Below are positions 1 through 41,107 of a stretch of DNA of 41,107 nucleotides, one piece after another. The position numbers and the translations under genes were made by a program. The notes beneath the pieces are model-generated. The model did no database searches. It saw only the letters and a list, made by a program, of their open reading frames with translations, and was not told the DNA's origin. Where the stretch lies: assembly GCA_913009825.1 (NCBI GenBank), contig CAJVYQ010000047.1, positions 1 to 41,107 of the forward strand. Reading direction: 5' to 3'. Source of the DNA: an uncultured Deferribacteres bacterium (lineage in GTDB: Bacteria; Zhuqueibacterota; JdFR-76; DREG01). Within the stretch, counting starts at the first letter, position 1, and each line of letters begins with the position of its first letter.

Positions 1-173
1 GCCAACAGGAGAAGCACGTCTAAACGGCTCAAAAACTGCCTTATTTTATGAGAAAGAACAAAATTTGAGTTAACATTTCAATATTTTTACAACTGAATTT
101 TTTATGCTTTTCAAATAACTAAGTTTTAAAAAAAAATTGATCTTTTTGCATGGCCTTTTTCTTTTTAAATTTT

Positions 174-191
174 GAATCGCTCAATTTAGGT
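174..191. repeat. Solitary end of the GAATCGCTCAATTTAGG repeat family
   Basis: The 18 bases match the termini of the inverted-repeat elements at 21578-21703 and 40348-40476. No partner end lies between 1 and 173, so this is a lone end, or its partner lies outside the window. Another solitary copy is at 35214-35231. Confidence 0.6.
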
Positions 192-305
192 TTCAATAAA
201 AAAACAATATTTTATGAAGGAATGATGAAGATTGGAAAAAAATGTGTGAAACGGTGTAAAAAAGATTGCTTTTTACTTTTTTGTTGTTTAAAATAAGAAA
301 ATTCA

Positions 306-437
306 GTATCTACTCAATATTAAATGGTGAAGAGGAATAATTGCCACGAAGGCATGAAGATTTATAATTAGTGTCTTTGTGACTTGGTGGCTAATTAACA
401 AATATTTCATTTTTACCCTCAATTATTGAGTGGATAC
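306..437. repeat. Palindromic MITE-like element with GTATCTACTCAAT ends
   Basis: The left end GTATCTACTCAATATT is nearly the reverse complement of the right end AATTATTGAGTGGATAC. Inside, GCCACGAAGGCATGAAG (about 342-358) and the stretch ending CTTGGTGGC (about 391) form a second, imperfect inverted repeat. The element is about 132 bp, encodes nothing, and could fold into one long hairpin. This looks like a non-autonomous inverted-repeat element; mobility is inference. Confidence 0.5.
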
Positions 438-512
438 AAAATTCCCTTCTGCAAAGGACTTAGTAATCACGGAACTGCACAACATTTCAAAAAATAAATA
501 AACTGGGAAAGT

Positions 513-845
513 ATGGAGTCTCTTTTTGCGCTTTATGTAAAATTAAATATATGGCTGCGGTCGCAATTGCCGCAGATATCGTTTGGCATTATCGCTACGA
601 TACTGATTATTTACGGTAATAACATCAATCGTTTTTTCAAAAAAATATTGAAACGGTACAATTTTTTCATTCGAATCCTGGGGTTTGTAATTGTTTGCAG
701 TTTTGTTTACGGCGCTCTGACACTTGTTGGCGTGAACATCTTTCGGAATCTCCTCTATAAAATTGACCGGAACATGCTTGCTCCCGTGCTTTTTCTTGCT
801 TTGATTTTCATCGGTATTTTAGCTGACAGAAAAAAACAGATTTAA
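513..845 (+). CDS. Small inner-membrane protein, DUF3392-like
   Basis: The 110-residue protein has three likely membrane spans (about residues 19-36, 50-75 and 88-104). A basic stretch, NRFFKKILKRYNFFIR, lies between the first two, and the tail RKKQI is basic. Length, spacing and the pattern IIATILIIYG...INRF..K...F.IR match what I recall of DUF3392 proteins, a membrane family of unknown function. The ATG has only a weak GGGAAA upstream. Its stop lies five bases before the palindromic element at 850-982, so that element may form the transcript's 3' end. The family match is from memory and no function can be given. Confidence 0.65.
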   Translation: MESLFALYVKLNIWLRSQLPQISFGIIATILIIYGNNINRFFKKILKRYNFFIRILGFVIVCSFVYGALTLVGVNIFRNLLYKIDRNMLAPVLFLALIFIGILADRKKQI

Positions 846-849
846 TATT

Positions 850-982
850 TGAATGTTCGTAACAATTCAGGTAAATTGAAGAAACACCCGCCGCACTCCT
901 CACTAATATAGTCCCCCTTGCGGGGGGTGTAAAACAACTTCCGATATAATTGTCTTGTATCCTGAATAGTTACGAACATTCA
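850..982. repeat. MITE-like element, family 1 copy A
   Basis: The ends TGAATGTTCGTAACAATTCAGG (850-871) and its reverse complement with one mismatch (961-982) bound 133 bp with no coding capacity. The interior has a C-run/G-run hairpin with CCCCCTTGCGGGGG near 910-930. The same GTAAC-A-TTCAGG core ends two more elements in the window (26914-27068, 34582-34684). It separates the DUF3392-like gene from the protease gene. Confidence 0.7.
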
Positions 983-1014
983 TAGAATGCAAATTAAAAT
1001 CGTAGGAGGAAAAC

Positions 1015-2025
1015 ATGGCTATTAACATGGAAGATGCAAGGATGCTGTTGTCCGAAGCCCGGGCGGAACTGATGAGCAAGCCCAATGTGGTCGCCACTGG
1101 TTTGGGCTACAAAATTTCAGCGGGAAAACGAACAGATGAACTGGCTCTGATCTGTTCGGTTGAATTTAAAAGAACCAAACAAATGCTCAGCGCCGGTGAG
1201 TTAATCCCGGCCGGAATTCAAAATGTTGCCACAGATGTATTGCCAACCGGTTTGATATATGCATTGCAGGAACCGACGGAAAAATTTCGTCCGGCTCCGG
1301 GAGGTGTGAGCATTGGCCATTATCTGATCACCGCAGGGACACTGGGTTGTTATGTTACTAAGAATAATAAAAAATATATTCTTTCCAACAACCATGTTCT
1401 GGCTAACAGCAATGATGGCCAAATCGGCGATGCTATTTATCAACCCGGCCCTCATGACGGCGGCACCTCAACGGATCAGATTGCCACACTGAACAAATTT
1501 ATCCATATTCAATTCGAAGGCGGTGATAATGGCGGCGGCAGCTCCTGTTCCATCGGCAATTTTACCGCTGCCGTATTAAATACACTGGCCGCTCTTACAG
1601 GCAGCAAAACCCGTTTACAAGCCGTCCTGAAACCAAAGACTGCGGAGAATCTGGTGGATTGTGCGCTGGCCGAACCGCTGGATAAAAACGATGTTCTGGA
1701 CGAAATATTCAAAATCGGCAAGATCGCCGGTGTTACCGAAGCCACATTGAATATGAACGTCAAAAAAAGCGGCAGAACAACGGGCCTCACCACCGGCAGC
1801 ATTACACAGATCGATGTAACTTCCAGAGTTAGCTACGGCACCAATAAAACCGCCTTGTTTGTCGATCAACTGATGGCAGGGGCCATGAGCGCCGGCGGCG
1901 ACAGCGGTTCCGTCATTCTCACCGACGACAACAAATTGATTGGCCTGTTATTCGCCGGCAGCAGCAACACAACCATTTTCAACAGGATTCAAAATGTCTT
2001 CAGCGCGCTGGAGGTTGTACTGTAA
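1015..2025 (+). CDS. Trypsin-fold serine protease with N-terminal accessory domain
   Basis: This is a 336-residue chymotrypsin-fold protein. The visible triad is His127 (in LSNNHVLAN), Asp215 (in NLVDCALAEP) and Ser297 (in SAGGDSGSV), in the order expected for S1-type proteases. The segment FRPAPGGVSIGHYLITAGTL (91-110) leads into the catalytic fold. Residues about 14-85 form a separate small domain with PNVVATGLGYK and LALICSVEFK; a free-standing relative is encoded at 2514-2741. No signal peptide is seen, so the protein is probably cytoplasmic. The ATG is set by a strong AGGAGG seven bases upstream. The mixed alpha/beta C-terminus ends cleanly. Substrate is unknown, and the family resembles bacterial relatives of plant NAL1-type proteases. 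Confidence 0.85.
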   Translation: MAINMEDARMLLSEARAELMSKPNVVATGLGYKISAGKRTDELALICSVEFKRTKQMLSAGELIPAGIQNVATDVLPTGLIYALQEPTEKFRPAPGGVSIGHYLITAGTLGCYVTKNNKKYILSNNHVLANSNDGQIGDAIYQPGPHDGGTSTDQIATLNKFIHIQFEGGDNGGGSSCSIGNFTAAVLNTLAALTGSKTRLQAVLKPKTAENLVDCALAEPLDKNDVLDEIFKIGKIAGVTEATLNMNVKKSGRTTGLTTGSITQIDVTSRVSYGTNKTALFVDQLMAGAMSAGGDSGSVILTDDNKLIGLLFAGSSNTTIFNRIQNVFSALEVVL

Positions 2026-2120
2026 TTTCATTCACGGTGCCGTTCTGTAATTTGCTATGGAAGGTTGCTCAAGACTTCTCTTATTTGGAAATCATATAAT
2101 ATCATCCGGTAATTTCCGGG

Positions 2121-2415
2121 TTGGTTTTTGCGATAGGCAAAATATTCAAAAGGAAAATTAAAGAGTTGATCGGCGCTCAGCCTCTTGAATTCCCCCAATA
2201 TGCAACTCAAATTATCAATTGGGCTAATCAAAATGCTCAGGGAACACAACCGGCAGTTATCGGTCAAATGAGTGAATTAATTCGTGAATTTAGCGCATAC
2301 TTATAAATCAAAGAAGATTCTCCGTGAAATAATCGATGTCAAAATTGTTCATTATACCAAAGTTAAGGCCGGCATTAAAATAGAATTAAAAGAAATTGTG
2401 CAGCAAACGAATTAA
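2121..2415 (+). pseudogene. Remnant of an MjaI-like type II restriction endonuclease
   Basis: A frame opening with TTG at 2121 reads PQYATQIINWANQNAQGTQP then AVIGQMSELIREF and stops at 2304-2306. The next frame, from about 2290, continues KSKKILREIIDVKIVHYTKV and then KAGIKIELKEIVQQTN to a stop at 2413-2415. As I recall the MjaI family (CTAG-specific), the NLANQNAQGT and GQMSELI motifs are N-terminal and a V-x-Y-x-K-x-x-x-G-I-x-I-E segment is C-terminal. The central catalytic part is missing and the pieces are in different frames, which indicates a decayed gene with an internal deletion. No methyltransferase is nearby. Family assignment is from memory; decay is seen directly. Confidence 0.5.
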
Positions 2416-2513
2416 CCGAATATAAAAACATCTTTTATTTTTTTTAAAATTTAGCCGATTCTTTTCATACTCACGCGAACAGAGAAACACAAGAAATAAA
2501 ACCGGGCTTTCCC

Positions 2514-2741
2514 ATGACGAAACAAATTGAAAAAATAAAACGCATCAAAAGCGAATACGAACAGGATTGGCTGGCGCTGCCGGAAGTCGTTAGTGTCGGT
2601 ATTGGTGAAACATCTTCCGGTGAAATCGGGTTGATTGTCTCCGTAAAAAAAATCACCGCCCGGGTGAAACGGAGTCTGCCAAAATCCATTGCCGCCGTTC
2701 CCGTAGAGGTTCGAAAATCCGGAGAAATAAAAGCGCTTTAG
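2514..2741 (+). CDS. 75-residue protein related to the protease N-terminal domain
   Basis: A short soluble protein with a charged helical start (residues 1-18) followed by LPEVVSVGIGETSSG and EIGLIVSVKKI. Position by position it follows residues 14-85 of the trypsin-like protease encoded just upstream: P-x-V-V-x-x-G-I-G, then L-I-x-S-V, then a Pro-x-x-I-x-x-V-x-V-x-V ending. It could be a stand-alone accessory, targeting or inhibitory version of that domain. The ribosome site is poor. Overlapping antisense frames exist (2451-2861), but the similarity to the protease domain favours this strand. Confidence 0.55.
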   Translation: MTKQIEKIKRIKSEYEQDWLALPEVVSVGIGETSSGEIGLIVSVKKITARVKRSLPKSIAAVPVEVRKSGEIKAL

Positions 2742-2885
2742 ATTTGGCCGGGTGGGTTTCCCGATCCGCCATTTCCCCTTTTGCGTTTTTATTATTTTTT
2801 TAGTAAATTTGACGATAATAAAATAAAGTGAAACAACTGCCTTAATACAGTCTGTTAACAACGGTTACCGAAACAGAGGATGAAC

Positions 2886-4139
2886 ATGAAAACCCGGCCG
2901 ATCAGGAATATTGGTTTCATTTCCACCAGAATTGCGGGAACAGACGGCGTTTCGCTGGAGATTGAAAAATGGGCGGATATTTTAACCAGAAACCGATTCA
3001 ACTGCTTCTACTTTGCCGGTGAAATAGACCGGAATGCAGACATTTCTCTTCATTTGGACATTGCCCATTTCGAACACCCCGAAATCGAAAAATTAAACGA
3101 TGACCTCCTTGGTAAAACCCGTCGTTCCCGTGAAACGTCCGGCACTATTCAAAAGCTCAAAGAAAAAATCAAATCGGCACTCTATCATTTTTACCACAAA
3201 TTTGACATCGATCTGATCATTCCCGAAAATGCGCTGACCATTCCCATGAATATTCCGCTGGGGCTGGCCATCACAGAATTCATCGCCGAAACCGGCATTC
3301 CCACCATCGCACATCATCATGATTTCTACTGGGAACGGGACCGGTTTCTGATCAACAGTTGCCAGGATTACCTGGATAAGGCGTTTCCCGCCGATTTAAC
3401 TTCTATCCGCCATGTGGTGATCAATTCGTTAGCGTCTAAACAGTTGAGTCACCGGCTAGGGATTTCCAACACCATTATTCCCAACGTGTTCGATTTTGCC
3501 AAAGAGCCGGAGGAGTTTGAAGAATATAATTGTGAACTGCGAAAACAGATTCATCTGGGCCGGGATGACCTGTTCATTTTACAGCCCACACGTGTTATAT
3601 CCAGAAAATGGATCGAACGGTCCATCGAGATTGTCCATAATCTGAATCTGAAAGATCCGGCGCTGATTATTTCCCATGCAACCGGCGATGAAGGTGATGA
3701 ATATTATCGGCGTATTATGGAATATGCACAGAAAATGGGCGTCAAAATCATTGCCATCGATCATCTCATCGGCAGCTCTAAGATCAAAAATCATAAAAAA
3801 TTTACCATCTCAGATGCCTACAAATGTGCCGATTTGGTGACCTATCCCAGCGGCTATGAGGGGTTTGGTAACGCTTTTCTGGAGACCCTTTACTATCATA
3901 AACCGATTGTTGTCAATCGCTATTCCATCTACATTGCCGACATTGAACCGAAAGGATTCGATGTTATCACCCTCGACGGCGTTGTTACCGCGCAAACGGT
4001 GGATAAAATCCGGCAGGTGCTGAAAGACGAAGAGTACCGCAGGAAGATGGTAAAAAGAAATTACCATCTGGCCAAGAAATTCTTCTCTTACGAGATATTG
4101 GAAAAAAGATTGCTGTATATTATCAGTACATTCGACTGA
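2886..4139 (+). CDS. GT4-type glycosyltransferase
   Basis: A GT-B-fold retaining glycosyltransferase of about 417 residues. The N-terminal half starts with NIGFISTRIAGTDGVSLEIE. The C-terminal nucleotide-sugar half has QPTRVISRKWIERSIE and the E-x7-E motif in EGFGNAFLE, followed by KPIVVNRYSIY. Cytosolic, with no membrane segment or signal. An ATG at 2880 is in frame, but its bases overlap the AGAGGA ribosome site; the ATG at 2886 has proper spacing and is preferred. A second GT4 gene follows after 129 bases, so the two probably act in one pathway. The GTDGVSLE start occurs in enzymes annotated as mannosylglucosylglycerate synthases, making a compatible-solute or glycolipid role possible but unproven. 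Confidence 0.8.
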   Translation: MKTRPIRNIGFISTRIAGTDGVSLEIEKWADILTRNRFNCFYFAGEIDRNADISLHLDIAHFEHPEIEKLNDDLLGKTRRSRETSGTIQKLKEKIKSALYHFYHKFDIDLIIPENALTIPMNIPLGLAITEFIAETGIPTIAHHHDFYWERDRFLINSCQDYLDKAFPADLTSIRHVVINSLASKQLSHRLGISNTIIPNVFDFAKEPEEFEEYNCELRKQIHLGRDDLFILQPTRVISRKWIERSIEIVHNLNLKDPALIISHATGDEGDEYYRRIMEYAQKMGVKIIAIDHLIGSSKIKNHKKFTISDAYKCADLVTYPSGYEGFGNAFLETLYYHKPIVVNRYSIYIADIEPKGFDVITLDGVVTAQTVDKIRQVLKDEEYRRKMVKRNYHLAKKFFSYEILEKRLLYIISTFD

Positions 4140-4268
4140 TTATCTTCCCTGACTTTGCGCTGCCGAGCGGAACGCAGGCAATTCAATTTCCCGTTTCTTT
4201 CATCTCTTTTCGCTTTAGGGCAATTTAAGCAATTACAATCGTAAGTAAACAATAAAAAAAGGATATTT

Positions 4269-5498
4269 GTGCTTAACATTGCAATTCTCCATTATTCCTG
4301 TCCCACAATAGTTGGCGGTGTGGAAGAGATTGTCCGCCAACAGGCTTCTCTGCTTTACCGCCATTACCACCGGGTGAAGATCCTTGCCGGCAGGGGAGAT
4401 AAATTTACGGATGACTATCCCATCGAACTGAATCCCCGGCTGGATTCCCAAAACCCGGAAATAACAAAATTACAGCCGGATCCGGCAAAATACGAATTTC
4501 AGATTCTGGAGATAACGGGGGAAATATTCACTTATTTACAAAACTCGCTTCAACAGTTCGATATTCTGATTGCCCACAATGTTTTAACTATGCCGTATAA
4601 CCTCCCGTTAACCATGGCTTTGCATCGCCTTGCCAACCAAAGTGTGATCCGCGTAATCAGTTGGAATCATGATTCGCCCTATTTTTATCCCGATAATCAT
4701 GGGAACTTTACGGATCAAGCCTGGTCCATTCTTAAAAAATACAATCCTAATATTTTTTATATCACCATTTCCGATTTCCGGGCGGCAGAGTTTCAAACCC
4801 TGTATAAAATTGATGACGTAATTTCCGTCATCCCCGATGGTATCGACCCCGGCCGATTTTTTCGTTTGGATCCCATGTCGATTCGTTTAATCCGGGAAGA
4901 AGACCTGTTTAATGCACATCTGTTGCTGGTGCAGCCATCCCGGATCCATCCGAGAAAAAACATCGAGTTGTCAATCCGGGTTATCAAAGCGTTGAACGAC
5001 ATTGGCATCAAAGCGCGCCTGCTGCTTACCGGCGCCCACGACCCCCACGAAAAGAACAGCCGGGATTACCATCTTCACCTCAGGAAACTGGCGGCATCTC
5101 TTGGTGTAAACGACGACATTATTGTGGTTGCGGAACATCAATTTAAAAGCGGACAAAAAATCCCCTCGAACCGGGTAACTATGCGCGATCTGTACCATAT
5201 CGCCGATCTGCTCTTTCTGCCCAGCAAAATAGAAGGATTTGGCATCCCGCTTCTGGAAGCAGGGATGATCAAACTGCCCATTGCCTGTGCGGATATCCCG
5301 CCGTTCAGATTCATTGCCGGCGATGATGTTTGCTATTTTTCTCTCGATGACCAACCGGAAGATATTGCGCAAAAAATCGTCGCTTTTCTGGAAAAACTCC
5401 GTCCCCACCGTATGTTCAGAAATGTGATCAAAAATTATGTCTGGGAAAATATTTACCGGGAATCGCTGCTGCCGTTTCTGGAAAAAGTGATGGTGTAA
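4269..5498 (+). CDS. GT4-type glycosyltransferase, partner of the upstream enzyme
   Basis: A 409-residue GT-B glycosyltransferase. The N-terminus has NIAILHYSCPTIVGGVEE, the typical glycine-rich GGVE acceptor-side loop, and KILAGRGDKF. The C-terminal domain carries VQPSRIHPRKNIELSIR, the hinge region VIPDGIDPGRFF and the E-x7-E motif EGFGIPLLE. Translation starts at GTG (4269) behind AAAGGA. It is probably co-transcribed with the preceding glycosyltransferase. Donor and acceptor cannot be read from sequence. No flippase, polymerase or phosphatase gene that would identify a specific glycan is nearby. Confidence 0.82.
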   Translation: MLNIAILHYSCPTIVGGVEEIVRQQASLLYRHYHRVKILAGRGDKFTDDYPIELNPRLDSQNPEITKLQPDPAKYEFQILEITGEIFTYLQNSLQQFDILIAHNVLTMPYNLPLTMALHRLANQSVIRVISWNHDSPYFYPDNHGNFTDQAWSILKKYNPNIFYITISDFRAAEFQTLYKIDDVISVIPDGIDPGRFFRLDPMSIRLIREEDLFNAHLLLVQPSRIHPRKNIELSIRVIKALNDIGIKARLLLTGAHDPHEKNSRDYHLHLRKLAASLGVNDDIIVVAEHQFKSGQKIPSNRVTMRDLYHIADLLFLPSKIEGFGIPLLEAGMIKLPIACADIPPFRFIAGDDVCYFSLDDQPEDIAQKIVAFLEKLRPHRMFRNVIKNYVWENIYRESLLPFLEKVMV

Positions 5499-5640
5499 CA
5501 GGACTTTTTAAGAGTACGGAGTCCAACTCGTCCCTGTTTCTTTTTGTTAAAAGAGAGAATTCACCAGCCTCTGCAAGGTTTCGTATCTAACGTATTCTCC
5601 CCAAATATTTTTTCAGCAAATGTCAAATGGAAACAGCATT

Positions 5641-6612
5641 TTATTTTCTTGCAACGGATTCCTGTTTAAATTGCTTGACCAGATCGGTGAACTTTTTAAC
5701 ATCTTTATATGTTTTATCTAAAGCTTTCGCCGCATGTTCGTAACGAACAACTTTTTTATCTTTATCCAGATAAAGCCGCAGATCGCCCATATATTTCCCC
5801 TGTTGTCCGGCGGAGACAATTTTAGTTTTTCCATCATTCACTTCGATGGCCTGATTTCTGAAATCATTACCCAAAATAATCACATCGATGGCAGGAACCT
5901 GTTCCGCCAATTTTTTTGCCGCTTCCAGTCTCAGATGAGCCAGGCAGATGATCAAATCGACACGTCCATTCATCTGTTTGGTAACATCGCCGGCGTTTTC
6001 CACCGGATCACGCGCTTCCAATATGGCGCCACCCTGACGCCGGCGTTCCGGAATCAAATTGGTATTCTTTTCCGTGATCCCAAAAATACCCACACGCAGT
6101 TTCACTTGTCCATTTTCCATTTTTACCGTTTTAATGAGATATCGTGAGACAAACGGTCGTTTGGTCTCAAGATTATAAATATTTGCGGAAACAAATGGAA
6201 TGGAATATTCTTTCTGCATCGCCGTCAGAAATTTTGTTCCCTGCAGAAAATCCCGGTACCCCAAATTGACCGCGCTGTAACCCAACATTTTATAGCCGCG
6301 CAGCAGATATTCCGTTTTAATTTTATTTAATTGACCAAAACCGGCGTTGAAACCACCGGCGTCCAGGAGTAGCGTCTCCGTTGGCATATCGGCTGAAAAA
6401 GTTGCATTTTTTTTCTGAATATAACCGGCCCGCCGGGCCAGTCCGCCTAACTGGCGCGACTTTCAGCCGCACGGCTCCAGATAACCGGATTGAGCACCGG
6501 AATAGTAAATTTGCAGTGAGATAGTCGCTGAATCACCGGAACTACCGGCATAAGTGAATAATGAACCTAAAAATAAAAAAACAAGAGTGAGAAGAACGTT
6601 TCCGGATTTCAT
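5641..6612 (-). CDS. Exported calcineurin-like selenoprotein (TGA read as Sec50)
   Basis: Read straight through one TGA (6463-6465), the frame gives 323 residues with no other stop. Residues 1-22 are a signal peptide. Next comes GYLEPCG-[TGA]-KSRQLGGLARR, where the family I recognise (5'-nucleotidase-like, PCGC...GGLARR) has cysteine. Later landmarks fit that scaffold: LLLDAGGF (81-88), LGYRDF (117-122), PFVSANIY, VGIFGITEK, ICLAH, IDVIILGND, SAGQQGKYMGDL. A hairpin consistent with a bacterial SECIS starts two bases after the TGA. The start is set by GGAGGT before ATG 6612, and a near-consensus promoter lies upstream. Classical metal ligands (GD, GNHE, GGH) look substituted, so a redox role for Cys-Gly-Sec is as likely as hydrolysis. 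Alternatives are a nonsense mutation or sequencing error. No sel genes lie in the window. Confidence 0.72.
6432..6460 (-). promoter_or_regulatory. Candidate bacterial SECIS hairpin
   Basis: On the mRNA, two bases after the in-frame UGA, GUCG (6460-6457) pairs with CGGC (6435-6432), including one U-G pair. A C-C mismatch follows, then GCCAGU (6455-6450) pairs perfectly with ACUGGC (6442-6437). The seven-base loop is UAGGCGG. Ten pairs with a G-containing apical loop starting 14 nt downstream of UGA match the general form of SelB-binding bacterial SECIS elements. The same bases encode conserved residues of the family, so coding constraint could also explain part of the pattern. Confidence 0.6.
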
Positions 6613-6633
6613 GTTTACCTCCATGGAATAATG

Positions 6634-6663
6634 ATTATATGCTTTCTTTTCGATTGAAGTCAA
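6634..6663 (-). promoter_or_regulatory. Sigma70-type promoter of the selenoprotein gene
   Basis: On the minus strand TTGACT (6663-6658) and a perfect TATAAT (6639-6634) are separated by 18 bases. The gene start is 22 bases further on, with GGAGGT between. The promoter overlaps the longer possible reading frame (up to 6663), which supports starting at 6612. Confidence 0.65.
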
Positions 6664-6764
6664 TTTAAGTTTAAAAATATTATTTGTTACATTTTACGTC
6701 ACATTTTAGTTGTATGAACTAAGTTTGTTTTCAATGTCTAATTAAATTTAATGCTTTAACCTAC

Positions 6765-6945
6765 ATAGAAATAGGCTAAAGCCATTTTATGTCGGGTATC
6801 TATATATAAATCCACGAGCTTTAGCCCATGAGAAAGTTACTAATAAACCGCTGAAGCGGTTAAAAAAACTTTTTTATGTTAGCCCACGACTTAAGTCGTG
6901 GGCTAACATATCAGCACAGATTGCAACCGTTTTAACGGTTTGGAA
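6765..6945. repeat. Multi-hairpin REP-like patch
   Basis: Several inverted repeats lie in tandem: GGCTAAAGCC with CGAGCTTTAGCCC, ACCGCTGAAGCGGT (6847-6860), a perfect 36-base palindrome (6875-6910) centred on ACTTAAGT, and AACCGTTTTAACGGTT. The 'CGCTGAAGCG' hairpin and the 'ggctaa' motif recur at 27262-27365 with different stem sequences. Same architecture with different bases is typical of REP-type elements moved by RAYT-like transposases; that is inference. Confidence 0.55.
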
Positions 6946-7036
6946 TGGTTTCATATTTCCTGTGATTTGCGAGCTGAAATATGACAAAATCGTTGACTCA
7001 CCCATTTTTATCAAATAGAGGTAATACCGGAGAAAC

Positions 7037-8128
7037 CTACGTTCGAAACCGGTAGAAAATAATATCGCCGTCTTCCACCAAATAATCCCGGCCATGTGTG
7101 GTAAACAAGCCGCGTTCCCTCAGCTCATGTTCCGAACCGTATTTTTCCAGATCGGCAAATTTCATCACTTCCGCCCGGATGAAGCCCTCCTTGAAATCGC
7201 TGTGAATTTTTCCCGCCGCTTTTTGCACATTGGTGCCTTTGGCTACGGTCCAGGCATGACATTCATTTTCGTTGGCAGTGAAGAATGTGATCAAATCCAA
7301 CAACTGATAGCCGGCGCGCACAACCTTTTGAAATCCCAATTCATCCAAACCTAATTCTTCCAGAAAGAGCTTCTGATTTTCGGGATCGAGTTCGGCAATT
7401 TCCGCCTGAGTTCTGCCGCAAAATTGTAAAAATGCGGCTTTATGATTTGCAGCAAACTGTCTTAATTGTTGTGCGTACGGATTTTTATACAGCGCAAATT
7501 CATCCACGTTGGCCAGGTAAAGAACCGGCTTGGCTGTCAGTAAATTAAGCGGCCGCAGCACTCTTTCTTCTACTTCCGGCAAATCCAACTCGGAAATATG
7601 TATCCCCCGATTTAATTTTTCTCTGACATTTTCCAGAATTTCATATTCGACTTTGGCGGATTTATCTCCCGTCAGAGCATTTCTTTTTGCGGCGCTCATT
7701 CTTTTAGTGATGGTCTCCAGATCCTTGAGCGCCAACTCCAGATTGACAATCTCAACATCCCGCACCGGATCCAGCTTCTCATCGATGTGAGCTACATTTT
7801 TATCTTCAAAACAGCGAACCACATGAGCGATGGCATCCACCTGTTGAATGTTGCCGAGAAATTGATTCCCTAATCCCTCACCCTTGCTGGCGCCTTTCAC
7901 CAATCCGGCGATATCAACAAATTCAAGTGTGGTGGAAAACGATTTAGTCGAACCGGTTATTTTTTGAATGACCTCCAAACGGGAATCCTGCAGGGGAACG
8001 ATACCGTGATTGGGATCAACGGTGCAAAACGGATAGTTGGAAGCCGGTACACCCTGGGTTGTGAGTGCGTTGAAAATGGTCGATTTCCCAACATTGGGCA
8101 AACCAATGATACCGCATCTGAATCCCAT
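7037..8128 (-). CDS. ychF: Redox-regulated ATPase YchF (Obg-like ATPase OLA1 family)
   Basis: A full-length 363-residue YchF. The P-loop GLPNVGKST is at 8-16, the switch region DIAGLVKGASKGEGLGN follows near 74, and the G4 position reads NVDE (in LANVDE) instead of the usual NKxD, explaining the family's ATP preference. A coiled helical insert follows the G domain, and the C-terminal TGS domain ends with the invariant-looking DGDIIFYRF. Cytosolic and ribosome-associated in known members, affecting translation under stress. GAGG precedes the ATG. It lies downstream of purC on the same strand, separated by 251 bases that include a GC-rich hairpin, so it is probably transcribed separately. Confidence 0.97.
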   Translation of the reverse strand: MGFRCGIIGLPNVGKSTIFNALTTQGVPASNYPFCTVDPNHGIVPLQDSRLEVIQKITGSTKSFSTTLEFVDIAGLVKGASKGEGLGNQFLGNIQQVDAIAHVVRCFEDKNVAHIDEKLDPVRDVEIVNLELALKDLETITKRMSAAKRNALTGDKSAKVEYEILENVREKLNRGIHISELDLPEVEERVLRPLNLLTAKPVLYLANVDEFALYKNPYAQQLRQFAANHKAAFLQFCGRTQAEIAELDPENQKLFLEELGLDELGFQKVVRAGYQLLDLITFFTANENECHAWTVAKGTNVQKAAGKIHSDFKEGFIRAEVMKFADLEKYGSEHELRERGLFTTHGRDYLVEDGDIIFYRFRT

Positions 8129-8261
8129 AAAAGCCTCGCACGTTTGATGAGAGATGCGCTGACAATGAGGTAACTGATCGTAAATACAAATATTACCTCG
8201 GTACAGGGCAGAGGTGCAACTCCCGACTCAGCTTAAGTTTAGTTTCCCAAACCAAGTTTAA

Positions 8262-8304
8262 TACACCCCCCGTACCCCTCCTGAGGGGGAGTGCGGGGGG
8301 TGTA
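8262..8304. repeat. GC-rich palindrome between purC and ychF
   Basis: TACACCCCCCG at the left is the reverse complement of CGGGGGGTGTA at the right, and the inner CCCCTC and GAGGGG also pair, giving a long stable hairpin. No T-run follows on either strand, so it is not a standard intrinsic terminator, though it could still slow transcription leaving purC. The CGGGGGGTGTAAA part is close to the interior of the element at 850-982. Confidence 0.55.
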
Positions 8305-8379
8305 AATTATTGACTGAATCAAAAATTCCACTCAAAAATAATTTACTGTGTTTCACCCTGTAATCAGTTACTATGAATT

Positions 8380-9264
8380 TTATATCGTTTCACCGGTTAA
8401 TAAACGCAGCGCTTCCAGATATTTTGCCCGGGTGTTGTTCACCACTTCGGGCGGCAATTGTGGAACCGGGGGCTGCTTGTTCCAGCCGATGGATTCCAGC
8501 CAGTCGCGCAGGTATTGTTTATCAAAACTCATTTGGGCGCGTCCCGGTTCGTATTGATCCATGGGCCAAAACCGGGATGAATCCGGCGTAAGCGCTTCGT
8601 CAATCAGATAGATATCACCTTCCAGCAGGCCGAATTCAAATTTGGTATCAGCGATGATAATGCCCCTTTCTTCCGCGTATTTCCGCGCCCAATCATAAAT
8701 CCGGACACTCAGTTCGCTCACTTTTTCTGCCAGTTCCGTGCCTACCATATCTTTCATCTGAGCGAAAGAAATATTTTCGTCATGACCGGAATCACTTTTA
8801 GTGGAGGGAGTAAAAATCGGTTCATCCAGGCACTGCGATTCCTGCAAACCCGCCGGGAGCCGGATACCGCTAATTTCGCCGGTTCGCCGGTAATCTTTCC
8901 AGCCGGAACCGGAAATATAACCACGCACAATGCACTCCACCGGCAGCGGTTCGGTTTTTTCCACCAGCATGCTGCGCTTCTCCAATGTAGCCGCATACGG
9001 CTGACAAACCGCAGGAAAATCCGCAACCTCTGTGGCGATAATATGGTTCTTCACCATCTTGCTCGTTTTTTCGAACCAGAAGCGGGATATCTGCGTGAGA
9101 ATCTTACCTTTATCCGGAATACCGTTCGGCATGATATAGTCGAATGCAGAGATTCTGTCGGAAGCAACAATGAGTAATTGATCGCCAAAATCAAAGATTT
9201 CTCGTACTTTACCGCGGCGAAGGAATTTCAGACCGGGAAGGTCGATTTGGGTGATAATATCCAT
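8380..9264 (-). CDS. purC: Phosphoribosylaminoimidazole-succinocarboxamide (SAICAR) synthase
   Basis: A 294-residue SAICAR synthase, joining CAIR and aspartate with ATP in de novo purine synthesis. Visible signatures are [13 protein letters not shown] near the N-terminus (ATP grip), [28 protein letters not shown], the [15 protein letters not shown] loop, [10 protein letters not shown] and [15 protein letters not shown]. Length and the long [10 protein letters not shown] loop place it with the yeast Ade1-like class rather than the shorter E. coli type. AAGGAAA precedes the ATG. No other purine gene is in the window, so it stands alone. Confidence 0.97.
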
Positions 9265-9450
9265 TGTATTTCCTTTGATTTTTTGTAATTTTCAGACGGA
9301 AGCCAAACAGAAACAAGCTATTTTTCCCACCGGAACGGTTACGATTATCTGTTTAACTCGCCGGGACGTCCTACAATATAAGAGAGAAGAGGAAAAAATT
9401 CAATTGTTTTGTTTTTACAAAAAAAGAAAAAAAGGAAAAAATCATCCGCA

Positions 9451-9597
9451 GTAACAATTTAGTTCTTTGAAGCATAGCAAGAAATACTCAGGCTGTCATT
9501 TCTCCGAATGCTTTTATCGGCCTGCCTATACAGACAGGCCGCTTAAATCATGCGGGAATGACACCTAATGTATCGTTTCAAAAAACTAAAATGTTAC
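9451..9597. repeat. MITE-like element, family 2 copy A
   Basis: The ends GTAACAATTTAGTTCTTTGA (9451-9470) and TCAAAAAACTAAAATGTTAC (9578-9597) are inverted repeats with two mismatches. The interior contains CTGTCATTTC, CGAATGCTTTTATCGG, a CCTGCC...CAGG hairpin and GCGGGAATGAC. The same elements occur in the same order in the copy at 19930-20064. It fills most of the 329-base gap between purC and the epimerase, and its right end overlaps the epimerase stop codon. The rest of the gap (9265-9450) holds only purC's leader and A-rich sequence. Confidence 0.75.
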
Positions 9598-9992
9598 CAT
9601 TCGCACAATTCGGTTAATACATCGAATGTGGATTTTGGATGAAGAAAAGCAATTTTATGGCCATCGCCGCCGGCCTGTGGTTCTTTATCGATCAACCGGA
9701 TTTTATGTTCTGTCAATTTCCTGAGAGTTCCCGCCAGATCTTCCACGCGGTAAGCAATATGATGGATCCCCTCACCTTTCCTGGAGATGAATTTAGCGAC
9801 AGGACTACGGGGAGAAGTGGGTTCCAACAGTTCAATTCTGGTGTCGCCAACAGGAATCATGACCAGACGTACCTGCTGATCAGGAACTTCTTCCGGTTCC
9901 GAACAGGTGAGACCCAAAATATTTTGGTAGAAATTAATTTGTTCATCCAGATTTTTTACAGCGATACCAATATGATCGATCTTTTGTACCAT
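9594..9992 (-). CDS. mce: Methylmalonyl-CoA epimerase
   Basis: A 132-residue VOC-fold enzyme converting (S)- to (R)-methylmalonyl-CoA in propionate or odd-chain metabolism. Metal-ligand positions are visible: His in KIDHIGIAV, Glu in RIELLEPT, His in GIHHIAYRV and Glu in the C-terminal LTELCE. An in-frame upstream ATG (10046) would overlap the preceding permease gene, but GGAGAG before ATG 9992 gives the family's standard N-terminus. The stop codon TAA overlaps the terminus of the repeat element at 9451-9597, and the C-terminus is of normal length. No mutase gene is nearby; it may be read through from the export cluster just upstream (50 bases). Confidence 0.93.
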   Translation of the reverse strand: MVQKIDHIGIAVKNLDEQINFYQNILGLTCSEPEEVPDQQVRLVMIPVGDTRIELLEPTSPRSPVAKFISRKGEGIHHIAYRVEDLAGTLRKLTEHKIRLIDKEPQAGGDGHKIAFLHPKSTFDVLTELCEW

Positions 9993-10042
9993 GTTCTCTC
10001 CGGAAATGTGTTTGGCAAAAAAATGAGAACGGGAAAAGTAAT

Positions 10043-10762
10043 TCAAACAAATTTCTCTCTTTTTTGCAAATTGAGCAAGCCATAAAGCATCACTAATACG
10101 GTTCCAACCGACAGATAAATCCGGTTTTTCAGGGTAATATCCATCCAGATCGCTTCATTCATATCGGAAGGCATCATGAATGGGTTGAGAAAAATATTCC
10201 ATTTACTTGCTTCTAAAATCCCGCTGGAGATCCAAAAAGCCACGCCTATTACAACCATCACAACGGCGGTACCGTTGCCATTCCTGGCAAGCGTGGAAAC
10301 CATAAAAGACAAGCTGCCTAAAAAGAAAATGGGAAACATCAACTGGTAAACCATTTCCATCACCGGAACACTGGCCATGGCCAGGCCGGCAAAAAATGAA
10401 AGACCGATGAGAATAACAAAAACAACCACATAAATCAAAGCTAGGCGGACAAGCCACACTTTGTAACGGTAGTTGGGAATGCCAAACAGAATTTCCAACA
10501 TGCGGGCATCGGAATCATTTTGAATACCGAAAGCCGTCGGATAAAAAATGAGAAGAATCCCGGGGAAAAGCAGTGTGTAAAAAACGGAGCCTTCGGTTGG
10601 ATTTGAATCGGAAAAAAGATTTACAATGGCAACAAACAGGAAAAATCCAACAGCCGCCAACAAGAAAAAAATGAATTTGTTGGCAAAAATAATTTTTAAA
10701 TTGTAACGGCTCAGCCGAAACAATACATTGACGCTGTTTTTCCATAATTGTTTGTAATTCAT
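10043..10762 (-). CDS. ABC-2 type transporter permease, partner of the RND-ABC fusion
   Basis: A 239-residue integral membrane protein with about six spans (around residues 26-48, 62-82, 105-132, 135-160, 165-185 and 215-232) and little outside the membrane. The pattern, including NDSDARMLEILFGIPNYRYKVW between spans, fits an ABC-2 permease that acts with an ABC ATPase. The upstream gene's stop codon (TAG, 10771-10773) runs into this gene's AGGGA ribosome site, so translation is probably coupled. The upstream gene encodes an ATPase domain at its C-terminus, the natural partner. Substrate is unknown. No signal peptide or enzymatic domain. Confidence 0.85.
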   Translation of the reverse strand: MNYKQLWKNSVNVLFRLSRYNLKIIFANKFIFFLLAAVGFFLFVAIVNLFSDSNPTEGSVFYTLLFPGILLIFYPTAFGIQNDSDARMLEILFGIPNYRYKVWLVRLALIYVVVFVILIGLSFFAGLAMASVPVMEMVYQLMFPIFFLGSLSFMVSTLARNGNGTAVVMVVIGVAFWISSGILEASKWNIFLNPFMMPSDMNEAIWMDITLKNRIYLSVGTVLVMLYGLLNLQKREKFV

Positions 10763-10770
10763 ATAGTTCC

Positions 10771-13700
10771 CTACATCTTTTTACGTAACAACCACAAATA
10801 GGCATCTTCCAGCGTGGGATGCACGGTGTGCGCATCTTCATGAGGCTTGGATTCTGAGATACACCGAACACGAATCTTTTCTCCATCGCGCATGTGATGC
10901 ACAACCTGATACTGCTGCCGGAATTCTTCGAATTCCCTAACGGCCAGGTGAAGTTGCCAGACATGGCCGCCGGCAATTTCCGTCATTTTGGCAGGTTCAC
11001 CTAAGTACCTTAACTCGCCCCGGTTCATCACTGCAACCCTGTTACAGGAACTGGACACATCTTCGATGATATGAGTGGAAAAAATTACCACCCGTTCCCG
11101 GCTTAATTCCACTAACAGATTCCTGAAACGGATCCGTTCCCGCGGGTCGAGACCGGCCGTGGGTTCATCCACTACCAGAATGCACGGCAAATGAAGAAGA
11201 ATTTGCGCAATCCCGATCCGTTGTTTCATACCGCCGGAAAACGAGCTGATTTTTTCATCTTTATGCTTCTCCATGTGAACTGCACCAAGAACGTACTGCA
11301 CCACCTCTTCCCGTTTATCTTTGTCAACGATATTTTTAAGAATAGCCAGGTAATTGAGAAATTCATAAGCGGTCATATTTTCGTAAGTGCCGAACTCCTG
11401 CGGCAGATACCCGATTAAACCCTGCAGCTCTTCACGCTTTTCATTGGCGTCTATGCCGTTGATCCAAACCTTGCCGTAACTTTGTTCAAAAATGCCGCAG
11501 ATTATGCGCATCAGGGTAGTCTTGCCGGCACCGTTAGGACCAAGCAAACCAAACATGCCGTTGCCAATTTCAAGCGACACACCGTTCAGCGCCCTGAAGG
11601 GTAACTTCTTTTTGCCAATGACCGGAATCATCTGCACAAACCGGTAAAACTGGCGGCGAATGCCGGAGAACCTGCCGATGATTCTGGCAATGTTTGTTTG
11701 TTCGCGGTGCAGCCGGTTGGAAGTGGTGTAAATTGTCAGGGTCAGATACCAAACTGCGAAGATGAAAATCACGATGGCAATATTGTGCCAGCGCGAGAAA
11801 AACAGAATTAAATTGAACAGTGGGAAGCCCCAAAAAAACAGGGGGTGAAAGGGATTGATAATTCTTTTCAGCCACTTGCCTTTTGCCGCTTGTTTCTCAA
11901 GCAGAGGCCGGGCAGCATTCCACAAGTAAAAAACGTAAAAATAGATACCGTGGGCTAAAACAAATAACCAAAAGCCGCTTTGCAGATAAAAATAGACAAA
12001 ATAAATCAGAAACCCCAGCAGGGGAAGCTGCCAGATCAAATTGTCTATCGTTTCCCGTGTTTTAACTTCTCTTGCCTGAACCGCTTTGTTATGAATCAGT
12101 TTTCCTTTCCCCCATTCCCGCACAAACCGGGCATCCTGGTCATAAATCTTGACCAGATTCTGAATCTTAATGATGATAGATTCATCCGGTTTAATAAATT
12201 TTGCCTGCGCCTGGCGCAAACTTACCTGCAGGAAATAGGTCATACCCGGAATCAGCGTAATCAACGAAAACAGAAAAACCAACTGCCAGATTAAACTATC
12301 CACATTAAAATAAATTTCCCAACTGCCAAACAAAAACAGGATAATCTGTGCCAATTTAATTTTCCAGCTTAACGCCCGGAGCCAGGCAAGCGAACTCTCC
12401 AAACCGGAATAAACTGTGGGAATGAAGACCAATGTGAACAGAGTGCTTAACGTAAGTCCGCCAATTACGGTGATGGCAAACGGCGCACCGATCTGGGTGA
12501 CATATTCCCCTTTGCCCATTGCCAGCGGCAGCATGGCGATGATGGTGGTTGTCGCAGTGATCAGAATTGGCCGTACCCTTGCCTGCCCGGCCAGCAGAAG
12601 CGCCCGGGACCGCCGGTATCCCCGTTTCCGTAAAATCCGTGTGTAGTCTATTAAAATAATTCCGTTGTTCACCACCACGCCTAAAAGAATCAGAAATCCG
12701 GTGAGCGTGTTGGCATTAAACAGCGAGTTTCCGGTGAGAATAAGCGCCCAGAACGATCCCATCGCCGCCAGCGGAATGGTGAACATCATCACAATTGGTG
12801 TGGTAAGCGATTCGAACACGGAAGCCAGAATCATAAAAATCAGGATAAAAGCGGCGCCGATTAGAAAATAAAACTCGCTGAAATCGTTCTCATTATGAAC
12901 AACCTCCACGGCAATGCCGGAGGGGATCACCAAGTTGGCTATCAATTGATCGATTTCCGAACGGGAAGCCTCCAACAATGTTTTGGAACCATTGATCTCC
13001 GACAGAAAGCGATATGTCAATTCAATCTGGTTCTCCTGGTTTACCCGGTTAATACTGCCCAGCCCGGAAGCATAAACCGTTTTGGCCAATTGCTGCAATT
13101 CGTATGTACCGCCATTGGAACCGGGAATGGACAATTGTTTGAGATCATTGATATTTTTTTCTTTCCTGGCCGGATCATCGCTTTCATTTGAGCGGATAAT
13201 AATATCATATTCATCTGTGCCCTGTTTATATTTCAGGCCGGAGGAAAATTCACTCTGAAAAGTGCTTAACTCGGCAGCCACCGTGTTCAGCGATACATTA
13301 TATTGCCCCATCGATTGCGGATCAAAATAGAGATGTAATTCAGGACGGTTACTGGAAACATTTAAACGTACGGAACTGATGGAAGACAGGTTTTCCAGAT
13401 AATACCGGATATCATCCGCCACATTGCGCATCCGGTCAAAATTCCGGCCCTTAATAATTATTTTTTCCGATTGCGACCCGATGCCAAGCATCCGTTCAAA
13501 ATTTGCACCGGGATTGGCGCCGCCACCTCCTCTGAAACGACGACTGGATTGCGGCTGTTCAAAATCAACTTCGGCAACACGAATTTGATCCATGCGTTTT
13601 TTGATTTCTTCCTTTATCTGCGCCAGATTCCGGTCATTTATCTGTTCGAAATCTTTTTTTAGTTTTACAGTAACAATTGCTTCGTCTTCGTAAATTTTAC

Positions 13701-15492
13701 TAACCACATCCTGCTTTTCATCGATGTCTTTCAGACGATCCTCTAAGTCGGCCACAACCTTGTCGGTAGACTCCAGCGTGGCTCCCTGGGGCATGGTTAC
13801 ATAAAGGTTGAATTCGTCGGATTCCACTTCCTTAGAAACATTCAAACTGAGCGCCAAAGCGATGATAATACTGGCAAAAAAAGTGACTACTGTAATCAGA
13901 ATGGTTCGAGCCGGAAAACGCAGCGTGGATTTCAATAAAAGAGTGTAGATTTGCAAAAGCCGGTTTTTTTGTGAAACAATCTGAAAATTAGCGGTATCTT
14001 CTGTCTTTCTTTTACGAAAGAAATAATGCGTCACCATGGGCACAAGCGTAAGCGCCACGAATAGCGAAACAAGCAGCGTGGAGATAATGGAAACGCCGAT
14101 GTGGCGGCCGATTAACCTGATGGCAAAATTAGTTGAAAAAATGAACGGCAAAAACACCGTAATAGTCGTTAGTGTGGCAGCAAAAATGGAACGCCAGACT
14201 TCCGATGTGCCCTGAATCACCGCAGTATCGGTATCTTTATGCTGTGCTTTCAGGCGATAAATATTTTCCAGCACCACAACGCTGTTATCCAGCAACATGC
14301 CTATGGCCAAGGCCATTCCTACTAATGTGAGACTGTTCAATGAAATATCAAAAGCGTAAAAAAAGTTCAGCGCGGTAAAAATAGAGATGGGAATGGCCAG
14401 GGCGATAATTAAAACCAAACGGAAATTTCTGAGAAATACCCAAAGAATCATCACCGCCAACAAACCGCCGATAAGGGCTAACCGGATAATTAGATTCACG
14501 TTTGTTTCCATATTCTCGGCGACATCGCTCTGTATGACAATCTCGATATCCCGGGGTTTCAATTCCCGGTTCAGCCGGTCAATCAGGGCCCTGGTTGTAT
14601 GAGACAGGTTAATCTGATTAACCTGCGTATCGCGCACCAGTTGGATGGTAACCGCCTCTTTCCCGTTTACACGGCTCAAAGAAGTCTCGTCTTTCACACC
14701 GACATAAACTTCCGCTACATCTTTCAGTAAAACAGGACCGGCACGGCGCACAACAATGTTTTGCAGATCATTTACATCTGTGTATTCGGCAACGACATTG
14801 ACAAAATATTTTTTATCTTTGCCGTAAACCTGGCCGACATAAGCCCGGCTTTCACTGTTCTGCCGGATAAGGTTACGTATTTGATTGGCCGTAATGTTGT
14901 ATGCGCGGCCGGCATCTTCATCCAGAATAATTTCAACTGATTTTTCCCTGCCGCCAAAAACTTCAACGCCGGCTATGCCATCAATATTTTCCAGTTCGGT
15001 TGCTATTTTGGTATCCACAATGTTTCGCACCCGGTCGACGCCGCCGCTGCCGCGCACCTGCAAACCCATGAACTGGTTGGCCATCTGCTGAGTATCCACT
15101 TTCAAAACATTCACTCTGAATTCTTCAGGCAGTGAATTTTTTATCTCGTTCACTTTTTCCTGCAGCCGAAGGTAAGCGTACTTCAACTTCACACTCTGAT
15201 TGTAATAGACAAAGATCATCCCCTGCCGCTGTTCGGAATACGATTCAAGTTTGTCGATCCCCTCAAGGGTACCGATCGCGCCTTCCAAAGGGATAACAGC
15301 CTGGTTCTCCATATAATGGGGGGCTACTTCCTGTTGGGCGCTGTTCACCATCACAATTAAAAACGGCAGTTCGGCGTTGGGAAACAGTTCAACAGGCAAT
15401 TGTTTGTAGGAGATATATCCCAGCATGGTTAAAGCGATAAAAAGCATGCTGACAAATGTTTTTCGTGAGATAATAAATCTTATAATATTCAT
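10771..15492 (-). CDS. RND efflux permease fused to a membrane-anchored ABC ATPase
   Basis: One uninterrupted 1573-residue frame. Residues 1 to about 1032 are a complete RND permease: TM1, a large porter loop, the TM4 motif GMLLDNSVVVLENI with Asp402, a second porter loop, and the TM10 motif GVVVNNGIILIDY. Two extra spans follow (about 1040-1085). IIIKIQNLVKIYDQ (1106-1117) looks like the first strand of an ABC domain, but about 175 residues with roughly four spans (1153-1252) intervene before LPFRALNGVSLEI (1297-1309). The ATPase then continues: Walker [10 protein letters not shown] (1318-1326), signature SGGMKQ (from 1419), Walker B LVVDE (Glu1443), H-loop His1474. All catalytic residues are present. 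Start has weak AAAGAAAA upstream. Neighbours are an RND permease upstream and an ABC permease downstream. I know no characterised protein with this layout. Confidence 0.88.
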   Translation of the reverse strand: MNIIRFIISRKTFVSMLFIALTMLGYISYKQLPVELFPNAELPFLIVMVNSAQQEVAPHYMENQAVIPLEGAIGTLEGIDKLESYSEQRQGMIFVYYNQSVKLKYAYLRLQEKVNEIKNSLPEEFRVNVLKVDTQQMANQFMGLQVRGSGGVDRVRNIVDTKIATELENIDGIAGVEVFGGREKSVEIILDEDAGRAYNITANQIRNLIRQNSESRAYVGQVYGKDKKYFVNVVAEYTDVNDLQNIVVRRAGPVLLKDVAEVYVGVKDETSLSRVNGKEAVTIQLVRDTQVNQINLSHTTRALIDRLNRELKPRDIEIVIQSDVAENMETNVNLIIRLALIGGLLAVMILWVFLRNFRLVLIIALAIPISIFTALNFFYAFDISLNSLTLVGMALAIGMLLDNSVVVLENIYRLKAQHKDTDTAVIQGTSEVWRSIFAATLTTITVFLPFIFSTNFAIRLIGRHIGVSIISTLLVSLFVALTLVPMVTHYFFRKRKTEDTANFQIVSQKNRLLQIYTLLLKSTLRFPARTILITVVTFFASIIIALALSLNVSKEVESDEFNLYVTMPQGATLESTDKVVADLEDRLKDIDEKQDVVSKIYEDEAIVTVKLKKDFEQINDRNLAQIKEEIKKRMDQIRVAEVDFEQPQSSRRFRGGGGANPGANFERMLGIGSQSEKIIIKGRNFDRMRNVADDIRYYLENLSSISSVRLNVSSNRPELHLYFDPQSMGQYNVSLNTVAAELSTFQSEFSSGLKYKQGTDEYDIIIRSNESDDPARKEKNINDLKQLSIPGSNGGTYELQQLAKTVYASGLGSINRVNQENQIELTYRFLSEINGSKTLLEASRSEIDQLIANLVIPSGIAVEVVHNENDFSEFYFLIGAAFILIFMILASVFESLTTPIVMMFTIPLAAMGSFWALILTGNSLFNANTLTGFLILLGVVVNNGIILIDYTRILRKRGYRRSRALLLAGQARVRPILITATTTIIAMLPLAMGKGEYVTQIGAPFAITVIGGLTLSTLFTLVFIPTVYSGLESSLAWLRALSWKIKLAQIILFLFGSWEIYFNVDSLIWQLVFLFSLITLIPGMTYFLQVSLRQAQAKFIKPDESIIIKIQNLVKIYDQDARFVREWGKGKLIHNKAVQAREVKTRETIDNLIWQLPLLGFLIYFVYFYLQSGFWLFVLAHGIYFYVFYLWNAARPLLEKQAAKGKWLKRIINPFHPLFFWGFPLFNLILFFSRWHNIAIVIFIFAVWYLTLTIYTTSNRLHREQTNIARIIGRFSGIRRQFYRFVQMIPVIGKKKLPFRALNGVSLEIGNGMFGLLGPNGAGKTTLMRIICGIFEQSYGKVWINGIDANEKREELQGLIGYLPQEFGTYENMTAYEFLNYLAILKNIVDKDKREEVVQYVLGAVHMEKHKDEKISSFSGGMKQRIGIAQILLHLPCILVVDEPTAGLDPRERIRFRNLLVELSRERVVIFSTHIIEDVSSSCNRVAVMNRGELRYLGEPAKMTEIAGGHVWQLHLAVREFEEFRQQYQVVHHMRDGEKIRVRCISESKPHEDAHTVHPTLEDAYLWLLRKKM

Positions 15493-15510
15493 ATTTTTCT
15501 TTTTTTAGTT

Positions 15511-15539
15511 TTTATATGATCGTTCTTCCGGTTTTACAA
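15511..15539 (-). promoter_or_regulatory. Candidate promoter for the RND-ABC fusion gene
   Basis: On the minus strand TTGTAA (15539-15534) and TATAAA (15516-15511) are 17 bases apart, 18 bases before the fusion gene's ATG. It lies directly downstream of a terminator-like palindrome, so the fusion gene may have its own transcript. The -35 match is only four of six, so the call is tentative. Confidence 0.4.
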
Positions 15540-15551
15540 ACCTTCCAGCCT

Positions 15552-15588
15552 AAAAAAACCTTCCGGGTTTTTAAAACCCGGAAGGTTT
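15552..15588 (-). terminator. Perfect palindrome with T-run between the two RND genes
   Basis: AAACCTTCCGGGTTTT (15556-15571) and AAAACCCGGAAGGTTT (15573-15588) are exact reverse complements around a single base. On the minus strand the stem is followed by seven T in all (three inside the stem end), as in an intrinsic terminator. Within a same-strand gene series it may attenuate rather than stop transcription. Extra copies of ACCTTCC and GGAAGGT flank it, so a repeat origin is possible. Confidence 0.5.
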
Positions 15589-15606
15589 GAATATTTCCGG
15601 AAGGTT

Positions 15607-18600
15607 TTATACTTTCCGCAACTGATCCAGCACAGAATACACACAGGGGATCACCGCAAGGGTTAAAACAGTGGAGGTAATCAAACCGCCAATTACAGCC
15701 AGTGCCATGGGTGCCCGCAGCGCCGCACCTTCGCCAAAGCCAAAAGTAAGCGGCAGCAGCGCTAAAATGGTTGTCAGACTGGTCATGATAATCGGGCGGA
15801 TTCTTCTTTGTCCCGCTTCAATAATAGCATCACGCCGTGACAGGCCTTCCTGCTTCAACCGGTTGATGGCATCCACCAAAATGATGGAATCATTAACCGC
15901 AATTCCCGCCAGCATGATGATGCCGATATAGGCCATGATGTTGAACGTTTGCCCCAGTACAAAAAAGATTAAGATAGCCCCAACACCTGCCAGCGGAATC
16001 GTCAGCAAAATAGTGAAGGGGTGGATCAACGATTCGAACTGCGAAGCCAGCACCATATAAACCAGGATGATGGAAAGAATAAGAGCGAATTTAAGATTAT
16101 GGAACGCATCTTCCCGTTTTTGTTCTTCACCGGTTATGGCCAGTTTGTAATTGGGCGGCAGATCAATTTTGGCTAATTTTTGCCGGATCTCTCCGATCAC
16201 ATGGTCAAACGGTTTGTCACTTTTCAGGTGAGCCGTTACGCGACCAATGCGGGTCTGATTCCGGCGATTAATCTCTTTCGGCGCATTTTCCATGCGGATG
16301 GTAGCTACTTCATCGAGGCGGACCTTCTGATTGCCTACGATGAAAAAGATGTCATTTAATCTATTTAAACTGACTTTGGGCAATTTGATGGTGATATCCT
16401 GCATTTCACCTTCCGTTTCCCATTGTCCGGCATCTCGTCCCATCAATTGATTCCGCAACTGGGTGCTGATCTGATTGACGTTGATATTATAAATACCGGC
16501 ACGCAGCCGGTCGATGACCACATCCACTTCCGGGCGGCCGTTCTCAAAACTGGTTTTGATATTGATCAGATCGCTGACGGAATCCAGTTGTTGTTTAATT
16601 TGTTGGGTTAACTGCTCCAATTGACCAAGGTCTTCGCCCCTCACTTCCACACTGACAGGAGCGGCTTCGGTTCCCAGGGTGGTCTGCAGAGCGGATTGTT
16701 CCTGGATGAATTGGGTCTCCAAACCGGGGATATCGGAAAGAGTGGCGCTTAACGAAGTGATCACTTGATCGGAAGAAAGCTTGTGCTCCGGTTTGAGGAT
16801 AATCTTCATGGTTGCTGTATTTTCACCCTCAAAAATGGAATTTTGTTCAGAACCGATGCCTGTTTCCGGGCCGATATGGCTGTAAATAGTTTCAATATCA
16901 TCTCCCAAAATAGACCGGGTAATCGTTTCGATATCCTCCACCGTTTTTTCGGTGCGGTACAATTCCGTACCTTCCGGCAGACGGATTTCCAGGGAAAACT
17001 CCCCCAGGTCGGTTTTGGGAATAAATTCGCTGCCGATAACAGGGATTAACAGGATGGATATGGCCACCAAAGCAGCGCCGCTGCCGATAACCAGCCAACG
17101 CCGGTCTAATATCTTCGCTAACAACTTGCCGTACCAGCTAAAGCGGATCGATTTGGGCTGTTGAGCAGCCGGCGCATTTTTCAGGATGCGGACACTCAAC
17201 ATGGGGATGACCAAAATAGCGACAACAAGGGAGGAAAGCAGGGAAAAGGCAACAGTCCAAGCTTGATCTTTAAACAGCTCCCCCGCGGTACCATGCAAAT
17301 AAACGATGGGCAAAAACACTACAATCGTTGTAAGCGTAGAGGCGGTAATGGCTCCCCCAACTTGTGCAGTGCCTTTGATGGACGCTTCTTTCAAACTATC
17401 TCCCGCTTCCAGGTTGCGAAATATATTTTCCATCACCACAATGGCATTGTCAACCAGCATACCGGCGCCCAGCGCCAGCCCCCCCAACGTCATGATGTTT
17501 AAGGTTAATCCGTTAAAATACATCAAATTGAAAGTTGCAACAATGGAGATGGGAATGGCAAGGCCGATGATGGTTGTCGTCCCAATCCGGCGCAGAAAAA
17601 CATACAAAACAATGACCGCTAAAATAATACCGATCAGTGCGCTCTGTTTTACTTCATTGATGGCGTTTGTGATGAATGCACCCTGATTTTGAATCACCTG
17701 TAAATTGTAACCGGGTAAGGCTTTGCGTAAATTGTCCAATTCTTTCTGTAAATCATTTACAGCCTGAACCGTGTTGAATTTGGTCTCTTTATAAATGGAT
17801 AAACCGAGGCAGCGTTTTTTATCGATCCGCACGATATTTTCCGGATCTTTGTTGCGGAAATGGATATCCGCCACGTTTTTCAGATAAACAGGAACACGTT
17901 CCGTGACCGACACTTGCTGTGAACTGCCGGCCGGCTGGGTTTCCTGCTTGTAGGCAACAATCATATTACCAATATCATCTATCGACTGAAAAACTCCTAC
18001 TCCTTTGATGATGTATTTTAGTCCCATTTCCACAACAGAACCGCCGGAGATATTGCGGTTTAGATTTTGAATCCGGGCTGCAATTTCGTCCGAAGTGAGT
18101 CCGAAGGCTTCAAGCAGATAAGGATCCGTATCGATGACCACTTCCTTCTCTTCCTGGCCGGAAATCTCAACTTCTGCAATTCCTTCCAAACGAATCAGCT
18201 CATTCCGGATATAATTTTCCGCCACTTTGCGCAGTTCATCCATATCCTGAATTTGCGGATTAGATAAACCGATGAGCATAACCGGTGCGGTATTGGGATT
18301 ATGCTGAGTAATCGTTAATTCGTCAATTTCCGAATTCTGACTAGTAGCGGAGAGCGCTTTCTGCAAATCTAAAAAGGCCTCGTCCATATCTGCACTCCAA
18401 CTGTACTCCACCGTGATCTGGGCAGAGCCCACACGGGAGACGGATGAGACCTGCAAAACATGCTTCTGGCGAATGGCCAAAGATTCCATGCCGTCAACAA
18501 ACTGTTTCTCTATCTCCTCAGGCGGCCGCTCGCCGGCTTTCAATTCGACATAAATGCGGGGATTGTTCAAATCCGGCAGCAGGTCTATGCCCAATTTTTG

Positions 18601-18690
18601 AAAGGAGATGTAACCTAACAACAGAACCGCAAGCACAAGCATTAAAACGGTAATCGGATAGTTAACGGAGAATTCTGTAATTTTTCTCAT
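15607..18690 (-). CDS. RND efflux permease (AcrB/MdtBC-like)
   Basis: A full-length 1027-residue RND permease with twelve expected spans and two large periplasmic porter regions. Proton-relay landmarks are GMLVDNAIVVMENIF in TM4 and GIAVNDSIILVDAI in TM10; the Asp is kept and the usual Lys of AcrB is replaced by Asn-Asp, common in this wider family. Inner membrane, drug or lipophile export with an MFP and a TolC protein, both encoded immediately upstream on the same strand. The next gene encodes a second RND domain, so a mixed trimer as in MdtB/MdtC is a reasonable inference. Substrate cannot be told. Confidence 0.93.
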   Translation of the reverse strand: MRKITEFSVNYPITVLMLVLAVLLLGYISFQKLGIDLLPDLNNPRIYVELKAGERPPEEIEKQFVDGMESLAIRQKHVLQVSSVSRVGSAQITVEYSWSADMDEAFLDLQKALSATSQNSEIDELTITQHNPNTAPVMLIGLSNPQIQDMDELRKVAENYIRNELIRLEGIAEVEISGQEEKEVVIDTDPYLLEAFGLTSDEIAARIQNLNRNISGGSVVEMGLKYIIKGVGVFQSIDDIGNMIVAYKQETQPAGSSQQVSVTERVPVYLKNVADIHFRNKDPENIVRIDKKRCLGLSIYKETKFNTVQAVNDLQKELDNLRKALPGYNLQVIQNQGAFITNAINEVKQSALIGIILAVIVLYVFLRRIGTTTIIGLAIPISIVATFNLMYFNGLTLNIMTLGGLALGAGMLVDNAIVVMENIFRNLEAGDSLKEASIKGTAQVGGAITASTLTTIVVFLPIVYLHGTAGELFKDQAWTVAFSLLSSLVVAILVIPMLSVRILKNAPAAQQPKSIRFSWYGKLLAKILDRRWLVIGSGAALVAISILLIPVIGSEFIPKTDLGEFSLEIRLPEGTELYRTEKTVEDIETITRSILGDDIETIYSHIGPETGIGSEQNSIFEGENTATMKIILKPEHKLSSDQVITSLSATLSDIPGLETQFIQEQSALQTTLGTEAAPVSVEVRGEDLGQLEQLTQQIKQQLDSVSDLINIKTSFENGRPEVDVVIDRLRAGIYNINVNQISTQLRNQLMGRDAGQWETEGEMQDITIKLPKVSLNRLNDIFFIVGNQKVRLDEVATIRMENAPKEINRRNQTRIGRVTAHLKSDKPFDHVIGEIRQKLAKIDLPPNYKLAITGEEQKREDAFHNLKFALILSIILVYMVLASQFESLIHPFTILLTIPLAGVGAILIFFVLGQTFNIMAYIGIIMLAGIAVNDSIILVDAINRLKQEGLSRRDAIIEAGQRRIRPIIMTSLTTILALLPLTFGFGEGAALRAPMALAVIGGLITSTVLTLAVIPCVYSVLDQLRKV

Positions 18691-18823
18691 CGAAATTCAT
18701 TCTTATTTTAAAGTTAAACTCTTTTTTGCTTATTTATTTGTGTAATCATAGAACAGAGGGGAAATGCCTGAAACATGGTTCAATGCCCGCTATTCCAAAA
18801 GCTCTTTGCCTTTTGTTCCCGAA

Positions 18824-19897
18824 TCATCTGATAATTTTCACTTTAGAACGATTTCGCAGTGTCTCAAAACCTTTAACCACCAGCCGGTCGTTGGCCTTTA
18901 AACCCTGTACCACTTCTACTTCATCCGGGTTTTCCAGGCCGGTTGAGATGATCCGTTCCCGCGCCACGCCTCTTTCGACAATGAATACGGATTTACCGCG
19001 CCGTTTTGACAAAATAATATCTTTGGGAATAACCAGGGCGCTGTCTCTGCGGGCAACAATTATTTCCGCTTTTACAAACATGCCCGGACGCATGATTAAT
19101 TTTGGATTGGCAATTTCGATGTAGGCCAGAAAGGAGCGTGTATCCGGATTGATTGCCGGGGAAACCTGCGTGATGAAACCGTTTAATGTATCATTGGCCA
19201 AAGAATAATTCATCAAACGAACCGGCTGTCCGGTTTTCATTTTGCCCAAATCCTTGCCCGGAAGATTGATATCCAAATAAAGCTTGCTGTAATTCATTAT
19301 TTGTGCCATGGACATGTTGGTGCTGATTTTCACACCGGGCGTGTAATAAGGTAATTCGACAATTACACCATTGAAAGGGACGATAATTTTTAGCTTGGCC
19401 AATTGAAGAAGAGAATAATCATAATTGTATTGGGCATCTTTATAAGCTTTCTGGGAATTTATCAATTCCCGCAAGGTTACACCCCCTTTTTTGTAGAGGG
19501 ATTGCTGTTTCTCATATTCCCTTTTCGAAATATCCAGGTTCAGCTTTTGTGATTCAATTTTTATGTTGTTCTCCAACTCCGGATTGTCGAGGCGGATAAT
19601 TTCCCGGCCTTTTTTAACAAAATCACCCAGGGCAAACGGCTTACCGGTAGTTTTGTTTATCAATAGATAATAATACCCGGCGGTTTCCGAATTTAGTGTT
19701 GCCTCTTCCATAGCATTTACGGTTCCGGTTGTCGTAACAAATTCTTCCATGGGCTTTGGTTTGACCTCTTCAACGGAAACAGGAATGGAGATATCTGTTG
19801 CTACATTCGTATCCTGACCGCCACAGCCGATTAAAAACAGGCCAATTAACAACAAAAAATGTCTGCGTTTCACTATGAACTCCTTAATATTAATCAT
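18824..19897 (-). CDS. Efflux periplasmic adaptor lipoprotein (membrane fusion protein)
   Basis: An RND-type adaptor of about 357 residues. A lipobox LIGC follows KRRHFLLLIGLF, so the mature protein is a lipid-anchored periplasmic adaptor. The barrel-sandwich half-motifs flank a short helical hairpin (NIKIESQKLNLDISKREYEK ... AQYNYDYSLLQLAKLK). They are followed by IVPFNGVIVELPYYTPG, then beta-barrel and membrane-proximal domains ending VVKGFETLRNRSKVKI. Two starts are plausible: ATG 19897 behind AGGAG, or GTG 19873 behind AAGGAG, which gives a shorter, more typical signal peptide. It joins the RND permease and the TolC-like protein encoded on either side. Confidence 0.9.
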   Translation of the reverse strand: MINIKEFIVKRRHFLLLIGLFLIGCGGQDTNVATDISIPVSVEEVKPKPMEEFVTTTGTVNAMEEATLNSETAGYYYLLINKTTGKPFALGDFVKKGREIIRLDNPELENNIKIESQKLNLDISKREYEKQQSLYKKGGVTLRELINSQKAYKDAQYNYDYSLLQLAKLKIIVPFNGVIVELPYYTPGVKISTNMSMAQIMNYSKLYLDINLPGKDLGKMKTGQPVRLMNYSLANDTLNGFITQVSPAINPDTRSFLAYIEIANPKLIMRPGMFVKAEIIVARRDSALVIPKDIILSKRRGKSVFIVERGVARERIISTGLENPDEVEVVQGLKANDRLVVKGFETLRNRSKVKIIR

Positions 19898-19929
19898 ATC
19901 CACTCCTAACCCTGATCTTTGTAATATTT

Positions 19930-20064
19930 GTAACAATTTAGTGCTTTCACAATTACCGGGCTGTTATTCCCGAATGCTCTTATCGGTCTGCCTGTTGCAG
20001 GCAGGCCGTTAAAATCATGCGGGAATGACAGCCTGCGCGCCGTTTCAAAGAAGTAAAATGTTAC
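19930..20064. repeat. MITE-like element, family 2 copy B
   Basis: The ends GTAACAATTTAGTGCTTTCA and the inverted ...GAAGTAAAATGTTAC bound 135 bp. The interior, GGGCTGTTATTCCCGAATGC, CTTATCGGTCTGCCTG, CAGGCAGGCCG and ATCATGCGGGAATGACA, matches the element at 9451-9597 nearly base for base. It occupies almost all of the gap between the TolC-like gene and the adaptor gene, so it would be transcribed as a hairpin inside the presumed operon. Confidence 0.75.
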
Positions 20065-20070
20065 GAATTT

Positions 20071-21549
20071 TCATTTATCGATTGAAAGTACCGATCTGTT
20101 TTTTTCAAAATCCCAGAGGGACTGTATTTTCAGATTCAACAATGCTAATTTGTAATTAATCAACGCCTCAACCAATCCCATTTTTTTCTGAGAAAGCTGG
20201 GTTTGGAACAGGTTCAAATCCATACTGGTAAGGTCACCGTTTTTGTAGCGTTCTAAGTTGATATCGTAAGTTAACTGGGCGTTACGAACATTTTGCCGGG
20301 CAATCTCCACCTGATTTTGCAGGTTGATAAGGCTGCGATACGCCTGGCGAATGCCGATGATGATATTGTTTCGTTCATCTTCAAGGGACAATTGCCGGTT
20401 TTTTACCACCGCCTGTGAAGCTTTGATGCGCGATTTTTTTTCACCCCAGTCCCAAAGAGGAATGTCGAAAGAGATGGAAAATCTTTGATTCTTTGTCGGC
20501 GCGTCATAAATATTGCCAAACTGTTCATCCGTGCCGATGATGCCGTAATTCAATGAAACATTTCCTTTGAATTCATTTAGCGCCGATGTTTGTATTAAAT
20601 TATATCGCGCATTTTCAATATCAATTTTCCGTTGCCGTAGTTCCATTCTATATTTCAAGCCATGTTCGATCGCACTATTCAGATCCACTTCCACCGGATG
20701 ATGGGAAATATCGGCAGTAACTTGAATGGAATCGAAAAGAGAAATGCCGACTAAATTTTTGAAATCATCCAGGGCATTTTCCAATGTAACATTTTCATTC
20801 TGGAGTTGAGACTCACTTGTAGCCAGGTTTAATTCGGCCTGGTACAATTCCTCTTTAGCGGCCAGTCCGGCATCCACTTTATTCTTAATGATCCCGTAAC
20901 TTTTTTGCTGATTGTTTCTTTCTTCGATGGCGATGTTTTTACTCATTCTCTGTTTGTACACATTGTAAAAATTTTGTGTTACCGACCTTTCCAAAGCCAG
21001 TTTTTCAATGTCGTAACTAAGCGAGTTGTTTTCCAAATCTAATTCTAACGACCGCAGGTTTATTTTTGTCCGGTTGTAAGTAAAAATGGGCTGCTGAAAA
21101 CTGAGATATAAATTATTATCATAGGTTCTGGACTTGGACGTGCCGAATGGATTGGCGCTGCTTGCATCCCGCCAGCTTAGCCGGTTTATAATTGCAAAGG
21201 TGCCGTCTGTCCATGAAATGGGCTGAGAAATGGTGAACATGCCGTAAGATTGTTTGGTTTGCGTAGTAAACCAGGATGAAAAATCGGTATTAAAAAGGCG
21301 GTCTTTACTGTAATCCACCGGTGTGATAGACAGAGAAAACCGGGACTTCAGTGCTGCCTGCTGTGCTTTCAGAGACTGGCTGCTTCGTTCCAGATTTAAT
21401 TCCACACTGCGAATATCGGGACTGTTCTTGGCCGCAATTTCAAGCGACTGCTCCAGTGTCAGGGATTTCTGGGCATACAATGGTCCCATGCCGAAGGCCA
21501 TCGGGCAGAGTGAAAAAAGATACACGAAAATTCGAATTTTGGCAAACAT
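20071..21549 (-). CDS. TolC-family outer membrane efflux protein
   Basis: A 492-residue outer-membrane factor. A signal peptide ends near LYAQ (about residue 27), followed by SLTLEQSLEIAAKNSPDIRS, the usual start of the first TolC repeat. Two long alpha-hairpin repeats follow, with heptad-like helices (ENNSLSYDIEKLALERSV; NQVEIARQNVRNAQLTYDIN) and short beta segments (YLSFQQPIFTYN; FSISFDIPLWDWGEKKSR). Trimeric outer-membrane channel for the adaptor and RND pumps encoded downstream. GAGGGA precedes the ATG. Family length is normal and nothing is missing. Confidence 0.9.
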   Translation of the reverse strand: MFAKIRIFVYLFSLCPMAFGMGPLYAQKSLTLEQSLEIAAKNSPDIRSVELNLERSSQSLKAQQAALKSRFSLSITPVDYSKDRLFNTDFSSWFTTQTKQSYGMFTISQPISWTDGTFAIINRLSWRDASSANPFGTSKSRTYDNNLYLSFQQPIFTYNRTKINLRSLELDLENNSLSYDIEKLALERSVTQNFYNVYKQRMSKNIAIEERNNQQKSYGIIKNKVDAGLAAKEELYQAELNLATSESQLQNENVTLENALDDFKNLVGISLFDSIQVTADISHHPVEVDLNSAIEHGLKYRMELRQRKIDIENARYNLIQTSALNEFKGNVSLNYGIIGTDEQFGNIYDAPTKNQRFSISFDIPLWDWGEKKSRIKASQAVVKNRQLSLEDERNNIIIGIRQAYRSLINLQNQVEIARQNVRNAQLTYDINLERYKNGDLTSMDLNLFQTQLSQKKMGLVEALINYKLALLNLKIQSLWDFEKNRSVLSIDK

Positions 21550-21577
21550 AGCGAGTCCCTCTTTTTACTTTTTACCT

Positions 21578-21703
21578 AAATTGAGCGATTCTGTACTTAG
21601 GACAACCACGTAAAGAGTGAGATGTCATTCAGTAGGAATCTTGTTAGTTTATTGATAAGGTTTAAAAAGATTCCTTCTGAATGACATGAGAATCGTTCAA
21701 TTT
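21578..21703. repeat. MITE-like element, family 3 copy A
   Basis: AAATTGAGCGATTCT (21578-21592) and AGAATCGTTCAATTT (21689-21703) are inverted repeats with one mismatch. Inside, GTCATTCAG.AGGAATCTT pairs with AAGATTCCTTCTGAATGAC, so nearly the whole 126 bp can fold. It lies between the ABC permease gene and the TolC-like gene. Another copy is at 40348-40476 and solitary ends are at 174 and 35214. Confidence 0.7.
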
Positions 21704-21725
21704 GAATTTTATATGATTGGTCAAT

Positions 21726-24700
21726 TTATTGCCGTTTCACCCACTTCACCGCATCCGCATAAACAATCCGCGCTTTGGATTCATTGGTTAATTCAACTTT
21801 TGCATCACCGGCCGAGATATAATAACTGCCTAAAAACACCCAATCATTTTCGGCATTGCCCATATTCAAAATAGTATCATCCTCACCATCATCGTGATAA
21901 ATTTTAAAATGATACTGCTCGCTCTCCGGTCTCCTTTTTTTATCTCCGCCTCTTCGCATCCAGGGCATGGAAATTTTACTGGCATAATAATAAATATCAT
22001 AGTAACCGCTGGTAGGTATTTTAGCATTCCAGGCTACTTTTTTGCTGCCGTCACCGGAGCGGATGAAGTAGCCTGATTTAACCAACCGTCCGTAAAAATT
22101 GGCATGAATTGTAGCCCGCCATTGTTTCGGTGGACGCCAGAAAGTCAAACCGATATATTTTTTATTATCTTTCGAATTGGAAATTTTAAATAATTTTTTG
22201 ATAAAACTTTCCGAGGTGGTGCTGAAAGTTTCAAATCCGGGATCTTCGTTATCGACAATGATTTCATCGGGCGTTTGCAATTCAACCGGGCTGTCCACGA
22301 TTTTTTCACCATCGAAGAGCTTCACATTTTTAGCCAACTTCAGATCAATAAACATTTTCGTCATAGTGGCCGGAAGATTCCTGGAGATAAATGTATTGAC
22401 CGTCATTACCCGCGGCTGGTAATCAAGAATAATGCCGATCTCTTTATTTTGATTGCCTTCCATATTTATGATCCGTTTCACTTCGTTGTCGCTGCTGCCG
22501 CCCATACCAAAGCGCCCTCTCCCTCCCATACGAAATGAAACCTCCACCAATCCGGCAACGGATTCGATATTGGAAATTTTGAATCGAACCTGATAGCGGG
22601 TACGCTCCCCATCTAAGACCTGGTTTGCTTTGATATCTCCAATCAGGAAACCCGGTAATTTTTTACTGGCATACCAATTTTCAACATAAGGCGTCAGATT
22701 GAAATTAAACTCTTTTTTAAGCGTAGAAATGATTTGGTCTACGTTCAAGGATTTAAAATGATTTTCGGATAAAATTTTCGATAAAAACCCGGGAAATTTC
22801 TCTTCACCCAATCTACTTTGCAGCAGGGTAAAAAGATAGGCGCCCTTCTCTTTGATGATGTCCGGAATCACCTCTTTTTTATCCGGATCTGCCAACAGTT
22901 CCGGCAGACTTTTCTCGCTCAATTCAATATTGGTTTTTTCCTGGGAGGACAATCCTTCGTTAAATCTGAAGCCCATAGATCTTTTCACGCTCACTTTGCT
23001 GCTCAGATAGGATTCCATCGCCACATTAAAAATTGGCCATTTTGGCGCGTCAATATAATTTACAAAAGTAAAATAGTTGGGGAAGATTTTGTAATAAACC
23101 GGTGTTCTCAAACCGACATTTCCCCGGAATCTGTTAAAGCCCTGGCCGCCAAGAAAAGTATCCCGTACAAAACGTTGAAACATATTGCTCTGTATTTCCC
23201 GGGGCGTTTCCACCACATTGCTGCGTTTTTGTCTTCTTTCCTGCCAGGATAAAAACTGTTTAAAATCACCACTTGAAAGTAATATGCCCAATTCGGGCAA
23301 CAAGACCATCTCCGGCTGCACGGTTTCCTGAGCTTCCGTCCAGAAACGCTTGTAACTGAATAATTGAATAGGTGTTTCCACTAAGTTCAAATCGGGATAC
23401 AAATAAGGTAAATCCAGATCAACTTCATAATCTTTTTTATTTTCCCGGATGAGGGCAGCAAGCGTATCGTCTATTTCCGAGAGATACGGAGCAAAATAAT
23501 CGTGGCCCTTTAAAAAATAAACATGATAATCGACGGAATCCACGGAGATGGATTTCTCCACATATTTGCCCGCCACAAGAGACAAGCCGGGAAGCGGGAA
23601 CTCCGGAGCAAATTTGTATTCACCATCCCCGGTTTTCACTGGTTTCCCTTGCGAAACAGGTATCAAACCCGGTTGAGTTTTAACAGTGAGGGAAAATTTT
23701 GTAAAACTCTGCGTATGGATTTCCGGATGTTTGGCACTGTAATTTATCCCTGATTCCGGGTACCAGTTGGCCTCGGGAGATAACAAGAGATAATCCGGTT
23801 CGATAAAACTGTATCTTTTTTGAACTCTAAATAAAAAATAACGAAAGGGTTCTTCCCGTGTTTCCTCATCAACATCCACGTAACAGGCCCGCTCGTCGAT
23901 GGTTCCCCGGTAATCGATCTGCAGAGAATCCAGCATACGGGGGGCAAGCGGCTGTACCGGTTGAATCTCTATGATATGAATATCCCTTTTGAACGGAATC
24001 TGCCCTTTGCTGTTTGAAATTCGATTGATTTTCAGGCCAGGATTCAAGCGGAAAACATATTTTGTAATAGGCCGGTTCGATTCATTTTTGAATAAAAGCC
24101 CGGCGCTGCACGTTATCTCGTTTCCCGAATGGTTCAAAATTAAATCCGTACGGACGGGAGAAACTTTCGCTTCATTGAAGTAGCGATCATCGAGCGTAAT
24201 CATTTTACTGCGGAGTGTTTTCCCGGACGAAAAATTGAGCACATAAACAACGCCGAGACCCAATCCCACTATGATAAAAAGAAAAGCAAGAAAACGCGAA
24301 GCGTTCGTCATCACGACAGATTGAGGCAGACGCTTGATCATCAAAATCGTTAAAAAAATAAAGCCAAGCCCCAGGAAAAAATAGATGCCGCGATGAATCA
24401 GTATATTGGTCAGGTCGCCAAAACCGACAAACTCAGAATACATCAACGGCACATAAAAAGACATATAATCGAGCAAATGATAAAATTTCTGGTTCAAAAA
24501 GAAAACAGTCAGGGCAATATAGCCAAGGAGGACAATAAACGTCACCGGTTGATTTTGAATGGTAACCATGAACAGAAAAGACAAGCCGAAAATAAATACC
24601 AGTGTCGGCAGGCTGATTAGCAAAGGATAAAGAAGGTAAACGCCAAAATTCAAAGCCACATCCGTGAAAAAGATGTTAAAAATCAGAGCGACAAGCAGGA

Positions 24701-25073
24701 CAATCACATTTAACGCCATAAAAACCAACAGGATGCCCAATGTTTTCCCCAAAACATAATCGCTATTAGCCAGCGAACGCATATAAATGACTTCCGTGGT
24801 ATCCAGTTTTTTATCCCGTTTGAGAAAATCGGAAGCAAGGAAAACGGCAATGGCGGCCTGAACCACATTCAACATGAGCAAGTTCATATAAGGAATCGAA
24901 GCCGGAATTCCACGAAACATCCACGGAGAGTGACCGGCTTTTGTTAGAATGCCCACATTAAAGAAGACCAAAATGACAACCGACAGGATGGCAAAAATAC
25001 GAAAGAACCAGCTTCGCAGTAAGGTTTTGGTTTCTATTCTCGCTACATTCCAAATATTATAGAGAGATAACAT
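21726..25073 (-). CDS. ABC permease with degenerate M1-peptidase-like domain and golvesin-like tail
   Basis: A 1115-residue protein. Residues 1 to about 280 hold about seven membrane spans of the ABC-2 type (first span WFFRIFAILSVVILVFFNVG). A large extracytoplasmic region resembles the aminopeptidase-M1 fold found in ABC-permease fusions of Bacteroidota. The zinc motif HExxH expected before the active-site Glu is absent: the region reads TFVNYIDAPKWPIFNVAMES. So hydrolysis is unlikely. The last 110 residues (SGYFIRSGDGSKKVAWNAKI ... IVYADAVKWVKR) resemble the golvesin or xanthan-lyase C-terminal beta-sandwich, a possible carbohydrate-binding module. AAGAGG precedes the ATG. The ABC ATPase encoded just upstream is the obvious partner. 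Confidence 0.8.
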   Translation of the reverse strand: MLSLYNIWNVARIETKTLLRSWFFRIFAILSVVILVFFNVGILTKAGHSPWMFRGIPASIPYMNLLMLNVVQAAIAVFLASDFLKRDKKLDTTEVIYMRSLANSDYVLGKTLGILLVFMALNVIVLLVALIFNIFFTDVALNFGVYLLYPLLISLPTLVFIFGLSFLFMVTIQNQPVTFIVLLGYIALTVFFLNQKFYHLLDYMSFYVPLMYSEFVGFGDLTNILIHRGIYFFLGLGFIFLTILMIKRLPQSVVMTNASRFLAFLFIIVGLGLGVVYVLNFSSGKTLRSKMITLDDRYFNEAKVSPVRTDLILNHSGNEITCSAGLLFKNESNRPITKYVFRLNPGLKINRISNSKGQIPFKRDIHIIEIQPVQPLAPRMLDSLQIDYRGTIDERACYVDVDEETREEPFRYFLFRVQKRYSFIEPDYLLLSPEANWYPESGINYSAKHPEIHTQSFTKFSLTVKTQPGLIPVSQGKPVKTGDGEYKFAPEFPLPGLSLVAGKYVEKSISVDSVDYHVYFLKGHDYFAPYLSEIDDTLAALIRENKKDYEVDLDLPYLYPDLNLVETPIQLFSYKRFWTEAQETVQPEMVLLPELGILLSSGDFKQFLSWQERRQKRSNVVETPREIQSNMFQRFVRDTFLGGQGFNRFRGNVGLRTPVYYKIFPNYFTFVNYIDAPKWPIFNVAMESYLSSKVSVKRSMGFRFNEGLSSQEKTNIELSEKSLPELLADPDKKEVIPDIIKEKGAYLFTLLQSRLGEEKFPGFLSKILSENHFKSLNVDQIISTLKKEFNFNLTPYVENWYASKKLPGFLIGDIKANQVLDGERTRYQVRFKISNIESVAGLVEVSFRMGGRGRFGMGGSSDNEVKRIINMEGNQNKEIGIILDYQPRVMTVNTFISRNLPATMTKMFIDLKLAKNVKLFDGEKIVDSPVELQTPDEIIVDNEDPGFETFSTTSESFIKKLFKISNSKDNKKYIGLTFWRPPKQWRATIHANFYGRLVKSGYFIRSGDGSKKVAWNAKIPTSGYYDIYYYASKISMPWMRRGGDKKRRPESEQYHFKIYHDDGEDDTILNMGNAENDWVFLGSYYISAGDAKVELTNESKARIVYADAVKWVKRQ

Positions 25074-25202
25074 GTAAATAACCTCTTATTATTTTTCGAT
25101 ACAGACATTTAAGATAAACGAACAGGTCCAATATCAGTCCCTGCTTATATCCGTTTACATGGATTCAGTTAAAACTTTCGGTCGCTTCAAATTTTAGTCA
25201 TT

Positions 25203-26120
25203 TTATTTGGTCCCGCCGTTGCCCCTGAACTCATCCGGGTTTGCATGCAATTTATAATCCATGAAATAAACATAAGCATGTTCCAGGTTTGGTTCAATCT
25301 CCTGGCCGGAAAATCCTTTCAATTCATCCGCCACAATTTCTACTTCCCAACCGTTTTCCGCCGGGAGGGTGGCGATGACCGGATATTTTTGTTTGATCTC
25401 TTCCAACTCGCTATCGATAGCCTCAATACGGAACGTATGGCCTTTCACCGACTCGACCAAATCATCCGGAGACCCTTTGTAGGCGAGTTCCCCGTTATTG
25501 AGCAAGGCCATATCGGTACAGGTACTGGAGATGTCGCTCACAATATGGGTGGAAAGAATGATAATGATGTCCTTTTGTGTGAGGTCAGCCAACAGATTAC
25601 GGAACCGGATTCTCTCCTCAGGATCAAGTCCGGTAGTCGGTTCGTCAACCACGATGATTTTAGGATCGCCGATCAATGCCTGCGCGATACCGAGACGGCG
25701 TTTCATCCCGCCGGAAAGCTTGTTTGCCATCCGGTCCCGCGCTTCAAACAGACCGACATTTTCCAGCATTTCATCCACAGCAATTTTTCTTTGCCGGCCA
25801 TGGGTTAATCCGGCCAAACTTGCAACATAGTCCAGAAACTCCCAAGTGGTTAACTTGGAAAAAAATTTAAACTCTTGCGGTAAATAGCCTAACATAGCAC
25901 GCACTTCACGCCTGTTTTTCAACAAGTCCAACTCATTCACTTTCACAATCCCTTTGGTCGGTTTCATGAGAGTTACCAGAATACGCATCAATGTGGTTTT
26001 GCCGGCTCCGTTAGGGCCCAACAGACCAAACATTCCATGATTGATTTGCAGACTCACATCGTCAAGCGCTTTCTTTCCATTTTTGTATATTTGGCTTAAA
26101 CCCTCAATTGTTATTTGCAT
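25203..26120 (-). CDS. ABC transporter ATP-binding protein
   Basis: A 305-residue ABC ATPase with Walker [10 protein letters not shown] (35-43), Q-loop GYLPQEF, signature LSGGMKRR, Walker B IIVVDEPTTGLDPEERI and H-loop STH. A C-terminal extension of about 80 residues follows (EIEPNLEHAYVYFMDYK). It is strikingly like the ATPase part of the RND fusion at 10771-15492: [19 protein letters not shown] and RIRFRNLL are shared exactly, and both end in a PxLE-AY motif. This points to recent duplication within the cluster. First gene of the export series; drives the permease encoded next. Cytoplasmic face of the inner membrane. Confidence 0.93.
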   Translation of the reverse strand: MQITIEGLSQIYKNGKKALDDVSLQINHGMFGLLGPNGAGKTTLMRILVTLMKPTKGIVKVNELDLLKNRREVRAMLGYLPQEFKFFSKLTTWEFLDYVASLAGLTHGRQRKIAVDEMLENVGLFEARDRMANKLSGGMKRRLGIAQALIGDPKIIVVDEPTTGLDPEERIRFRNLLADLTQKDIIIILSTHIVSDISSTCTDMALLNNGELAYKGSPDDLVESVKGHTFRIEAIDSELEEIKQKYPVIATLPAENGWEVEIVADELKGFSGQEIEPNLEHAYVYFMDYKLHANPDEFRGNGGTK

Positions 26121-26237
26121 CTGTTCCCTCTGTTAAATATTTTCCTATTTTTGCCGACAACCCTATTACGGCTATCATTGGTAAAAGAACATTGCAATCG
26201 ATTTTATGAATCTGTTTACCAATTGAACCTGTAATGT

Positions 26238-26266
26238 ATTATGCGTTTACACTGTTAATATTTCAA
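26238..26266 (-). promoter_or_regulatory. Candidate promoter of the export cluster
   Basis: On the minus strand TTGAAA (26266-26261) and CATAAT (26243-26238) are 17 bases apart, each five of six against the sigma70 consensus. They lie about 118 bases before the ABC ATPase start, in a 278-base gap that otherwise shows no gene. It could drive the whole run of genes toward 10043. Confidence 0.4.
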
Positions 26267-26398
26267 CTTTTTCGTCACCGTGATTTACAAAATAAATCTT
26301 TTACGAATGTAATAAAATATTGTTGCAAAAGATACTGAATTTTTCAGTTTAAGTCCAATCAATGATAGTCTCGCAAAATGGCACCGGTTCTTCTGTAA

Positions 26399-26800
26399 TT
26401 AACCGCGCGGTCTGCCGCGTCCCCGTCTTCCCGACCGTTGTTTCTCCAGATAGGTTTTAAACTGTTTTACCTGATCCTTAGTCAACAATTTTTCAATTTC
26501 TTTATTGGTCTTATCCCGTTTCGCCCTGAATTCCTGCATCATTTCCATACGCTCATCCCTGCTCATATTCCGCATTCCGGAACGGTTAAAAGAGACGGTA
26601 TTTTTTTCTAAAATCGCACGAATTTTAATTTGTTGATCTTTGGTCAATTTTAGAGCGTCCGTCATGCCTTTCATTTGACGTTCAATCCTCTGGACAGTCC
26701 GTTTATCCAATTGGGGTTTTTTATCCTGGGCAAGTGCGCTAAAAATTAATCCGGTAAAAAGAAATAACACCAACGCAGCTATCGTAGATTTTCTGAACAT
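26399..26800 (-). CDS. Periplasmic Spy/CpxP-like (LTxxQ) protein
   Basis: A 133-residue exported protein. The signal peptide (MFRKSTIAALVLFLFTGLIF to SALAQ) is followed by a helical, highly charged mature part with two LTxxQ-like repeats: LKLTKDQQIKIRAIL and LLTKDQVKQFKTYL. In Spy/CpxP proteins this fold acts as a periplasmic chaperone or stress sensor. The C-terminus SGRRGRGRPRG is Arg-Gly rich and probably disordered. GGAGGT five bases before ATG 26800 fixes the start; the frame extends 10 codons further upstream without a site. It is upstream of the export cluster on the same strand, so a link to envelope stress is plausible but inferred. Confidence 0.75.
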   Translation of the reverse strand: MFRKSTIAALVLFLFTGLIFSALAQDKKPQLDKRTVQRIERQMKGMTDALKLTKDQQIKIRAILEKNTVSFNRSGMRNMSRDERMEMMQEFRAKRDKTNKEIEKLLTKDQVKQFKTYLEKQRSGRRGRGRPRG

Positions 26801-26913
26801 ATCTACCTCCTTATTTTGTGAATTACTCAATTATATCCTGTTTTATTTTCAATCACTATACATTCAAATTCTGTAGAAAGTTCAAAACATCAATTTGCTT
26901 TGAAAACTTTTTC

Positions 26914-27068
26914 GTAACAACTCAGGTATGTTTATTATTTGATGTGCAGGAAGCCTTCAACTGAGTTTATCCTGAGCTTGACGAGGGCTCCGGCCGGCTT
27001 AAATAGCCATGCTTAACGAAGTCGAAACGTGGTTACAGCTAATTCATGGTGCATACCTGAGTAGTTAC
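26914..27068. repeat. MITE-like element, family 1 copy B
   Basis: GTAACAACTCAGGTATG (26914-26930) is the reverse complement of CATACCTGAGTAGTTAC (27052-27068) with one mismatch, bounding 155 bp. The ends share the GTAAC-A-TCAGG core with the elements at 850-982 and 34582-34684, but the interior is unrelated to theirs. No coding capacity. Confidence 0.7.
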
Positions 27069-27261
27069 ATTTTTTCAAAATAACGATCGAACATTCTATA
27101 TCACTGTTTCTCATTAGACAAGAGAAACAATAATTTATTCCCCGGAATCAAAAAAATATTTTTTACCACTTTTGTTGCTACAATTTCTGCCAAATTATTC
27201 TTTTCAGACCTGGGCGGGAGGTAAACTCCGGCACAAGCGAAGTCGAAGCGTGATGAAAGCC

Positions 27262-27365
27262 GCCCCGCGGTAAACCACGGGGCTAAAGATAGAAAAGGGC
27301 GCTGAAGCGCCCCATAGTGTGAGCGCTATTTATGGCGCTTCCTATTCTTAGTCCCGCAGCGGGAC
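27262..27365. repeat. Four-hairpin REP-like patch
   Basis: Four short inverted repeats in a row: 27262-27283 (GCCCCG...CGGGGC), 27297-27312 (GGGCGCTGAAGCGCCC, exact), 27321-27340 (AGCGCTATTTATGGCGCT, one G-T or mismatch) and 27351-27365 (GTCCCGCAGCGGGAC, exact). The organisation parallels 6765-6945 and shares the 'GCTGAAGC' hairpin core and 'GGGGCTAAAG' motif. It is not a CRISPR: the units are palindromes of different sequence, not direct repeats. Confidence 0.6.
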
Positions 27366-27539
27366 GGCTTCGTAAATTACAAGGATGCAAAAATCAAACC
27401 GGCACTTACTTAGTGGTAATGAAATAATTTAACACAGAAAAAATTTAGATTTTCGCTTTTTTCTGCGGCATTTCAATTCTGTGGTCCAATCTTTTTAATT
27501 TTCTTGAAAGTTACGATTACTTAATAAATAATATTTTTC

Positions 27540-27568
27540 TTGACAAAATTTCTGTTTGCTAATATATT
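27540..27568 (+). promoter_or_regulatory. Promoter of the cold-shock gene
   Basis: A perfect TTGACA (27540-27545) and TATATT (27563-27568) are 17 bases apart. Transcription would begin near 27575, giving a leader of about 165 bases before the ATG at 27742, similar in length to leaders of known cold-induced csp mRNAs. Confidence 0.7.
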
Positions 27569-27585
27569 TAAGCGTTTAATTAAGT

Positions 27586-27709
27586 GTACAGCAATTTTGC
27601 AACGTAAAATGGTAATTTTAAGGGTTACGTCTCTTTCGTTACATTCTCCCCCGCGATTTTCGTAACATAATCCCCAAAGCGGCTCCACCCGCAGCAAAAT
27701 TGTTTGTAC
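27586..27709 (+). promoter_or_regulatory. Structured leader of the cold-shock mRNA
   Basis: GTACAGCAATTTTGC (27586-27600), at the start of the leader, pairs with GCAAAATTGTTTGTAC (27694-27709) near its end: 15 base pairs with one bulge and one G-U. About 90 bases are enclosed, with a weaker GTTAC/GTAAC pair inside. The closing strand lies about 20 bases before the AGAGGA ribosome site. Such a long-range stem could make translation temperature-dependent; that role is inferred from csp leaders in general. Confidence 0.5.
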
Positions 27710-27741
27710 TGAGATTTTGCACCAAATAGAGGAAAAGCACA

Positions 27742-27942
27742 ATGGAACAAGGAACTGTCAAATGGTTCAACAATTCCAAGGGTTATGGTTTTATCCAAAA
27801 AGACGATGGCGGAGATGTATTCGTACATTTTTCTGCTATTGAACGCGAAGGGTATAAAGCATTAAATCAGGGAGACCGGGTTGAATTTGAAATTGAGGAA
27901 AGCACCAAAGGTCCTCAAGCCGCAAATGTAAAAATACTGTAG
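27742..27942 (+). CDS. csp: Cold-shock domain protein
   Basis: A 66-residue OB-fold nucleic-acid chaperone. RNP1 reads KGYGFIQ (residues 14-20) and RNP2 reads VFVHFSAI (26-33), with the N-terminal [11 protein letters not shown] typical of CspA-family proteins. It binds single-stranded RNA and DNA and melts RNA structure. AGAGGA precedes the ATG by seven bases. It has its own promoter, a long leader and an intrinsic terminator, so it is a single-gene unit. It is one of the few plus-strand genes in this half of the window. Confidence 0.97.
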
Positions 27943-27959
27943 CCTGAACCGTTTATGTC

Positions 27960-27995
27960 AAACCCCTGAGCCGTTCCCTCAGGGGTTTTTTATTT
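27960..27995 (+). terminator. Intrinsic terminator of the cold-shock gene
   Basis: AACCCCTGAG and CTCAGGGGTT form a ten-pair stem around GCCGTTCC-like loop bases, followed by TTTTTTATTTT. It lies 18 bases after the csp stop codon. Confidence 0.9.
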
Positions 27996-28076
27996 TACAG
28001 CTTAGAAATAACGGAACACTTTAGTTTTTTGATTAATTCTGCCGTATTTTCATTTTGAGCACGTGACCGGGCTTGT

Positions 28077-28099
28077 GGGCAGGAGTTCAACTCCTGCCC
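28077..28099. repeat. Perfect 23-base palindrome between convergent genes
   Basis: GGGCAGGAGTT and AACTCCTGCCC are exact reverse complements around one C. It lies between the end of the cold-shock gene and the end of the RND gene, without a T-run on either strand. A related GGCAGGAGTT occurs near 40877. It may be a REP-like unit or a weak bidirectional terminator. Confidence 0.5.
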
Positions 28100-28190
28100 G
28101 GACTAAACGAATCATATTTTAAAAGAACGAACATGTCACAAAACAACGAAAATTTCGCTTTTTTCAATTAGCTGTAATAAGCAATTTTTA

Positions 28191-31100
28191 TCATATTTTT
28201 TCCGGCGCTAATTTTCTTTCTCTCCCTTCATCTGTTTTTTTACCGAACCGTTTCTTAGTTTTTTCGCCAACGATCTCAACCACTGCGTAAATCACGGGAA
28301 CAACAATTAGAGTCAAAACCGTACCCGCTGTCAAACCTCCCATCACCGAACGCGCCATGGGCGCCCAGTTTTCGCCACTTTCTCCCAAGCCAAGCCCCAG
28401 GGGCAACATGGCCAAAATAGTGGTTAAAGCGGTCATCAGAACGGGTCTCATGCGAATGAGCCCCCCCTGCCGGATTGCATCAAATAATTCCAACCCTCTT
28501 TCCCGGAGTTGGTTAATATAATCGACCAGCACAATGCCATTATTTACCACAATGCCAATCAGCATAACAATTCCAACAAGAGCCATCACACTGAGGTCTG
28601 TGCCGGTCAAAGCCAATCCCAGGGCAACCCCGATGGAGGAAAGAGGAATGGTGAACAGAATGATAAACGGGTCGACCAGAGATTCAAACTGCGATGCCAT
28701 GACCATATAAGTAAGCAGCACCGCCACCAACAGGGCAATCCCCAGGTACATAAACGATTCCTGCTGATCCTGGGCAACGCCGCCGATTCCGATACGAAAT
28801 TCATTAGGAATGGAGACACCCTTCAAAGCTTTTTCCACATCTTTTGTTACACTTCTCAGGTCGCGTCCGGAAACGCTTACATTCAAGCTCACCATGCGTT
28901 CCTGATCTTCCCGTAAAATTTGTGCCGGCGCTTTGGCATACTCAATATTTGCCACGGCACGTAATGGAATCTGTTTGCCAAAAGGGGTCATGATCGGGAT
29001 ATTTCCGATATCCTGTTCATTGTTGCGCGATTTTTTTGTCAACTGAACCCGGACGTCGTATTCATCACCCTGGTCACGGTACCGGGTTACCACCGTGCCG
29101 AGAACACTTGTGCTGACAATCCGCCCTATCTGTGTCGTACTAAGTCCCAGATCGGCGATTCTTTGACGGTTCAAATTGATTCTCAATTCGGGTGCGGCTT
29201 CTTTGACGGTACTCTCGATGTGAACGATCCCCTTAATATTTTCAATCTTGCCGCGAATTTCCTTTGACAACTCTTCAGCTATTTTCAGGTCATGTCCGTA
29301 GATTTCCACTACAATATCCCCGGCGGAACCAAACATGGCCGCTCCCCTGTCTTCAAACTTTATTTTGAGATCGGGCAGCATTTTAAATTTTTCACGCAAA
29401 TCATCCTGAATTTCCGCCATTGTTCGATTCCGTTCACTCATCTTTTTCAAACGGATAATCACATCCGCCTGGTTGGAAGTACTGGTGGAAAACGCCGCAA
29501 ATACGCCTTCACCCTGGCCGAAAGTGATATAAGTCACTTCCGCTTCCGGCACATTTTCTTCGATAATTTTATTCAACTGCAACATGCTTTTTCCCATCGA
29601 TTCCAGACTGGTTCCCGGTGAACGGTCGACTACGATTTGGACAAAACCCATATCATTTTTGGGAATAAATTCGCCGCCGAGATTCATTAAAATCAAAATG
29701 GAAATAACAAAGGTAACCAGTGCAGTTGCCAGAACCGTTTTCCGGTGTTGCAACGACCGATCCAGAACGACAGAATAACCGGTTTGCAAACGGGATAATC
29801 CTCTTCCGACAGAATCCCGCGTTTTTGTAACAATCTTGCTCCGTCTTAAAGTTTGCTTAATGGCAAGAAAACGGGAGGCAAGCAATGGAATTAAGGTGAG
29901 GGCAACAAACAGAGAAACGGCCAGGGAGAAACAGATAGTAACCACCATGTCGCTAAAAAGCTCACCCGCCAGACCGGGGACAAACAACACGGGAACAAAT
30001 ACGGACAGGGTCGTCAACGTAGATGCGGTGATCGCCATGGCCACTTCATTGGCGCCGTTGTAAGCAGCGGTTTCAATATTTTCCCCTTCCTCCTGATGCC
30101 GGAAAATACTTTCCAGCACAACGATGGAATTATCCACCAACAAACCCACCGCCAGCGCCAGACCGGCCATGGAAATGATATTCAGTGTAAGTCCCGTTTG
30201 ATCCATCACCGCAAAAGTGACAATAATTGAAACGGGAATGGATATCGCGACAATCAGTGAACTTCGAAAATTTCTGAGGAAAACAAGCAACACCAAAAAT
30301 GCCAGGCCAATTGCCTGGACGGCTGTGCTTCCCAGGTTGGACATGGAACGATTAATGAAAGTCGACTGATCGTAGATCACATTCAGCTTTACTCCTTTCG
30401 GCAGTTCGGATTGAATCTGTTCGAAGCGGCCGGTCACTTCCCGGGAAACAGCTACCGTATTCGCATCCGATTGTTTTTGAACCATGAGAATGACGGAGCG
30501 TTTACCGTTTGTCCACACCCGCTGGCGCAAATCGGCAAAACCATCCACTACATTGGCCACGTCTTTGATGCGAATGACCGTATTGCCAACCGTAGCAATG
30601 TTGGTGTTTTTAATCTGTTCGATACTATGATATTCCCCCACTGTCTGGATAGTAAACTCCCTGTGTTCATCTTCCAGCCAACCGGAGGGCAACTGCAAAT
30701 TGTTAGACTGAAGCGCTGCAGATACCTGCTGAATGGGAATGTTGTGTGCCCGTAATTTGGCCGGGTCTACCTGAATTTTAATTTCCCGGCGCATCCCTCC
30801 GGTTGTAAACGCCATGGCCACTCCCGGAATTCTTTCGATTCTCGGTTCGATATCGCGTTCCGAAATTCTGCGCAATTCCGCCTCTCCGTGCAGGTCGGAT
30901 GAAACGCCCATAAAAAGAATCGGCTGAGACGATGGGTCCAGTGCAAACACCAACGGCTCACTGGCGTCTTCCGGCAAATAATCCCGTACAAACTCCAGGT
31001 TGTTGCGGACATCAATTTCCGCCTGATTCATGTCTGTGCCCCAGTCAAATTCCAGCAGCACCAACGAAAGCCCCTGTTTGGTAGTGGAAGAAACTTTTTT

Positions 31101-31331
31101 TACATTCTGCACCGGGGCAACCGTTTCTTCAATGGGACGGGTAATAACCGTCTCAATATCAAACGGACTGACGCCTGTGTATTGCGTAATGATCGCCACC
31201 ATGGGGAATTCCAATTTGGGATAAAGATCAACTTTCAAACGTATCAGAGAAAAGAGGCCGAATCCCAGGGCGATCAGGTAGATCATAAAAAATGTGACGC
31301 TGCGTTTAATGGCAAGTTTCGAGATTTTCAT
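28191..31331 (-). CDS. RND multidrug efflux permease
   Basis: A complete 1046-residue RND permease, beginning MKISKLAIKRSVTFFMIYLI, with the TM4 motif GLLVDNSIVVLESIF and TM10 motif GIVVNNGIVLVDYI. The second porter half and C-terminal spans are intact, ending in a basic cytoplasmic tail. It overlaps the adaptor gene upstream by four bases (ATGA), so the two are translationally coupled. With the adaptor, TolC-like protein and TetR regulator upstream it forms a conventional four-gene efflux operon, unlike the fused system at 10-26 kb. Substrate unknown. Confidence 0.95.
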   Translation of the reverse strand: MKISKLAIKRSVTFFMIYLIALGFGLFSLIRLKVDLYPKLEFPMVAIITQYTGVSPFDIETVITRPIEETVAPVQNVKKVSSTTKQGLSLVLLEFDWGTDMNQAEIDVRNNLEFVRDYLPEDASEPLVFALDPSSQPILFMGVSSDLHGEAELRRISERDIEPRIERIPGVAMAFTTGGMRREIKIQVDPAKLRAHNIPIQQVSAALQSNNLQLPSGWLEDEHREFTIQTVGEYHSIEQIKNTNIATVGNTVIRIKDVANVVDGFADLRQRVWTNGKRSVILMVQKQSDANTVAVSREVTGRFEQIQSELPKGVKLNVIYDQSTFINRSMSNLGSTAVQAIGLAFLVLLVFLRNFRSSLIVAISIPVSIIVTFAVMDQTGLTLNIISMAGLALAVGLLVDNSIVVLESIFRHQEEGENIETAAYNGANEVAMAITASTLTTLSVFVPVLFVPGLAGELFSDMVVTICFSLAVSLFVALTLIPLLASRFLAIKQTLRRSKIVTKTRDSVGRGLSRLQTGYSVVLDRSLQHRKTVLATALVTFVISILILMNLGGEFIPKNDMGFVQIVVDRSPGTSLESMGKSMLQLNKIIEENVPEAEVTYITFGQGEGVFAAFSTSTSNQADVIIRLKKMSERNRTMAEIQDDLREKFKMLPDLKIKFEDRGAAMFGSAGDIVVEIYGHDLKIAEELSKEIRGKIENIKGIVHIESTVKEAAPELRINLNRQRIADLGLSTTQIGRIVSTSVLGTVVTRYRDQGDEYDVRVQLTKKSRNNEQDIGNIPIMTPFGKQIPLRAVANIEYAKAPAQILREDQERMVSLNVSVSGRDLRSVTKDVEKALKGVSIPNEFRIGIGGVAQDQQESFMYLGIALLVAVLLTYMVMASQFESLVDPFIILFTIPLSSIGVALGLALTGTDLSVMALVGIVMLIGIVVNNGIVLVDYINQLRERGLELFDAIRQGGLIRMRPVLMTALTTILAMLPLGLGLGESGENWAPMARSVMGGLTAGTVLTLIVVPVIYAVVEIVGEKTKKRFGKKTDEGRERKLAPEKI

Positions 31332-32458
31332 TTTATGTCTCCTCCCTCCTGTGAAATGCGAATAGCTGCGCCATCCCGGAGATAATTTTGTCCCATTGTA
31401 ATCAACTGTTCGCCGGCTTTAACGCCGGAAGAAACGGCAAGATTTTGGTGATTCACATAAATCACATTCAATTTTCTTCGCTGAGCTTTGTTGGAATCGG
31501 CGATAAAGATATAATAATTTTTCACAACCCGGTCTTCGCCGTGTACTTTCTCCATGGTAGTGCTCTCGATGACAGTATATCTGGGCACAACAATCACATT
31601 TTCCAAAACGCCGGTGATCACCTCGATGTGTGCGTACATCCCCGGTTTCAGTTTTCGGTCCGGATTATTAATGATGACTTCTACTTTTGCCATCCGCGTT
31701 AACGGATCCAAAACCGGGCTGATTTTTGTTATTTTACCGCTGAATTTTTCACCGGTGTAGCTTGTTATCACTACATCTACTTTTTGTCCCACAGAGAGTA
31801 TGCCCAAATCTTCTTCCGTCGCCTCGAAAATAATTTTTACCCGGTTCATCTGCACAATGGTAACCAGCGGTATAGCCGGATTGGCCATATCTCCCGCTTC
31901 ATAAAAACGGCTGCCGATGATACCGGAGATGGGCGCCGTAACCGTAGCATCGTTTAGCTGGCTTTTCACCGATTTCAGCGCCGCTTCGGCCTGTTGAACC
32001 TGCGCCTTCACCGCTTCATACTGGGTTTTTATCGCATCATATTGCTGCATGCTCATGGCATTTTCCCGGTTCAATCGCCGGGCCCGGTCAAATTCCAGCA
32101 GCAAATTACTCTCCTGAACCTTTGCCGATACTAAACCTGCCTCCGCCTGGTGAACGCCCTGTTCGATGGTGGTTGCGGTAATTTTTGCAATGGGATTACC
32201 TTTTTGCACCTTGTCTCCTTCATCCACAAAAAATTTTTCAATTCTATCGGGGATTTTAGAGAACACTTTTACTTCAAACTCTGCTTTAATATCTCCGTCA
32301 TAAATTAATGTTTGGATGACATTGCTCAATTTTACCGGGGCAACCCTTACCGGTATACTCTCATCTTTCTGATCATCACTGCTACCGGATTTATCACAAC
32401 CCGAAAACAGCAACGCCGTTATAGCAATGGCGGTTAAAATGGTAAGCGCCTTTCTCAT
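31328..32458 (-). CDS. Efflux periplasmic adaptor lipoprotein (MFP)
   Basis: A 376-residue adaptor. The signal peptide ends in the lipobox FSGC (Cys21). Then come the first lipoyl-like half (IEKFFVDEGDKVQKGNPIAK), a coiled-coil hairpin (HQAEAGLVSAKVQESNLLLE ... EAVKAQVQQAEAALKSVKSQ), the second half (ATVTAPISGIIGSRFYEAGD), then barrel and membrane-proximal domains. AGGAGA lies just before the ATG. It bridges the RND permease encoded downstream with the outer-membrane protein encoded upstream. Confidence 0.94.
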   Translation of the reverse strand: MRKALTILTAIAITALLFSGCDKSGSSDDQKDESIPVRVAPVKLSNVIQTLIYDGDIKAEFEVKVFSKIPDRIEKFFVDEGDKVQKGNPIAKITATTIEQGVHQAEAGLVSAKVQESNLLLEFDRARRLNRENAMSMQQYDAIKTQYEAVKAQVQQAEAALKSVKSQLNDATVTAPISGIIGSRFYEAGDMANPAIPLVTIVQMNRVKIIFEATEEDLGILSVGQKVDVVITSYTGEKFSGKITKISPVLDPLTRMAKVEVIINNPDRKLKPGMYAHIEVITGVLENVIVVPRYTVIESTTMEKVHGEDRVVKNYYIFIADSNKAQRRKLNVIYVNHQNLAVSSGVKAGEQLITMGQNYLRDGAAIRISQEGGDIK

Positions 32459-32480
32459 GATATTCTCCTTTTATGATGTT

Positions 32481-33857
32481 TCAATTTAAGATCCCTTTCA
32501 ATGTTCCGGTCGCTTTTCTCAATTGATACCGGGAAATTTGATATTCAAATAAAGAACTGATATAATTCATTTTCGCCCGGGTCAGAGCCATTCGGGAATT
32601 AAGCACATCCAACTGAATATTGGCGCCTTCATTGTACATCAGATTTGCCAGACGCAGCGCTTCTTTAGCCAGATCCACCGTCTGTTGCGCCGACAAAAAT
32701 TTTTGCCTGGCCTCGTTGAATTTATTCAATGAAACTTCCACTTCGGCAAAAACGCCATCGTTCAATTGCTTTTCCGAATCCTGCATCATTTTAAAATCGA
32801 TTCTTGCTTTTTGATACTGCCGGCTGGAACGAAATCCGTGAAACAGGGGAATTTGCAGACTGATAGTTGAGGTGAACCCTTTGCTGAAATCGTTTTGCCT
32901 GAATTTAAGATCGTTGCGCAGGGCTAAGTAGGAATAATCGGTTTGGAAGAATATTTTAGGCAAAAAATTACTTCTGGCGATGGTGATCCCTTTTCGGGTT
33001 ATGTTTTTCTGTTCGGACAGAGCCAAAATTTCCGGCCTGTTTTTTAGTGCCATCGCCTGCAATTCCCGCAAAGCCATGCGGCCGAATTTATCTTCGGAAA
33101 AAGTGAGTTCTCCGGAAACATCCACCTCCGCATTATTGCGCAACCCCAATATATTTTTCAAATAAGTGAGCGCCGCCTGCCGACTGTTTTTTGCCGAAAT
33201 CAGGTTCGGTTCAAGATTGGCGACCTCCACCCGGGCGCGCATTTTATCGAATCCCGATGCCGTGCCCACATTGTATTTTTTCTCCACAACGGCTAAATTG
33301 GCTTTCGCCTGCGTTAGCGCTTCTTCCTGAACATCGATAAGATTTTGTGCCAACAAGCAGGCATAAAAAGCGTTCACTGTCTGATGGATCAAATTTTGTC
33401 TTTTCATCTCCAGATTTTGTTGCGCCGCCCTTTTAGCTGCTTTTGCGGTTTGGATACCGGCAATTCCGGCGCCGCCTAAAAATAGCGGCTGCGAAATTTG
33501 CACCCCATACGTGAACATGTTTTCCAAACCGAATGAAATTCTAACAAAATCAGGCATCCCCGGAGGCGCCATGGCCCCCAGCATCGGTTTAAGAAAATTA
33601 GGGATGGTCTGGCTTTGAATGGCCCAGTCGTGTCGAAAATTGGCGGACGCATCCAATTGCGGTAAAATACCGGAAAGAGCTTCGCCGATCCCCGCGTTTG
33701 CTTTTGCCACTTCCTTTTCCGCCATTTTAAGCTCCGGATTGTGCTTCAGCGCATAATCAACACTTGTTGCCAATGTAAGTGTCGGTTTTTCCTGCCCGTT
33801 AACTATCGACGGCAGAAAAAACATCCCGATCAACAGACACTTCATCAATCTGTTCAT
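32481..33857 (-). CDS. TolC-family outer membrane efflux protein
   Basis: A 458-residue outer-membrane factor with a signal peptide ending near IVNGQ, then TLTLATSVDYALKHNPELKM and two helical-hairpin repeats. YGVQISQPLFLGGAG and TSTISLQIPLFHGFRSSRQY are the usual beta-strand and equatorial landmarks of the two halves. Residues 85-105 contain an unusual Met/Pro-rich stretch (MLGAMAPPGMPDF) in the first external region. Second gene of the TetR-led operon, 23 bases before the adaptor gene. Confidence 0.92.
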   Translation of the reverse strand: MNRLMKCLLIGMFFLPSIVNGQEKPTLTLATSVDYALKHNPELKMAEKEVAKANAGIGEALSGILPQLDASANFRHDWAIQSQTIPNFLKPMLGAMAPPGMPDFVRISFGLENMFTYGVQISQPLFLGGAGIAGIQTAKAAKRAAQQNLEMKRQNLIHQTVNAFYACLLAQNLIDVQEEALTQAKANLAVVEKKYNVGTASGFDKMRARVEVANLEPNLISAKNSRQAALTYLKNILGLRNNAEVDVSGELTFSEDKFGRMALRELQAMALKNRPEILALSEQKNITRKGITIARSNFLPKIFFQTDYSYLALRNDLKFRQNDFSKGFTSTISLQIPLFHGFRSSRQYQKARIDFKMMQDSEKQLNDGVFAEVEVSLNKFNEARQKFLSAQQTVDLAKEALRLANLMYNEGANIQLDVLNSRMALTRAKMNYISSLFEYQISRYQLRKATGTLKGILN

Positions 33858-33953
33858 TTTATTTATCTCCCTGTTAGTCCTTTTGCCAATTCACTTTCTT
33901 TCGTACTAAATCGCAGTTTTCTCAACCAAGCATTTTATTTACAAACATTTTTT

Positions 33954-34559
33954 TCACTCATTCAAACCCTTAAACAGTAATTCTACAATCTCTTCTGCCA
34001 GCTTATCAGAGAGAATCTGTTCCTCACAATTAATTTGCCGCCAGAGAAAGTGAGTGATGGTCCCCAACAGAATTTCCGCTGTCAATTCCGCATGAGCGGT
34101 TACGCCAAACTCCCCTTTATCTTTTCCTTCCTGTACCAGTGAGATCAAAATTTTCCGGCGATTTTCGGCCTCCTGAATAAAATGACTTAAAAAGGGAAGC
34201 CGCTCCGGAACAACAAATAGAGATAAAACAAACTTAACAAATTCCGGATGTTCCCGCCCCTGACGAAATCTGAATTTAACAATCTCAATCAGCTTTTGTT
34301 TAACCGGCATGTCTCTCTTTACAATAGCGTCAAAAAGGGAGAGCCCCTGGGCAAGGCTAACATGTAGTAATTCTTTATAAATCCCTTCTTTACTGCCAAA
34401 ATAATAATAAATAGTCGGTTTGGAAAGTCCGGCCGCTTCGGAAATTTCCCGCATGGAAACGCCGCTATACCCTTTTTGGGCGAAAAGTTGTGCGGCGGTA
34501 CGGAAAATTTTATTCCTGGTGCCGGATGCCTCATGTATGGAAGATTGAGCGGCTTGCAT
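33954..34559 (-). CDS. TetR/AcrR-family transcriptional regulator
   Basis: A 201-residue TetR-type regulator. The N-terminal helix-turn-helix reads IFRTAAQLFAQKGYSGVSMR then EISEAAGLSKPTIYYYFGSK; the recognition helix is SKPTIYYYF. The C-terminal ligand-binding region is helical with no recognisable ligand. AGAGGA precedes the ATG. It is the first gene before the TolC-MFP-RND set and probably represses that operon, and itself, in the absence of an inducing compound. A candidate operator is at 34852-34865. Confidence 0.93.
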   Translation of the reverse strand: MQAAQSSIHEASGTRNKIFRTAAQLFAQKGYSGVSMREISEAAGLSKPTIYYYFGSKEGIYKELLHVSLAQGLSLFDAIVKRDMPVKQKLIEIVKFRFRQGREHPEFVKFVLSLFVVPERLPFLSHFIQEAENRRKILISLVQEGKDKGEFGVTAHAELTAEILLGTITHFLWRQINCEEQILSDKLAEEIVELLFKGLNE

Positions 34560-34581
34560 GAAAAAAATTCCTCTTTTGACC

Positions 34582-34684
34582 GTAACTATTCAGCCCACGA
34601 AACCCACTAAATACACGAAAGGTAATAATAATTAAAAATGGTTTAGAGTTTTTCGTGTATTTGGTGGGCAGCCTGAGTAGTTAC
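34582..34684. repeat. MITE-like element, family 1 copy C
   Basis: GTAACTATTCAG (from 34582) and CTGAGTAGTTAC (to 34684) are inverted ends with one mismatch. Next to them, CCCACTAAATACACGAAA pairs with TTTCGTGTATTTGGTGGG, so the 103 bp fold almost completely, leaving an AT-rich loop. It sits directly upstream of the TetR gene, inside its probable leader. Confidence 0.7.
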
Positions 34685-34851
34685 TTTTAATCTAAAAATA
34701 AAACCCGGTTGGGTACAATTCAGCTTGCTTGAACAATCGATCTCCAAAAGGATAATTCTGATACAAAATTCACAAACTCAACTTAGGATAAATCAACCGG
34801 CAAGAACTTTTCCAGGCCTCTTCGCGATTTATCACTTAGTTCCTAACATAC

Positions 34852-34865
34852 CTACCGTTCGGTAG
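34852..34865. promoter_or_regulatory. Candidate TetR operator
   Basis: CTACCGTTCGGTAG is a six-base inverted repeat around TT. The ACCG-NN-CGGT form is common for TetR-family operators. It lies about 290 bases upstream of the TetR gene and is the only such site I see in its upstream region. No clear -35/-10 pair was found, so the promoter it would control is not placed. Confidence 0.45.
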
Positions 34866-35213
34866 ACAAGTTTAATAATATACACAATTTTTTAAATAAG
34901 GTTTCAAAAAAAATGGTTTCTTAGCGGATTTTAAAACGGATGGTGAGATTTTAGTTGCCAATTACAGGAGTAACTATTCGTAATCATTCACGGTGACCCG
35001 TTCCGAATTTTACACAACTCCATGACGGGACTTCGGCAAATGTTTATAAGTATTAATTGCAGATACAAGTAGACCCTTCGACTTCATTCCGTAGAAATCT
35101 TTTTGGTTTAGTGTACCGGACAAACAAGATTCTTTCCCGTCTGTGGACGGACAGGCCCGCCTGTGGTCGGACAGGCAGAATGACAAAACTCTTTGGGTGG
35201 TTGTTTTAAGCTA

Positions 35214-35231
35214 AGAATCGCTCAATTTAGG
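35214..35231. repeat. Solitary end of the family-3 repeat
   Basis: GAATCGCTCAATTTAGGT is identical to 174-191 and matches the termini of the paired elements at 21578 and 40348. No partner end is found within 300 bases. Confidence 0.6.
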
Positions 35232-35327
35232 TTTAAAAAAAGATCACAACAAACACGATTTTTCAAAGGCTTAAAGTGTTACCATTTCAAGACTAAAAAT
35301 TTTAAGACAACAACATTGGGGGGATAT

Positions 35328-35372
35328 AAAAAAAACAGGGGTCCGCAAAGCGAAGCACTCTCCGGATCCCTG
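35328..35372 (-). terminator. Intrinsic terminator of the Gld-type ABC operon
   Basis: On the minus strand CAGGGATCCG and CGGACCCCTG pair with one mismatch. The inner part can extend through GTGCTTCG, and eight T follow (35335-35328). It lies just after the DUF4340 gene, closing the three-gene transcript. Confidence 0.85.
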
Positions 35373-35386
35373 CGTTCTATTTCAAA

Positions 35387-36763
35387 TCAGGATTTTTTCT
35401 CTTCTTTCTTTTTCAGCAAATCTTTTCTTTTCTGATTAATCTTGTCAAAGCGTTCGGCGGAAATCACATAGTACCAATTCGCAAAACGTTCATTTAATTC
35501 CTGGGATAATTTTTGTCCCTTATCCATCTTGTTCTGCCATTCCTTGTGAGCATCGTTTAACTTCTTGTTTTCTTTATCGGCATCGCTCCATAGGCTGTCC
35601 GCTTTTGTTTCAAAGCCGGTATTTTTCGGTTTGGGAGGTTCCTTAAATTCACTTGGGTTAAATTCGGTAGTGATGAACAGATAGCGGTTTTCTCCCGGCC
35701 CGGCGTCTTTATTGGCATTGGACTTTGCCCCGGCACTCACATCCACGCCGCTGCCATAAACCACTTCGCCAAACCGCAATGTATAAATCACACCGTCTAC
35801 AGTTCGCACCTGCGTTTCACCTTCATTGGATAAAAGCTGGCCATTCCGAGTGAAATAATAGCCTTTCCGCTGCAGGGAAACCATGTCCGCCTGCCCCAGA
35901 TGAATCCCTTCCTTGTTCATATTACTCAGGCTTTGCGATAGTCCCGCCGGTTTGGGACGAACGCCGACGATAGAAAGCTCATCTAAGGCGGTTAGCAGAT
36001 CCTTCATTTTGGTATCATCCACTTCCTGATTGGCAGCCATCTTGTTCGCCACCCATTTAGTGCCGTTTTTCTTCAGATCCAAAACATCCCGCTGATTCAC
36101 TGTTCCGGCATTTTCATTGATGGAATAATCTTTCAGAATAACCTGTTCGATATCATCTTTGTTCACTTTGAGCAAATCAGATTCGATCCAATCACTGAAT
36201 TTGGTTGAGATGTCGATATTCATCCGTACCACATACACCCTCTTCTGAGAGGGAACCCGGACAAAACGGAATCCATCCCTGCCTTCTACTTTTTTACCGA
36301 TGATAAAATCGGCCAGGACTTTATCATTTTCCGCTTTCAGCGTAACCCGTTTACCGCGGCCTTTGAGGCTGGTTGCGGTTTGATCGAGAGGATCGATCAC
36401 ACCACAAGCTTCATACTCTTCCGGGTTATCGGTACGAAAATCATCTTTTCGAATATCGATAACTCCCGCTGCTGTTTTTGCCAGGCGGTCTTTCCCATCC
36501 GCCGGATAATCGTGATGGGAAGGGATGGTCCATTTGCCGTTTTTGAATTCCACTTTAAACGGCAAAGCCTGCCCGGTTTCTTCGTCCCAATCGATCACCT
36601 CAAGCGTGGTTGCCTGGTTGGGATCTGTGAAATTCGGGAAGAAAAGCTCTCCCTGGTCTAAAAAAGCATTGGGCGTTTTGGTACGCGGCGTGGTGATGAA
36701 GGCCAATAGCAGCAGAACAATGGCAACGCCGCCAAAAATAAATGTTTTCTTTCTTTCTTCCAT
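35387..36763 (-). CDS. DUF4340 protein of a Gld-type ABC transporter
   Basis: A 458-residue protein with one N-terminal membrane anchor (FIFGGVAIVLLLLAFITTP) and the rest outside the cytoplasm. The repeated beta-rich segments (WTIPSHHDYPADGKDRLAKT; VLADFIIGKKVEGRDGFRFV; DIEQVILKDYS) are what DUF4340 proteins show. The last 90 residues are charged and helical, ending in a Lys/Glu-rich tail. GGAGTT precedes the ATG. In Gld-like loci such a protein follows the permease/GldG gene, as here after 70 bases. Its precise role is unknown. Confidence 0.88.
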   Translation of the reverse strand: MEERKKTFIFGGVAIVLLLLAFITTPRTKTPNAFLDQGELFFPNFTDPNQATTLEVIDWDEETGQALPFKVEFKNGKWTIPSHHDYPADGKDRLAKTAAGVIDIRKDDFRTDNPEEYEACGVIDPLDQTATSLKGRGKRVTLKAENDKVLADFIIGKKVEGRDGFRFVRVPSQKRVYVVRMNIDISTKFSDWIESDLLKVNKDDIEQVILKDYSINENAGTVNQRDVLDLKKNGTKWVANKMAANQEVDDTKMKDLLTALDELSIVGVRPKPAGLSQSLSNMNKEGIHLGQADMVSLQRKGYYFTRNGQLLSNEGETQVRTVDGVIYTLRFGEVVYGSGVDVSAGAKSNANKDAGPGENRYLFITTEFNPSEFKEPPKPKNTGFETKADSLWSDADKENKKLNDAHKEWQNKMDKGQKLSQELNERFANWYYVISAERFDKINQKRKDLLKKKEEKKS

Positions 36764-36833
36764 CTTTGAACTCCAAAAGTTTAAATCGACAAACTTAATT
36801 CACCTGTATTTTAGCGGATATCCGTTTACCAAA

Positions 36834-39530
36834 CTACCCGCGCAATCTTCTTGCAGCGGCAGCGCCCTCTTTTTCCCGTTTTCGGCGTTGCAGAAAAATC
36901 CATACACCGATGAGAAAAACCGGGATGGGCGGCGCTACGACGGCAAATGTTTTGATAGCATTCTGAATTCTTCTCACCTGTGCTTCCATATCTTCTTTGC
37001 TGCGGGCAATTTTCGCCTTTTTCTGCGCCTCGATCTGTTTTTTCAATGCCTCGAACCGTTTGTTCTCCGTCTCCTGCAGATTCTTGGCCATGATCTGTTT
37101 GGTTTGTGCATCAAGATCGGCGCGCTGGCGAACCTGCGCCACTTTTTCATCCAGCCGCCGTTGTGCGGCAGACAGGGCGCTTTGAGCTTCCGCTTCGGCA
37201 TCCTGCTGTTCTTTGGACCGGTTTTTAATGTACTCCTGCATTTTACTTTCAACCGCGGTCAGAGTGCGGTGTTTTACCCGCCGTTTGCGAAGTTCTATGA
37301 AAGATTTATCTCCGACCAAATAATCCATACAGTTGAGGAAAAAAGTTACATTATCAAAATTAAGATTTTCCAGCCCCATTTTACGCAGGTCAAAAAACTG
37401 CTGGGAGATAAAATCCAGGTCGGCAATGGCGATCAGTTTAACCTGCTTCGCCGTTTGCGTGGAATCATTTACCGAACTGGAATCTTTTACGGCAACATCG
37501 CCGGTAACCAGCGCCGCCAGCGTATAATCGATACTGTTGGGAATCCGGCGCAATCCGCGACTGACCAACTGCACGCCAAAGAAACTGCGCTGCACCATCT
37601 GGCGATAATTTAAACTGCCGGAAACATAGCCGGATTTGACTAACGGTTCAAAATTAAATGCCGTTCCTGCAGCCCGGCGAATGCTGCCCGGGTAAAGCAG
37701 TACCATCTCCTGCAGACCGGAAGTGATCACATTTTCTTTATTGAATGCTTCGGGATTCTCATTTCCCGGTCCGATGAAAACAATTTCCGGCGGAATTTGC
37801 GCCAGATCCGGATGGGGATTGTAAGCATCCCAGGTGATCTGCGCGGAATTCCAGCCGATTCCGATCCTGGTCATAAATTCCTGAATATTGCCTTTGGGTT
37901 CCGGCGGCGGCCCCTGATTCCTGGTGAAGGGATTTTTATTCGCCCCCGCTTTCTCCGAAGGAGACAGGCCCACGTTTACCACCGGCAGCGGATCGATCAG
38001 CAACAGGGTAGGATTCCCTTTTAAGATGTAATCCTGTAAATTATCCATCTGCTTTTGCGGCAGCAGAGACGGCATGGCAACCAACAGACCGTCCAGTTTT
38101 TCCGTAATCGGCTGATCCGCATTGATCTGCACCACTTCGTACTGTTTCTTCAATTCGTCCACAACCGGCCAGGCAGGTGAGCTGTTCATAGTATTAAAAT
38201 CGAACCCACCGAACAGTTTGATTTCTGTATTTAACACACCCACTTTTTTACGACTGCTGTTTGTGACCACCCGAATGCTTTTAACCAGTTCATATTCCAC
38301 AGGTAAACCGCGGTCAAAAAACGGAATTACCTGTTCTTTTGCACCGGAAGTGAAAGCGACCCCCATAAATACCTGGGTAAAACCGGCGCTGGCCGTTGAA
38401 AGTTGCGGCAGTTCCTTGGCGGTGATGCCGAATTCTTCCCGCGCATCTCTGGCTTCCCGGGTGAACGGTTCCGTCTTATGAATATAAACTTGCACTTTGT
38501 TGCCCGCTTTTGCGTCGATCTCCTTGAGAAAGCCGACCAGGTTCGCCCGTGTTTGCACATAATTCTGCGGTACATCTTTGCTGATATAGGCCTGTACCAG
38601 CACCGGCCGGTCGTCCGGAAGTTCTTTTAACAATTTTTTGGTTTCACCGGACAAGGAATGCAACTGCTCCGCAGTTACATCAAGACGGAAATTGATCCGG
38701 CCTAATATGGTGATGAAGCTGATCACAGCAACAATCAGGGCGACACCGCGGATCAGATGGTGCACCCACATTTTGAATCCGTCCGCTTCCAGCAGCCAAT
38801 GGCGGCGGCCAATTAAAATGACGTTGATATAAAGCATAACGCCGGCCAGGCCAATAAAATATAACAAGCCGGAAAAACTCACGATACCCCTGGCGAAATC
38901 GTCGAAATGGCCCACCACGCCCAGGGATGCGGTAAGTCGGCCCAAACCGGTGCTGAGAATTGCCAGGGTTGAATCGATATACACAAAAAACGAGCAAAAC
39001 AGCGCGCCGACAATAAATCCGATGGTAGTGTTACTGGTCAACAGGGAAGCCAGCATGCCAACAGAAATCAAAGCGCTGCCGATGAGCCAGTAGCCAATAA
39101 AGTTGCCGAACATCAGGCCGATATCCGGACTTCCCAGCCAGAATAAAACAAAAACATGGCTGAGAGATAAAATAAGGGATGCGGAATAAATGCCCAGAAT
39201 GGCCAGATATTTTCCCATCACAATTTCAAAATCAGTGGCAGGAAGGGTAAAAAGCAGTTCATCGGTTCCCTGTTTTTTTTCATCCGCCCAAACACCCATG
39301 GTAAGAGCCGGGATGAAAAAGATCAAAATCAGTGGAAACAGAGCATTCAACTGATCCAGGTTGGCCAGATTGTTAAGAAAAAAGCGGTTCTGCCAAAAAG
39401 CGGCAAATGCGCTTAAAAAGATAAAAAGCGTGATAAAAACATACCCGGACGGGTTGGTGAAGTACCTTCGTAAATCACGTTTTACGATGGCCCAAATCAT
39501 TCGATAATTTATATTTTTTATACTGTTCAT
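36834..39530 (-). CDS. ABC permease fused to a GldG-like auxiliary domain
   Basis: An 898-residue fusion. Residues 1 to about 245 are a GldF-like ABC-2 permease ([40 protein letters not shown], five to six spans). After another span (about 260-280) comes the extracytoplasmic GldG/ABC_transp_aux domain, starting [20 protein letters not shown] and including [15 protein letters not shown]. Residues about 755-860 are a long charged coiled coil, then a final span ([20 protein letters not shown]) and an Arg-rich tail. It overlaps the ATPase gene by four bases. In Flavobacterium GldF and GldG are separate proteins needed for gliding. Without other gld or spr genes here, motility cannot be claimed. 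Confidence 0.9.
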
Positions 39531-40297
39531 TGTGCCGTGACCTCCGTTGCAGTTATTGAAACAGGACGTCCTTCATTGGTAAGACGATAAAACGGTTTTT
39601 CTAATGATCCATCTTCTTTTAACTCTTCCGGTGTTCCGTCGAACACAAGCGCACCATTATGCACCAGCAGAACCCGGTCTGCCACAGCTTCCACTTCCTG
39701 AAGAATGTGGGTGGAGAGCAGAATCGTTTTTGATTTTCCCAATGCTCTGATGTTGTTGCGAAAATCCCGGATTTGGTTTGGATCCAATCCCATGGTCGGT
39801 TCATCCATAATTAACACTTCCGGATCGTGTAACAAAGCCTGAGCCAGGCCAACACGCTGACGATAACCGCGGGAAAGTTTGTCGATCGGTTTTTCCATCA
39901 CATCCTGCAACGAGGTCTGCCGGGTTATCCGGTCGATTCGCTCCCGCGTCTGGTCGGGGTCCAGGCCGCGCGCTTCGGCAAAAAATCGCAATAATTCCAA
40001 CGGCGTCATATCCTGGTAAAGCGGACCGTTTTCCGGTAAATATCCCAGCTTTTTGGCAACTTCCAGCCTGTTACTTGCTACATCCAGGCCGGCTACGAAT
40101 GCATGCCCTTCGCTGGGAGCAAGATAACCGGTTAATATTTTCATCGTTGTCGTCTTTCCCGCTCCGTTCGGCCCTAAAAACGCAACGATCTGTCCCTCCG
40201 GAATGGAAAAAGAGATGTCCCGGATGGCTACAAAAGGACCATAATATTTACTTAATCCTTTTGCTTCAATCATACCCTTTTCTGACTTACCTTCCAT
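39527..40297 (-). CDS. GldA-like ABC transporter ATPase
   Basis: A 256-residue ABC ATPase: Walker [14 protein letters not shown]-loop region [10 protein letters not shown], an altered signature [13 protein letters not shown], Walker [14 protein letters not shown] and H-loop STHILQE. The LSRGYRQR form and [10 protein letters not shown] are characteristic of the GldA/NatA-type branch. It overlaps the following permease gene (ATGA), confirming they work together. The proposed start has AGAGG nine bases upstream; an internal ATG (Met9) behind AAAAGGG is an alternative that matches the usual family N-terminus ([12 protein letters not shown]). Confidence 0.93.
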
Positions 40298-40954
40298 AAG
40301 AATAACCTCTGTTTTTATTTACCTGTGGTTCCGTATATAAAAATAAAACCTAAATTGAGCGATTGCAGGTCGATTTGCTTAATCGACAATCCGATTTTAT
40401 TTGATTTATGCAAAAGATGAAAACCCGTTCGGTGTCAAAAACAATCGTAAAAATAAGTAAATCGCTCAATTCAGGTAAAAGAAATGTTTGCTCTGAGATA
40501 GAATCATACCGAATACGAGAGGAATAAATAAGTTGAAACACAAATGCAAGGATATTGTTATCTTTTTCTATAATCGATTTCAACATTTTAACGTATTGGT
40601 TAACCCCGCACCTTTTTCAATTTGTGATAATATTTTCATAAACCAAATACTTCTTACTGTTGCATTTCCTTTTTTGTTCCCTGCACAGTTAAAACAAAAG
40701 GCTGACGTAAAATAAACGAAACTTTTTAGGAAAAATCAATTGAAATTATGATGGAACACAGCAATCCGCAGGACTTTACAAATTTTATCGGATCTGAACG
40801 GGGATATTTTTAGAAAAGTACACTTTTGCACTTTGATAATATGCAATTTGCAATGAGAGATTACCTTCCTCAGCTCAGGCAGGAGTTGCATTCCGGCTTG
40901 TTTAGAAACTCCTTTTGCTTCATACATTTTTTTTGCGGTTAAATTTAAAAATAT
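40298..40954. other. Intergenic region at the right side
   Basis: It contains the family-3 element at 40348-40476. The rest is AT-rich. Short frames at 40533-40715 (plus) and 40736-40927 (minus) have no recognisable composition, ribosome site or domain and are not called. GGCAGGAGTTGCATTCCGG near 40877 resembles the palindrome at 28077. Confidence 0.5.
40348..40476. repeat. MITE-like element, family 3 copy B
   Basis: ACCTAAATTGAGCGATT (from 40348) and AATCGCTCAATTCAGGT (to 40476) are inverted repeats with one mismatch and bound 129 bp. The interior carries small inverted segments (GGTCGATTTGC / TTAATCGACAATCC). It lies about 50 bases upstream of the GldA-like gene and so overlaps its promoter region. 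Confidence 0.7.
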
Positions 40955-41107
40955 TCAAGTTTCGCATTTATAATAACTCAGGTATTGTAACTTGTCGGGA
41001 TCCGAAAAATACAGTTGTCCGGAATATCTTTTGTTCCATTCTTCGATGTTAATCATCCTGTGCATAAAACAAGTATCCGTATGTTTCCGGGACAATCCCT
41101 GTTCATT
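40955..41107 (-). CDS. 3' end of an unidentified reading frame, cut by the window edge
   Basis: On the minus strand a frame is open from the window edge (41107) to TGA at 40957-40955, giving 50 residues including MINIEEWNKRYSGQLYFSDP and DKLQYLSYYKCET. Composition (acidic, aromatic, no runs) looks protein-like, but no family is recognised. Translation could come from upstream, or start at ATG 41065 or 41056. Near the stop codon it runs into a sequence like a family-1 repeat end (ACTCAGGTATTGTAAC on the plus strand), so the last residues may be encoded by repeat sequence. Confidence 0.35.
   Translation of the reverse strand, partial: NEQGLSRKHTDTCFMHRMINIEEWNKRYSGQLYFSDPDKLQYLSYYKCET

Follow-up and report, generated by a model that had tools for sequence, protein, structure and literature searches.

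In an extensive review of tripartite exporters, ABC, RND, and MFS transporters are treated as separate engines (PMC8277102). The same source includes the SecDF fusion of Thermus thermophilus, in which RND-superfamily parts in one chain assist an ATP-driven machine (PMC8277102); SecDF consists of two joined halves of the RND superfamily and has no ATPase, unlike the chain described here. The HAE-1 RND systems MdtABC-TolC and AcrAB-TolC resemble the locus under study in their full ACR_tran architecture, one adaptor, and one TolC-type channel, and the presence of two RND genes is of the MdtABC type. The best sequence match of the fusion protein in the PDB was MdtB. In contrast to MdtABC and AcrAB, one of the RND proteins of the locus is extended by additional membrane helices and an ABC ATPase. 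MacAB-TolC links an ABC exporter to an adaptor and a TolC channel, but its permease MacB is of the FtsX type (type VII), brings its own NBD, and has no RND part. The ABC-2 or type V exporters (NosDFY, PmtCD, ABCG, ABCA, and the GldA type) have their counterparts in the ABC-2-like permeases of the operon, and GldA/DrrA-type ATPases and the NBDs of ABCA are the closest to the fused NBD, which differs from all of these in being interrupted between its first and second strands and in being joined to an RND permease. In two-step efflux, as carried out by MdfA and AcrB of E. coli, one transporter crosses the inner membrane and an RND pump clears the periplasm. The hand-over that we propose below would be similar, except that MdfA and AcrB are separate proteins, whereas the components described here are encoded in one operon and partly in one chain.

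The window, i.e. the whole stretch of 41,107 nt that was analysed, contains a seven-gene operon on the minus strand, in the order ABC1, M1perm, OEP, adaptor, RND1, RND::ABC fusion, and ABC2p. ABC1 (25203..26120) is a stand-alone ABC ATPase identified with Pfam. M1perm (21726..25073) combines an N-terminal ABC-2-like permease, an M1-peptidase-like domain, and a C-terminal Golvesin_C domain. It is followed by a TolC-type outer membrane channel (OEP, 20071..21549; PF02321, E 1.6e-44), a periplasmic adaptor (RND_mfp, 18824..19936; TIGR01730, 181.9 bits compared with a cut-off of 94.9), and the stand-alone RND permease RND1 (15607..18690; ACR_tran, E 1.1e-220). The gene for the RND::ABC fusion protein (10771..15492) precedes that for ABC2p (10043..10762), a membrane protein of 239 aa that probably serves the fused NBD as its ABC-2 (type V) permease.

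The open reading frame of the fusion begins with ATG, has no internal stop, and encodes 1573 aa. Residues 3-1029 of the fusion protein (FUS) form the RND permease part (12406..15486), to which the Pfam profile ACR_tran aligned over positions 1-1018 of 1021 (E 4.7e-173), i.e. over a full-length RND architecture. ABC_tran aligned over all of its 137 positions to FUS 1302-1446 (Pfam, E 1.2e-27). The preliminary description had placed the junction at 12.2-12.4 kb, in agreement with the end of RND homology at about 12406. A linker 3′ of the RND part (FUS 1043-1096; 12205..12366) contains two extra predicted membrane helices (FUS 1043-1063 and 1067-1096, residues 44-64 and 68-97 of the AlphaFold model). 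It leads to the first strand of the ABC domain, IKIQNLVKIY, with the A-loop residue Tyr1117 (FUS 1108-1117; 12142..12171), which was assigned with the ABC1 profile and is strand 109-118 of the model. An insert within the ABC domain (FUS 1118-1298; 11599..12141) separates this strand from the remaining ABC ATPase domain (FUS 1299-1573; 10774..11598), which contains all catalytic motifs and a C-terminal region common to ABC1. The claim that one unbroken frame joins a complete RND permease to a complete ABC ATPase thus stands for the frame, its coordinates, the RND part, and the catalytic motifs, while the ABC domain is complete only when the first strand at 12142-12171, set about 181 residues apart, is counted. 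At least seven other full-length RND proteins of the same genome have matches that end with the RND part, so that the fusion is a special case in this genome.

The structure of the C-terminal region of the fusion protein was predicted with AlphaFold (23 sequences, mean pLDDT 80.7, pTM 0.62). The insert was predicted to contain four membrane helices (model residues 146-170, 174-203, 207-236, and 239-265), which lie between FUS 1145 and 1264. In the model they are followed by an amphipathic helix and by the remaining ABC domain from FUS 1299 onwards. With helix limits that were chosen by eye, Lys and Arg are abundant in the predicted cytosolic loops but not in the predicted periplasmic ones. An R..REW motif of the insert is invariant across the alignments, as are one Tyr and one Pro. 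Comparison of the insert with Pfam matched no family, and a possible origin of the insert as a degenerate copy of ABC2p was rejected, because the profile comparison was negative (E 0.33).

The ABC1 profile aligned to the fused NBD over positions 17-289, including the C-terminal part, with 310 bits; its first strand was absent from this alignment. When the first strand of ABC1 was scored along the linker, all of 24 homologues gave their best match exactly at the strand that precedes the insert, with 12-18.5 bits, compared with at most 11.6 bits at the second-best position. The distance from the A-loop Tyr to Walker A is 193-247 residues in the fused NBDs and 23 residues in ABC1; this range omits the value of 271 for L044, which reflects another KIY match further upstream. 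The fused NBD thereby departs from the usual spacing of continuous NBDs, in which the A-loop lies about 23-25 residues before Walker A. The displaced strand and the long gap between A-loop and Walker A show that, at the level of sequence, the first strand of the ABC domain has been split off by a membrane-spanning insert. The displaced segment is predicted as a strand, and it may rejoin the ABC sheet in space and complete the fold. In one homologue (G057/L053; G057:C183, 5931-10831, minus strand), the fusion is naturally split inside the insert, the two pieces are adjacent, and the first ABC strand is left on the RND piece. This split could represent either decay or a true two-piece form.

Including that of the window, 40 intact fused chains were found in the samples of four phyla, with lengths of 1489-1889 aa; the lower extreme is a frame cut by a contig end and the upper extreme (G985) is an N-terminally extended frame. 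The latter had been a candidate for a fusion with ABC2p, which was rejected because the extra length is an in-frame extension at the N-terminus and ABC2p is a separate open reading frame. The phylum of the window is represented by about 60 genomes in the genome set. With the C-terminal 559 residues as query, the same junction was found in 28 of 59 genomes of this sample, including the genome of the window itself. An intact chain was present in 24 of these (in one case ending at 1489 aa with the contig), while the homologues in the remaining genomes were more heavily cut by contig ends, broken, or split, e.g. that of G058/L042, which is broken inside the RND part. A query restricted to the junction retrieved 17 of 53 genomes of the same phylum at E 1e-45 or better. 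The respective values were 6 of 393 for the Bacteroidota sample, 1 of 200 for the sample centred on a named Gemmatimonadota (Gemmatimonadetes) MAG, and 5 of 297 for that centred on a named Acidobacteriota (Acidobacteria) MAG. The fusion was absent from a mixed set of 30 named genomes. A contig scan with Walker A patterns had at least three fused matches, and carriers known by name are two Bacteroidales MAGs (JANTGF010000043.1 and JAITWJ010000058.1) and a Carboxylicivirga MAG (JAOARW010000097.1).

The 39 further intact fusions in other genomes rule out an assembly join, a frameshift, or chance as explanations. The preliminary description had proposed a search across genomes for RND and ABC_tran in one protein, and had considered that family members might always be split; the search returned the 40 intact chains, next to the one natural split in G057/L053. 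No plasmid record spanned the junction, the greatest cover being 34% among the best-ranked records, and a plasmid-borne element was therefore rejected as an explanation.

In a quick tree, the fused RND parts formed one clade and the RND1 proteins another, with support of 100 each. Likewise, the fused NBDs (40 rows) and the ABC1 proteins (24 rows) each formed one clade, and the two were sister clades (support 100/99) when compared with nine other ABC ATPases of the genome. The fusion persists across deep divergence, down to about 35% identity; it is old and conserved, and has its origin in a single clade. The simplest history is that the operon ATPase was duplicated once, that an insert was gained, and that one fusion with an RND gene took place, all before the lineages with about 35% identity parted.

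The gene neighbourhood is conserved as well. Leaving out contig edges, 35 of the 37 testable loci have ABC2p immediately downstream of the fusion, and RND1 lies upstream on the same strand in 34 of 38. The other same-strand neighbours were in place in 30 of 32 (adaptor), 26 of 29 (OEP), 24 of 29 (M1perm), and 19 of 24 (ABC1) loci. In several of the exceptions, a block of ABC1 and M1perm is located nearby on the opposite strand. In L046, L047, L171, and L172 this block is divergent from the block of fusion and ABC2p, which suggests two regulatory modules.

The assignment of ABC2p was followed with three approaches, in which the ABC-2 character of the protein came out weakly but repeatedly. Among 19 orthologues, nine matched the Pfam family ABC2_membrane_2 (best E 1.4e-4) and eight matched ABC2_membrane_3, the value for the protein of the window itself being E 4.3. 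The predicted fold (pLDDT 83, pTM 0.79) had its best matches in PmtCD, ABCG5/G8, ABCG2, and NosDFY, all of them weak (E 0.014 or worse). The profiles of ABC2p and of the M1perm N-terminus were colinear over 213 columns with E 3.6e-4 and a probability of only 37%. The HExxH zinc motif is missing from the M1perm orthologues (23 of 23), and this dead peptidase domain may serve to bind the substrate.

Every one of the 40 fused NBDs has an intact Walker A, Q-loop, signature, Walker B, and H-loop. In the fusion protein of the window, Walker A reads GPNGAGKT (FUS 1318-1325; 11518..11541), and the further motifs are LPQ (Q-loop), SGGMKQR (signature), VDEPTAGLD (Walker B/D-loop), and STH (H-loop). The catalytic motifs are complete, and the fused NBD is predicted to hydrolyse ATP. 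In two loci (L177 and L178), Walker A of ABC1 is altered and that of the fused NBD is canonical, which possibly indicates a degenerate ABC site. For the RND half, we compared the residues of the AcrB proton relay, Asp407, Asp408, Lys940, and Thr978. The first Asp of TM4 and the Thr of TM11 are retained. Unlike in AcrB, the second Asp of TM4 (Asp408) is replaced by Asn or Ser and the Lys of TM10 (Lys940) by Asn, resulting in Asn-Asn in TM10. Stand-alone RND pumps encoded by this genome have TM4, TM10, and TM11 motifs of the same types, so that this pattern argues neither for nor against a loss of proton coupling. The proposal that the fused RND part gave up proton coupling in favour of ATP is thus unsupported.

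ABC ATPases act on permeases in the form of dimers. A sister ATPase and two ABC-2-like permeases are encoded in the operon, and the fused NBD therefore most likely drives an ABC-2 exporter of its own, as is usual for such ATPases, in which case the fusion would connect this exporter with the RND pump. An asymmetric ABC-2 exporter is the most economical reading of these components. The operon would then encode one composite envelope exporter with two engines. The first engine would be an asymmetric ABC-2 (type V) exporter with ABC1 and M1perm as one half and the fused NBD and ABC2p as the other; the evidence for pairing of the fused NBD with ABC1 and ABC2p is supportive, if indirect. The second engine would be an RND pump built from RND1, probably the second subunit type, and the RND half of the fusion, likely as a mixed trimer by analogy with MdtBC, which the adaptor would join to the TolC-type channel. 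After the last RND helix, the fused chain would cross the membrane twice, form the first ABC strand, cross the membrane four more times, and complete the ABC domain in the cytosol. The most likely task of the ABC engine would be to use ATP for carrying or flipping a substrate across the inner membrane or out of it. The substrate is perhaps lipid-like or amphipathic, and perhaps bound by the dead M1 domain. The RND engine would most likely take it up on the periplasmic side and expel it through the channel at the expense of the proton gradient. We give about an even chance to this reading, i.e. a heterodimeric ABC-2 exporter that is covalently tied to an RND heteromer and in which an ATP-driven step hands the substrate to a proton-driven step. 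A point against it is that an RND trimer and an ABC dimer, tied to each other, have no obvious common stoichiometry.

Several other readings have to be weighed. The preliminary description had suggested a dual-energised or ATP-gated exporter; the single RND/ABC chain is real, but an ATP-gated RND pump is one possibility among others, with a sister ATPase and ABC-2-like permeases flanking the fusion. If the fused NBD acted mainly on its own RND trimer, with the flanking ABC genes as accessories, the direct covalent link would be accounted for, and the extra helices between the RND part and the NBD could transmit movement. The Asp-Asn/Ser in TM4 and Asn-Asn in TM10, in place of Asp-Asp and Lys in AcrB, would also fit such an ATP-gated or ATP-driven pump, but the stand-alone RND pumps of the genome have the same motif types, and the conserved ABC-2-like permeases and the sister ATPase are the more usual partners of an NBD. 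We consider it unlikely. A new class of exporter, in which ATP hydrolysis and the proton gradient are mechanically coupled in one chain, is conceivable, albeit doubtful. Its ABC domain would surround a bundle of membrane helices that continues into an RND pump, and the ATPase cycle and the functional rotation of the RND part would drive or gate each other.

The link could instead be a tether or a regulatory device that ensures one complex or a fixed ratio, with the ABC and RND parts acting independently on substrates of their own. The conserved operon and the single chain are compatible with this, as is the split homologue of G057, which keeps both pieces adjacent and is cut inside the membrane insert. 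However, the invariant R..REW motif, Tyr, and Pro of the insert and the deep divergence (about 35% identity) exceed what a loose tether would need, and we regard a mere tether as improbable. Both NBDs look catalytically complete, so that two homodimeric ABC-2 exporters that share the RND pump, i.e. ABC1 with M1perm and the fused NBD with ABC2p, have to be considered as well. The complete catalytic sites, present in both NBD types almost everywhere, and the divergently transcribed ABC1-M1perm block in four loci would be in accord with two homodimers. In contrast, the sister clades of ABC1 and of the fused NBD have been kept together, as expected of a heterodimer, and two homodimers therefore appear very unlikely to us.

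That the fusion matches no characterised system, as had been supposed, is in agreement with our searches. No chain matching both the RND and the ABC parts was found in the PDB, the junction profile matched only ordinary NBD starts, and no description of an RND-ABC chain was found in the open-access full text of PMC. It is very probable that such proteins already have entries, without comment, in automatic databases. Each of the parts is of a known kind, and the composite is, as far as can be told, undescribed. By placing an RND engine and an ABC engine in one chain, this conserved family breaks the classification of tripartite exporters by one engine, be it ABC, RND, or MFS. The fusion is also a natural construct with which it can be asked whether a single export event can draw on both ATP and the proton gradient. 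Furthermore, the ABC domain apparently tolerates an insertion that spans the membrane and separates its first strand from its second, a point of relevance to the coupling of NBDs and membrane domains.

The surroundings of the operon contain further envelope genes, all on the minus strand. Just upstream of ABC1, a small Spy/CpxP-like protein with a weak Metal_resist match is encoded (26399-26830), and a relative is found at the same place in L031 (1042-1476); the protein might sense envelope stress for the system. Directly upstream of the hybrid operon there is a second tripartite operon, of the ordinary RND kind (28191-34559), with genes for an RND protein, an adaptor, an OEP, and a TetR regulator. 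It is accompanied in the window by a Gld-like ABC operon (35387-40297), which encodes an ABC ATPase, an ABC-2 permease with ABC_transp_aux, and a DUF4340 protein.
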